Source: Amphiura filiformis
Lineage: Eukaryota; Echinodermata; Ophiuroidea; Amphilepidida; Amphiuridae
DNA: 64,000 nt
Reading direction: 5' to 3'
Assembly (NCBI RefSeq): GCF_039555335.1
Contig: NC_092642.1
Location: forward strand, 17,699,208-17,763,207
The stretch's first letter is position 1. Every line of letters begins with the position of its first letter. A program made the translations under genes and the position numbers. The notes beneath the pieces are model-generated. The model was not told the origin of the DNA, searched no databases, and worked only from the letters and a program-made list of their open reading frames with translations. Positions 1-64,000 of the stretch are shown here, piece by piece.

Positions 1-121
1 GTTTCTTTTTCTGAAACTTTTAACTTCAACAAACTTTAAAGGGTAAACTTGAATGTCTTTAGTTTCTTTTTCTGAAACTTTTAACTTCAACAAACTCCAA
101 AAGGTAAACTTGATTGTCTTT
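1..121. repeat. Two-copy tandem repeat, unit about 61 bp
   Basis: Bases 1-61 and 62-121 are two near-identical units differing at a few positions near their ends. They lie directly 3' of the gypsy reading frame (which is on the minus strand), where such elements carry a polypurine tract before the 3' LTR. Read on the minus strand the unit is purine-rich at one end. The array may continue beyond the left edge of the window. Confidence 0.8.
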
Positions 122-648
122 TAGCGCACAAAGTCACTGTATTTTGGATTTGGCTTTACTACTCTGCCACTGCGAGTCTTCATCTGAGTAACTGGTTCTG
201 GCGTAGCTTGCGACGAACTGTTGTTGCTGGTTGAAGACGCTGGGACTGTTGTAGCTGTCTGAAGCTTGCTGGTTGGAGGAGCTGGGACTTGTGGCTGTTG
301 AACTTGCTGATACCGATGATTGGTGCTTGTCTTTGGTTGTTCTTGCTGTGTACTGACAGCTGTGTCTTTAGGTTGTGCGATAGACACCAGTGCTGATCTG
401 TTACGGCGCACTGTGCCTTGCATAGTTTTTACTAGGTAAGATCTTGGCTCAGACCTACGCTCTATTATCTGTCCATAACGTTTTTGGTCTCTCAGCCAAA
501 CATTGTCACCCGGCTGAAGAGTTGGCAACTCTCTAGCGTTGTGTCTGTTGTTAAAGTTATGTTGCTGATTGTCTCTGTACATTTCTTCCTTCTCGCGAAC
601 CTTCTGAAGATCTTGTTGAGATCTTGGTTGCAGTGTTGACGGGAGCAC
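121..648 (-). pseudogene. Displaced C-terminal part of the gypsy integrase
   Basis: This frame carries the chromatin-facing tail of the integrase: a basic coiled stretch, then a GDNVWLRD-type motif typical of gypsy integrase C-termini, then a low-complexity Gln/Ser/Thr segment ending in TRSGRVVKPNPKY, a common end for such polyproteins. It overlaps the end of the main frame by about 90 bases and is offset by one base, so it reads as the same gene after an indel near 646-652. A programmed shift is possible, but the position inside integrase makes mutation or a sequencing error more likely. Confidence 0.8.
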
Positions 649-3600
649 GTACTGGAAGCTGCGTACGAAGTCTGCGGCCCATTAACAACTCGCTAGGGGA
701 CAGGCCATTCTGTAGTGGGGTTGATCTGTAGCTGAGCAGTGCTAAGTAAGGGTCACTGTTCTTTTTCAAGAGTCCTTTAATGGTGCGAACTGCTCTCTCA
801 GCCTCACCGTTGGCTTGTGGGTATAGTGGACTACTGGTTGTGTGTGCGAATCCGTAAGTTGTTGCAAACTTGCGGAATATGTCTGCGCTAAACTGTGGAC
901 CATTGTCCGAAACCAAAAGATCTGGGATACCGTGTTGCGCAAAAAGCTCTTTGAGCGCTATTATGGTGCTTTCCGAAGTTTCGTCATTGAGCTTTTTAAT
1001 TTCAATCCATAGCGAATAATAATAAACAACGATAACATATGTTTGACCTTGGTAATGGAAAAGGTCGCTACCCAAACGCTGCCAAGGTCTGTCAGGGAGT
1101 GAGGAGGGCATGAGTGGTTCTTTAGTTTCTGGTCTATGTATAGCACACGTGTTACACTTTATCACCATATCTTCGATGGTTTTAGACATTCCCGGCCACC
1201 ACACAGAAGTACGGGCACGAGAGCGACACTTACTCACACCAAGATGCCCCTGATGTATGCAAGTCAAAGTGTCAAGCCTCATGGACCTTGGAATCACAAT
1301 ACGATCGTCATAGAGTAAAAGATCATCAATAACTGCCAAATGAGCTCTGTTTTCCCAATATTGGCGTAACAGAGGCAAGTGAGGCATATATGCTGGCCAT
1401 CCAGTGGAGCAGTATTCACGGATCTTCATGCATTCCTCATCACCTTTCTGAGCGTTGATTAGTTGCTGGAGACGCTGCTCGCTTGCTGGTAGAGTATTAA
1501 ACACATTCTCTGCGAAAGCTTCAACTTCAGCAATCAGTGTATTGTCAGCATCTGATGGTCTTCCTGTTGGTGCACGTGAGAGTGAATCCGCAATGATCTG
1601 CTGCTTTCCAGGTACGTACTGGACTCTGGGGCTGAATCGCATCATCCTGAGTCGGAAGCGCTGTATGCGTGGTGGCATTTTGGCAAGTTCCTTTGAACTC
1701 AGGAGTGGTACTAGTGGTTTGTGGTCAGTCTCGAGTGTGAAGTCTAACCCAAGGACGTAGTCTGAAAACTTCTCACAGGCCCATGTTGCTGCAAGAGCTT
1801 CTTTCTCGATTACTGCATACCGTTGCTCCGTCTCGCTTAAGGTTCGGGAAGCATAATACACTGGACGGCGTTTACCATCGTCTTGTATTTGCAGGAGTAC
1901 TGCACCGATTCCTGTTGCAGATGCATCTGCTGCAACAATGGTTGGACGTTGTGCGTCATAATGTGCAAGAACCTTGGTAGACACCAGAATGTCTTTCACT
2001 TTTTGGAATGATCTTTGCTGATCTTGTCCCCAGTACCAGGCTGTGTCCTTACGTAGTAACTGTCTCATTGGTTCAGTGATCTCTGCTAATGCTGGAATGA
2101 ACTTTCCCAGTTGATTCCCCATTCCCATGAATCTCTGAAGTTCAGTTAGGTTGGTTGGGACTGGAAACTCAGCAATTGCATGAGTTTTCTCAGAGTCTGC
2201 ATGAAGTCCTGAAGAGTCTATTATGTGGCCTAAGAACCGGATAGACTGTTTGTTGAACTCACACTTGTTGTTGAGTGTCAGCCCAGCTGTTTCTAAGCGT
2301 TGCAACACTGTACGTACCTGTTTGTTGTGTTCTTGCTGTGTTGCACTGTGAATCAAAATGTCGTCCATGTGACAGATGACTCCGCCTAGCCCTTCAAGGA
2401 TATCCGACATCATCCGTTGGAAAATTTCTGGAGCACTACTGATTCCAAACGGAAGTCTATTGAAACAATACCGACCGAACGGTGTGATGAAAGTTGTAAG
2501 AAGGCGAGATTCCGCATCTAGGGGCATTTGCCAAAAGCCACTATTGGCGTCCAATTTGGTGAAGAATTTGCTTCTACTCTGTCCCAGTTTGGCGAGTGAA
2601 GCATCAACAGACTCCATAGGGTGGATTTCCCGTTTTACGCTTTTGTTAAGCGCGGTAAGATCAACACACACCCGAACAGCACCGCTTGATTTTGGGACAC
2701 ACACCATCCCGGAGCACCACTCCGTTGGTGTATTTACTGGTGAAATCACCTCTTGTTTCACCATATTTCCAATCTCCGTTTTTACTTTTTGGAGTAATGG
2801 ATGTGGGACCTTCCTTGGTGTGTATAGGCAGACAGGTTTGCTGTTTTCACTAAGAGAGACATGGTATGTATACTTATCCTGGACTTTCCCAAGGCCTTGG
2901 AAGAGGTTTGGAAATTCTTCCTGAAAGTTTGATGACTCTGAACCAATTTCATCGACACGTGCAATTAAGCCCAACAGATGACAGGCCTTCCTGCCAAGCA
3001 GGGAACATTCCTGATTTTCCAACACATACACTTCTTCAGTAAGCTTATTACTGCCATACTGTAGGGTAGCGGTGAACTTACCAACAATTGGAAGTTTCAT
3101 ACGGCTAGGCCCGTAGAGTATTTTAGAAGTGTGTACAAGTTTCATTTGTCTAACCCAAGGCAAGTGATTACCGACAACAGTGACTTTGGCACCAGAATCC
3201 AGTTTAAAGTGTGTACTATTGTTATTTACCATAACATCCTCAGACCAATATTGATCCTCGTCCTCAGCGGACTGATCACAACTATCCCAAATTTCACCAA
3301 GGAAGGGAGTGTCGGTATCACCATCCGACGGTATATCCTCAATGACCTCATAGAAATCATGGAAATCCAGATCATCAATTTCCCGGACATAAGCACTTGT
3401 GTTGCCCCCACGACATACTGCTGAGTAATGGCCAGGTTTGCTACATTTGTTGCATATTACATTTTTGGCTGGGCAATCACGCCTGTTGTGGCGTTCCTTG
3501 CCACACCACTGACACCCTGACCCTATCCCTGACTGACTAGGATTTTGGAATTTGGACCTATATCTATGTGACTGCGAGGAAGTTCCTGAATTTGGTTTAT

Positions 3601-4285
3601 TTTGAGTTGCATTTGCAGCAGCAGGGTATCCCTTTTTACGGACATGCACGGGCTTGCTTGCATGCTTTACATAATTTATCGTAGCAGCGCTCGAGCTTGT
3701 TGCAGCTCCACGGATCAGATCTTTATTTTGCTTTCGTGACTCAAATTGTCTACAAATCTGAACAGCTTGATCTAAAGTGAGTTTTGCTTTGCCTTGCAAA
3801 CGGTCAGAAAGAGCATCACTCGCTACTCCCGCTACAATTCTGTCTCTTATTAGTTCTTCTTTCAAGCCACCGTACTCACAAAATTCTGCTAACTTGTACA
3901 GATCTTGTATGAATGTATCGACAGGTTCATGTTCTGATTGTCTCCGGGTGTTAAATTTTGCCCGTTCAACAACAGTGTTCCTTCGAACTTGATAGTATTG
4001 ATCCAAGGCTGTAACCACCTCCTTATACGATGATTTTTCTTCATCAATGTCCTTTAAAGTGGCCAGTATATCATCTGCCACATCGCCCATAGAGTATAGC
4101 AAAGTGCTAACTTGTTCTCGTTCGAGTTTGTTTGCCAGACCTGATGCATGTCTGTACCTTTCGAAACGCCGTAGCCACTTAGTCCAAAGATCGGACTGTT
4201 TTGGCCCTGTAGCACCCTCAAATCGCTCTGGCAGAGGTAGATTTGGGTTGGTAGTGTCGGCTGGATTTCCGTCCGGTTGTGGCAT
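557..4285 (-). CDS. Gag-Pol polyprotein of a Ty3/gypsy element
   Basis: One frame is open from 4369 to 557. I place the start at the Met at 4285 because the 28 codons upstream overlap the putative primer-binding site. Numbered from 4369, residues 50-220 resemble a retrotransposon Gag. Two CCHC knuckles lie at about 286-299 and 306-319 (CQWC and CNKC), the aspartic protease motif DSGA is at 391, and the reverse transcriptase has catalytic D607 and an HMDD box at 667-670 in place of the usual YxDD. RNase H carries D815, E855, D882 and D928. Integrase has the HHCC zinc site (H1039, H1042, C1072, C1075) and the DD35E triad D1102, D1155, E1191. The polyprotein would assemble particles, copy the RNA and insert the cDNA. 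Its C-terminus is displaced by a one-base frame change near 648. All catalytic residues look present, but the product is probably incomplete. Confidence 0.93.
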   Translation of the reverse strand: MPQPDGNPADTTNPNLPLPERFEGATGPKQSDLWTKWLRRFERYRHASGLANKLEREQVSTLLYSMGDVADDILATLKDIDEEKSSYKEVVTALDQYYQVRRNTVVERAKFNTRRQSEHEPVDTFIQDLYKLAEFCEYGGLKEELIRDRIVAGVASDALSDRLQGKAKLTLDQAVQICRQFESRKQNKDLIRGAATSSSAATINYVKHASKPVHVRKKGYPAAANATQNKPNSGTSSQSHRYRSKFQNPSQSGIGSGCQWCGKERHNRRDCPAKNVICNKCSKPGHYSAVCRGGNTSAYVREIDDLDFHDFYEVIEDIPSDGDTDTPFLGEIWDSCDQSAEDEDQYWSEDVMVNNNSTHFKLDSGAKVTVVGNHLPWVRQMKLVHTSKILYGPSRMKLPIVGKFTATLQYGSNKLTEEVYVLENQECSLLGRKACHLLGLIARVDEIGSESSNFQEEFPNLFQGLGKVQDKYTYHVSLSENSKPVCLYTPRKVPHPLLQKVKTEIGNMVKQEVISPVNTPTEWCSGMVCVPKSSGAVRVCVDLTALNKSVKREIHPMESVDASLAKLGQSRSKFFTKLDANSGFWQMPLDAESRLLTTFITPFGRYCFNRLPFGISSAPEIFQRMMSDILEGLGGVICHMDDILIHSATQQEHNKQVRTVLQRLETAGLTLNNKCEFNKQSIRFLGHIIDSSGLHADSEKTHAIAEFPVPTNLTELQRFMGMGNQLGKFIPALAEITEPMRQLLRKDTAWYWGQDQQRSFQKVKDILVSTKVLAHYDAQRPTIVAADASATGIGAVLLQIQDDGKRRPVYYASRTLSETEQRYAVIEKEALAATWACEKFSDYVLGLDFTLETDHKPLVPLLSSKELAKMPPRIQRFRLRMMRFSPRVQYVPGKQQIIADSLSRAPTGRPSDADNTLIAEVEAFAENVFNTLPASEQRLQQLINAQKGDEECMKIREYCSTGWPAYMPHLPLLRQYWENRAHLAVIDDLLLYDDRIVIPRSMRLDTLTCIHQGHLGVSKCRSRARTSVWWPGMSKTIEDMVIKCNTCAIHRPETKEPLMPSSLPDRPWQRLGSDLFHYQGQTYVIVVYYYSLWIEIKKLNDETSESTIIALKELFAQHGIPDLLVSDNGPQFSADIFRKFATTYGFAHTTSSPLYPQANGEAERAVRTIKGLLKKNSDPYLALLSYRSTPLQNGLSPSELLMGRRLRTQLPVRAPVNTATKISTRSSEGSREGRNVQRQSAT

Positions 4286-4306
4286 GATGATAATGGGTCG
4301 AAATAA

Positions 4307-4318
4307 CCGCTGCCACCA
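4307..4318 (-). other. Candidate tRNA primer-binding site of the gypsy element
   Basis: On the minus strand the sequence TGGTGGCAGCGG lies 22 bases upstream of the chosen Gag start. Retrotransposon primer sites typically begin TGG, matching tRNA 3' ends. The expected CA end of a 5' LTR is not obvious immediately upstream, so the call is tentative. Bases 4319-4521 would then be 5' LTR or host DNA; I see no second copy in the window. Confidence 0.4.
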
Positions 4319-4521
4319 TCTATTATTAGGTAAAATAGATGGAAACAAGGCAGACGATATGCAGGACAAGAATATGTTTAATGGCGGATGTTAGTCTCGT
4401 TACTATGCGTAATGAACGTTGGGGGTGCTATACAAACAGTGTGCACGTACATAATACTACAGATATCACATAAAATCAAGGTTTTATCACAAAAGTACAT
4501 TAACTTAACGGAAGTGCCCTA

Positions 4522-4922
4522 TTTAAAAAAAAAAAAAAAAAAAAAAGCGCAGTGATTTATAGTGCGCTACGCACAGGCACAACGCCTAGACGTTGATCCA
4601 CAAGCCTCAGCACACTTTACAGGTTGTCGCTGACCACTATGGCCCCACATCATTCCATAAACCATTAAACAACAATTCAGGGACTTTGCTGCTTCAAGAG
4701 CGCACACCCTAGACATTCCACAAATAACCATCGCAACCAGGATCAGCTCCCCGAGTTTCGTACGGGTTACAACGAGACAAATTAGCAGTGAGTTCCTTGT
4801 CCAAGGGAATTTCAAGCTAACTCAATTTTTCCACGAGAGCATACTAGGCACCACCAGGGTTCGAACTCGCAACCTCTCGCACCATAGTCGCACGCCTTAT
4901 CGATTGAGCTAACTTAACTGCT
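4522..4922 (-). mobile_element. tRNA-derived SINE
   Basis: On the minus strand a degenerate tRNA-like head begins near 4917. An A-box-like stretch (TAGCTCAATCGATAAGGCG, 4893-4911) and a B-box-like stretch (GAGTTCGAACCC, about 4856-4867) sit at the spacing of a pol III internal promoter. A body of about 300 bases follows and ends in a T-run, seen as poly-A at 4522-4544 on the plus strand. The acceptor stem does not pair, so it is not a working tRNA gene. The head-body-tail layout is that of a SINE. Confidence 0.6.
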
Positions 4923-4940
4923 AACGTTAGATGTGGACAT

Positions 4941-5001
4941 TTAATTATTTTATTGATTTTTCACCCGGGTAAGTCGGGTGAAAAATAAAGAAAATAATTA
5001 G
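4941..5001. repeat. Imperfect hairpin
   Basis: Arms of about 26 bases meet around ACCCGGGTAAGTCGGGT. The left arm runs from about 4941 and the right arm ends in TAATTAG near 5001, with roughly three mismatches. It may be the tip of an old fold-back repeat. Confidence 0.6.
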
Positions 5002-5580
5002 ATATCCAAATAATGTTAACCAGGGCGCCGCCGCCTAATGCAAGCAGCTACAATAAGATGGATTATAAGCTTTACTGCTTGGGATAAATAACAATCAAAA
5101 TATGGATATCTATTGAGCCACACTCTAACATAGGATGCTAAAGTCACAAGCACGCCTTTACGTATTATTAATTTCCTCTAAGTCTTAACAATAAGTACAT
5201 AAGAATAATTATTAGCCTACCTTTGAATTATTTGCCTGGGTATTTTCTGAAAATGCCCTATTGCTATTCTTTAGTGTGTGGTCCATCATCTCATTATTTC
5301 CGGTAAAAAGTCGGGCTTGTGTAAAATTTTTGTCGGACCTGTTAATTTTTATAATTACACGCCGGCTGGCTAGTACCAAAAACGTATATGTCCAACCTTG
5401 AACAAGTCCTCAAAAAGTCAGGTCGAATCAAGTCATTTGACCTAATTTTGGATCCAAGTCAAGTCAAGTTACTCAAGTCAATCTCTTGTTGATTCTAGCT
5501 ATTATTTGCAAACACAGCAACAGGTGGTGAACACAATGCTTGGTGCATATTGTATGTCTATTAAAATTTATATACCTCAT
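5002..5580. other. No gene seen
   Basis: AT-rich sequence with no coding potential that I can support. Around 5402-5480 there is a patch rich in AAGTCAAGTC words, resembling a decayed minisatellite. Confidence 0.6.
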
Positions 5581-5613
5581 CTAAAGATTCCCGCCATCTG
5601 ATTGGTTAAAAGA

Positions 5614-5639
5614 GCGGGCATAGTTTTGACTATGCCCGC
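5614..5639. repeat. Perfect 11-bp hairpin
   Basis: GCGGGCATAGT at 5614-5624 pairs with ACTATGCCCGC at 5629-5639 across a 4-base loop. The word ACTATGCCC recurs in the fold-back at 5847-6040, so the two belong to one repeat. Confidence 0.8.
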
Positions 5640-5846
5640 AAAAGTAACTATTCCCCGGGCATAGTTCTGCGTGTGCGTTGTTCCCAGCGTAAAATGATAT
5701 TACGCACGCGTTAATATTTTTGCGCGTTATAATTACGCGGAAATCGCAGATTGTAATCTGTGCCGTTCGCATTGAAACTGTTAATTTCACTTCCCAAAAT
5801 CGATGCTTTTTAACCAAACAGATGCCAAGAATCTTAAGATTTGGTA

Positions 5847-6040
5847 TATAAAACAAATATTGACTGCTTTTTATTCGGGGCATGGTTAACATTATAGGCC
5901 CGCGGTGATCACAACACCATGACTATGCCCCTCGGCTACGCCTCGGGGCATAGTCATGGTTCTGAGATCACCTTGGGCCTATATAATTTTAACTATGCCC
6001 CTCATAGCAGTCAATATTTGTATAATATACGCGATGGTAG
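5847..6040. repeat. Fold-back element with GC-rich tip
   Basis: Two arms of about 85-90 bases face each other. The inner arms CCATGACTATGCCCC (5918-5932) and GGGGCATAGTCATGG (5945-5959) pair perfectly around a 12-base loop. Outward come GGTGATC with GATCACC, GGCCC with GGGCC, then an AAATATTGACTGC block with its complement near 6010-6022. It looks like a non-autonomous fold-back transposon; no transposase is present. Confidence 0.75.
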
Positions 6041-6906
6041 CAAAAAGCATTAGAATACTCTAGCATTATGTATGTTGCATTTTATGCAACCAAAAACCTC
6101 AGCAAGGCAATGGTAACTGTAAAAGTTTTATTGTTTTTGGCTCTTACATAATGAAAGCAAGGCACCACATCCAATTTGGTCCTATAGAACTATCGGTGCC
6201 CGGTTAGGTACCGATGCCTCAGTCTTAACATCACTCGCTGGAGATGTAATAAATTGAATTAATCATAATAATTAACAGTTGCACAGTGCTATTGTTTTTC
6301 ATTTAAATAATAATAAAAAAGATGTTGTGCCTAAGCATCATCATGAATTACATATACCAATACTTTTCAATGTAATATACCTGCGAATAATATGTTTAAA
6401 TATAGGTCCCTGTTTGAAAATTTATACAAATTTGAAATAATGACATTAAACCAATACATTTTCATTTCCAGCTCCTATTGTCTGCTCAATAATTATCTTC
6501 ACCAAGGCCGTCGCTAGAGCGCTGGCAGCATACAGTATTATCCGTCTGTAACCCTTGATGATATCTAGGATTTCGAGTCTGAAGACCTATATCAGGTCCC
6601 AGGGTCATGAACAGAAGATTGTGTGTCTCTTTTTATACCTCATACTTTACTAAAAAGTCCCTTGAGATGACATAAAGATACACAGAACAAGCTATGAGCA
6701 TGGTTAAGAGATATCCAAAATGCATTCTTTATTGCAATCGGAACATGTTATTAAAGCAAAATAATATTCATCTCATTATCAGTGATACAAATAATGCATA
6801 CAAGGCAATACAATTGATAATGAATAACTATGTACGCATTTTTATGCCTATATGTAAACCAAATAGCCAATAAATCATCTTGTATTATAAAGTAAAATCA
6901 ATGATA
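6041..6906. other. Receptor-cluster flanking DNA, no gene seen
   Basis: No coding potential. The stretch around 6466-6540 (a TCAATAATTAT...TTCACCA...GGCAGC pattern) resembles 22868-22950, so it appears to be part of the duplicated flank that travels with the receptor genes. Confidence 0.5.
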
Positions 6907-8232
6907 CAGGCTGAGTCAAAAAGAAGTAAACTCATGTTTGAGGGGCTGTAACTAGAGATCTGTAAAGAACACCGTGATCACCAGATCTAACCACTCTGGA
7001 CGCAACGTTCCCGGAACCACCGCTAGGTGGCAGCACACGACGAAAGCTTTGATGGAATACCTTAAATACGTTTATATGCGAAGTCCAGGTACCGGGTAAT
7101 GCTCTGAGATGCCTTAGATATCTATGATGTAGCCACAATTTTGACATTGTAGCGCATGGAATGCCTTAGGATGTTTCAAAAGGGTTGGTAACGCTGATAA
7201 ATATATGAAACAGCAGAGATCTGGGCCAAAAAAGTGCATTTAATCGACAGATCTAATAGACCCGTGACGTCTGCGTGTCGTCACGGGTATAGCCGGGTAT
7301 AGCCCATTCATCTGGCCAGACGCCACCAACGGCATCTATATCTCTAGTTCCAAAAAACTCTGGATTGTTTCTTGTGGGGGTATCTCAAGTCTATTCTCAA
7401 GACCCACCTCCAAATCTTCAAGCATTTAGGCAGCGCATTCAGAACGCAGTAAGAGGCCTTCGTCGCACTCGCATCACACGACGCGCCATCACTCACAGGG
7501 ACAGGACAAGAAGATGCGTCAACCGTCAGGGCTTCAGATTGAAGGCAGAGTCGGACAATAACTGACTTATTTTTGCACAAGTGAACTCAAATCAAATCAC
7601 AACGAAGCAAGTTTCTTAGATTTAGTGATACAAAGCAGCAAATCTGATTTTTTGAAATATGTTATCAAGCTATATTTAGAAGATATTTTATTTATGTATT
7701 AAAAATGACGAGTACTAGTATGTATATACAATTATTGAACCTTTAACCAAGCTGGTAAAAGCTAATTTCTATCAATATGTTTATTTGTATGAATTTTTGT
7801 CAAATAGTGCAATATTATTTTAATATTATTGTTATGAACTCTTTTGCAGTGATGTTTGCACGAGAGCTGCATCGCACATCGTACATGGAGTAATTTCTTT
7901 TATAAAGCGAATCCACCAAAAATGTAACAGTCACGGGAGGTACGAGAGATTCAATTATTTACTTGCGCTTTATGTCATTTAATGTTGTTAGTACTTATGT
8001 TTTAGAAGTTTATATGCATTGTTTGTTGAATAATAAATTAAAGCACAAATTGTCATTTCAACAAGAAATCCTGCTAGCACTTTGCTGTGAGCAGTTGCAA
8101 CAATTATGATTATTTTATTTAGACGTGTAGAGCTTGCTTTTTCCGATGAATTTTTTCATTGTTAACAGATTCCGTACATATCTCTAGTTACAGCCCCTCA
8201 AACATAAGTTTACTTCTTTTTGACTCAGCCTG
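6907..8232. mobile_element. Dead Tc1/mariner-type transposon with TA duplication
   Basis: The ends are inverted repeats of about 53 bases beginning CAGGCTGAGTCAAAAAGAAG, with about one mismatch. They are flanked on both sides by TA (6905-6906 and 8233-8234), the target duplication of the Tc1/mariner superfamily. The 1326-bp length fits a full-length mariner-like element. Inside is a broken transposase C-terminus (7335-7563). A 10-bp hairpin with ACCCGTGACG arms lies near 7258-7287. Confidence 0.85.
7335..7563 (+). pseudogene. Mariner-like transposase C-terminal relic
   Basis: One frame reads LDCFLWGYLKS near 7351, matching the DFFLWGYLKS block in the catalytic domain of mariner/IS630 transposases. 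The adjacent frame, open at 7365-7565, continues with a DPPPNLQAFRQRI helix and a basic RRAITHRDRTRRC tail. The two pieces are joined only by a frameshift around 7395, and the DNA-binding domain and first catalytic Asp are not recognisable upstream. The gene is dead and its product would have cut at the element ends. Confidence 0.7.
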
Positions 8233-8235
8233 TAC

Positions 8236-8964
8236 CGCTAACGCTAAGTAGTCGTCATTAATGTTTCAAAAACAATAAACAATCAAGAGTGATTGATTTT
8301 CAATCATGTTGATATATAGCAGGTTGCCAAGCATTTCCATATTGTCAAACATTGCCCAAAGTACAGATGACCTGAACAAAACAATGGGAACACAAAACAT
8401 AACAATACACACTGTATAATTAAGAAATTTAGATTATTTTCTTGTGTTAATGATTGAATTAAATTAAAAGAATGTGCTCATAATATTGACATAGAATTAG
8501 TCTTAACAGAGCAAATTTTTTCTCCACATAACAAACTGGAAATTTAATTAAAGGTATGTGACTAGATCGAGAGCCTCATGCATCCCCCTTATTCCTTATC
8601 AAATCACTTAATGAACCTCTTGACTATACACAGCAATAGTTGTCTCCCAGACTTGTCTGACAAGCATTCTTCATGTTTCCGTTCCTGCGATTTCCCTATC
8701 AACTAAGCAACGATTTTGCTACATTTTTTTCAATCATGAAACAATATAATCTTCAAAAACAAAAAGAAGAAGAAAACTCCCGATGCCAGTTAAATGACTC
8801 TCTTACCCGAAACCCTGTGACACATGCTGATCTTAGTACAGACCCCTGTCTTTCCAGACCAGGTGGTCCTCCAATTTGCGTGCGCTTCTACCATGTCATG
8901 ATGGTATGTGTACATATGAATGTTTTGGTGGCAGGCTAAATTTGATTTTGTATTTGCTACCTGT
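8236..8964 (-). other. Duplicated 3' flank of a receptor relic
   Basis: This DNA lies downstream of relic 1 and resembles regions downstream of other family members (25490-25976, 43800-44110, 47240-47530). Shared words include the GTTTCC...CC patch and the GGCAGGCTAAA...TTTGATTTTGTATTTGC run just before the coding tail. Bases 8536-8640 show nothing. The open frames here are accidental. Confidence 0.55.
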
Positions 8965-9111
8965 TGAACTACCGTATATAGATATCACAATACTTTCATG
9001 TCTATTCTGCGCAAAATATCTCTTTATTTCCTTTACCAATATACCCAAAAGCTTCAGCAAATGCTCTCTTGTATCGTTCGTTGCTTAATCTACGTTATAC
9101 ATAAGCGGATT

Positions 9112-9620
9112 TACTGCCGATAATATTATTATGAATCTAAATCGGGAATTTAGTCCACAGGAAAAGTAGAGCGAGGTACCAGATTTGGAGTCCCAAAGGA
9201 TGAGGGATAATGAGCGGGAAAGGGAATGACTATCAAGAAGTTTAAGAATTTATTGTAAATTTACATCATCGGACAAACTGATCAAAATACATAATGTGTG
9301 TGTTAATAAGTCTTTCCAGAGTTACATTACAGCATAATAAGTATAATTGAAAAATGATTCACGTGCAAGACATGATGACAATATATTCCCCATCATTTTA
9401 ACCAATCTAATTAAACATCATGAACTAATCCTGGGCACGTCTGTATCGGTTGCGGGAGTGAAGTCTTTATCAAAGCACACACAAAACATCGCTTTACTAC
9501 GTTCAATTGATGCGCGGGACGATACACGATCACTTGATGAACGGGTATCATGGCTTAAAAAGGCACCAATATCAATATTCAATTATGCAAATAGATTATC
9601 GTAACAACAATAATAAACAT
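9112..9620. mobile_element. Unidentified insertion in GPCR relic 1
   Basis: Intact paralogues run directly from CTGCCGAATT to GTCGTAACGCG, whereas here about 500 bases intervene. An ATAATA word occurs at both junctions and might be a target duplication, but the termini show no clear inverted repeat and no protein motif is visible. Confidence 0.5.
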
Positions 9621-9697
9621 TGTCGTAACGCGAGCCAACCAAAGGATGAACGTTTTCGTTTTAGCTTCAAATATTCTCTCACCAACCAACCAATACT

Positions 9698-10389
9698 TAG
9701 ACTATGCCATAGTCGATTTTTGATAAATAAAAATATGTTATTTAATCATGATGAACGCATTCAGTTGAACTCGAAATTATGCTGATATTTATTACATCAA
9801 AATACTATTAAATGGTTATGAAAAAGTTTATATAATTATATTAGTGACAGTAGCCTAACAGTAGCGTATACGTAGGTTTATTGAATGCAACATAATTATA
9901 ATGGCACTTCAATACTGAACAATTCTGATTTTAGAATCTACCAGTTTAATAATCGCGAAAGCCCGAATTTAAAATCGGCTATGAACATTGCATTTTAACA
10001 GGACTTTGACCGGGGACTTAGTCCCTAACACACTCTCAATCATACTTGTTTATCAATTAAATTTAACCTAGTACACAAAGCGCCGCAGAGTAATGTACGA
10101 TGTAGTAATCAATGGTAATGGCACGTGTCCGGAGGATTTAAACCATAACGAGATCTGGGCGACCAATCACAAGCCAGATCCATTTAAAGATGCATTATAC
10201 ATCATGGCCAATCTTAGTAGGCCAGAAATCCGACAATCTTATCCATAAACATCCGTATTAAACATGTTGACCGCAATCGAAAGTAAGTAGTCCACTTGGG
10301 AAGCCAACAAACAGAGGAAGTACGTTGACTAAAAAGATCAGAAGTTGTAAGAGTATGCATAATGGGCAAGTGGACTACGGAGAAGTCTA
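9698..10389 (+). mobile_element. Non-autonomous MULE-like element, copy A
   Basis: The element begins TAGACTATGCCATAGTC and ends with an imperfect complement (TGGACTACGGAGAAGTCTA). It is flanked by a perfect 9-bp duplication ACCAATACT at 9689-9697 and 10390-10398. The duplicated bases belong to the receptor coding sequence, so the insertion site is certain. A related copy lies at 54310-55116. A 9-bp duplication suggests the Mutator superfamily; no transposase is encoded. Confidence 0.85.
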
Positions 10390-10633
10390 ACCAATACTTG
10401 AAATGATCGAGATTGCGTACCGCATTTGGCGCCAGAAATATGAAGAAAATAGTTCCATTCGAAATCAGCATTCTTCCAATTTTATTTCTGGCGCAAAACA
10501 TTGTCATTTGCTTTTCAGAGTTCCGTTTTCCAGTGAGACCTGTCCTTAAGGCCGTAAATTGTTCTGCAGTACATGTATGAAGACAGGATCACTCTGGCAT
10601 TAACATTATGATACACGTTTGCGTACAGAGACA

Positions 10634-11062
10634 CAATTCTCGCTATTCGCAATAAGGGCGCCGCCAGCGGTTTGCGATGTAATCGTGATGTATCATGGGA
10701 AAAGGTTGACACCCAAGTCCGCGCAATACGAATATTACCATGCTATTACATAGGAACACGTGACAATATTTTTTAGTTTGTCAAAATAAAGGTGTTACAC
10801 GCGAATCGATACTCAATAATACTTAATAATGTGATTTGAAATGTGCACAATTAATTTTTTCTCTATCGATTTGCGTGTAATACCGTTATATTGACAAACT
10901 AAAAAATATTGTCACGTGTTCCTATGTAATAGCATGGTAATATTCGTATTGCGCGGACTTGATGTCGACCTTTTCCCATGATACATCACGATTTTCCCAT
11001 GATACATCACGATTACATCGCAAACCGCTGGCGGCGCCCTTTATTGCGAATAGCGAGAATTA
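10634..11062. mobile_element. Long fold-back (hairpin) element
   Basis: Arms of about 180 bases starting ATTCTCGCTATTCGCAATAA are nearly perfect inverted copies around a short AT-rich centre near 10830. The right arm carries an extra 21-base tandem duplication of a TTTTCCCATGATACATCACG unit. It has no coding capacity and sits where relic 1 should continue into TM4. Confidence 0.9.
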
Positions 11063-11427
11063 ACTGTTTATTTTTTAAGATGCACATCAATCAATACGAC
11101 GTAACATCGAGAAGAAAGCCGTGATAAAGGATCCCGATCTCACAAGCTATATCATGATATAGTATGCATGATGTTTACGTCTGTATGTCTTCAGAGTCCA
11201 CCAGAATCCATACTGCATTGAGAACACTATAACTAAAATGTGACTAAAATACAATCTTACTGTCTTCCACGCCGTTTCCAAGCCTTTCATTTCCCCCTAC
11301 CGGGTGCTCCCTCACATTCCGCACAAAACTATATACAAGCAGCAACCTGATGCAGCAATGATGTTACATATAATGATTTTGTTGCAGGCTAAAGTTGCAT
11401 TTGTATTCGCGACCTGTGTCCTAGATA
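11063..11427 (-). other. 3' flank / probable 3' UTR of receptor 1
   Basis: The block matches DNA downstream of other family members (25800-25976, 44345-44500), including the sequence around the CAGAGTCCACCAGAATCCATACTGCATT word and the GCAGGCTAAAGTTG stretch. It is either 3' UTR or simply part of the duplicated unit. Confidence 0.5.
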
Positions 11428-12567
11428 TTATACTGAAGTTGAACTTGATATCATAATATTTTCATTTTTATTCCGCAAAGCAGATCTCTTTTTTCTTTTA
11501 CCAACACATCCAAAAACTTCAGCAAATGCTCTTCTGTATCGTTCGTTGCTTACGTTATACATGAGCGGATTTACTGCTGAATTCAACAGTGTTGTAACGC
11601 GAGCCAACCAGAGGATGAACGTTTTTGTTTCGGCTTCAAACATTCTCTCACCAACCAACCAATATTTTAAACCATCGAGATTGTATAGTTCATTTGGCGT
11701 GAGACAAATGAAGAAAACAGTTCCATTCATAATCAGCATTCTTCCAATTTGATTTCTGGCGCGAAGCATTGCTGTCGTTTGCTTTTCAGAGCCGTGTTCT
11801 CCAGTGATACCCGTCCTAGTACTAAGCGCGTAAATAATTCTGCTGTACATGTATAAAGACAAGACGACTGCAAGAGTAAACTGTGCAAAGTCAATTCCAC
11901 GAAGAGTTAACCAACACCACGAGCAATTTGTGTCCACCTTGCAGACAATGAACTTTGCCGCCATATTATGAAATGTGGTGTTGTTAGACCAATTTATGCA
12001 TATCGTTTCAGTTTCATGAACATGGAGACCCACACAAGCCGAAACCAACGAAATCAGCCAAGCACTTATCGTCATTCGTACAGTCCAGGTTCTGCCTTTG
12101 AGCATTCGATGAGCCAGCGGGTGACATATAGCCAGATATCTTTCAAAGGTGACGAGTGTTATTAAAAACACGGATGTAAAATAACAAAGGTACGTGATAA
12201 GCCAGACTAAAGCACAATCGGCACCAGAGTGAAAGGCCAATAAAGCAAAATCAATTGGAGTATTGAAGTAAGTGCACATGAGTCTAACTTGGGCAATAAT
12301 TAGTAACGTTGCATCGCTAACAGCAAGATTGCATAGGTAGAAGTTGGTAACAGTCCGCATTTCTGGCACGCGATATACAACAAATAATAGCGCAGCACTT
12401 CCGAGAATGCCCAATCCGGACACAATAGGTACGACAACAAAGGTGAAGATCTTCTTATAGATAGTGTAGAAGTACGGAACAGCTTCTTCTTCTGAAAGCG
12501 ATACGTCGCAATCATCATCTGAATAAGTAGAATTCATTTTCTCGAGTCCACCCTTTTGACAAAACAC
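11428..12567 (-). CDS. Class A peptide-receptor-like GPCR, copy 1
   Basis: A 379-residue seven-helix receptor, probably in the plasma membrane and coupled to G proteins; the ligand is unknown. Overall pattern (MRTVTNFYLCNLAVSD in TM2, ERYLAICHP after TM3, NSAVNPLMYN in TM7) resembles TRH/neuromedin-type receptors. Visible are D85 (2.50), C118 and C190 (the TM3-ECL2 disulfide), E142-R143-Y144, W170 (4.50), P291 (6.50) and NPLMY at 333-337, followed by a basic tail. A sequon lies at N12 and another at N196. Odd points: position 1.50 is Ser57 instead of Asn, 6.48 is Leu289 instead of Trp, and TM5 has no Pro. The Met at codon 11 (12537) begins the MNSTxS motif that is the only possible start in copies 3 and 4, so it is the likelier start. 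There are no introns in the coding region. Confidence 0.92.
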   Translation of the reverse strand: MFCQKGGLEKMNSTYSDDDCDVSLSEEEAVPYFYTIYKKIFTFVVVPIVSGLGILGSAALLFVVYRVPEMRTVTNFYLCNLAVSDATLLIIAQVRLMCTYFNTPIDFALLAFHSGADCALVWLITYLCYFTSVFLITLVTFERYLAICHPLAHRMLKGRTWTVRMTISAWLISLVSACVGLHVHETETICINWSNNTTFHNMAAKFIVCKVDTNCSWCWLTLRGIDFAQFTLAVVLSLYMYSRIIYALSTRTGITGEHGSEKQTTAMLRARNQIGRMLIMNGTVFFICLTPNELYNLDGLKYWLVGERMFEAETKTFILWLARVTTLLNSAVNPLMYNVSNERYRRAFAEVFGCVGKRKKRSALRNKNENIMISSSTSV

Positions 12568-13143
12568 TAGTTCTAGCTATACTACCATTATGCCAACTGG
12601 TGCTAAAATTGTTCTTACAATTCGATATTTTATTATTGATGGACAGCGTGTAGTTTCCGATGGAAGTATGTATTGTCAACGCTAACCTATTATACTTTCT
12701 GATCAGCCTGTATGTAATACGCGAGAAACGTTCGGTTTTTGCTACTGCGCGAGTCAATAGAGTACGCCCGCGTAAATTCACAAATCGAGTGTCAGTCGTC
12801 ACGCAATACACAAAGCCCAGTACACGTACTGCTTCCAGCTGTGTGTACGCTATTCTATGGCAATCCACAAGTCCTGCCTATTGCGAGCTGATATTTGTTT
12901 TCAAGTAGCTTTTATTACTTCATTTACGATATCACTGTACTTTTTATTCTGACATGAATGCATTATGCATCACATAAAAGCAATTTTATCTCATCCCTAA
13001 TGTACATTTCGCTTCACAGATGATTCATAAATGCACATAGACAAGCACCTATAATATATGGATTAATAAGCACTAATGTTTCTATTGAGACAAATATCAA
13101 TCAATCGATAATGTTATTAATATTTACCAAAAACTGATACTGC
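12568..13143. other. 5' flank of receptor 1
   Basis: The first 150 bases upstream resemble the 5' flanks of the other receptors (27459-27620, 36346-36430), with shared GCTATACTACCAT and ATTGTTCTTACAATTCGATA words. They are candidates for 5' UTR or promoter. No TATA box or initiator can be assigned with confidence. Beyond 12900 nothing is recognised. Confidence 0.45.
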
Positions 13144-13283
13144 AGTACAATATAAGTACACAAAATATTTCGTGGACAATTTTTGAACCATATGATAAAT
13201 ATACGAATGCGCCTATAATAATTTTTATTTTACTTTCACGTCTTAGCAGTTTGTAAGTCGTTCTACGTATACTGTTAACATAA

Positions 13284-13761
13284 ACATCTCAAACAAAGTA
13301 ACTAACCCCCTTAAAAATGGCCATTATTCAAAAAGGGACTATTGTATTACAAATCTGTAAAATGCGTTGGAAGCAGAATTCATTTCTGCGAATTTTGACA
13401 TCTTATTTGATACGATAGCCCAGAAAACAATAAAACACCGGTCAATTTAATGTAGTGAGGTCCAGATTTGAAAGTTGCACTTACATATAAATTTTTACAA
13501 TACAAAAACACTCAGATATCATTACACAGATTTCCTTCCATTACACTGAATATAAAATCAATGCAACTTTCAAATCTTGGGTTACATTGATATAAATGTA
13601 CGCTGCGACGTCATTTAGTCAATTGCTGCAAATGAGGTGTGAAAATGTGCAGAAATAAAATTCTGCTTCCAACGCATTTTACTGATTTGTAATACAATCA
13701 CCCAGTTTTGAATAATGGTCAATATTTAAGGGGGGTTAGTTACTTTTTTTGAGATGTTTAG
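13284..13761. mobile_element. MITE, unit 1 copy
   Basis: Terminal inverted repeats of about 100 bases begin TAAACATCTCAAA and run through ATGGCCATTATTCAAAAA and GCGTTGGAAGCAGAATT. The centre has no coding potential. The duplicated copy is at 17320-17798. Confidence 0.8.
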
Positions 13762-13764
13762 TTC

Positions 13765-14050
13765 GTTTTGTGCAATTCCAAGAAAAATAAGTAGATTTTA
13801 GTAACGTTTCACCACTACACTAGTAGCTTCATTAGCCTGATGAAATCACTAGTGTAGTGATGAAATTGCATAAAGAGAACAATGTTAACAGTTGAATCTA
13901 ACATTACAAATGAAATTGTTGAAAGATAAATGCACATAAATTGTATATTTTAAGCCAGTGTGTACATAAAGTGTAAGGACTTGTGCAAGGGTATTGTTTT
14001 GGAGTTAAGTTTTTGCCAAATAAAGATGTTATCATCTCTCTGTGTGTCAG
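13765..14050. repeat. Interspersed repeat with internal hairpin
   Basis: Contains an imperfect palindrome built on CACTACACTAGTAG and its complement CACTAGTGTAGTG near 13812-13862. Copies occur at 17806-18090 (duplication) and 41797-42090, the last one interrupting a receptor relic, which shows that it is a dispersed repeat. The 3' side abuts the LINE fragment. Confidence 0.7.
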
Positions 14051-14873
14051 GTGACGCTGTGTAGCGCTGCTGTGGTCTTCACAAGAGTGTACGCCAGCTC
14101 ACTCGATCTAATGGAAAGTGCGTTGCACCTTACAGTCCTTGGCTAGAAACCAGCTTAATGTCATAGGTCATCTTCGGCCTTCTATAGCCCCTTAAAAATG
14201 TGTCTTTCTACACCTCCATCTCTCCTGACAATTATGGCCAAAGTACGTCAGCCTTCTCACCATTATGCCGTTTTTGATGATTAGACTTGTACTAATCTTG
14301 TAGGAATGTGTTCTCTTGTCTTTTCATGTCACTTAAAGAAGCCTCCTGTAACACCACACCTCAAAAGCATCAACTCTTATCCTGCCATTCTTGGTCATAG
14401 CCCAAGACTCGCATCCGTTAGTAGCAATGGAAAGCACAGTTGCACGAAGTAGGCGTATGAGGTCAATGAATAGGCCCCGGCTTTTCCATATGCTTGACCT
14501 GCATTGCACAGTTGTCCTTGCAATACACAGTCTTCTCTTAATTTCAGTTGTGCTGTCACCGATGATGTTAATCATTGAGCCCAGGTATTCAGATTGCTTC
14601 AACTCCTCAATCTGCTGTCCATCTATCACAAACTTACCACTTTTCCGCTCTCTGTCTACAGCCATTATTTATGTCTTCTTTGTGTTCATTAGAAGGCTTG
14701 TTTCTTCACTGGCCTCTTTGAGGCGCTTCAAAAGATCAATCATCTCTACTCTGCTGCTACAAATAAGAGTGGTATCATCGGCGTATCTCAGGTTAGTAAT
14801 CTTTGTACCGCCAAACTTCATTACACCAAAGCCCTCCAAAGCTGTTCTCATGACTAGAGTAGACGTCAAATAG
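14050..14873 (-). pseudogene. Non-LTR retrotransposon 3' end, unit 1 copy
   Basis: Minus-strand frames at 14869-14669 and 14665-14333 encode the end of a LINE reverse transcriptase: NLRYADDTTLICSS (catalytic YADD), a KTKK segment, then the thumb and post-RT region with YLGSMIN and CESWAMTK motifs and an FEVWCYRRLL end. The two frames are separated by a stop near 14667. The 5' two-thirds (endonuclease and fingers) are absent, as expected for 5'-truncated insertion. The 14050-14332 stretch is the decayed C-terminus and 3' UTR. The open plus-strand frame here is its antisense. Confidence 0.85.
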
Positions 14874-14916
14874 GTTTGGTTTTATGACTTTTATTAATTT
14901 GTTAAAATTTAATATA

Positions 14917-15598
14917 AACCCAGCAAACACAAAACGTTTTCGACATCATTCGCAAAAGGTTATAAAAGGTTGTCAGAAAACGTTTAAATATCGGGTTATA
15001 TAAAGGGTACATTAATGGTATAAAACGTTTTCATAACATTAAATAATATTTGTTGCACAGCAAACGCACAGCAAACGCAAATGTTTTACAGAAAACATTT
15101 AAATGTCGGGGTATAAAAACGTTTTAATAACATTCCAAAAACATTTTTGAAAACGTGGTACAAATCTATCTAAACAGAATGTTATTTTGGGGTTGAAAAA
15201 ATATTTTGCAAAAAATGTTTGCCCAAAATATTTACAATAACGTTTTTAAAATGTTTTCACGACCTTTATATAACCCGACATTTAAATGTTATTAAAACGT
15301 TTTGTTAAAAAAACATTTTAAGAACATTTCTGTGTTTGCTGGATACAAATATTTTAACATAATGTTATTTAAGTGTTGACAAAATATTTGGCCAAAATGT
15401 TTGCAAAAATAGTTTACAATAACCTTTTTTGAAAACATTTAAAAATAGTGTTGTAGTGTTTTTTCATACAATACTTTTTAGAACGATTTCATGACCTTTA
15501 TATAACCCGACATGTTAATGTTATTAAAACGTTTTTACCTGAACCAAAACCCAAAATATAACTTATTTAAAACGTTTTAAAAACGTGTTTGCTGGGAA
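14917..15598. mobile_element. AAACGTTTT-rich repeat with CCAGCAAACAC ends
   Basis: The block starts CCCAGCAAACAC and ends GTGTTTGCTGGG, its complement. Inside, AAACGTTTT, GTCGGGTTATATAAA and AACATTT words recur many times in both orientations. It has no coding potential. The duplicate is at 18956-19645 and an inverted relative at 34728-35153. No target duplication is evident at these ends. Confidence 0.8.
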
Positions 15599-15749
15599 GG
15601 CATTAAACCAATGTATGTTTCTTTCCGGTCCCTGCTGCAGGGGGATGACACTCTTATTCACATTTTCATTTTACAACGCAAACCTATATCGAATCCCGGT
15701 GGTTTGCGAATAATAAAATGTCCGCATCCCAGATCAATTAAACCCTGGT

Positions 15750-17178
15750 GGGTCAGTCCATATGAAATCAAGGAGGCCCCCACCTGACCCCCTCAGATTT
15801 GCTTGATATTTAAGTCATATGTTGTACCTGTAAAAATATTAAAAACCTGCAAATTTGAGGTCTGTAGCTCTTACGGATTTTCTGTGGCAGCCATTTAAAG
15901 TTGGAGTAGGGGGCTCTAAATTTGGACTCAAAAGTTACCCTTTAAATAAATTTAATCTTTGGGAGTCTGTGCCTTCTTTACAAAGAGAGGGAGAGGTCTG
16001 AAACCTTGTATACACGCTAACTGCATGCCCAATTTGTCAAAAAGTAAAAAAAAAAATTAAAAAAATTATTGCGCTTTGTGTCACGGGGTCATTAAATATG
16101 CAAGAAAAAATGTAATGTTTTATAAACTGACAAGTTTAGCCCCCCTAAATTCACAACTGATGCAATGCATTGTATTTATCTTATATATATAGCATCAGTG
16201 ATAACGGGGTCATTAAATATGCAAGAAAAAATGTAATGTTTTGTAAATTGGCAAGTTTAGCCCCCTTAAATTCACATTTGTTGTCAAATTAGTTATTTTT
16301 TGTTGTCACTGATGCTAAATATAGGATAAATGCAATGCATATCCAAAAAATTGAGCTCACAATTCATTTACATTTCGAACAGCGCCCTCACGAAGATGAA
16401 ATTTATTGCAAATTCAACATTTTCAGGGGGCACAAAGTCGATGTGGTCCACCTTCAAAATTTATAAAACATCACTTTTATATGACTACTAGTCTTAAATT
16501 ACAACTTGGTAAGTCCCAGTAATTTTATAGAGTTGACTTCATATAAAACGAAATGACCAAAGTTGACCATTTTCTTATGATTGTATGTACTGCAAATGTG
16601 CCGAATTCGGAAGGTTTAAAAGTCAAAATGGCCATGCAATATTGAAAATAAATGACTTCTCGTTTTATATGCGTCAACCTAGACAATTAATGGCCCTATT
16701 TGAAATTTAAGACTTTAGTCATATAAAAATGATGTTTTATAAATTTTGAAGGTGGACCACATCGACTTTGGGCCCCCTGAAAATGTAGAATTTGCAATAA
16801 ATTTCATCTTCGTGAGGGCGCTGTTCGAAATGTAAATGAATTGTGAGCTCAATTTTTGGATATGTATTTGTATTTATCCCATATTTAGTATCAGTGACAA
16901 CAAAAAAATAATTAATTTGACAAAAATGTGAATTTAGGGGGCTAAACTTGCCAATTTACAAAACATTACATTTTTTTCTTGCATATTTAATGACCCCGTG
17001 ACACAACCCGCAATTAAAGATTTTTTTTATTTTTTATTTTTTTACAAATTGGGCATGCATTTAGTGTGTATACAAGGTTTCAGACCTCTCTCTCTTTTTG
17101 TAAAGAAGTCACAGACTCCCAAAGATGAAATTTATTTAAAGGGCAACTTTTGAGTCCAATTTTAGACCACCCTACTCC
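15750..17178. mobile_element. Giant fold-back element, truncated by the duplication junction
   Basis: The left and right arms are inverted copies centred near 16600, for example GTCGATGTGGTCCACC at about 16437 against its complement at about 16750. The right arm stops at CCTACTCC, about 150 bases short of the matching left end, exactly at the tandem-duplication junction. The full version is at 19797-22074. Confidence 0.85.
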
Positions 17179-17319
17179 TAGTACAATATAAGTACACAAA
17201 ATATTTCGTGGACAATTTTTGAACCATATGATAAATATACGAATGCGCCTATAATAATTTTTATTTTACTTTCACGTCTTAGCAGTTTGTAAGTCGTTCT
17301 ACGTATACTGTTAACATAA

Positions 17320-17798
17320 ACATCTCAAACAAAGTAACTAACCCCCCTTAGGTAATGGCCATTATTCAAAAAGGGACTATTGTATTACAAATCTGTAAAA
17401 TGCGTTGGAAGCAGAATTCATTTCTGCGAATTTTGACATCTTATTTGATACGATAGCCCAGAAAACAATAAAACACCGGTCAATTTAATGTAGTGAGGTC
17501 CAGATTTGAAAGTTGCACTTACATATAAATTTTTACAATACAAAAACACTCAGATATCATTACACAGATTTCCTTCCATTACACTGAATATAAAATCAAT
17601 GCAACTTTCAAATCTTGGGTTACATTGATATAAATGTACGCTGCGACGTCATTTAGTCAATTGCTGCAAATGAGGTGTGAAAATGTGCAGAAATAAAATT
17701 CTGCTTCCAACGCATTTTACTGATTTGTAATACAATCACCCAGTTTTGAATAATGGTCAATATTTAAGGGGGGTTAGTTACTTTTTTTGAGATGTTTA
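17320..17798. mobile_element. MITE, unit 2 copy
   Basis: Same element as 13284-13761, with the same TAAACATCTCAAA termini. The interspersed hairpin repeat follows at 17806-18090. Confidence 0.8.
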
Positions 17799-18089
17799 GT
17801 TCGTTTTGTGCAATTCCAAGAAAAATAAGTAGATTTTAGTAACGTTTCACCACTACACTAGTAGCTTCATTAGCCTGATGAAATCACTAGTGTAGTGATG
17901 AAATTGCATAAAGAGAACAATGTTAACAGTTGAATCTAACATTACAAATGAAATTGTTGAAAGATAAATGCACATAAATTGTATATTTTAAGCCAGTGTG
18001 TACATAAAGTGTAAGGACTTGTGCAAGGGTATTGTTTTGGAGTTAAGTTTTTTGCCAAATAAAGATGTTATCATCTCTCTGTGTGTCAG

Positions 18090-18912
18090 GTGACGCTGTG
18101 TAGCGCTGCTGTGGTCTTCACAAGAGTGTACGCCAGCTCACTCGATCTAATGGAAAGTGCGTTGCACCTTACAGTCCTTGGCTAGAAACCAGCTTAATGT
18201 CATAGGTCATCTTCGGCCTTCTATAGCCCCTTAAAAATGTGTCTTTCTACACCTCCATCTCTCCTGACAATTATGGCCAAAGTACGTCAGCCTTCTCACC
18301 ATTATGCCGTTTTTGATGATTAGACTTGTACTAATCTTGTAGGAATGTGTTCTCTTGTCTTTTCATGTCACTTAAAGAAGCCTCCTGTAACACCACACCT
18401 CAAAAGCATCAACTCTTATCCTGCCATTCTTGGTCATAGCCCAAGACTCGCATCCGTTAGTAGCAATGGAAAGCACAGTTGCACGAAGTAGGCGTATGAG
18501 GTCAATGAATAGGCCCCGGCTTTTCCATATGCTTGACCTGCATTGCACAGTTGTCCTTGCAATACACAGTCTTCTCTTAATTTCAGTTGTGCTGTCACCG
18601 ATGATGTTAATCATTGAGCCCAGGTATTCAGATTGCTTCAACTCCTCAATCTGCTGTCCATCTATCACAAACTTACCACTTTTCCGCTCTCTGTCTACAG
18701 CCATTATTTATGTCTTCTTTGTGTTCATTAGAAGGCTTGTTTCTTCACTGGCCTCTTTGAGGCGCTTCAAAAGATCAATCATCTCTACTCTGCTGCTACA
18801 AATAAGAGTGGTATCATCGGCGTATCTCAGGTTAGTAATCTTTGTACCGCCAAACTTCATTACACCAAAGCCCTCCAAAGCTGTTCTCATGACTAGAGTA
18901 GACGTCAAATAG
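18090..18912 (-). pseudogene. Non-LTR retrotransposon 3' end, unit 2 copy
   Basis: The translated pieces (18908-18708 and 18704-18372) are identical in amino acids to those at 14869-14333, including YADD and the stop that separates them. The shared disabling stop shows that the copy arose by duplication of an already dead insertion, not by a second retrotransposition. Confidence 0.85.
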
Positions 18913-18955
18913 GTTTGGTTTTATGACTTTTATTAATTTGTTAAAATTTAATATA

Positions 18956-19645
18956 AACCCAGCAAACACAAAACGTTTTCGACATCATTCGCAAAAGGTT
19001 ATAAAAGGTTGTCAGAAAACGTTTAAATATCGGGTTATATAAAGGGTACATTAATGGTATAAAACGTTTTCATAACATTAAATAATATTTGTTGCACAGC
19101 AAACGCACAGCAAACGCAAATGTTTTACAGAAAACATTTAAATGTCGGGGTATAAAAAACGTTTTAATAACATTCCAAAAACATTTTTGAAAACGTGGTA
19201 CAAATCATTCTAAACAGAATGTTATTTTGGGGTTGAAAAAATATTTTGCAAAAAATGTTTGCCCAAAATATTTACAATAACGTTTTTAAAATGTTTTCAC
19301 GACCTTTATATAACCCGACATTTAAATGTTATTAAAACGTTTTGTAAAAAAAACATTTTAAGAACATTTCTGTGTTTGCTGGATACAAATATTTTAACAT
19401 AATGTTATTTAAGAGTTGACAAAATATTTGGCCAAAAATGTTTGCAAAAATAGTTTACAATGACATTTCGAAAACATTTTAAAAATATTGTTGTAGTGTG
19501 TTTTTATATAAAACGTTTTAGAACGATTTCATGACCTTTATATAACCCGACATGTTAATGTTATTAAAACGTTTTTACCTGAACCAAAACCCAAAATATA
19601 ACTTATTTAAAACGTTTTAAAAACGTTTTTGTGTTTGCTGGGAAG
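18956..19645. mobile_element. AAACGTTTT-rich repeat, unit 2 copy
   Basis: Same element as 14917-15598. This copy keeps a few more bases at its right end (TTTTTGTGTTTGCTGGG), which makes the terminal inverted repeat clearer. Confidence 0.8.
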
Positions 19646-19796
19646 GCATTAAACCAATGTATGTTTCTTTCCGGTCCCTGCTGCAGGGGGATGACACTCT
19701 TATTCACATTTTCATTTTACAACGCAAACCTATATCGAATCCCGGTGGTTTGCGAATAATAAAATGTCCGCATCCCAGATCAATTAAACCCTGGTG

Positions 19797-22074
19797 GGTC
19801 AGTCCATATGAAATCAAGGAGGCCCCCACCTGACCCCCTCAGATTTGCTTGATATTTAAGTCATATGTTGTACCTGTAAAAATATTAAAAACCTGCACAT
19901 TTGAGGTCTGTAGCTCTTACGGATTTTCTGTGGCAGCCATTTAAAGTTGGAGTAGGGGGCTCTAAATTTGGACTCAAAAGTTACCCTTTAAATAAATTTA
20001 ATCTTTGGGAGTCTGTGCCTTCTTTACAAAGAGAGGGAGAGGTCTGAAACCTTGTATACACGCTAACTGCATGCCCAATTTGTCAAAAAGTAAAAAAAAA
20101 ATTAAAAAATTATTGCGCTTTGTGTCACGGGGTCATTAAATATGCAAGAAAAAATGTAATGTTTTATAAACTGACAAGTTTAGTTATTTTTTGTTGTCAC
20201 TGATACTAAATATAGGATAAATACAATGCATATCCAAAAAATTGAGCACACAATTCATTTACATTTCGAACAGCGCCCTCACGAAGATGAAATTTATTGC
20301 AAATTCAACATTTTCAGGGGCCCAAAGTCGATGTGGTCCACCTTCAAAATGTATAAAACATCACTTTTATATGACTACTAGTCTTACATTACAACTTAGG
20401 TAAGTCCCAGTAATTGTCTAGGCTGACTTCATATAAAACGACAAGCCCAAAGTTGACCATTTTCTTACGATTGCATGTACTGCAAATGTGCCGAATTTGG
20501 AAGGCTTAAAAGTCAAATTGGCCACAATATTGAAAAAAAATTATTAGATGCGTAGTTATTGGCCCTATTTACTATTATTTCCATTTTATTTTCAATATAC
20601 AGATTTTCTGTGGCAGCCATTTAAAGTTGGAGTAGGGGAATCTAACTTTGGACCCAAAAGTTGCCCTTTGAATAAATTTCATCTTTGGGAGCCTGTACCT
20701 TCCTAATAAAATAAGAGAGGTCTGAAACCTTGTATACACACTAATTGCATGTCCAATTTGTCAAAAAGTAAAAAAATAAAAATAAATTTATTACGCTTTG
20801 CGTCACGGGGTCATTAAATATGCAAGAAAAAATGTAACGTTTTATAAATTGACAAGTTTAGCCCCCTTAAATTCACATTTGTTGTCAAATTAGTTATTTT
20901 TTGTTGTCACTGATGCTAAATATAGGATAAATGCAATGCATATCCAAAAAATTGAGCTCACAATTCATTTACATTTCGAACAGCGCCCTCACGAAGATGA
21001 AATTTATTGCAAATTCAACATTTTCAGGGGGCACAAAGTCGATGTGGTCCACCTTCAAAATTTATAAAACATCACTTTTATATGACTACTAGTCTTAAAT
21101 TACAACTTGGGTAAGTCCCAGTAATTTTATAGGTTGACTTCATATAAAACGACAAGCCCAAAGTTGACCATTTTCTTATGATTGTATGTACTGCAAATGT
21201 GCCGAATTCGGAAGGTTTAAAAGTCAAAATGGCCACAATATTGAAAATAAATGACTAGATGCGTAGTTAATGGCCCTATTTACTTTAATTTCCATTTTAT
21301 TTTCAATATTGGGGCCAATTTGACTTTTAAGCCTTCCAAATTCGGCACATTTGCAGTACATGCAATCATAAGAAAATGGTCAACTTTGGGCTTGTCGTTT
21401 TATATGAAGTCAACTAGACAATTACTGGGACTTACCTAAGTTGAAATTTAAGACTATTAGTCATATAAAAATGATGTTTTATAAATTTTGAAGGTGGACC
21501 ACATCGACTTTGGGCCCCCTGAAAATGTTGAATTTGCAATAAATTTCATCTTCGTGAGGGCGCTGTTCGAAATGTAAATGAATTGTGAGCTCAATTTTTT
21601 GGATATGTATTGTATTTATCCCATATTTAGTATCAGTGACAACAAAAAATAATTAATTTGACAAAAAATGTGAATTTAGGGGGGCTAAACTTGCCAATTT
21701 ACAAAACATTACATTTTTTCTTGCATATTTAATGACCCCGTGACACAACACGCAATTAGAGAAATTTTTTTATTTTTTACTTTTTGACAAATTGGGCATG
21801 CATTTAGTGTGTATACAAGGTTTCAGACCTCTCTCTTTTTTGTAAAGAAGTCACAGACTCCCAAAGATGAAATTTATTTAAAGGGCAACTTTTGAGTCCA
21901 ATTTTAGACCACCCTACTCCAACTTTAAATGGCTGCCACAGAAAATCCGTAAGAGTTACAGACCTCAGATTTGCAGGTTTTAATATTTTAACACGTACAA
22001 CATATGACTAAAATATAAAGCAAATCTGAGGGGGTCAGGTGGGGACCTCCTTGATTTCATATGGACTAACCCTG
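19797..22074. mobile_element. Giant fold-back element, complete copy (about 2.3 kb)
   Basis: The outer left arm begins GGGTCAGTCCATATGAAATC and its complement ends at about 22074. Blocks repeat in mirror order (TGGCAGCCATTTAAAGTTGG, CTCTTACGGATTTTCTGTGG, GTCGATGTGGTCCACC). There is an extra nested partial copy near 20570-20870. The open frames inside are AT-rich accidents. It resembles a large non-autonomous fold-back transposon. Confidence 0.8.
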
Positions 22075-23076
22075 GTATGAATTATTTATTAGCTTTCGCC
22101 ACGATCCGTTTTGCAATAACATAAAAGCACTTCAAATAACAGCCCGTTGAGTTCAATGAACTACGCCCTGAAACCGATAGTGCCCCGTAAAGAAGCTCTA
22201 GCTCCCATTGACCCCTACACAGGTCAGTGAGCTCTCCATACACAAATGAACAAGTACAATAGGACAAGGCCAGCACCTATGACCTGCTTAGTGACATGTT
22301 ATTTTGAAGTCTTCTAAAGCTTAATATCTTGAAGATTAGTATTCGTTTGTACATATGGACTGCGCATTTATGATGCAAAATATTAGTTCTTATATAAAAT
22401 TACAAAATATTGGTATTATGACACACGGTATAGGTGATATAAAACGACTGATAAAATCATGTCATCATGGCGTCATGTCAAAGGTTCATTATATCCCGTA
22501 TGTTTGTCTAAATTAATTAATATTTTCAGAACAATTTCTACACCCATTTAATATGTACTCAGGTGGAACCCGACTTTTTTTAATTTTCATTTCTTTTTAT
22601 GTAACAAATTCAGGTTTTTCCATTGCGCGCGCTGCCGGGCAATACAAATTTAATGCTAACATTGAATAAACGCGGAATTAAAAATATGCGTTTCTAGTAT
22701 ATACAGCGTCTGACTCTACCTGAGTCCCATGGGCTCCAAGAATGGCTCTCCATACACAAATGAACAAATACAATGAAGGGTCGCCATTGCTCTCCATACA
22801 CAAATGAACCAATACAATGGAGAGTCCGAATGCCATGCAAATGAGCCAAGTGTCCTCTCAAGGTATGCTCTGTGCCTGCTGCTTATTCAATAATTATTAT
22901 ATATATTCACCAGGGACGGAGCTAGAGCTTTGGCAGCCTGTATTAACCTAATATAAGCAAATAAATAATCTTGTACTACAAAGTAAAATGACACCGCTTA
23001 CGCTTAGTATTCGTCATTAATGTTTCAAACACAATCAGGAGTGATTGATTTTTAATCATTTTGATATATAGCAGGT
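22075..23076. other. Receptor-cluster flank with three short direct repeats
   Basis: No gene supported; the small minus-strand frame at 22276-22082 has no recognisable motif. The phrase CTCTCCATACACAAATGAAC occurs three times (about 22233, 22746 and 22791), each followed by a TACAAT word. 22870-23076 resembles 6466-6540 and 8240-8340, marking duplicated receptor flank. Confidence 0.5.
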
Positions 23077-23080
23077 TAAG

Positions 23081-23431
23081 GGGGTACTACACCCCTGGCC
23101 AATCTTGTGCCTATTTTTGCACTTTTCTCAAAAATTATAGCGCATTGGTGACAAGTAAGATATGTATATTATAGGGGCAAGGACTACAACTACTGCACTA
23201 ATAATTCAGCAACTCAAGGCAATTAGTTATTAATTTATTGATCAAATATTAGTTTTCCCTCATTTTTGACTGTAGCTCCACAACTTTTGTCTGTGTTGAA
23301 ATAAAATTTCCAATGCAGTAGTTGTAGTCCTTGCCCCTATAATATACATATCTTAATTGTCACCAATGCGCTATAATTTTTGAGAAAAATGTACAAATAG
23401 GCACAAAATTGGGCAGCGGTGTAGTACGCCC
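23081..23431. mobile_element. TTAA-flanked MITE (piggyBac-like)
   Basis: 351 bases with inverted repeats of about 110 bases starting GGGGGTACTACACCCCTGG, flanked on both sides by TTAA (23077-23080, 23432-23435). TTAA duplication is the mark of piggyBac and a few related superfamilies. Paralogous flank near 8325 runs through ATAGCAGGTTG without the insert. Confidence 0.85.
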
Positions 23432-23662
23432 TTAAGTGACATACATTTTAATATTAGCATGAAAGTTCATCTGTGTTGGTAGACTTCATAATTGTAAATT
23501 TAAACTTATGATCTCAACACAAAATTAAGACGTACCTCAAATTTTCGGTCACAACTTTGACCTTCATCTGGAGACTGGCAACCCAAGTTTGGGATCAGTG
23601 ACCTTTTGGACACTTGACCCCAAAACCCGGTCGTACACTCTGGGTAACTTGTATCGGCCCCA

Positions 23663-24523
23663 TCTAACCTTTCTAAAGAGGAGAGGGAAGCTTTGCAACA
23701 GCTTCAGAAAGATCAGTCAATCCAAATCTTACCAGCCGATAAGGGAAGATTAGTGGTCATCTTTAATAGTGAGGAATACAATCGCAAGTGTGAGAAACTT
23801 CTTAGTGACACTAATACCTACAAGAACTTAGGCAAAAAGGATCCAACCAGTAAGTACAAGAAACAATTAACATCTGTGCTTCTTGAAATCGAGAAAGAGG
23901 GTGGTATCAACAGAGTTGAGTACAGACAGTTGTACCCCACCACCGAAACTCCACCTAAATTTTACGGGTTGCCTAAAATTCATAAGAAAGACACTCCACT
24001 CAGACCCATTGTGAGTAGCGTCGGGTCAATCACATACAGTAGTGCTAAATTGGTTGCTGACATTTTAGCCCCTCTTGTTGGTAAGACAGAACACCACGTT
24101 GCCAATTCTCAGATTTTCGCAGAGCGAATTAAGAACGAAACTGTAGAGGAGGACGAAGAATTAAGATCTTATGATGTCACTGCTCTTTTTACCTCTGTAC
24201 CCGTTGACAAAGCATTAAGAATTATTCAAGCTCGTCTGGAACAGGATAACACACTTAGTGATCGGACACATGTGACAAAACTTCTCGAAGTGTGTTTGAA
24301 TTGTACTTACTTTGTGTATAATGGAAATTACTATCAGCAAATCCATGGCGCGGCTATGGGGTCACCTGTATCCCCGATCGTCTGTAACTTATATATGGAA
24401 CAATTAGAACAGGAAGCGATAAGATCAGCCCCCCACCCCCCTTTGTGGTGGTTCCGTTATGTCGACGATACCCATACAAAGTTAAAAAAAACCAATACGC
24501 GGAGGAGTTTACGAATCACTTGA
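23663..24523 (+). pseudogene. Penelope reverse transcriptase, first part
   Basis: The frame is already open at the arm boundary (about 23663) and shows PLE hallmarks. Numbered from the Met at 23693: ILPADKG at 13-19, FYGLPKIHK at 90-98, LRPIVSS at 103-109, catalytic SYDVTALFTSVP at 159-170 (D161), HGAAMGSPVSP at 218-228 and FRYVDDT at 254-260 (D258, D259). It would make cDNA primed on broken DNA. The N-terminal 150-200 residues are missing. The frame breaks just after YVDDT, beside a run of eight A at about 24484-24492. Confidence 0.88.
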
Positions 24524-25140
24524 ACTCAATCGATCCGGACATCAAGTTCACGACAGAAGGCGAGGAAAATAGGTCACTCGCATTCCTCGACACTCATACA
24601 GTCATCCAAGAGGACGGTACGCTAAAAATCAAAATCTATAGGAAACCGACCCACACGGATCAATACTTGAACTTTGATTCAAATCATCCTGTCCAGCACA
24701 AACTGGGTGTAATCCAGACTCTTCACCACAGAGCGGGCAGTATCATATCTGAGCAAGAGGACATAGCGGAGGAGAAATCCCACATTAACAGTGCATTAAA
24801 GAAGTGCGGTTATCCGAACTGGTCCTTTGACAAAGCTAAGAAAGCGAAAGAAGGGAAGTCTAAGAACAGTAACCTGAAAAATACAAACGTTGAGACAAAA
24901 GGACAAGTAGTTTTGCCCTACGTTAAAGGAACTTCCGAAGCCTTACGAAGAATCTTCGGCACCTACGGCATCAGAGTTTGTTTTAAACCCACTCAAACTC
25001 TGAGGCAGCTACTTGTCTCACCTAAAGACAAAACTGAGAAGAAAGACATTACCGGACCAATTTATTACATCCCCTGTCAGGGAAAACCCTGCAGGGCCAG
25101 TGTTCAGAATCTTACATTGGTGAGACTGAAAGATCTTTGA
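24486..25140 (+). pseudogene. Penelope RT thumb, linker and start of GIY-YIG domain
   Basis: Continues the Penelope protein in the next frame: a thumb region with FLDTHTVIQEDG and YRKPTHTDQYLNFDS (a typical PLE block), a Lys-rich linker, then the IYYIPC strand that opens the GIY-YIG endonuclease. The frame is lost again near 25080-25140. The preceding Met at 24445 overlaps the earlier frame and is not meaningful. Confidence 0.85.
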
Positions 25141-25490
25141 AAACCAGATTCTCAGAACACCGTCGTCCGAGTACTACCTCGTCGGAAGTCTCCCAGCACA
25201 TCCACATTGAATCCCCCGGCCACCAAGTTGATTTGGATGAGGTCAAAATCCTCGACCGGGATGCTAGATACTTTGAAAGGGGTGTGAAGGAGTCAATTTA
25301 CATCAGAGTCAACCAACCATCTCTCAACCGCGACGGGGCCGATACAAGTTACCCAGAGTGTACGACCGGGTTTTGGGGTCAAGTGTCCAAAAGGTCACTG
25401 ATCCCAAACTTGGGTTGCCAGTCTCCAGATGAAGGTCAAAGTTGTGACCGAAAATTTGAGGTACGTCTTAATTTTGTGTTGAGATCATAA
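25100..25490 (+). pseudogene. Penelope GIY-YIG endonuclease, C-terminal part
   Basis: A third frame carries SYIGETERS (the YIG strand) near 25110, TRFSEHR with the catalytic-type Arg and His, and a VNQPSLNRD block that fits the conserved Asn region. The C-terminal extension (about 25334-25490) lies inside the right terminal arm and includes DEGQSCDRKFE. The nuclease would nick target DNA. Two frame changes make the element non-functional in cis. Confidence 0.82.
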
Positions 25491-25520
25491 GTTTAAATTT
25501 ACAATAACATTTTAATATTA

Positions 25521-25972
25521 TCTATTAAGATAAAAGCACACATGACCTAAACAATGGGAACACAAAACATAACAGTAAATACTATACAACTATGTTTAAG
25601 ACGTTTTGTATATCATTGAACTAATTTGAAAGAATGTGCTCATAATCCTGATTGTCGTGCACTTCCTTTAATTGCATTTCCAAAGCTTTTTTCAGTATCA
25701 TTGGAAACTGGAATTCCAGTCGTTTTCAGAAAGCACACTTGGAAATCTAGACATTTCTTTGAATGTTAAGTTTTTCCTCTATAGGGGGTGTGCCCATTGC
25801 ATGACTGATGTTTACGTTTGTATGTCGGCAGAGTCCACCACAATCCACACTTAAATATAATATTCATGTCTTCCGCGCCGTTTCTCAACCTATCAATTTG
25901 CAACAATTTCATGTCATGATATTAATGTTTTGGCTGCAGGCTAAAGTTGATTTTGTATTTGCTACCTGTTAC
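25521..25972 (-). other. 3' flank of receptor 2
   Basis: Resembles the DNA downstream of other family members (8360-8500 and 8880-8960; 11160-11420), including ATGGGAACACAAAACATAAC and GGCTGCAGGCTAAAGTTGATT words. No gene seen. Confidence 0.5.
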
Positions 25973-25976
25973 TTAA

Positions 25977-26314
25977 AGGAGTATTTCGTGATCCTAGCAT
26001 CCTCCTTTTATGTCATTTTTCAGTAGATATCCACGAAAAAAGCTTATTCCCAAAATTTCAGTTGATTCCGCCTTTGCGTTTGCGTTTTATTTATGATCAT
26101 CTGTATCACACTGCTCCATAGAAAATGTGTTGTAATTTCGTTCTGGTGCACCAGAACGAAATTCAAATTTCACGATATCTTTGCTAAACGAATTAATCTG
26201 CAAGAAATTGTTTGTACATAAACATTATGTAACCAGCGGTTTCCAGTGATATAAAAATCTCAACTTGTTTTGAGAAAAGCGGGGGGATGAGGCTGTGGAT
26301 CACGAAATGCCCTT
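25977..26314. mobile_element. TTAA-flanked MITE in the 3' UTR of receptor 2
   Basis: 338 bases with TTAA at 25973-25976 and 26315-26318 and short inverted ends sharing CATTTCGTGATCC-type sequence. The centre holds a 30-bp perfect palindrome (26134-26163) around TGGTGCACCA. The right TTAA ends three bases before the receptor stop codon (26322-26324). Confidence 0.85.
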
Positions 26315-26321
26315 TTAAGTA

Positions 26322-27458
26322 TCATACTGAAGTCGAACTTGATATCATAACATTTTTATTTCCATTCCGCGATGAATATCTCTTGTTTCCTTTACCAACA
26401 CACTCAAAAGCTTCTGCAAATGCTCTCCTGTATCGCCCGTTACTTACGTTATACATGAGGGGATTTACTGCCGAATTTAACAGCGTCGTAACGCGAGCCA
26501 ACCAGAGGATGAAAGTCTTCGCTTTATCTTCAAACATTCTTTCACCAACCAACCAATACTTGAAACGATTGAGATTGTATATTTCATTTGGCGCCAAACA
26601 TATGAAGAAAACAGTTCCATTCAAAATCAGCATTCTTCCAATTTGATTTCTGGCGCGAATCATTGCCGTCGTTTGCTGTTCAGAGCCGCGTTCTCCAGTG
26701 AGACCTGTCCTTGTACTAAGCGCGTATATAATTCTGCAGTACATGTATGAAGACAAGATTACTGCAAGAGTAAACTGTACAAAGTCAATTGCAGCAAGAG
26801 TTTGCCAACACCAAGAGCAACGGTCTACCTTACATACAATGAATTTTGCCGCCATGTTCTGAAATGTGGTGCTGTTAGACCAATCTATGCATATTGTTTC
26901 AGTTTCATGAAAATGGAGACCCACACACGCTGAAACTAATGAAATCAACCAAGCACATATCGTCATTCGTACAGTCCAGGTCCTGCCTTTGAGCATTCGA
27001 TGCGTTATCGGGTGACATATAGCCAGATATCTTTCAAAGGTGACGAGTGTTATTAAGTACACAGATGCAAAATAACAAAGGTATGTGATAAGCCAGACTA
27101 GAGCACAACCGGCACCAGAATGAAACGCCGAAATGGCAAAGTCAATTGGAGTTGTGAAGTAAAGCCACATGAGCCTAACTGCTACAATAATTAGATACGT
27201 TGCATCGCTGACAGCAAGATTACACAGGTAGAAGTTGGTTACAGTCCGCATTTCTGGCACGCGATATAGAACAAATAGTAGAGCAGCATTTCCAAGAATG
27301 CCCAATCCGGCCACAATGGGTACGATCACTAGGATGAAGATCTTCTTATACATGGTGTAAAAATACTGAGCAGCTTCTACATCTGAAAACAATACGACGC
27401 AATCATCGTCTGAATGCGTAGAATTCATTTTCTCGTGTGCACCCATTTGATAAAACAC
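26322..27458 (-). CDS. Class A peptide-receptor-like GPCR, copy 2
   Basis: 378 residues, seven predicted helices, intronless. Key residues: N57 (1.50), D85 (2.50), C118 and C190 for the extracellular disulfide, E142-R143-Y144, W170, L288 in place of the usual 6.48 Trp, P290, and NPLMY at 332-336. Sequons at N12 and N195. The Met at codon 11 (27428) starts the MNSTHS motif shared by all copies and is the likely start. It is closest to copy 1, sharing the MFxQxG leader and the ISSSTSV tail, but unlike copy 1 it keeps the TM1 Asn. The long C-terminal tail is basic and Ser-rich, as in receptors desensitised by phosphorylation. Ligand unknown; a neuropeptide is the most reasonable guess. Confidence 0.92.
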   Translation of the reverse strand: MFYQMGAHEKMNSTHSDDDCVVLFSDVEAAQYFYTMYKKIFILVIVPIVAGLGILGNAALLFVLYRVPEMRTVTNFYLCNLAVSDATYLIIVAVRLMWLYFTTPIDFAISAFHSGAGCALVWLITYLCYFASVYLITLVTFERYLAICHPITHRMLKGRTWTVRMTICAWLISLVSACVGLHFHETETICIDWSNSTTFQNMAAKFIVCKVDRCSWCWQTLAAIDFVQFTLAVILSSYMYCRIIYALSTRTGLTGERGSEQQTTAMIRARNQIGRMLILNGTVFFICLAPNEIYNLNRFKYWLVGERMFEDKAKTFILWLARVTTLLNSAVNPLMYNVSNGRYRRAFAEAFECVGKGNKRYSSRNGNKNVMISSSTSV

Positions 27459-28400
27459 TTGTACGCGCTATAATACCATATCAAAATATGCAGACTGTTG
27501 CTAAAAAATGTTCTTATAATGCGATATGTGAATTAATGGACAGCAAGTACATGTAGTTTCCGAGGGCAGTATGTTTTAACCAAACGTATTGTTAAAGCAA
27601 GCCAATTTATATTGGTTTTCAAGTATTGGGCTAATCCATGTAAAGTCTACACTCCCCGTGTGAGGCGTAAAATAATTTCAAATGGAATTACCCACATTTA
27701 CCAACTCTATTTGAAACTCACCACCTCTGTAGAAGCTTTAAATTGAATCTTTCTCAGAGGGAGGGAGTTTTTTGGTGGGGAAACGTTTTTATTTTATTAT
27801 TATTATTTTGTTACAACGGGAAAAATAATCATTGTAAATTACATTTTATTAAGTAAAGTCTGATTCAAAGCACACAAGACTTAGGTAGCTACAAGATAAC
27901 ACAATTATCATCTTTTATTGTTACCATATTTTACGCTAGGAATCTGAGTTTGATTCCTTGAGATGAAAACATTAACAAATCCTGCATCCATCAACACCTA
28001 TATAAATTGTCATGTGATTGGAATAAGTAAAAACTTGTATACATAGGAATAGCTGCCAGAAGTAGTTATCAACTAGCTTGCTTTCTGGTGTATTGAAAAA
28101 TACAGGATTGCTTCAAATTCGATTAGCAGCAGTGTAATCATGGTAATGAAGAATGCAATGATATATAATTTTCACCCCTAACCCTGCGACGCAAACTATG
28201 GCCACATAATAAACGAGTTGAGTATTCTATCCCAGTTGTTTATCTATGATTGAAGGGTGCTAGAACCTATCTTGGAACCCATGTACTTGAATGATCAACG
28301 AAAAAAGAAACAGTAAATGTAGAGAGAAATAATTTGTAAAAAGAACATAACACGCAAATTAAGGGGGAAATTGCATTGCCGTTCTAACAATTTTTACATA
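27459..28400. other. 5' flank of receptor 2
   Basis: The proximal 150 bases share GCGCTATAATACCATATCAAAAT with 36346-36380 upstream of another family member. A TTGAATCTTTCTCAGAG word near 27738 recurs at 37963. These may be promoter elements or merely duplicated DNA. No genes seen to 28400. Confidence 0.45.
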
Positions 28401-28832
28401 ATGGTCATTTTCACAGTAAAGGGTGTAACTTTTGATTTTTAGGGTCAAAATTTCAAACCACTTAAATATGTTTCTGTTTACTGAAATCATGCATAGAAGC
28501 AACTTAAATTCCAGTAAAATAATGTTTCAAGGCTTAAACCTTTTGGTTTATAATAACAAATTTGACATTTCCATAACATTTTGGTTAAAATCTAGGAAAA
28601 AATGTATTTTACACAAGCTCAGAAAATTATGAAATGAAAGCTGGAATACATGTGAAATTCCATTCCAAAGTAAGGCAACAGATATAAGTTAAGATGATTT
28701 TGCTACCCAAGGTAGCTGTTAACTAGATGACTTATGTGGCCAAAAATTGTGAAATTCTGTAGCTTTATTAGACCACTACAGATCAAAGTGTTAAAAATCC
28801 AAAGTTACACCCTTTACCGTGAAAATGACCAT
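28401..28832. mobile_element. MITE, 432 bp
   Basis: Inverted ends of about 40 bases begin ATGGTCATTTTCAC and include GTAAAGGGTGTAACTTT. ATA is present at both edges, so a short duplication is possible but its size is ambiguous. No coding capacity. Confidence 0.75.
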
Positions 28833-29937
28833 ATAGGAGTGACGAGGTTATCATAAAAATGATATTTAAAAGAAGTAAAAACTTCATAACAAATTTTATC
28901 AACCAAGGCTACAAGAGTGTGGTGGGCGCAGCATTAAAGCTTAATAAAAATATCTTGTTACTAGTAATAGCTTAGTCAGGAGTATGACAATTAGATGGTT
29001 TACAAATGTATTCTATTGTCACCCTGGATTGTCACCTAATGTGAGAAACGAAATAACTAAAAAGAAACTTGTAGAGGATGTAGTAGACGATGGATAATGG
29101 AAGTCTGAATGCCGTGTTTGATGACTGTATAGTATTTCACGAATATGGATGAACGCAAATGAGGAAAACTAATTGTTGCAGCCTCCTTTAATTTCGATAT
29201 TAAACGTCATATACCGTTATAATGGGAACTTTTCGATTGCGGGCGGTAGTTTTTTGTTATCACAAGGGGGATGGTTAGACTTAATGTTGATCTACACTGG
29301 CGGAATGTTTGGTTTGCGGTATGGTTTGTGGCTTCCTGTTGTGATAAAGGTGAATATTAGATTATATACAGATTCAAAATAAATATTTACATACTTAGGT
29401 TTAGCTAAACGTTAAATTGTGTTCTTGCCCATGTCATCACACAAAACTCTCAAAATAGAGGGGCTTTTTAAATGAATGTGGAAACATTATACATTGAACA
29501 AAAGATACATTTGACAAAAGACAAATTGGTAATATTTTTCATGACTCTGAGAATGCAAATAAATAACGTCAATTGACGTTTGATTCCCCCAGCCCCTCTT
29601 TCTCTCACTATCACTTTAGTTTTATAAGAGGGCCTCATGACAACAGCAATATGAGAGACCATTGTACCTCAACCTAATACCTTAAGTGTCTTAATGACTT
29701 ATAGAAAGTGACATTTTACCTGCTTGTATCTTTGCTTAATGATATAATGCATCAATTCTCTTGACTTGGAGATCAACCCATTTAAACAAGGTGTTACTCG
29801 ATTTATGCAGGAGTCGCAAACAATTTGTACGCACGTTGGCCATAATCCTCTTTTGCTAGGTCCGGACAAAAACATCGGTTCTACCTTCTGTAAGCATTGT
29901 CACGAATTTGAAGGTTACGATTTTAAGGTTTAGAGCT
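28833..29937. other. Duplicated receptor flank, no gene seen
   Basis: 29560-29745 resembles 41040-41220, including TCACTATC...TTTTATAA, CCTCATGACAAC and CCTTAAGTGTCTTAATGACTT words. This places it in the block duplicated with the receptors. The small open frames have no recognisable motif. Confidence 0.45.
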
Positions 29938-30004
29938 AGAGTTTAGGATTAGGGTTAGCGTTATGGTTTAATGTTAGGGTTATTGTTAGGGTAAGGATTA
30001 GGGG
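29938..30004. repeat. Degenerate TTAGGG-like patch
   Basis: Contains GGATTAGGGTTAG, ATGTTAGGGTTATTGTTAGGG and GGATTAGGGG in succession. It is short and imperfect, so an internal telomere-like or simple repeat is likelier than a chromosome end. A smaller echo lies at 30885-30900. Confidence 0.5.
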
Positions 30005-30009
30005 CATTC

Positions 30010-30880
30010 GTTTACTAAGTCATGCAGGTAAAATCTTCACCACAATAATTATCCAAAGTAGAATCCTTAAGAAAGCTGAAGACGTTATCTCCGAATCCCA
30101 AACGGGATTTCGCCCAGGAAGGTCGACTGTGGACCAACTATTTACACTGCCACAAATTGCAGAAAAATATCTCGAACAGGGAAAGGAGTTATTAATTGTT
30201 GTTATATAGACTTTGAGAAGGCTTTTGACTCGGTATGGCAAGAGGGAGTGTGGAAAGCACTCAGCCTCTTTGTATTTCCACTCAACACCCTACAGCTAAT
30301 CCAACAACAAGTAAGAGTAAATAGCGACCTTGTAGAATGTTCCATACCACAGTGGGTGTACGTCAGGATGCGTAATTTCGCCCCCAACTCTTCAATATTC
30401 TTCTTGAACTGGTTATGCTTTATGCAAAGTCTGCTAACATCACCATAGGAGCATATAGCCAAGGCCAGCTGTTTTCAAATCTCTGCTTCGCCGACGACAT
30501 TGTTCTAGTAGCAGACACACCCAGGGACCTCCAAACCTTTGTGGACAAAGTATCCAAAAATAGCTCCAACCTAGGGCTCAAGATCAACATCTCCAAAACA
30601 GAAGTCCAGGTCATTACTAGACAAGAAATCCAAGATATCCAAAAAAAATCATACTACCACAAAGACCAAAAGGAAGACCCGTAAAGAGATGGACAAGTTG
30701 CATCAAGACAGACTCCTCAACAATTAAAGCCATATTATAACATTTGCTGAGAAGAACGCCCTCAAAAAATTTTTAATTCAGGTTTTTACACGAAAGCAGA
30801 GAACAACCTGGCAAAGCATCATGACACAGATGGCAAGGCAGAGTGATCCACCCGTGCCGACGCCTTAGGTCAAGGCAGGT
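30010..30880 (+). pseudogene. LINE reverse transcriptase fragment 1
   Basis: Read across frames on the plus strand, RT motifs appear in order: QTGFRPGRSTVDQLFTL near 30105, DFEKAFDSVW near 30212 (motif A), a broken RQGCVISP block near 30360, FADDIVLVADT at about 30487 (catalytic DD) and LGLKINISKTEVQ near 30570. A GRPVKRW post-RT block follows near 30675. Stops and at least three frame changes kill it. It is the same family as the fragment at 31478-32575. Confidence 0.8.
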
Positions 30881-31324
30881 CAAGGATTAGGGTTTAGGAT
30901 ATATTCGTGATGCTTACACGCAGGTAAGACCAAAACACCTATACCTTGAGCATGTTGAGCCAACAACCATCGCCCGCAACCTCATATATGCCTACGTATT
31001 TTTAAAGACACATCTGGCCTACCCCATCATCATCATCAGGCTTCTATGTACATTGGGACATACAATGCAAAAAAATGATAACTCAACACAATTGTAAATG
31101 CACACTAAATACTAATATTTTGTGTCTGCTTCGTTCAATGAAAGCCCACACCACAATTCGACATGGTTGGATCAAGAGGGCGGTATTGCTTTCTGCAGGT
31201 GAAAAATCATTGTGTATTTTGCCGGGAAAACAAAGAAATCTATGCACAACAAATTTGGTCTAAGGGTCAATTTAATTTCTTTCCAAGATGGCGGGAAAAT
31301 GTCATCAAAGCTTATACCGGGATA

Positions 31325-31382
31325 AAATTATTATTATTATTATTATTATTATTATCATAATCATCATCGTCATCATCATTAT
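31325..31382. repeat. ATT/ATC microsatellite
   Basis: About nine TTA units followed by CATCATCATC-type trinucleotides. 30881-31324 shows no gene. Confidence 0.85.
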
Positions 31383-31477
31383 ACAGCCTGTAGTGGTTTT
31401 TATATAAACGCATCACATAAAGTAATTACCCCCTTCATTATGAGATAATACCTCAAAATCTAACCTTTTCAGTTTAG

Positions 31478-32575
31478 TTGACATATTTATGCACAATTGT
31501 TATGACGCCCCAACAAAATTATAAAGCTGCTAGAAGCCAGAAATCTGAAAGCGCTGTAAGAGTTAACGGAGAGTTAACGGAATGGTTTACTACTGTAGTT
31601 GGAGTGCGACAAGGGTGCGTTATCTCACCTCAGCTATTCAACATCCTTCTCGAGCTGGTCATGATATATGCACTACACGACACAAATATATAGGAGTAAA
31701 CATTCAGGGACAGCTTGTCAATAATCTACGCTTCGCGAATGACATTGCACTTGTTGATTGGAGTGAAAATGACCTATAAACTCTGGTTGACCTTTTGCAT
31801 AAAAGCAGTACAACACTTGGACTGAAAATCAATATTGGCAAAACTGAAGTACAGGCAATCACCAAAAAGTACACAAAAATAAATATAAAAATCAATGGAA
31901 CACCACTAGCCCATGTTGAGGACTTCACTTGCCTAGGAGGGAAGCTCTGTACCGAAGACATAAAATTATGCATTGGGAAAGCCATAGGGACTGTTCAAAA
32001 ACTCCACAAGATATGGAGCGCCAAAGACATACAGAGAAGCACTAAGATCGAACTCTACAAAGTACTTACCATCTCAATGCTACTGTATGGAGCGGAAGCA
32101 TGAACTTTAAAGAAGGAAGATGAACACAGACTTTCAACATTTGAAATGATGTGCCTTCGCAAAATAATGGGGATGCCACGTCTCCACAGGATCAGAAACA
32201 CCGCCATTCGCAAAACCCTTGACATGGAGTTTACCATCCTGGACAGAATATCAACAAAAAGACTCCGACACTTCGGCCATATTCAAAGAATGCCACCATC
32301 ACGTCTTCCAAAATTAGCATTTGAGGCACTCTTGTGTGATGACTTAGGCAAAGAACACAATTTAACGTTTAGCTAATCTATGGCAAACGCCCAAGAGGGG
32401 GACCACCAAAAAGATGGAGTGACTGCCTGAAAGCCGATTGTAGTAAATTAAACATCAGCTCCTTGGTCCAAGCTAGTAGGTTAGCTAAAGACAGAAGAAA
32501 ATGGTAGGACATCATGAAGCAGATGGCACCACTCAACCCCAAGTTGGAGTGAACGCCATAGTCAAGGTAGGTCAA
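31478..32575 (+). pseudogene. LINE reverse transcriptase fragment 2
   Basis: Pieces of one RT run in order: GVRQGCVISPQLFNILLE near 31600, a FANDIALV box near 31735 in which Asn replaces the first catalytic Asp, LGLKINIGKTEVQ near 31820, then the thumb region (CLGGKLC, LYGAEA) and a conserved post-RT segment (MCLRKIMGM, RLRHFGHIQRM, RGGPPKRWSDC) to about 32530. Stops near 31776, 32101 and 32375 interrupt it. Upstream domains are missing. Confidence 0.82.
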
Positions 32576-33233
32576 GTTATGAAAAAGGATGCATTGCATT
32601 TGTACCGAGTCCAGATTGAATTCTAAATCGCAAAACAATTTAACGCGTACTAAATGTAATGTCATTTATGTCTTGCTGACGTTTTTAATCTAACAAATAA
32701 TGTAAAAAATATGAGCCAATTTATGCAAATGTTGGTGAATGGAACTTTTGGCGTGAATTCAAGTTAGATGATCTCTGGTGCCATTTTGGTGACAAAATTG
32801 CTTTCCGTCTTTTTGGTTCATACACACATCAAGTAGAGAAAAGCAATCAGATGACATGGTCAATAAGCACCGGTCATTATGGTTCACTTTTAAGTGTCAT
32901 GGATCACGACTACTCCATTATACCACCTGCTCTAGCACACCACTTTATTAAACCATTGAAAAAAGCAATCCATTAAAACAAAAATATTGAATGTTAACGA
33001 TCAACAGATGTTGATTGATTTTTAATATTGCTATATCTAAAACAATAAGCACTTATCATTTTAATTAGACAAAAATGAATTAGTGATAATTAACACACTA
33101 TTATTCTGCTATACAATGTGCATTTAAGTGATATACAACTGATAATGTGCTATACAAGCTGTACCAAATTAATTTATACACACCCTTTTCCAATTATGGC
33201 TTTAAACATCCTGATACAAGATTATACCAACCC
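32576..33233. other. No gene seen
   Basis: AT-rich sequence without recognisable repeat ends or coding potential. Confidence 0.5.
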
Positions 33234-33490
33234 TATTTGTGATGCGATCAAGCAAGATCAGTCGAAACTCGGAAATATTAAATTTTCAGTTTCTTACAGG
33301 ATAGCAAAAAGCATTTACAAATCTGGATTTTGCAGAAAACCTCATTGAAATTGAACAGTCCCAATGATATGAGCAATCAAAGAGTTTCCAAAACAATAGG
33401 AAAGAAAAGGAAATATTTCCTTTGTTTGGCTATATCTCAAAATCAATTTTTCCGAGTTCCGACTGATTTTGCTTGATCGCATCACATTTG
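33234..33490. mobile_element. MITE, about 257 bp
   Basis: Inverted ends of about 50 bases contain GTGATGCGATCAAGCAA on the left and its complement TTGCTTGATCGCATCAC on the right. The centre is non-coding. No sure target duplication. Confidence 0.8.
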
Positions 33491-34297
33491 TTTCTGTATG
33501 TAACAAAAAGTCAAACAACTTTCTGCTCATTTTAAATGCATCTCAATCTTGTATCCGGAAGATGTATTTTAAGAATCGAAATCTAATGGGTATCAAATCA
33601 CTTTAATCTAGCCTGCACTTTTTATCATGCATTATTGATAAGTTTGCAAAGATTGAAAACTTTTATAAGGATTATTCAACACTAATTCAACAAAACAATA
33701 TATTTACACGGTGACAACAATAAGTTATGTTCAATCTGACTTTGTGAGGACGATAGTATGAGACTATACAGACGTAATTGATATGTAACGTATGTATCTG
33801 GAATCGATGAGCTAATAGCTTCACCGACAACTTTATGCCATATTACATATATATGGTTTTGCTGAAGATTAATGTTGATTCTGTATTCGCTATCTGCGAC
33901 ACAGACTTCATAACTTTTCCATTATTGGAATAAGAGCTCCGTCTGTCTTCACAAACACATCCAAATGCTCCAGCAAATGATCTTCTGTATTACTCGTTAC
34001 TTACGTTATACAAGAGCGGACTTACTGCAGAATTCAAGAGCATTACAACTCGACCTAACCAGAAAATAACTTCTTCGTTTCTGCTGAATATATTCTCTTA
34101 CTAACTAACCAATACTTGAAGTGATCGAATGTGACTGATTCTAATGGCGCCAGACATACGAAGAAAACAATTTCATTCAAATCAGCATTCTTGTAATTTG
34201 ATTTCTGGCACGAAATATTGCATGCTGCCGTCTCTTTTCAGAGCCACATTCTCTTGTGAGTCCGGACCTTGTACTAAGCGCGGATATAATTCTGCCG

Positions 34298-35182
34298 CAG
34301 AAAAGATTTATAGGCGATCCCATGATAGTAGTGAAAAATCCGGGTACTTGAGAACCAGTCTACTAGAAATTTCAATTGAATGAACACAGCTGTCAACAGC
34401 GTGATTCTCTGCGTACACGCCCGCATGTGAGTAACGAGGAAGTGAATTAAACCTTGCCAACTCACTCATGATTGGTTAGTATTTTCATTATTGTATCCAT
34501 GGTCGTGCGTTCGCGTTGTACTTTGAAATACGCGACGTACGAAACGGTCGCATCGCATACAGCTGCGGGCAGCTGCTGTGTCCAAATTGAATTTTTTACA
34601 TTTAGTATACCGATTTGTTGTACTTTCAGACTTTAATTCCTCGTTCAAATGTGGGTCGATAGTAACAAAAAAGAGCTCATTTGAACATTTGTCAACACTT
34701 AAATAACATTATGTTAAAATATTTGCACCCAGCAAACACAGAAATGTTCTTAAAATGTTTTTTACAAAACGTTTTAATAACATTTAAATGTCGGGTTATA
34801 TAAAGGTCGTGAAAACATTTTAAAAACGTTATTGTAAATATTTTGGGCAAACATTTTTTGCAAAATATTTTTCAACCCCAAAATAACATTCTGTTTAGAA
34901 TAATTTGTACCAAGTTTTCAAAATTGTTTTTGGAATGTTATTAAAACGTTTTTATACCCTTTATATAACCCGACAATTAAATGTTTTCTGTAAAACATTT
35001 GTGTTTGCTGCGCAGTAAATTACCAACAAATGTTATTTAATGTTATGAAAACGTTTTATACCATTAATGACCCCTTTATATAACCCGACATTTAAACGTT
35101 TTCTAACAACCTTTTATAACCTTTTGCGAATGATGTCGAATGTGTTTGCTGGGATCATGGGACTGCTTACACATCTTCTCTG
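34298..35182. mobile_element. DNA transposon with 9-bp target duplication
   Basis: Ends CAGAAAAGATTTATAGGC and CAGAGAAGATGTGTAAGC (the latter read on the minus strand) are inverted copies that continue through a shared TCCCATGAT. The element is flanked by a perfect 9-bp duplication ATTCTGCCG (34289-34297 and 35183-35191) lying inside receptor coding sequence. It is non-autonomous; 34728-35153 inside it is a nested AAACGTTTT repeat. Confidence 0.85.
34728..35153. mobile_element. AAACGTTTT-rich repeat, nested copy
   Basis: Bounded by CCCAGCAAACAC and GTGTTTGCTGGG. It is an inverted and shorter relative of 14917-15598 and lies close to the right end of the 34298-35182 transposon, so it is the younger of the two. 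Confidence 0.8.
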
Positions 35183-35364
35183 ATTCTGCCGTTCATATAT
35201 GACGACAAAATCATTGCAAGTGCCAACTGTGCAAAGCCAATTGCAGCCAGAGGAGCTTGCCAACACCACGAACAATTTGGGTCCACCTTGCAGACGATGG
35301 AACTTGTCCCCCCTTTCTGAAATGTGGAGTTGTTAGACCAATCCATCTCGTGAAAATAAATACA

Positions 35365-36190
35365 CTACCTCTGCATTATGGATGATTTTGATAAATTACT
35401 TGATGAAACCTGTGTGACACCCGAAAAGGTTGCATTATTCGGGGACTTTAACGTCCATATGGATGAATCCAATAAATATGACACCAATATCTTGAAGAAT
35501 ACCGACAGATATATCGGGTCATACCCCGGATTTGGTCATGTCCCGTCTTGATGATGATCTGATTCAAGGCAGACAATTTGGGGCAAGCAATATACACTAC
35601 TCTGATCATTATGTTGTTTATACCTTGCCCCATTCAATTTGAAAAACCTCCTCCATTGAAAGCTACCACATTACCTCGAATGTGGGAAGATGAATCATGA
35701 ACGTCTAACTATGCTGCTTGGTGAATGGCTTGCCAATTCCCCCGATAGTGAAGATCCTTCTAGTTGAATCCTATGAGAATTTGACATTCTCGGCGCTGGA
35801 TGAGGTTTGTCCCTTTGTCACAAAAACACGCACTGTGAGATCGAAACTGCCCTGGTATAATGCGACAATCCATGAGGCTAGGCGCACCTGGTGGCGCCTT
35901 GAGCGTAGGTGAAAAAAGACTCGAGCAGAAGCTGATGAAACTACTTTCAGAACTCAAAACAAAAAGGTACATGTTTGTAGCTTTATAATAAGTGCAAAAT
36001 TGAGTGATTTACAAACCAATGTAAAATGTTACCATGAAAGATATGTATAGTACAATCAATTTCCTTTTCAACAGGTCTCCATCTAAATTTCTTAATTGTA
36101 CTTTTGATAAAATTCTTGCTGATATGTTTTAACCTCTTTTATTGAGAAGGTGGAGAATATAAGAAAGTAAAGAATGTAAACACTAATGTA
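35365..36190 (+). pseudogene. CR1/L2-like LINE fragment (endonuclease and linker)
   Basis: Plus-strand frames give FGDFNVHMDE near 35436, a DLVMSRLDDDL and SDHYVVYTLP block near 35530-35630 (the end of an AP-type endonuclease), a KTRTVRSKLPWYNATIHEARR linker near 35823-35885 and a decayed VENIRKK-type segment near 36150, an arrangement known in CR1/L2 LINEs. No reverse transcriptase core follows. It lies within receptor relic 2. Confidence 0.72.
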
Positions 36191-36345
36191 ACTTCTGTTG
36201 CAAGTGATGAATATACTTCTAGTTACGTGCATACCGGTTCATGAACCTTCCAGCAACTTCTTCTTCTGAAAGCATTATGTTGCAGTAATCATCTGTATTT
36301 TTGAGTAAAATTCATTTTGCCCGAGTGTGCCCTTTTGATATAGCA

Positions 36346-36454
36346 TTTGTACGCGCTATAATACCATATCAAAATATGCCAATTGTTGCAAATTGTACTT
36401 GCGTTTCGATTTTAGAATTTGCGCACACAACTGCAGCAACTTCGTGTCATGATG
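36346..36454. other. Former promoter of relic 2 merging into 3' flank of receptor 3
   Basis: Matches 27465-27500 upstream of receptor 2 (GCGCTATAATACCATATC), then passes into the GGCTGCAGGCTA-type word found downstream of other receptors. The head-to-tail order shows the tandem arrangement directly. Confidence 0.5.
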
Positions 36455-37591
36455 TTATATGTTAATGTTTTGACTGCAGGCTATAGTTACCTGTGACCTA
36501 GACATCACAATATTTTCATCTGCATTCCGCGAGGAAGATCTCTTTTTTCTTTTACCATCACAGCCAAAAGCTTCAATAAATGCTCTCCTGTATCGTTCGT
36601 TGCTCACGTTATACAAGAGCGGGTTTACTGCCGCATTTAACAGCCACATAACGCGACTAAACCAAAGGATTATCGCCATCGTCTTAGCTTCAAACATTTT
36701 CTCACCAACCAACCGATGCTTGAAGTAATCGAGATTGTACATTTGAAGTGGTGCCAGACATATGAAGAAAACCGTTCCATTCAAAATCAGCATTCTTCCA
36801 ATTTGATTCCTGACGCGAAGCATTATTGTCGTTTGCTTTTCAGAGCCTTGGTCTCCAGAGATACCTGTTCTTGTACTAAGGGCGTAAATAATTCTGATGT
36901 ACATGCATGAAGACAAGATCACTGTAAGAGTAAAATATGCAAAGTCAGTTGCATAAAGAGTTGGCCAACACCACGAGCAATTTGTGACTGCCTTGCAGAC
37001 AATGAACTTTGCCGCCATATTATGAAATGTGGTGTTGTAAGACCAATCTATGCATATCGTTTCAGTTTCATGAGCATGGAGACCAACACAAGCCGGAACC
37101 AACGAGATCAGCCAAGCACTTATCGTCATTCGTAGAGTCCAGGTCCTGCCTTTGAGCATTCGATGAGCCAGCGGGTGACATATAGCCAGATATCTTTCAA
37201 AGGTTACGAGTGTTATTAAAAACATGGATGTAAAATAACAAAGGTACGTGATAAGCCAGACTAAAGCACAACCGGCTCCAGAGTGAAACGCCGATAAAGC
37301 AATTTCAATTGGAGTATTGAAATAAGTCGATATGAGCCTTATTATATTTAAAATTAGCAACGTTGCATCGCTAACAGCAAGATTACATAGGTAGAAGTTG
37401 GTAACAGTCCGCATTTCTGGCACGCGATATACAACAAACAATAGCGCAGCATTTCCAAGTATGCCCAGACCTGCCACAATGGGTACGATGACTAAAATGA
37501 AGATCTTCTTATATATAGTGTAAAAGTGTGGAACAGCTTCCTCTTCTGAAAGCAATAAGTCACAATCATCGTTTGAATGAGTAGAATTCAT
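36455..37591 (-). CDS. Class A peptide-receptor-like GPCR, copy 3
   Basis: 378 residues from the conserved MNSTHS start; an in-frame TAA nine bases upstream excludes the longer start of copies 1 and 2. N47 (1.50), D75 (2.50), C108 with C180, E132-R133-Y134, W160, P281 and NPLLY (323-327) are present, while the 6.48 Trp is Leu279 and TM5 lacks Pro. Sequons at N2 and N186. The C-terminal tail (about 329-378) ends in SQVTIACSQNINI, differing from the ISSSTSV end of copies 1 and 2, so two tail types exist. The same tail occurs in relic 3 at 41300. Probable peptide receptor in the plasma membrane; ligand unknown. Confidence 0.92.
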   Translation of the reverse strand: MNSTHSNDDCDLLLSEEEAVPHFYTIYKKIFILVIVPIVAGLGILGNAALLFVVYRVPEMRTVTNFYLCNLAVSDATLLILNIIRLISTYFNTPIEIALSAFHSGAGCALVWLITYLCYFTSMFLITLVTFERYLAICHPLAHRMLKGRTWTLRMTISAWLISLVPACVGLHAHETETICIDWSYNTTFHNMAAKFIVCKAVTNCSWCWPTLYATDFAYFTLTVILSSCMYIRIIYALSTRTGISGDQGSEKQTTIMLRVRNQIGRMLILNGTVFFICLAPLQMYNLDYFKHRLVGEKMFEAKTMAIILWFSRVMWLLNAAVNPLLYNVSNERYRRAFIEAFGCDGKRKKRSSSRNADENIVMSRSQVTIACSQNINI

Positions 37592-38059
37592 TTTCGCTTT
37601 TTAATAAAGCAAAACTATATCAAATATGTCAGCTGTTGCAAATTGTACTTACAATTCGATATTAGAATTAATGTATAGTAACCGATGAAACTCATGAAAG
37701 TGTGTCCTAATCAAGGTATTCAACGTCGTTGTGAATACGTCGTACCTTAGTTACCCTTAGCTACTGGTTCACGCTTGATTTGCATACCTGTCATGCCTGT
37801 TAGTAGCCCATTTGCATTGGGTTGTGATCATTTTGATCGTAGTGTCGAACACAGATATCGGGAACCTGTTGACTTGGCAATGATCGATTTTGACATCACG
37901 CTACGATGGCGATATTTTAACTAACTCGATCTAAAAAGTCACCACGTTCAGTAGTAGGCTCAGATTGAATCTTTCTCAGAGTTTGTATATAATTCAAATG
38001 GAGCTGCCTAAAGTGTTAATTCCATTTAAAATTCATCCTTACTTGTGGATGATCAACAG
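37592..38059. other. 5' flank of receptor 3 (conserved with receptor 4)
   Basis: 37592-37945 matches 48566-48871 plus 51441-51472 upstream of receptor 4 with few differences, including TATCAAATATGTCAGCTGTTGC and GATGAAACTCATGAAAGTGTG. It contains the intact homologue (CGATTTTGACATC, near 37890) of the site into which a hAT-like element inserted at 48872. It is a candidate promoter region. Confidence 0.6.
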
Positions 38060-39500
38060 GCTTGTGTAAAATTCAAATGGAATAATCATTGTATGAAGAC
38101 ATCATCATCATCAGTCGGCTGTGGCGCAGGAGACTACAAGCTTTCTCCAACTATTGCGATCTTGGGCAAGCGAAACGATTTTGTTTTCAAGATGCAGTAT
38201 ATGGCTGAGAAATTTGAGTTGACGAATCTTGACTTTGGCAACCAGTGGAGTGTTGCTGGTCAGATTGTAGATGGTTTCATTTGGAATCCATTCCACACGC
38301 TTGATGTTTGACATGACTCTGTAGCAAGATGTTGCAAAGGTATTATTCTTATTTTCCATGTCCTTGGTGATTACCCATGACTCGCACCCGTACAGAAAGG
38401 CAGTAACACAGGTTGTATCAAACAGCTTGATTTATGGTTCGATTGGCAGGATGGGCTTCTCCAAAGGCGTTCCAGTTTCCAGAAAGCCTTCTATGGTCCT
38501 CCTCAAAATGTGTATTTGCTGAGCACTGCTGCGACCTGATTTAAAGCCAGTCTGGCTGCTTCTCAGTAAAGGATCAATGTGAGGTCAGATCCTGTTCAGA
38601 AGGATCTTGTTGTACACTTTTACGGCAATGGCCATAGGCAAAATACCATGGTAGTTTGTCATGAGAGAGAGGTCGCCTTTCTTTGGTAGAGGAATGATTA
38701 CATTTGTGACCCATTGACGTGGCGGTGTCAACGTTAAGAATACCTCCATACAGAATTTGAGAATCATATGACTCATGTTATCCCCCCATCCCTGAAACAG
38801 TTATAGAACAGTGCAATGCTGCTGCCTTGTTGGTCTTTATAGCTGCTATTGCTTCGACTACTTCTTCACGAGTTGGGGGCTCAGTGATAATAGGAAGATC
38901 TTCAACAGCTGGTGCAGGGAGTTCTGAAGATGCTGTGCCAATATCGTTGTTAAGGAGTGAGCTAAAATATTCCTTCCATTCCTCAAGCAGTTCATGGTCA
39001 CTGGTTGGGACTGATCCATCCCTCTTTCTGACTTTCACCCCTTTCCTTGAGTTCTTCCCAGAGAACGAGTGTATGATTTTCCAGGTGGTGTAATTCCCCA
39101 TCTCGTCGGCCAGCTTCAGGTCTTCCACCTGCTTATTGAGGGTAGCAAGCTCATCAGATTTATAAGAGTCCATGTTTCTTTCTCTTGATTGACGAGACTT
39201 TGAATTGAATATTAAAAAACGCTTCCTATCGTATGACCAAAGTTCATCAATTGTGCTTGATGTAATGAGAAGATGTTCTTGAATTCCGGCAATGTCAATA
39301 CCTGAATCAGCAGAGCCCATGAATAGCTGATGGATTTTCCCTTGTTGATTAGCAGTACGGACATTATAATTAGATATTACAAGAGGTTTGAAGGTGGACA
39401 GGTGACAATAATAAGGGCCAGCAGTTCGTAAGGGTGTGCTGAGTTCCCGCTGGTCCGTCATGGAGTCAACAGTAGACTGCCGCTCATCTACCCTCGGTAT
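38060..39500 (-). pseudogene. Internally deleted LINE
   Basis: On the minus strand the frame at 39461-38778 begins with a start-of-endonuclease motif (NYNVRTANQQGK, IDIAGIQEH) and then jumps to the linker before RT (KRDGSVPTSDHELLEEWKEYF), so most of the endonuclease is deleted. The frame at 38776-38585 gives VIIPLPKKGDLSLMTNYHGI and KILLNRI (RT fingers), followed by SQTGFKSGRSS. It then skips the catalytic palm and ends with a thumb-like CESWVIT and post-RT region to about 38111. Confidence 0.8.
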
Positions 39501-41149
39501 TTTTGGGAGATTTGCTTGTAGTTTTCGTAATCATAGATTTTGCTGGGAACTACTTTAGTCCAGTCCCATCAGCTTTACGGGTGATCAGCCCTGTTTCAGC
39601 TTATTTCTGACACACAGCAGCCGAGATCTACCAATATGCAGTAGTTCGCCCCTGATCTGGAACATGTTGGCCAGTGTTGGAAGGTTGACCAATGATGACA
39701 TGTTCAACACTGGCCTAATGACCGTTGGGAAGTAAATCTTCCTCTTCCGCTCTATGGCCCGTGATGAAAATTTACGGAGTCATTGAGATAGGCTACTCCA
39801 ATATGAAGAGAATCACTACCGTCCTTGACTCCTTAGAATACTCAAGAAAATGAAGATAGAGCTTGATGTTCATTGCAAGAGACCTTGGAACTAAACTATC
39901 CCTACCAGAAAAAAAGCACCCGATCTTACCGCACTGCTCTCCAGCAGTTTAAGGACAAAGTCCGGTCGGAACATAACTCACAAGTGTTCTTGAAAAACAT
40001 GGTATTAAACCTAACGAGTAACTAAGAGAAAAAACGGAGCAATATTTCATCACAATTGTGTTGCTGGCTGTACTGTAGCAAAAACAAATGGCCAAGACAT
40101 TTGAACATACTGGCCGTTGAACCTGGCATATACAAACATGGTGGAAAAAATGCAATAGGACAACTAATTTGATATTTACGTGAGATCTAAGTTGAAATTT
40201 CCTTTTGTTGAAAGTTTCTATAAATGCTATCCTCAACAGTCACGGTTTATGAAAAATATTAAGTGAAACGCAACTACCGTTAATTTTTATGAGTCTTTTT
40301 ACTTCGCTACCCAATTAAATTGTGTTTTGAATGAGAGCAAACACTACGCAATAAAGACACCAGATTTGAAGCTGCCTTTAACTTAAATCAAGGTTGATTT
40401 TTGCCTTCTTTCAAGTGCTTTTTTCGGTTCAAACAAACTTTTTAAAATTGCTTAAGTCTTCATACTTAACCCGACCCAACTCCAGTTTTCCTATTTGAAA
40501 TATGTACAACTTTATCTGGAAATTTTGATCGCTCTATTTCAATTTGCATATATTTCCTTTCAACATTTGAAAAAACTCGCCCACAAATGTGTATGTAGAG
40601 TGAACAGCTTTAAAGTAAATGTAAATTACAAGAAATAATAACACGACCAGGGGCAAATAACACTTTGGGCGCTTTATTCTACTTCCGTGCCAATGAGTTT
40701 AAAATGGCAACTGTTCATAATCTACCTTAGAGAGTGCTGACATTCAAAATTTAGAAGTGTCGTGGACAAACATTAAAATTGGGCGTTGCTGTAAAATATA
40801 TCATAAAAACAGAACTGTAAATGCTAATTACTTCATTTCTAAAATAAAGACGGCTTCTTTGCCCTATTTTACTTTCTTTTACTCACCCTGTACAAATGCA
40901 TGTGATAAGGTAATTATAAATAAATAAATCGTATGCCCCTGAAAACCTTGATTGAAAAATGTTCAATTTTACCATTCTCCCTCTTCATCCATCCTATATT
41001 TATTACTTATACAATAAGGGTCATTGTACTATTTGTACAAATGACGTTTGATACTCTCCCTCTTTCTCTCACTATGCTTTCGTTTTATAATTTAATGGTA
41101 TCAGATGTCCTCATGACAACGGCAATATAGGAGACATTTATATTAAAAA
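39501..41149. other. No gene seen; right half is duplicated receptor flank
   Basis: 39501-40465 holds nothing recognisable. 40470-41002 resembles 51475-52032 (CCCAACTCCAGTTTTCCTAT, CGCCCACAAATGTGTATGT and TAAATAAATAAATCGTATGC), with the uninterrupted site CTATATTTATTACTTATAC at about 40994-41012, homologous to the target of the 52033-56274 element. 41040-41149 resembles 29570-29660. Confidence 0.55.
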
Positions 41150-41283
41150 CTAATACCTTAAGTATCATAATGACTTATAAAAAGTGATAATAAAATTAAT
41201 ACCTTAAGTGTCTTAATGACTTGTATGCAGAAAGTGATAGTAAAAACTAATATCTTAAGTGTCTTAATGACTTAAAGAAATAA
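41150..41283. repeat. Three-copy tandem repeat
   Basis: Three units of about 50-60 bases contain CCTTAAGTGTCTTAATGACTT (the first unit has ATCATAATGACTT). A single copy lies at 29677-29710, so the array expanded after the receptor-flank duplication. Confidence 0.75.
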
Positions 41284-41289
41284 TAGCGA

Positions 41290-41797
41290 TGTTACGATGT
41301 TACATATTAATGTTTTGGCTGCAGGCTATAGTTGATTTTGTATTTGCTACCTGTGACCTAGACATCACAATATTTTCATCTCCATTCCACAGGGAAGATC
41401 TCTTTTTTCTTTTACCATCACATCCAAAAGCTTCAGCAAATGCTTTCCTGTGTCGTTCGTTGCTTACGTTATACAGGAACGGATTTACCGCCGAATTCAA
41501 CAGCCACATAACGCGACTACATCAAAGGATTGTCGGCTTTTACTTAGCTTCAAACATTCTCTCACCGGCCAACCGATATTTCAAATCATCGAGATTGTAC
41601 ATTTGAGGTGGTGCCAGACATATGAAGAAAACAGTTCCATTCAAAATCAGCATTCTTCAACTTTGATTTCTGACGCGAAGCATTATCGTCGTTTGCTTTT
41701 CAGAGCCCCGTTCGCCAGTGAGACCGGTCCTTGTACTAAGCGCGTAAATAATTCTGACGTGCACACATGAAGACAAGATCTTTGTAAGAGTAAAATA
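41290..41797 (-). pseudogene. GPCR relic 3 (TM5 to tail)
   Basis: The frame at 41509-41300 carries LLNSAVNPFLYNVSNERHRKAFAEAFGC and a complete basic tail ending CSQNINM, very like receptor 3. Upstream (41510-41797) the TM6 and TM5 segments are recognisable at DNA level but frameshifted. The relic ends abruptly at 41797 where the dispersed hairpin repeat begins. Confidence 0.85.
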
Positions 41798-42090
41798 TGT
41801 TCGTTTTGTGCAATTCCAAAAAACACAAGTAGATTTTTGTAACGTTTTACTACTACACTAGTAGTTTCATCAGTCTCATGAAACCACTTGTGTATTGGTG
41901 AAATTGCACAAAAAGAACTAACAGTTGAATCTAACATTACAAATGAACTTTTCCAAAGATATATTCACATAAATTAATATTTTAAGCCAATATAGACACA
42001 ATGTGTAAGGGCTTGTGTACGGGTATTATTTTGGAATTGTGTAAGAACGACTTACAAACTTTTGCAAAACGAAGGATGTTTTCATCAAAG
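41797..42090. repeat. Interspersed hairpin repeat, third copy
   Basis: Matches 13765-14050: GTTCGTTTTGTGCAATTCCAA, the CTACACTAGTAG palindrome and the CAGTTGAATCTAACATTACAAATG tail. Its start coincides with the truncation of relic 3. Confidence 0.7.
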
Positions 42091-43540
42091 GATCGCAATT
42101 GTATGGAAATGTCGCATAATGCTCAGTGCATGTACGTTTCACTAGCACCTGAACGATTAGCATCTTCAATTAGAGCGGTATTGTATTCAATCTTGAAACA
42201 GATATTAATAATATAAATAACGAGTAATAATTATCGGGAATGGTTTCTGTCCATTTTGAACTGAAATAACGAGGTAAAGTGAAAGAAACACTGCTTGTTA
42301 TTTTGGCCGTTTAACACGCAGTTCTATAGGAGGACATAAAGTAATAATTCTTGAATTATGACTTTATGTCGAACTATGCTCTGTTTACCCACAAACACAA
42401 CAAATTTGGCTGATTCCATTTATGTGCAAGTTGTGACATGTGTAAACATTACAAATATGCCAAAAAATCAGGGTTGAAAAAATTAACCAAGTTCATATTA
42501 TAAGATCGAGATCGTACATTATGACTTCAATTGAAACTCAAATGGTGAAATATGGTGCAAAAGTGCCAGTGTCATAAATTTGAGCGAAGAATTGACACAA
42601 TAATTGACACTTTAAAAAAACCGTTTTAAGCTAAAATAGCAAATATAAGGTTAATTTGGTCAGAAACCCACATACACGAATCAACATGGGGGTGATTGTA
42701 TTGAACACTTCCCCCTTAGGCACCAGAGACAAATATTGAATTGTCTACTAATTAATCAGAATTAACGCTAAATTTATATTGGTCAATATCACTACAGGTA
42801 CAGATTACTATTTTATCCCAATTAACAATAGTAAATTAATTGATTTCATAAATAATAGGGATCGACCAAGCATCGATGGTCTATCGAAAGATCGCACTAA
42901 TTTGTTTCTATCGCCTTACCGAAATATTTACGCCTATGAGGAACTCTACGCACAGTTCAGTTTAGCAACTGGCATGCAGAGAGTTTCTCTTTCAACAAAC
43001 AATTTTTGCTGAACCAAGAAATGGTCTCAGCCTATGTTACTTCCTTCCTTACTTCCTTACTCAGCAACATTTTGGTCTGAAATGGACATATCTCTAAATG
43101 CCACAAAAGTGTCATATGAAAGAGGAAAACATAAAGAACTAGATTTCGAGGTTCTCGGGTCGGGCGGTTCTCGTGATAGGCCTATTTCTAATCACCCAAC
43201 ACCCGTTACCCATATACCTGCCCTGACCTTTTAAAATACTATGAAATGCGTATCGCAATGATCAAGACCAAACTTGACACAACAACTCTCTTTGTTTTGT
43301 AGCTGTGATGCTTAGGCCTACTTCGGTAGTTAGGTAGGCCTACCCATAATCTGGAAACCCATCATTCGCTTCTTCCAAGCCCTGTCCTGCTACTACATTG
43401 GATGACCCAAATTAGTATCTGGACGTAGATATAGGCCGTTACTAAAGTAATGAAATCAATCGGGAGAAATAGGCCTATTGGTCCGATGAGATGCACCTGT
43501 TAGTCACACTGTAATGCTTTCCGATGCGCGCACTGTACTC
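42091..43540. other. No gene seen; one hairpin
   Basis: No coding potential I can support. A hairpin with GACATAAAGT and ACTTTATGTC arms lies at 42334-42371. Copies of a TAGGCCTA-type word are scattered from 43180 to 43480. Confidence 0.5.
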
Positions 43541-43548
43541 CGCGCCCA

Positions 43549-43671
43549 TTGATACTCCGCGATAGCACACCGCGAGCACGCGATAGTGCACCGCGCGAAC
43601 GCAAACCGCGCGAACGCGAACGCGATAGCGCGCGGACAGAGGGTCGGACGGACGGACGGACGGACGGACAC
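43549..43671. repeat. CpG-rich simple repeats ending in (GGAC)n
   Basis: A stretch of CGCGA-type words (CGCGATAG, CGCGAACG) followed by six GGAC units at 43645-43670. The open frames on both strands here are products of the repeat. The CpG density stands out against the AT-rich surroundings. Confidence 0.8.
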
Positions 43672-43799
43672 GCCATGATTAGTATTATGATACAAAGAGA
43701 TCGCAACATATTATGGTCCGCATACGAACGATTTCCGACAGAATGTCTTCACTTAAACCGCGGACCTTGTGTGAGTTAACATTATTTTAGTACAAGTAC

Positions 43800-44110
43800 A
43801 TCAAGCTTGTCTTACAAGATTTTAAGTTTTCATTCGTATTCATGATTCCCTCTATCAACTAAGCAACGATTTTGCCACTTTTTTCACTAATAAAATGTCA
43901 ACAATACAGGATAATCTGAAAACAGAAAATAACTCCTGATGGCAATGCGAATCATAATGATTCTACTTGGCAGATTTTGATCTTACTGCAGACATTGAGT
44001 ATTCCTGTCTTTGGCGCCGTTTCCCGCCTTTAATTTTTCCCGACCGGATGGTCCCCCAGTTTGTAAATGCAGCAACTACATGTATATCTCTTGATATGCA
44101 TAATGAATGT
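43800..44110 (-). other. Duplicated 3' flank of relic 4
   Basis: Corresponds to 8660-8935 and 47230-47450: CTAAGCAACGATTTTGCNAC, GGCGCCGTTTCCCGCC and the GGTCCCCCAGTTTG patch. It is part of the receptor duplication unit. Confidence 0.5.
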
Positions 44111-44340
44111 TTTTTCTGCAGGCTAAAGTTTATTTTATATTTGCCATCAGACATCACAAATTTTTCATATCCATTCCGCCAAAAGCTTCAGCAAATGTTC
44201 TCCTTCGTTCGTTGCTAACTTAGCCTTAATGTGCAGATTTACTGCTGAACTTATAAGCCACATAACGCAGTTCAACCAAAAGATATTGGATTCAAACATT
44301 CTCTCATCAACAAATTCTTGAAATAATCGAGATTGCATTT
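44110..44340 (-). pseudogene. GPCR relic 4 (TM7 and tail fragment)
   Basis: Minus-strand reading gives a degraded WLISSAVN segment (the Pro of NPxxY is lost) and the AGCTTTTGGCGG tail boundary, with TTGAATCCAATATC in place of the ECL3 region. It is only about 230 bases and strongly decayed. A further 3' flank of the next relic follows to 44500. Confidence 0.7.
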
Positions 44341-44499
44341 TATGCTTGTTATTTACGTCTGTATGGGACTCTGCAGAGCCCACCAGAATCCATACTGCAT
44401 TGAGTACAACGTTTAACTAAAATGTGACTAAAAATACAATAGCCCTGTCTTCCGCGCCGTTTGCCAACCTTTAATTTTGAAACAACTTGTGCTGCAGGC

Positions 44500-45385
44500 T
44501 AAAGGTGATTTTGTTTCGCTACATGTTACCTATATATTACATTGACGTGGAATTTTCAGTTTCATTCGGCGAAGAAGATCTCTCTTTTCCGAACACACCC
44601 AAAAGCTTCAGCAAATGCTCTCCTGTATCTTTTGTTAATTGCGTTATACATGAGTGGATTTACTGCCGAATTCAACAGCGTCGCAACGCGAGCCAACCAG
44701 AGGATGACTATCTGCGCTTCAGCTCCAAACAGACTTTCACCATCCAGCCAATACTTAAAATGATAGAGATTGTATAGTTCATTTGGAGCGAGACATATGA
44801 AGAAAACAGTTCCATTCAAAATCAGCATTCGTCCTATTTGATTTCTGGCGCGAAGCATTGCTGCCGTTTGCTTTTCAGAGCCGCGTTCTCCAGTGAGACC
44901 GGTCCTTGTACTAAAGCGCGTAAATAATTCTACCGTACATGTATAAAGAAAAGACAACTGCAAGACAAAACTGTGCAAAGTCTACTGCAACAAGAGTTTA
45001 CCAACACCACGAGCATTTGTGTCTACCTTGCAGACAACGAATTTTGCCGCCATATTATGAAAGGTGGCATTGTTAGACCAATCTATGCATATCGTTTCCG
45101 TTTCATGAACATGGAGACTCACCAATGGTGAGTCACCATGCTCACACAAGCCAAAGCCAAAGAACTCAATCAAGCCATTATCGTCATTCGTACAGTCCAG
45201 GTTCTGCCTTTGAGCATTCGATGCGTTAACGGGTGACATATAGCCAGATATCTTTCAAAGGTGACGAGTGCTATTAAAAACACTGATGTAAAACAAGAAA
45301 GGAACGTGATAAGCCAGACTAAAGCACAAACGGCACCAGAGTGAAACGACGATAAAGCAAATTCAATTGGAGTGTTGAAATGTAC
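44500..45385 (-). pseudogene. GPCR relic 5 (TM2/3 to tail)
   Basis: The frame at 44978-44562 encodes STRTGLTGERGSE, IGRMLILNGTVFFICLAPNE and LLNSAVNPLMYN, close to copies 1 and 2. The frame at 45239-44982 gives the ECL2 region with TETICIDWSNNATFHNMAAKF. TM3 is present as DNA up to about 45380. Frame changes lie near 44975, 45140 (a small GACTCACC/GGTGAGTC hairpin insertion) and 45235. The gene stops at a TTAA-bounded MITE half at 45386, so TM1 and the N-terminus are lost. Confidence 0.85.
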
Positions 45386-45389
45386 TTAA

Positions 45390-45690
45390 GGGAAGGGGTA
45401 TGAACGTTTGGACAGTATTTATTGTGGGACATTAGAGCGCATCAGACATATCGAATTGCATTCTGAATACGAAGAATGTCCTTCTGATATCAAATAATTT
45501 AGCTTTTTTGAAATTCGCAATGTAATACACATTTTATGGCAACTCATTAAAAATTGATATTTTTGATATTTAACAGTACTTGAAGTAAACTTAAAGTGTA
45601 TGTAGGTGGGATGGAAGCCGACGATCAATTGAAATTTTTGACCTTTCGTATTGAAGATATGGATATATTCTCATTGAACAGGCAAAAAAA
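45390..45690. mobile_element. Half of a TTAA MITE
   Basis: Begins at TTAA (45386-45389) with GGGAAGGGGTATGAACG and shares long blocks with 56415-56750 and with the inverse of 57690-57894 (ACATATCGAATTGCATTCTG, AAAGTGTATGTAGGTGGGAT). The second arm is missing; the sequence breaks off before a poly-A run at 45686. Confidence 0.75.
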
Positions 45691-45699
45691 AAAAAACTA

Positions 45700-46490
45700 A
45701 CAACGTTGTTATTAGCCAATATCAATTACCATGATCCAAGGGGTCGAACATGAATTATTCATAACGGATCGATAACTGGCCTCACTTTCTAGTTAGTAAA
45801 CCAGCGGAATTTTGCATAGGTTTTGCGTTGCTAATAGAACAACCGTGAATTAGTTTTGAAACTTAATAAGCATTTTGGTCTGCACGTTTTGTGGAATAAA
45901 ATGTTGAAAAAAATCGAAATATAAAAATCATATTGTTTTGGGCCATAGCTCCAGTTGAATTGCATGAATTGTTTTTCCTCTTTATTCCCTGTATTGAGTC
46001 GGGGTTGGGGCATGAAAAAATGACTACCGGACCGCTTCACAAACTTTTCTCCCCTGACAGCAGACTTTAATATGTATAGATATAAAGATAAACTTACGTG
46101 TTGTACTGCCACCAATGACCTTACATTACACTAAATAATTAAACACGTGAAAATTAAAAAGATTAACAAAGAATTTTGTAATCAATTAACCAGTGCAGAG
46201 ACTTTGCCATATTTGTCTTTTTTCAAGACCTTATTTAAAATAAGATTGCATGTTGCTAAATAGTTCAGAATATTGTAGTATTATTTAATTTCATGTCATT
46301 TACTTTAATTCCTTCTATGTTCTTATTTCCTTTTATCATTGAAGCCAAAATCGTGTGGTGAAAACAAAATCGTATGGCAAAAGAGGATCGCCCTGCCTAC
46401 AAATGAAACGGTTTAGAAATATTCGCTTGTATTATTACTGACGAAGAAGCATTCTTATAAAGGGTTTCAAACCATGTCCATGTCCCAAAA
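45700..46490. other. No gene seen
   Basis: AT-rich, no recognisable motif. It separates relic 5 from the RT fragment. Confidence 0.5.
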
Positions 46491-46492
46491 TT

Positions 46493-46568
46493 AAAAGCAT
46501 TCGATATGGTATCATATGATTTTATATTTAAAAATATAAAATCATATGATACCATATCGAATGCTTTT
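46493..46568. repeat. Near-perfect 76-bp palindrome
   Basis: Arms of 37 bases (46493-46529 and 46532-46568) are perfect inverted copies around an AA spacer. The right arm, read on the minus strand, continues a reverse-transcriptase motif (DFEKAFDMVSYDF), so the left arm is an inverted duplication of coding sequence. Confidence 0.92.
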
Positions 46569-46640
46569 TCGAAATCTATAATTAATACCAGACATTTTGT
46601 ATTCTTTCTGGTTTGGAATGATTATTTATGACTGAGAGTA
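46499..46640 (-). pseudogene. LINE reverse transcriptase motif A fragment
   Basis: On the minus strand from about 46590 the frame reads LVLIIDFEKAFDMVSYDFI, the catalytic-Asp motif of non-LTR reverse transcriptases. No other motif remains. The fragment runs directly into the palindrome. Confidence 0.65.
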
Positions 46641-46735
46641 GTTAAGTAATTAATCAGCTAACAAGCACTAAGCCTTTTGAATAATTAATTAGATCGGATA
46701 AAGAAGTAAATTTGTATCACTCTATATACAGGGTG
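46600..46735. repeat. Dispersed repeat, copy 1
   Basis: Resembles 60835-60960: CTGGTTTGGAATGA, TATTTATGACTGA, CCTTTTGAATAA and GAAGTAAATTT in the same order. It is directly followed by ATACAGGGTGTCACAAAAGT (46731-46750), which looks like the start of another transposon whose far end I cannot find. Confidence 0.65.
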
Positions 46736-46750
46736 TCACAAAAGTCTCGA

Positions 46751-47533
46751 TACCGTTTTGAACCGTTATATCTTTTATAAGGATTAGCGGAAGGGAAATC
46801 AAAATACATATTTGGAAAGAGTAAATTCATACAATTATTTAGATACCAAACATATACGTGTACACCTTCAAAGACAATATCAATACTATAGCAAAAACAA
46901 ATATGTGTTTCTTATTGGAAATTGTGAAATTGAATTTTCGTTGTCTACATTTGTAGGGCTGTAGAGTAGTCCACAATAATCCATACAGCATTGAGTACAC
47001 CAATAAACTAAAGACGTCACCACAGCCCCAAAATCATTGCACATCTGGATATAAAGCATATGTGCCCACTCACTGACAAGATACGAACGTATATCCAGTT
47101 AGCGGTGTTCTTTGATGTTTCCCTTAGTGGTATGATAAAAAAGGCAATAAATAATAAATAACTTTCTAAGCATGTAACATCACCACTGCTGATGTATATT
47201 TATAGCTATATATAGCAAATTTCAGAAATCATTTTTACCTGATGGCAATACCAGTCATATAATTCACCACATTGTTCACCCGAAACCTTGGCAGATTATG
47301 ATTTTATTACAGAAAGAAATCCGCAAATTGGCATTGAGTATTCTAGGCCGTTTCCCAAACTTTTATTTTTCCGAAACGGGTGATCCCCCATTTACGCAAG
47401 CAACTGCAACAACCTCATGTCATGATGTTATATATGAATGTTTTGGCTGCAAGCTGAAGTTAATTTTGTATTTGCTATCTGTGAGCTAGACATCCCAATA
47501 TTTTCATTCCGCGAAGAAGATCTCTTTTTCCTT
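46751..47533 (-). other. No gene to about 47230, then 3' flank of receptor 4
   Basis: 47230-47533 matches the downstream flanks of other family members (GGCCGTTTCCC, GGCTGCAAGCTGAAGTTAATTTTG). Nothing is recognised in the left part. Confidence 0.5.
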
Positions 47534-48565
47534 TTACCAACACACCCACAAAGCTTCAGCAAATGCTCTCCTGTATCGTTTGTTGCTTACATTATACAAG
47601 AGCGGATTTACTGCCGAATTTAACAACCACATAGCGCGACTAAACCAAAGGATTAATGTCTTCATTTTAGCTTCATACATTCTTTCACCAACCAACCAAT
47701 ACTTGAAGTAATCGAGATTGTATATTTGATCTGGTACCAGACATATGAAGAAAACCGTTCCATTCAAAATCAGCATTCTTCCAATTTCATTTCTGGCGCG
47801 AAGTATTGCCGTCGTTTGATTTTCAGAGCCAGTGAGACCCGTCCTTGTACTAAGGGTGTAAATAATTCTGCAGTACATGTATGTAGAAAAGATCACTGCA
47901 AGAAAAAACTGCGCAAAGTCAATAGCAACAAGAGTTGGCTTACACCACAAGCAATTATTGTCTACCTTGCAGACAATGAATTTTGCCGCCATATTATGAA
48001 ATGTAGTGTTGCTAGACCAATCTATGCATATCGTTTCGGTTTCATAAACATGGAGACCCGCACAAGCTGAAATCAACGAAATCAACCATATACTTATTGT
48101 CATCCGTACAGTCCAGGTCCTGCCTTTGAGCATTCGATGCGATAACGGGTGGCTTATTGCCAGATATCTTTCAAAGGTGACGAGTGTTATTAAAAACACA
48201 GATGTAAAATAACAAAGGTACGTGATAAGCCAGACTAAAGCACAACCGGCACCAGAGTGAAACGACGAAAAAGCAAATTCAATCGGAGTACTGAAATAAG
48301 TCCACATGAACCTTATCATAGTTGTAATTAGCAAAGTTGCATCGCTAACAGCAAGATTACATAGGTAGAAGTTGGTAACAGTCCGCATTTCTTGCACGCG
48401 ATATACAACAAACAAAAGCGCTCCATTTCCAAGTATGCCCAATCCTGCCACAATGGGTATGATGATTAAGATGAAGATCTTCTTATAGATAGTGTAAAAG
48501 TATGGAACAGCTTCATCTTCTGAAAGCAATAAGTCACAATCATGGTCTGAATGAGTAGAATTCAT
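47534..48565 (-). CDS. Class A peptide-receptor-like GPCR, copy 4, tail frameshifted
   Basis: 343 residues from MNSTHS; an in-frame TAA lies upstream, so this start is firm. All seven helices are present with N47, D75, C108 and C180, E132-R133-Y134, W160, P278 and NPLLY at 320-324; the 6.48 position is Leu276. The AICHP motif has become AISHP. After RAFAEA (about 47555) the frame departs from its paralogues, because CCCACAAAGC replaces the CCCAAAAGC-type sequence, and ends in WVCW. About 35 residues of basic tail are therefore lost, including likely phosphorylation and palmitoylation sites. It may be a functional tailless receptor or a young pseudogene. The 5' flank is nearly identical to that of copy 3, its closest relative. 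Confidence 0.85.
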   Translation of the reverse strand: MNSTHSDHDCDLLLSEDEAVPYFYTIYKKIFILIIIPIVAGLGILGNGALLFVVYRVQEMRTVTNFYLCNLAVSDATLLITTMIRFMWTYFSTPIEFAFSSFHSGAGCALVWLITYLCYFTSVFLITLVTFERYLAISHPLSHRMLKGRTWTVRMTISIWLISLISACAGLHVYETETICIDWSSNTTFHNMAAKFIVCKVDNNCLWCKPTLVAIDFAQFFLAVIFSTYMYCRIIYTLSTRTGLTGSENQTTAILRARNEIGRMLILNGTVFFICLVPDQIYNLDYFKYWLVGERMYEAKMKTLILWFSRAMWLLNSAVNPLLYNVSNKRYRRAFAEALWVCW

Positions 48566-48871
48566 TTTCTCTTGTATACCTTTTTAATAAAGCAAAACTA
48601 TATCAAATATGTCAGCTGTTGCAAATCGTACTTACAATTCGATATTAGAATTAATGTATAGTGACCGATGAAACTCATGAAAGTGTGTACTAATCAAGGC
48701 ATTCACCGTCGTATTGAATACATGATACCTTAGTTACCATTAGCTACTGGTTCACGCTTGATTTGCATACCTGTCATCTGTTAGCAGCCCATTGACATTG
48801 GGCTGTGATCATTTTAGATGTAGTGACGGACACGGGGACCTGTTGACTTGGCAATGATCGATTTTGACATA
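48566..48871. other. 5' flank of receptor 4
   Basis: Homologous base for base to 37615-37895 upstream of receptor 3 with a few substitutions. It is interrupted at 48872 by the hAT-like element. It probably contains the promoter; no specific element is assigned. Confidence 0.6.
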
Positions 48872-48960
48872 CAGTGCCGCTGAGAGTCATTACGGACCCG
48901 GGAGTAACATGAACTCACGGGCCCTCTTTGATCAGCAATGACGGGCAGGATATTATAGAT

Positions 48961-48975
48961 GTGTGTGTGTGTGTG
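48961..48975. repeat. (GT)n microsatellite
   Basis: Fifteen bases of alternating GT followed by a G-run. Confidence 0.8.
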
Positions 48976-49504
48976 GGGGGGCTTAGTGAGGGGCAAGTGC
49001 CGCATGTTAACAGCAGTGGCGTAAACTTCTTTGTGATTTTAGGGGTGGGTGTTAGTGTAAAATCCCTGAACACGTTTTGAAGCGTGGCGAAAGAAGCGTA
49101 CTTATACCACATGATATCAAGAGCCATTAAGTTTCTTGATCAAATTCCGCGATTTGACAATTTCATGCTGAAATAATCAACATATGAACACTGAAGGGGA
49201 CAAAGCACATTGAAGCAGGTGAAGCACATTAATTTGTGGACTTTGAAAGTGGCGTCATTTGCTCACAGATTAATTTTCAGTTAATCAAGTATGAACATTG
49301 AATGGGACAAATGTGTGCGAGATATATATAAAAGTAGCGACTTTTGCTGACGAATCACGTAAAAGTTGCCAGTTTCATGCTAAAATGATCAAATATGAAC
49401 AATGCATGGGACAATGCGCACAAAGCGCGCTAAAAGTTGCGATTTGTCGGCTAAACTATTAGCCTAAATTTAGTCAGAAACTTTCAATCTAGCGGATTGC
49501 TTAA

Positions 49505-50705
49505 ATTGACGAATCGTACATAAAGAACCCATATATAAACCCCAAACAACCAATCATCTTACGCGTATTCATATTCGACCAATGAAATCTCATCATAACA
49601 TTTCTTACACGTGTAAGAATTGCCTACTAGGTATGGACGGTATTCCTATATTTGACTAGTACATACGACGAGCGGCGAATAATATCAGCCTCGATAACAG
49701 TTCATAATCTTACACGTTTACTTACTTACTCTTACTCCGTCGACTCTTGCTGTCGGGCATCAATGATGACTCGCCATAACCGCCTGTCCTGCATGCTGGT
49801 CTCAATTTCTGCCACTGTGTACCCTGTGTCTTGTTGAAGCAGGTCCACAAAGGTCTTCTTGGGACGTCCTTTGGTTCGTTTTCCTTGGGTGGGCTTCCAT
49901 GTAACCAGATCAGATGTAATCCTCCCTTTGGCTCTCTTACAGTGCCCCGCAAACCGCAGTCGTCTTGTGCTGATTTTTGAGGTCACAGGTGGAATGTCCC
50001 CATACAATTCCTTATTGGTCATATGCATTTTCCACACTTTTAGTGCTGATCTTAACATTCTTGTATAGCAGCCATCCATTGCTTTGCCAGTTTTCTTGGT
50101 AATGGTCCAGGTTTCACAACCATACAGCAGGACGCTTTCTACAGTAGCTTGGAATAGGTGTGTTTTGAGGTGTCTGGGTAGAGACGATTTTCAAATATTA
50201 TTGAGCTTGTTACAAGCTTTCCATGCCATTGCCTTTCTTACTCTGATGTCTTGCTCAGTACTCCTGACCCACGACCCAAGTACTTGAAGTCTTTTACTTC
50301 TTCCAGGAAGCTGCCATCCTCAGTTTGGATTTCAACATCTGTTGAATGGTTGTACACCATGAATTGTGTTTTCTTCGCATTCATGTGTAATCCCACACGA
50401 AGTGCAGCGTTTTCTACATTTTTGAGCAGTTCCTGTGCTTGGTTGGCAGTATCAGATAGTAGCGCAATATCGTCTGCGAAGTCAAGATCAGTTATGTTCA
50501 GTGAAGCCTAATCTCTCCTCCCTGCCGTCTATTGCAGATCTGAGGCAATAGTCTTGGACGATGATGAACAGATATGGTTACACGTTTAAGAAGTCGTGGG
50601 TGTTATAAATCTAAAAATGTCTTACATATTATTGGTCGAAGTTTGCTACGCGTAAGATGATTGGTTTTTTGTGATTTCTTACACTGTGATTCGTCAACTT
50701 ACGAA
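49505..50705. repeat. Inverted-arm repeat interrupted by a LINE
   Basis: Arms at about 49505-49595 and 50615-50705 share ACCAATCATCTTACGCGTA and TTCGACCAAT in opposite orientation. Next to them the palindrome TTACACGTGTAAG and relatives recur (49609-49621, 50718-50730, 50793-50800). The LINE fragment 49727-50582 fills the centre, so a MITE-like fold-back was probably hit by the LINE. Confidence 0.6.
49727..50582 (-). pseudogene. LINE reverse transcriptase C-terminal half
   Basis: Read on the minus strand: PYLFIIVQDYCLRSAIDGREE near 50575, LDFADDIALLSD near 50490 (catalytic ADD), HMNAKKTQFMVYN near 50390, a FKYLGSWV-type block, CETWTITKK near 50115, MDGCYTRMLRSALKV at 50079, and a LRFAGHC...GRPKKTFVD segment to about 49850. 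A stop or frame change near 50185 and another near 50270 break it. The 5' half is missing. Confidence 0.82.
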
Positions 50706-51039
50706 TCCCACTTCATTCTTACACGTGTAAGATGCAACCTTACACATGTTACATGTAAAAGATGCAATATTACGCGTATAAGATGCAACCTTACACGTGT
50801 TACCTACACGTTTTAAGACCACTTGGCCATTCATACGGGCGTGGGCGTGGACGTATTTGTTCCAGCGATTTTAATCTGGAGAACAGATGGATTTCGCAGC
50901 ACTCCAATGGCTTCTGGAGGTCCTCATTATATCAAGTATGATAATTTTTGACGAAAAATTCAAGTGAAATATTAATTAGAAAGTACGACAGTTGCGGGTC
51001 AAAGACTGTGGAATCATTGGGTTTATTAATTGTCTCTTT

Positions 51040-51330
51040 TCTTTGCTTTTTAACGGGCCCGTTGCTCTCTTTTGTTTGCTTTTTTTTTGCTGTAAAAGAG
51101 TGAAGAAAAAACGACCTAATGGAATCGTAAAGTCAACGAAAAGAGACCGTAGTGGGCTCGTAAAAAGCAAATAAAAGATACAATGGGCCCGTAAAGAGAA
51201 AAAACATCCCTTATTGTGGACCCGTAAAAAGCAAACAAAGAGACATTAGTTGGCCCGCAGAGCACAGAAAATATGCCATCATAATTTCAAGATATCGTTT
51301 TACGGGCCCCTTGCATTCTTTGCATTTATG
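51040..51330. repeat. Degenerate GGCCCGTAAA repeats
   Basis: Five or six loose copies of a unit of about 50 bases contain GGCCCGTAAAAAGCAAA and AAAGAGA words on both strands. They lie in the right part of the hAT-like element. 50831-51039 shows nothing else. Confidence 0.6.
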
Positions 51331-51440
51331 GGCTAATTAAGGTATGTTTTCTTTATTTTTACGACCCCCTAGATTAGAACTCCAGGCCCGGGGGTAATGC
51401 ACCCCCTTAACACCACCTTGTTGGTGGCACTGTTGACATA

Positions 51441-52032
51441 CGACGGCGATATTTTAACTAACTCGATCTACTTCACCCGACCCCAACTCCAGTTTTCCTA
51501 TTCGCAATATTTACATCTTACTGTACGCATTATCTTTCGATATTTGAAAAACCCGCCCACAAATGTGTATGTTTCTATTACAGAGAATGAAGAGCCTTCA
51601 AGTAAAGTAAGTATGAAAATAACAAGAAATAATAACAAGCTCAAGTGCCAACGAGGTTAAAAATTTCAACCAACTGTTCCTAATCTACCTTAGATAGAGT
51701 GTGCTTACATTCAAAATTTAGATGTCTCGTGGACAAACATTGTTGCTGTAAAATATATCATAAAAACAGAACGGTAAATGCTAATTACTTTATTTTTTTC
51801 ACACAAGGCCTTTAATGAATATATCATTTACATAACGTTTAAAAACCTAAAAAGGTCAACTTGGTTCTAAAAACAAGATGGATTTTTTACCTTATTGGAC
51901 TTTTTTACTCGCCATGTAGAAATGCATGTAATAACGTAATAATAAATAAATAAATCGTATGCCCCTCAATCCGCGCAGAACCTTGTTTGAAAAATGCATT
52001 AACATTCTCGCTCTTCATCCATCTCATATTTA
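51441..52032. other. Continuation of receptor 4's 5' flank
   Basis: Resumes the homology to the receptor 3 flank (GGCGATATTTTAACTAACTCGATCTA) and from 51475 matches 40470-41002. It ends in the 8-bp target CATATTTA of the next element. Confidence 0.65.
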
Positions 52033-52704
52033 GGAGTACCTTTAGAATACCCTACCACATCGACGGCGCCGCGAAGCTGCACCTTTTTTTGTAAAACTAC
52101 ACCGACGTCGGCACAAATTACTTATTAATGGGATAGATTTAAATTAAGTTAGAGGTTTATGAGTCAGGTTTTTAATAAAGTATGTCGGCGTTTGACTTAA
52201 TGAAGTTTGCAATCATCAAGGTAATAAGTGTTAGTACGATTAAATTATTGTGGTTACTTCTAGATAGTAATAATGTCATTTGAATTGAATTTAAGCATAA
52301 TGAAATAACTATATTGCATTATATAATGGCTTAGAAGTATTAATTATGCGTAATAGATTTTAATGTACTCAAGTAATGATGACCGCATCAAAAGATGATG
52401 TTAATAAGCATGATATAATTATAATTAGTGTGACGTATAAGGGGACGAATTGTAATTGGTTATGAATGATTATATAATTATAATTATTATGATGGATTAG
52501 AGGGCGATGGTAGTTAATTAATAATTATGACATAATAATAATGAGTGTGAGGGATAAGAGGGTTGTTGTAAGTAAATAGTGATTAAAGTTATATTGATAG
52601 GAGGAATGTTAATTGTTAATGAGTGGTTTGATTAAGAATGAGTAGCATTAATTTCATGGAGTAAATACGTTAAGTATCATATATTGAATAATGATGTGAT
52701 GGTG

Positions 52705-53815
52705 AATGAAGGTATCGTTGTTGCTGTGCTACAGCGACGCCGCAAAGGTATCGCTGTTGCCGTGCTACACCGACGGCGCGAAGCTAGACCATTTATGAGG
52801 GGCCTACACCGACGGCGGTAAGGTAGACCTATTTCCGTAAGGCTACACCGACGGTGCAAAGGTGCATCTTAAGTAGGCCTAATTGTTAAAGTTGTCATAT
52901 TAGCAACTGAGTGTGGTGGAGGAAGGTATCGTTGTTGCCGTGCTACAGCGACGGCGCAAAGCTAGACCTTTTTACAGGACTACACCGACGGCGCGAAGGT
53001 ATCGCCGTTGCCGTGCTACAGCGACGGCGCGAAGCTATACCTTTTCAATGGGCTACACCGACGGCGCGAAGGTGTCGTTGTTGCCGTGCTACAGCGACGG
53101 CGCAAAGCTAGACTTTTCGAGGGGCTAAATCGAGGGCGCGAAGGTATACCTATTTCCGTATGCTAACACCGACGGCACTGAGATATACCTTATTTGGTCA
53201 TGTCACCAAATGAATGTAGGGGAGGTAGGTATCGCTGTTGCCGTGCTACAGCGACGGCGCGAAGCTATACCTTTTTACTGGGCTACACCGACGGCGGGAA
53301 GGTATCGCTGTTGCCGTGCTACAGCGACGGCGCGAAGCTGTATCTTTTTACTGGGCTACACCGACAGCGCGAAGGTGTCGTTGTTGCCATGCTACAGCGA
53401 CGGCGCGAAGCTAGACATTTTTGAGGGGCCAAACCGACGGCGCGAAAGTATACCTATATTTCCGTATGGTAACACCAACGGCACTGAGGTATACCTTATT
53501 TGGTCATGTCACCAAATTAATGTAGGGAGGAAGGTATCGCTGTTGCCGTGCTACGGCGACGGCGCGAAGCTATACCTTTTACTGGGCTACACCGACGGCG
53601 CGAAGGTATCGCTGTTGCCGTGCTACAACGACGGCGCGAAGCTATACCTTTTTACTGGGCTACACCGACGGCGCAAAGCTATCGTTGTTGCTGTGCTACA
53701 GCGACGGCGCAAAACTAGACTTTATGCGCATTTTGTAATGACTTGATCAAATAAATGTAATGAAGGGGAGGAAGGTATCGCTGTTGCCGTGCTACAGCGA
53801 CGCCGCTAACCTATA
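52705..53815. repeat. CpG-rich tandem array, about 12 units
   Basis: A unit of about 72-78 bases has two halves: GGTATCGCTGTTGCCGTGC followed by TACAGCGACGGCGCGAAGC, and a spacer with ACTGGGCTACACCGACGGCG. Units start near 52712, 52747, 52922, 52997, 53069, 53224, 53299, 53371, 53530, 53602, 53676 and 53774. A higher-order repeat (TGGTCATGTCACCAAAT) occurs near 53194 and 53502. Open frames here, including one of 178 codons, simply read the repeat. Surrounding sequence (52120-52700) is very AT-rich. Confidence 0.9.
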
Positions 53816-54139
53816 CCTTGCCATTGGGTGATTTTTTTATTTTTTTATTATTTGATTATTTAAAGAATAAAAATAAATGATCAGCTTGGTTTTAGGATTA
53901 AGCAACACATGTTTATTTACGCTTCGCCCGCCCAGGCCTGACTTAAAAGCCGTTAAAAAACTATTCCCTATTATTATATGCACGTATTGAATCATATATT
54001 TGCATATTGATACAAGTGATCGTTGGATTGTAGATGATTATGCTTGGGCGATATACATATGATGCACATGTGAAATGGGGAGTTGCTTGTTTGTTGACAA
54101 GAGGAAATATTAAGTTAAGTTGTCATTGGTAAGCGCATA

Positions 54140-54300
54140 ATGCACATAACTTAGTTTGCACCTGCTTGTGACTGGTTGGGGCATTTTATGAACGACGTAT
54201 ACACTGGTTTATGTGATTTCATAATTTCCAGATATTATAAATAAAAACAGGACCGTGACCACTGAAAAGTTAATTAAAAAGAAACAGAACTTTTGCACCT
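54140..54300. repeat. Direct repeat flanking the nested MULE-like element
   Basis: TTTTATGAACGACGTA, ACACTGGTTTATGTGATTTC and ACCACTGAAAAGTTAATTAA occur at 54190-54280 and again at 55138-55240, with a shorter third copy at 55408-55430. The first two copies bracket the 54310-55116 insertion. 53816-54139 shows no gene. Confidence 0.75.
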
Positions 54301-54309
54301 GGTTATCAC

Positions 54310-55116
54310 TAGACTATGCCATAGTCGAATTTTATTAAAAATATGTTATTATTAGTCATGAACCCATTTCGTTGAACTCAAAATTATATTGATGTTTATT
54401 AAAATTAAAGTATTCAATAGTAAAATGGTCATAAAGAGTTAAAAATATCAGACGATTAGTGACAATAAAAGTAATTGAATGCAACATTATCTTGCATAAA
54501 AATTGTTATAACGGCTCACTTTAATACTGAACAATTCTGATTTTGGAATCTACCAGTTTATTGATAGCGAACCCCGAAATTTCGACTATGAACTTTGAAT
54601 TGTAAGCAGAACTTTACCCCTGGACTTTGCTCTCTAAAAACACACTGTCAAGCATACTTGTTTATCAGTCCATTAACCACAAGTACTAAGCATGGACGCG
54701 CTAGATGTTTGATGAGAGATTAACTTTCGCGTCAACACAAAAGCGCCGCAAATACCACAGACAGTTGTTTACGGTGTAGTTAATGGTAATAGCGCGGGCC
54801 CAGACGATTTAAACCATAGCGAGGTATGGGCGACCAATCACAAGGCAGATCCATTTAAAGATGCATTACATCATGGCCAATTTTAGTTAGGCCAGAAATT
54901 GGCCTAACTCTCCATAGAGTCCGTGTTAAAAATCTTAACCGCAAGGCAATGTCAGTAGTCCACTTGGGAAGCTAACAAACAGAGGGAGTAGGGTGACTGA
55001 TCAGATGTGAAAATCTATCAATTGTGCACACATTTATATAATTAAATCAAGAGTTTTAAGCTTAAATACAATATCCAGAGTATGCACAATGGGCAAGTGG
55101 ACTACGGGGTAGTCTA
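54310..55116 (+). mobile_element. Non-autonomous MULE-like element, copy B
   Basis: Same family and orientation as 9698-10389: starts TAGACTATGCCATAGTCG, ends GGACTACGGGGTAGTCTA, and is flanked by a perfect 9-bp duplication GGTTATCAC (54301-54309 and 55117-55125). It is about 115 bases longer than copy A. Nested in the 4.2 kb transposon. Confidence 0.88.
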
Positions 55117-55539
55117 GGTTATCACTGGTTGGGGCCTTTTATGAACGACGTACACACTGGTTTATGTGATTTCATACGTTGTAGTTGTTTAGTTGTTATA
55201 AATAAAAACAGACCACTGAAAAGTTAATTAAGAAGAAAATGGTCATACAGTCCCGACTAGTTAGGTGAAAAAATAAGCATCATAAGACAATTTTTTACAA
55301 GTTCAACAAAACATTGTGAATGAAACAGAACTGTTATCTTCCATCTTTATTCAGATTTGTATTGAACGTAAGAACGCGGTCAATGTAAAGTAAAGCTTGT
55401 GAGTGGTAGGGGCGTTTTATGAACGACGTATAATCATGATAATTTTTATCATTTAGGCCTGTACTTAGCAAGGTCGTTTAAAAAGAAGAAATTTGGTACA
55501 AAAATCATGGAAATCGATAGTAGGGTTGTTGAGAAATTG

Positions 55540-55845
55540 TCGTTCACGGCGATGTCGCTGTAGCCTGCAACAACGATAACCTTCCTCATAGGCATCGCAT
55601 TAATGGGTGAATATTTATAAAGTTTTGTTTGTTTGTTTGTCAATTAATTCATTAATTATCAAACGGCGATGTCGCTGTAGCCTGCAACAACGATAACCTT
55701 CCTCATAGGCATCGCATTAATGGGTGAATATTTATCAAGTTTGTTTGTTTGTTTGTTAATTAATTCATTAATTATCAAACGGCGATGTCGCTGTAGCCCT
55801 GCAACAACGGTAACCTTCCTCGTGTGCATCATAATTTACATATTA
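55540..55845. repeat. Inverted subterminal array, three units
   Basis: Three units of about 115 bases with GGCGATGTCGCTGTAGCC, CAACAACGATAACCTTCCTC and a TTTGTTTGTTTG spacer. Each is an inverse relative of the left array's core (GAGGAAGGTATCGTTGTTG...GCTACAGCGAC), so the element's two sides carry the same binding-site-like word in opposite orientation. Confidence 0.85.
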
Positions 55846-56282
55846 TACGGTAATTAATGACTGAGTATTGTTAAAAGTTAATGTTTTTATTTAATGTTCT
55901 TAAGTTAATTAATAATTCCTTTAAATAAGATAATTAATGAATGGAAACCGATCATTATGCAGATTTATGATTCCTGGCTGATTATGGGAAGCAAAGCAAT
56001 AATTATGAACATTAATTAAATTTAAAATTTACTAATGTTCCTCTTCTTCATTATATAGTGGCACTATTAATTAAATTACTACAATGTTGTTTTGAATCTC
56101 TCTCGTTCGTTTATTTAATTTGCTAAATTAAGTGATTTATATATTGCACTGAGTTAATCCATACATCATTCAATGTAATCCTATCATCGAGTTTCGCGCC
56201 GTCGGTGTAGCAGGGCTAAAACTAGGGTAGCTTCGGCGACGGTCAAATGTGGTAGGGTATAGTAAAGTTTAGCCCATATTTA

Positions 56283-56410
56283 TTATTTATATGATAAAAG
56301 TCATTTTACTTACTCTGATGACGATAATGGTTTATTATAAAAATTTTAAGGGCTCACTAATGGACAAAATTCAAAGCACATGCGTTTATATATTTTTGGT
56401 GATATTTCAA
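56283..56410. other. Receptor flank resumes briefly
   Basis: TTATTATTTATATGATAAAAGTCATT matches 41003-41030 beside receptor 3, then homology fades. Confidence 0.45.
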
Positions 56411-56414
56411 TTAA

Positions 56415-57894
56415 GGGATCTGGAATTAGGGTTTTGAGCGTTTCGACAGTATTTTTTGTGGGACATGAGAGCCAATCAGACATATCGAATTGTATTCTGA
56501 ATACGAAGAATGCCATTCTGATATCAAATAATTTTCATTTTGTGAAATTCACGATAAAAAATAATACAAATTTCATGACAAATTATAAAAATTTAATATT
56601 TTTCACATTTTTGATATATAAAAGTCCTCGAAGTAAATTTTATAAATCTAATGATATATTCTTAAAGTGTATGTAGGTGGGAGGAAAAGCCGACGATCAA
56701 TTGAAAATTTTGACCTTTCATATTGAAGATATGGATTTTCCCCCCAAAAGACCTAATTTTTTTGGGTGTTTTGGGGACAAAATCCATATCTTCAATACGA
56801 AAAGTCAACATTTTCAATTGATCGTCGGCTTTTCATCCCACCTACATACACTTTAAGTACATATCGTTGTGAATTCGGCAGAGTGACGAATCGAGCATTT
56901 TGAGTAAATTGAGTTTTTGTATGCTTATGATTATGTTTCAGGTTGTCTTTTATTTCCTCCACAAATTAATGGTAAATCTTACTCTTCGATGTCGTTATTG
57001 AAATTTTGATTTGGACGAATCGCGCCTAATTGCGATAAATGAATTCGGCAGAGAGACGAATCGTATACTTAGCTGTACAAATCAGGTTGATCTATAGTAT
57101 TGTATAGCGGAAAACCCCGAATTTTCTATATTACATGTCCTATACTGATATATTTGATACCAACGTATAGCTGTAGGTATCTTCTATCCAGTGATACCAA
57201 AATAAGTACAAACATTCCCCACATGATATTGCTGTGGTTTAATAATGTGAGTGCGCCCCCGTGAAATTGGAAAATCCTGGAAAATCATACGCAAAATATA
57301 GGTCAATATTGTTATTTCTGCTTTAAAATCCTCGAGTTTTTGCTAAATATTACAGGGATGACTATTTATAACTTTTATAGCAAGTTAAGCGTATTCGACC
57401 TCTCTCAGCGCAGTGGTAGAAACATTTTGGCTACAGCATAAAGCCGAATAGCTGTTAAAACGCGTTTTGAGGGATATATCGATTGTTTCAGAACATGCAA
57501 GTATTGTAAATAATTCGTGTACACTCACTTCTATAATATAGGCCTACATTTCATATGAGTGCTCACGAATGTTCTACATTTTTAGAAGGATCAATGGAAT
57601 AGTACCAATATTTTCAAACGCCGTTTACTCAGAACAGCTATTTTGCGTATTCGGCACTCTGCCGTGTTCATAACGATATTATCAGATTTATAAAGTTTAC
57701 TTCGAGTACTGTTAAATATCAAAAATATAAATTTTAATCATTTGCCATAAAAAGTGTATTACATTACGAATTTCAAAAAATCAAAATTATTTGATATCAG
57801 AAGGACATTCTTCGTATTCAGAATGCAATTCGATATGTCTGATGTGCTCTAAAGTCCCATAATAAATACTGTCCAAAGGTTCATACCCCACCCC
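56415..57894. mobile_element. TTAA-flanked fold-back MITE with nested insertion
   Basis: TTAA flanks both ends (56411-56414, 57895-57898). The arms share ACAGTATTT, GACATATCGAATTG and AAAATTTTGACCTTTC-type blocks in opposite orientation, with a mirror centre near 56760 (CCATATCTTCAAT and its complement). The right arm is split by a second element at 56861-57679. Confidence 0.8.
56861..57679. mobile_element. Nested element with ATATCGTT ends
   Basis: Ends ATATCGTTGTGAA and ATATCGTTATGAA (right end read on the minus strand) are inverted repeats continuing through CGGCAGAGTG. The GAATTCGGCAGAG word recurs internally near 57041. It interrupts the arm of the surrounding TTAA MITE. No coding potential. 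Confidence 0.75.
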
Positions 57895-57898
57895 TTAA

Positions 57899-58253
57899 GC
57901 GACATGCCATTTAAAAAAGTCAACGACTAGCGAATATGTTTTATATTTCCCCCGTTAAAGTTTGCGCAGGGAACTTAATATATTATAGGGAATTGCCTCT
58001 CACGCATGATCGCACACAGTGAATGCCCCCCTCATACTCCATGGCAAGCGGCAACAGGCAAGACGTATTAACCAATGACAAGCTTCGATTGTGTCCGTTT
58101 GTCTGCAATGCGCGTGCGTCACGCCGCTCAGCGACAAAAGTATGACACAAGCATTTGGTCGGACCTCATCTCTAACATGATAACTGACATAGGTCAATAT
58201 CCTTCCCGACATGCTTAGTAGCCAAGTCCGTAGAAGATTATTATTCTTGTGAT
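57899..58253. other. No gene seen
   Basis: A GGTCGGACCTCATCTC word at 58167 recurs at 58511, so this stretch may be a diverged tandem relative of the repeat that follows. Confidence 0.4.
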
Positions 58254-58592
58254 CCACACACTATGTACACATTATACATTTGGCCACATTTTATTATACG
58301 ATAAATACACATTTATTAAACATGGTAACACATATTCTCTAGCAATCGGTTATACGATGGAACTGGTAGGCATATTATAAATTCGGGATATTAAATATCT
58401 TCCTGACCAGCCAGATCAGCGCATGGTCAACATGGTCAAAGACGATTCCTTACTAGCCACAGACCGTCCGCTGGAATTAGTTGAACATGATCCATTCGTT
58501 ATAATGGCTGTTGGTCGGACCTCATCTCTCCACATCGATTGAAAAATTGTGATCTATAATCCCCGACATTGCTCTTATGAACTCACATCCAC
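58254..58592 (+). repeat. Inverted repeat arm, left copy
   Basis: About 340 bases recur in opposite orientation at 62889-63217 with scattered differences: TATACATTTGGC, CGGTTATACGATGGAACTGG, CCACAGACCGTCCGCTGGAA and CCCCGACATTGC. Either two copies of one dispersed repeat or the long ends of one 5 kb element. Confidence 0.75.
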
Positions 58593-58839
58593 CTGGTTTG
58601 CGTCTACGCCTAGACTATACTTCTCTGTATACGTTGGTTGACCATTATCAACATTTTATCAAACATGTGCTGTAATTGACACATGTACTTAGTATGAAGT
58701 ACTTCTTTGATAGCTGACAATGCCATATATTCAGAAAACCAGAAATCTGTTTTGAAGATTACCCTTTTAAACGTGAGCCGAGGGCATGTTAGTTTAATAA
58801 ATTATATTACAATCGTGTTAAAATATTGAGGACGTCCTC

Positions 58840-59130
58840 CTCAGCAAATACCGTAAAACCCCGTCTACAAGGATATACCTAAGAAACGCCCTCAATAAAA
58901 TTGGTTGCTTTTTGTATTTGGAGTTTGAACAAATATATACTGGCACTGGGTAGCTATGCATTCCATATAAGTATGTTGTAACACCAATCAATTGTATTGA
59001 CATAATAACGACTGTTTCGTATATCAGGATCGTATAGCTCAATTGATAGAGCGTCAGACTTTGGAACTGAAGAGAGCATGGTCCGGGCACCGGTTCCGTT
59101 TTTTCATTCTCGTTTAATTTTAACTTTTTG
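58840..59130 (+). mobile_element. tRNA-like SINE family, copy 1
   Basis: Begins with ACCCCGTCTACAAGGA, continues through GCCCTCAATA and TTTGAACAAAT words, and reaches a tRNA-like promoter with A box TAGCTCAATTGATAGAGCG (59036-59054) and a weak B box near 59090. A T-rich tail follows. The inverse copy at 63520-63800 has the same order. The cloverleaf is incomplete, so it is not a tRNA gene. Confidence 0.6.
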
Positions 59131-60834
59131 ACATGTTCTTTTTATCTTTCTTCAAATCTACCTTTCTACTTTTAATTTTAGGTGTGTTTTTATTTTGTTT
59201 TGTTTTGTTTTTTTAGTTTTTTTTATATTAGTTTTTTTTTTGCAGCAGTGCTGCATTAATTCTGAATTGGCTGGGTGTTACTATACTGAAATTTTCGAAT
59301 GTGAAAGGCATTTTGTACCACTGAAGTTTTTCGTACACATCGATAGCTTTATTAATATAAAGATTGACTTTTGTAGAATTTTGGTTGTGTATCCATTGAT
59401 TTTATATGCGATTTCATTGAAAGAAGTGTTTTTTAATGCAATGATTTTCAACAACACACTCAACCTGGGCTCCTTGCATGAGGAATATTAGCTACAAGCA
59501 TTAGCTGAGCATGCGTCCTGTCAATTTCTACTCTCACACCCCTGATTTAGCATAGGGATTGGGCTCGTTTGCATATGCATGAGTTCGTTGAGTTGGTCGT
59601 AGCGTCCTTGGAGATAGTACATTTCTAGTAAAATGGTATAGATGAGTTTATAGTCAAAATGCGTGATGTATTTTAACAGTTTAAACGTAGGCCTATGTTT
59701 TTGTAAATGTGCATAATTTCCAATCACGTCGCAGATGGCAACTATCACAGCACAAGTAATAATTTATCCAAGTGTATTGCCCCGGTAGAATACCTTGCAT
59801 ATGCCATAGACAAATTTTGATAACTTGGTTGGTAGACAGAGATGACGTCAGTGGTACTGATTTTGGTTTAGATCTGAAACCATATTATACCTCAGGTTTA
59901 GATTGAGAAAGTATAGGCCTACATATCAAGTAATTATCTGGTGGGAATTGTTTTATTGTTGTATTAATTGTGGTATACTGAACCCGACAACCACATTTGA
60001 AGAAAATAATTATAACTATGATTAATTTTATCATGGGCTATATTTTTGCCGGCGGAGGAATATGGATTTAGCCTGGGGAGTTAGCTTTCAAAACTGTATC
60101 ACGTGTCATTACATGTGGATGGGATGGGTGAAGTTTCGTGTTACCAAAGTATGGTGTGTTACCATTACAACAACAACTTACTTATTTACATAGTACATCC
60201 AATCACAGCGTGCTGATCTGTCTAAAGTAATAAACAAAGGTTGTTCAGTCGCACAGTAACAGTGCATGCACGTCATTAGAGGCGCTGTAGTTTAATATGG
60301 ATATGCAAACTAGATGGCCGGTGACCGTGACTCAACTGTAAATGATTATTCTTCGGGACACCTTGACGGATTTTCCCGCAATTGACACACCGTGCTGTAA
60401 GCATGGTAAAGTGAACCTGTAAAATGTACCAAATGCAGTTTTTGATATTGCGGTACATGTTAGCTATTTTTATGCAATTTTCGGCCGTTGTTTCGGCCTA
60501 CAGTTTGTTTAGGACTTCTGTGTTGTGGACCATACTATTTTGTTTTTACGAAAGTGATAATTTCTCCATCATTTTGTTTCAAGTTGCTTTTAATATTTAT
60601 TACTAAATAGCCTATTCGGTCTGGGTATTAAATTGATAGGCCTAATGGCGCAGTGTAAAGGACCATGCGGTTATAAGTTGAGACTCCCAAAAGACTGACG
60701 GCGTGACATTTTTCTTGAACAAATGAAATGATAATGATATTTTCAAAATGAATACTTACACCCCTCATAGGGGTCATGTAAAACAGTCAATTATCAGAAT
60801 TGCAAGTGTAGTCTAAAAGTGACAAAGAGATATT
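59131..60834. other. No gene seen
   Basis: T-rich at its left end; otherwise no motifs, repeat ends or coding potential I can support. The short open frames have no recognisable protein features. Confidence 0.5.
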
Positions 60835-60960
60835 GTATTCTCTGGTTTGGAATGAGTATTTATGACTGAAAGCAGTTTAAGCAGCTAATTAGCACTAATT
60901 AAACCTTTTGAATAAATAATTAGGTCTGTTAATGAAGTAAATTTTGATCACCCTGTATAC
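60835..60960. repeat. Dispersed repeat, copy 2
   Basis: Same order of words as 46600-46735, ending with TTGATCACCCTGTATAC. It has the look of the end of a transposon or LINE 3' tail. Confidence 0.6.
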
Positions 60961-62264
60961 ATAGAAGCAAACATCGCACCCAAAATAAAGTATATTTCTG
61001 GTTGACTTTTTCAATTCAAGCTCTGTTTGATTTTGTGGTCCTCAGATTGAGAAAATATTCCTGAAAAGAAAAATATACCACATGTTCCTTAAAAAGTTCA
61101 TTTTTACACACTGTATATCGTCTAGTACACCCTGAATATTGATTTCGAATTTTGGTCAGTTTAATCTCTGTTCTTAATGCTTTCCAGAAATAGGCCTACC
61201 TGTAATTGGTTCATAAAATGATATAACTATTCATCGCAAAATTGAAAACAATGGCCATACCCGATGTCAGTCAATGGTATATCCAAACCACAATATGAAC
61301 CTGAAGACTCGTCATCAGACTTAGACACTATCCATGCTATCAATGAGGAATTGATGTTACCCCATACCACAGTATTATGTTTATAATCATTCCTAGGCCT
61401 TATTAAAGGCTCAGATGCATACAACTTTTTAACTCATTCATGTTAAGTACAAACTTGAGAATATGTTCTTCATTTTAAGTAAATGTCATCATATGTTATT
61501 AAGTATACCAAGAAATGAACTAAGTACTCAGCATATAAATTAATTTGTGCCCTCATTGTGGGTTTTTAAGACAAAATAAAATAAAGGAAACAAACATCAT
61601 TATCCTTTTTACAGTGTCGTTTCTAAAAGCTCATTTTTAAGCCAAAGGTCCTCTCAGTGAATGTGAAATCCAACATTTTTTCTTCATTCACTGCGCCGTC
61701 TTTTTTAAAAACATTTCTTGTTAGTAATTTTGTGGTTTTATAGAAACTAGTAAAAGCATTTATTCTAAATAATAGCGAAACCCACGGTTAGACAGATGTG
61801 TTGTAACTACTTGTCTGTCCTCGTCTTTGCAATAAAAACCTATGTTGCACCTTTGTGCCATCCCAATTCTTGAGGAATGGTAGGTAGGGTGCGTTTTTGG
61901 CTTAAGCACGATTCTGTTTCTACTTGAAATGAAATCAAAATACATATTGTTCTGTTGCCACAATTGCAGTTTTTTCAATAAAAAAAAATAGATGAGGAAT
62001 AATAATTATTCCATATTTGAATCTATTGTCCCATCAAGAATAGAGTGTCTTCAAAAACTTCAATCAATTCATCTGACAAAGGAAACTATTCTGGTCATTC
62101 AATTTTGTTTCGCCTGCACCTGTTATATCACAGGCGTTGGTAGAGAAGGCACACTTCTCTTGTCTTCACCGAAGTAGTGATGTAAACACTAACATGATTA
62201 ATTACCATAGCTAGCAATGGACATACACTATTTTTTGTTCCACTTGAACCCATACTCATAGCCT
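60961..62264. other. No gene seen
   Basis: AT-rich. The small open frames (for example 61424-61227 minus and 61992-62177 plus) show no recognisable domain. Confidence 0.5.
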
Positions 62265-62516
62265 ATTTGCTGTCGATGTGACGTAATTAATCGGATTAAC
62301 TACCATAGCAATTGATTAATGCAATTGCGAATATATGCATACGTGGCACCTATGCATTAAACCATAGTTGTCAAAGAAATGCTAATCACTCGCCATGTAA
62401 GATTAGTATTTATGAAAAGAGTGGTATTCAATCTATGTTTGGTGACATACGCGGGTGATTAGTGCAATCTGCTTGATGGTAGTTATTGCGATTATTACGT
62501 CACTTCGACAGCGAAT
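62265..62516. mobile_element. MITE pair member 1
   Basis: Inverted ends of about 45 bases: GCTGTCGATGTGACGTAAT on the left and the inverse of GCTGTCGAAGTGACGTAAT on the right, continuing to a CTACCAT word. Same family as the next element. Confidence 0.75.
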
Positions 62517-62568
62517 TGTAGTATAGACGAATCCAACAAGCCAAGTGATGGTCAGAATTTATTCGGCC

Positions 62569-62879
62569 ATTATACGCTGGTGAAGTTGCGTAATTAATCG
62601 GATTAATTACCATAGCAATAGGTGAAAACAATTTTGAACATATCGCGCTGCGCTACAAGCAGGTTACACTCATCACCTGTACTGTGTATGTCTGCAATCA
62701 TAGATTGAATATATACTGGTCTTTTCAAAGATACTAATCTTACAGGTGCAGCATGATATGGTTCAATGAAGAGGTACCGCCTGAACGTATCAGTGTATAA
62801 CGCGGTATATTCAAAAATTGTTTTCACCTATTGCTATGGTAGTTAATCCGATTATTACGTAACTTCGCCAGCGTATTGA
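62569..62879. mobile_element. MITE pair member 2
   Basis: Inverted ends of about 70 bases: ACGCTGGTGAAGTTGCGTAA and the inverse of ACGCTGGCGAAGTTACGTAA, then AATCGGATTAA and CCATAGCAATAGGTGAAAAC on both arms. 52 bases separate it from member 1. The minus-strand open frame inside is not a gene. Confidence 0.8.
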
Positions 62880-62888
62880 ATAAAACAG

Positions 62889-63217
62889 GAGGATGTGAGT
62901 TCATAAGGGCAATGTCGGGGATTATAGGTCACAATCGATGTGGAGAGATGAGAGGCTAGAGGTCCGACCAACAGCCATAGCGAATGGTTCATGTTCAACT
63001 AATTCCAGCGGACGGTCTGTGGCTAGTAAGGAATCGTCTTTGACCACATGCGCAGATCTGTCTCGTCAGGAAGATATTTAATATCCGAATTTATAATAGG
63101 CCTATGCCTACCAGTTCCATCGTATAACCGATCTGCTAGAGAATATTTGTTACCATGTTTAATAAATTCGTATTTATCGTATAATAAAATGTAGCCAAAT
63201 GTATATTATGTGTCACA
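62889..63217 (-). repeat. Inverted repeat arm, right copy
   Basis: Inverse partner of 58254-58592. It lies directly beside the MITE pair. Confidence 0.75.
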
Positions 63218-63519
63218 CGGTTTTCTGCTGAACCACTAGCAGGCTATGTTACCACATCTATGACAATGACAAAGGTGAATTTTGATGATTTTTACGATCG
63301 TCCGGATGAGCAAATCACTGAATGGGTCTTTAGTTCCCTCCTCTCCTTATCCTGCCAATATTATATGAATCAAAGAAAATAAAGAAAAATAAAATTAAAC
63401 AAGAAAAAAAAGACAAAGAAAAAGAAACAATAAAAGAAAAACAATAGAATAAATTAAACTAAATATGAAAAAAAAATGATCACGAAAGGAGTCTTTAGAA
63501 AATGCAAGAAAATATAAAT
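63218..63519. other. No gene; A-rich tract
   Basis: 63370-63480 is strongly A-rich (AAAGAAAAAT-type words). It mirrors the T-rich tail after 59100, as expected for the tail of the minus-strand SINE copy that follows. Confidence 0.5.
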
Positions 63520-63800
63520 GAAAAGTTTGAACAATATTTTGTTTATAAAAGTTTGTGTGACCGTGATGAGGCTCGAACTCACCATCTTCCGATCTAAAGA
63601 ACCAAAGTCTTATGCCTTGCCAAGTGAGCTATGCTCGTGAGATGCGAAATAAAGATAAAATAATACATTGTATACCTGCTTGTGTCGGTAAATGATTTGC
63701 TCAAATTCCATAATGATATAATATTGTGGAGGGCGCTAGCGTGAAATATGCTATCATCACAGTCGCTACTATTCCTTGTAGACGGGTTTCTACGGTATTA
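63520..63800 (-). mobile_element. tRNA-like SINE family, copy 2
   Basis: On the minus strand it starts near 63800 with ACCCGTCTACAAGGA and reaches an A box TAGCTCACTTGGCAAGGCA (about 63613-63632) and a B box GAGTTCGAGCCTC (about 63570). Anticodon-like loops of both copies carry GACTTTGG. It shares its layout with 58840-59130. 63801-64000 shows nothing further. Confidence 0.62.
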
Positions 63801-64000
63801 CAATATGGCTTTAAGGTCTTTGACTCTGGTGCGAAATGTTCCCGGTTGCGTATTTATTATTTTGTAATCATAAAGTAGAGCCGTAATAGGCCAACCAATT
63901 TCATAACCATATCCAGGGGCGTAGCCTGGGGGAGCCGGGTGGAGCCCCACTGGATTTTTTCAAGGATTCATGATGCAGTCATGTCTACAGTAGAATTCAT

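Follow-up and report, generated by a model that had tools for sequence, protein, structure and literature searches.

Mutator-like elements (MULEs) generate target-site duplications of 8-11 bp (PMC6446971), and several described elements combine duplications of about this size with repetitive ends. In Muta1 and its relatives, Mutator-like elements of Aedes aegypti that belong to the type-2 foldback group, the duplications are 8-9 bp, the terminal inverted repeats (TIRs) consist of a terminal motif and subterminal tandem repeats, and non-autonomous derivatives carry unrelated interiors (PMC5225508). Tm1 of root-knot nematodes, one of whose groups contains a Phantom-type Mutator transposase, has partly asymmetric outer motifs followed by a common core and then by tandem repeats in unequal number per end; most of its copies are non-coding, and nested insertions are reported (PMC3169594). 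Tetris, a non-coding foldback element of Drosophila virilis whose ends contain tandem repeats and whose complete copies are flanked by 8-9 bp duplications, is non-autonomous and was placed in Mutator by its authors according to duplication size (PMC4079207). Merlin elements have TIRs of 24-462 bp, a conserved terminal GG, and duplications of 8 or 9 bp (PMC8101967). The foldback structure has evolved in elements with more than one kind of transposase, Galileo being a P-type case (PMC3573991, PMC3169594), and one rule for grouping copies into a family is equal duplication length together with first 11 bases that are alike with at most one mismatch (PMC4455052).

The insertion described here was found in a 64,000-nucleotide stretch of Amphiura filiformis DNA (contig NC_092642.1, positions 17,699,208 to 17,763,207, forward strand), which is referred to as the window. 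It occupies positions 52033-56274 (4242 bp) and is bounded by two exact copies of CATATTTA, located at 52025-52032 on the left and at 56275-56282 on the right and read as an 8-bp target-site duplication. The left end reads GGAGTACCTTTAGAATACCCTACCACAT and the right end, on the opposite strand, GGCTAAACTTTACTATACCCTACCACAT; the termini are GG...CC, i.e., GG at both ends. The TIRs were delimited at 52033-52060 (28 bp, + strand) and 56247-56274 (- strand). When compared in register, 22 of the 28 outer bases agree, comprising 8/14 in the outer half and 14/14 in the inner half, and with gaps allowed the similarity extends to approximately 80 bp.

An end-pair scan, in which an exact 8-bp repeat had to flank ends that agree at 22 or more of 28 bases and have a common 10-base word, was applied to positions 51001-57300. 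Only the pair described above was returned, and none of 300 dinucleotide shuffles of the same segment gave such an end pair. The exact 8-bp duplication at these edges and the short, imperfect TIR, both of which had been put forward in the original prediction, were thereby confirmed. When the whole window was scanned, other places were also returned, nearly all of them within long inverted repeats, and the scan alone is therefore not a detector. A 9-bp duplication (TCATATTTA/CCATATTTA) was considered and rejected; it contains one mismatch, and 8 bp was preferred because the longer reading shifts the ends one base out of register. No further copy of the core of the ends was present in the window at up to one mismatch.

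A paralogous flank at 40837-41034 (+ strand) contains the corresponding empty site, where a single copy, TATATTTA, is located at 40995-41002 and differs from CATATTTA at one base. The left flank of the element matches 40837-41002 at 78.9%, and the match stops at the last base of the duplication. After removal of the element and one copy of CATATTTA, the joined flanks matched 40837-41030 at 78.8%, and their alignment to 40837-41034 was gap-free at the join, in agreement with the paralogous empty site claimed previously. Of the 30 bases that follow the right-hand CATATTTA, 22 agree with the sequence starting at 41003, which was the top result after the self match among 127,940 ungapped placements (the runner-up had 20/30). 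The right-flank match is short and ends near 41030; the sequence just past its end, 41038-41187, recurs at 29570-29711. The data favor an insertion at this site over a deletion in the paralogue, and it is close to certain that 52033-56274 is a transposon insertion with these borders.

The interior of the element contains an AT-rich tandem array with a period of 58 (52401-52562), a left subterminal array on the + strand (52709-53723) composed of units of about 36/73 bp with a higher-order period of 303 over 52904-53723, a further single unit of this array near 53771-53819, and a right array with a period of 117 (55546-55821, - strand) that carries the left-array motif in the opposite orientation. 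The merged tandem-repeat rows (52401-52562, 52709-52863, 52904-53723, and 55546-55821) account for 1413 of the 4242 bases, or approximately one third. The left-array unit is up to 75% identical to the left subterminal DNA of the element over 56 columns, with an E value of 2.8e-5 computed against the two short subterminal stretches only, and the best copies in the left array contain the motif adjacent to the right end in 19 of 19 bases. The orientation of the repeats was followed using the motif GCTACA[CGA]CGAC with no more than one mismatch, for which 27 of the 28 matches in the window are inside the element; 21 of the 23 matches in the left part are on the + strand and 2 on the - strand, and all 4 in the right part are on the - strand. 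A longer form of the motif gave 11 matches on the + strand and 1 on the - strand in the left part and 3 in the right part, all on the - strand. The 19-base motif, with up to 4 mismatches, was matched 23 times in the window, always within the element (22 times on the + strand at the left and once on the - strand at the right).

The motif is directed toward the interior at each end, an arrangement seen in foldback-type transposons and in elements with composite ends. Judged by these similarities, the left array resembles an amplified version of subterminal DNA from the element itself, and on that reading the ends would be composite and of the foldback type. The inward-pointing subterminal repeats may serve as transposase-binding sites. 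The array units were also folded as candidate hairpins, and two stretches from the left array and one unit from the right array folded no better than shuffled sequences (31, 47, and 59 of 200 shuffles, respectively, folded at least as well).

A second transposon is nested within the first at 54310-55116 (807 bp, + strand). Its ends are TAGACTATGCC...AGTCTA, and it is flanked by two copies of a 9-bp duplication, GGTTATCAC, at 54301-54309 and 55117-55125. A sister copy of 692 bp, flanked by ACCAATACT, is present on the + strand at 9698-10389 in a receptor pseudogene. Alignment of 54310-55006 with 9698-10338 gave 70% identity over 721 columns, and both copies share the left border TAGACTATGCCATAGTC and the right border AGTCTA. 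The two belong to a family of small, non-coding transposons with TAGACT ends and 9-bp duplications. The number of bases directly matching at the two sides is 10 in one copy and 11 in the other, because neighboring bases chance to match the ends of the family, and a 9-bp duplication was accepted since 9 bp is common to both. The sister copy splits the receptor pseudogene and is absent from all seven receptor paralogues that were aligned across the site. Within the large element, the nested copy separates two related repeat units, 54171-54284 (+ strand) and 55124-55238, which are 80.3% identical. The large insert is thus composite, a point absent from the original prediction, and the nested element is unrelated to its host and was inserted later.

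A search of the large element for end pairs flanked by direct repeats (inserts of 150-1500 bp) produced five candidates, of which the 807-bp element was ranked at the top. Three of the remaining candidates were discarded as shifted or larger frames round the 807-bp insert, and one in the left array was discarded because the array period itself yields direct repeats. The nested element and one copy of its duplication make up 816 bases (19% of 4242), so that the host element was about 3.43 kb long (approximately 3426 bp once these bases are subtracted) before the nested insertion. With arrays occupying about a third of the insertion and these 816 bases belonging to another transposon, the earlier description of the interior as mostly repeat arrays was overstated. 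The left end of the nested family can be folded into a short hairpin, which was equaled by 0/200 and 1/200 shuffles in the two copies; a hairpin at the right end is less clear (5/200 and 40/200). Muta1 has likewise been reported to carry a palindromic motif at its terminus (PMC5225508), and our guess is that the nested family is Mutator-like as well.

Coding capacity was assessed from the 23 stop-free stretches of at least 45 amino acids in the large element, the longest of which (205 amino acids) is a translation of the array. A Pfam scan of 10 of these 23 stretches, with E values up to 1, gave no match; the previous statement that the element contains no transposase holds for these 10. Nothing was detected in the whole window using Rfam at the gathering threshold, and no tRNA was predicted by ARAGORN when run with the bacterial code. 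A collection of viral contigs contained no exact match to patterns taken from either array, the left end, or the nested element, and a genome contig collection contained none to one left-array pattern; both are collections without animal genomes as such, and these negatives carry little weight. A shorter, 19-base pattern matched at least 120 stretches; the 80 listed were named as bacterial with one match each, and they were taken as chance matches. Literature searches covered duplication size, subterminal repeats, foldback, Mutator, and Merlin elements, and sea-urchin and lancelet transposons, with a search on lancelet transposons yielding no paper. Judging by title and the start of the abstract, a description of these ends was not found among the matches listed, in a literature that is not searchable by sequence.

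The large element resembles Muta1, Tm1, and Tetris in the anatomy described for them at the outset, and it differs from each in detail. Its repeat units of about 36/73 bp are longer than the 9-15 bp units of Muta1, and its two arrays are very unequal (PMC5225508). The duplications of Tm1 are most commonly 9 bp, and the terminal motifs and repeat unit of that family differ from those of the large element in sequence and length (PMC3169594). Tetris has TIRs of up to 1,735 bp and repeats of about 220 bp, whereas the TIR proper of the large element is short (PMC4079207). The 8-bp duplication falls within the range for MULEs, and inverted subterminal tandem repeats are present in composite ends as in foldback elements, although the arrays are strongly unequal and such repeats do not occur in every MULE.

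There is good support for reading the large element as a non-autonomous cut-and-paste transposon. We assign a rough probability of 0.5 to the full reading, in which a non-autonomous cut-and-paste transposon of the Mutator/foldback type was moved in trans and was later hit by a nested element. Placement in the Mutator/foldback type is suggested by the anatomy and is, taken separately, an even call. In such a scheme, the ends and subterminal motifs would be bound by a transposase encoded at another genomic locus, which would cut the element out and ligate it into a staggered break; repair of that break would give the 8-bp duplication, and the unrelated 0.8-kb element, which makes 9-bp duplications, would have been inserted subsequently. 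Movement in trans is presumed, and the transposase supplied would most likely be Mutator-like (Phantom-type).

Several observations weigh against this placement. The symmetry expected of a foldback element is weak, as the arrays extend much further on the left and two motif matches in the left part are on the - strand, and in the outer 14 bases the two ends agree at only 8. The GG ends and the 8-bp duplication fit Merlin equally well, and a non-autonomous Merlin (IS1016-like) element in which arrays formed by secondary amplification of subterminal DNA would also explain the 28-bp TIR, which is within the length range reported for that superfamily (PMC8101967). We nevertheless consider a Merlin origin unlikely, since the outermost bases match poorly beyond the GG (the 8/14 includes it), no transposase was found in the stretches scanned, and large subterminal arrays of the kind reported for Mutator/foldback elements are not mentioned in the excerpted account of Merlin (PMC8101967). 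It is very improbable that the segment is something other than a transposon, either a satellite or array that grew in situ or a segment lost from the paralogue. The tandem arrays that form about a third of it and the single copy of these ends in the window are compatible with that explanation, but such growth does not leave a direct duplication immediately flanking inverted ends when the paralogue carries the site once, and loss from the paralogue would have had to include exactly one copy of the duplication.

Another superfamily with 8-bp duplications (P-type, for example a Galileo-like foldback element, hAT, Zisupton/KDZ, or Novosib), or an undescribed one, is possible but doubtful. The ends of hAT elements follow a CA/TA-type consensus and those of the P superfamily are of the CA type. 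The GG...CC ends of the large element depart from both, while its duplication has the 8-bp size of hAT. Duplications of 8 bp are made by Zisupton and, as a rule, by hAT (PMC12730594), and Galileo, a member of the P superfamily, has long and internally repetitive TIRs but duplications of 7 bp, as opposed to the 8 bp observed here (PMC3573991). Nothing specific favors P-type, hAT, Zisupton/KDZ, or Novosib elements. More specifically, it is improbable that these are the ends of an undescribed transposase group that makes 8-bp duplications and recognizes inverted GCTACASCGACGGCG, with amplification by the element of the DNA to which its transposase binds and with the copy in the window as a non-coding derivative.

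Because the anatomy fits more than one superfamily, the large element was filed in none; we infer that it behaves as a non-autonomous element of the foldback type, with Mutator as a first guess. The label "unclassified" given in the original prediction stands, but the element is not exotic, as its anatomy is that of a non-autonomous Mutator/foldback element, or of Merlin by duplication size and terminal GG. Its proposal as the best candidate for an undescribed element was weakened, because the anatomy is a known one and the 4.2 kb comprise a host element and a nested element. The element may reasonably be regarded as a new family within a kind already known.

The locus provides one well-bounded insertion, with its empty site, of an animal transposon not assigned to a superfamily, and a second family that is ordered in time by nesting and backed by empty sites in all of the aligned paralogues. 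The end sets of the large element and of the nested family can be used as probes for autonomous partners. The case further suggests an origin of internal tandem arrays in the subterminal DNA of the transposon that carries them, which would be a connection between mobile elements and satellite DNA like the one argued for Tetris (PMC4079207).

The window also contains an array of rhodopsin-type receptor genes on the - strand between 8.9 and 48.6 kb. Three receptor genes were scanned and match 7tm_1, and the best solved relatives of one of them are the neuromedin-U and opioid receptors. Open reading frames (ORFs) that look full-length are located at 11428-12567, 26322-27458, 36455-37591, and 47534-48565, and partial copies near 9-10.6, 34-35.3, 41.3-41.8, and 44.5-45.4 kb, all on the - strand. 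A palindromic repeat at 10635-11061, with arms that are 82% identical, lies no more than 50 bases from the piece of receptor pseudogene at 10389-10593. Positions 13144-16139 and 17180-20183 form a 3-kb direct duplication with 98.9% identity whose copies are about 4 kb apart, and two long palindromes of one repeat family, possibly foldback-like, are present at 16204-16999 (arms 85%) and 20598-21951 (arms 90%). Inverted arms of 174 bp at 23491-23664 and 25332-25505 (99.4% identity) enclose a reverse-transcriptase ORF that matches Pfam RVT_1; this element (23491-25505) is presumably Penelope-like. An ORF of 1270 amino acids on the minus strand at 557-4369 was judged by eye to resemble a Gypsy-type polyprotein. 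To the right of the large element, positions 56428-56868 and 57676-57899 are related to 45385-45664, with repeat copies in both direct and inverted orientation, and 56650-56868 in this repeat family is a palindrome.
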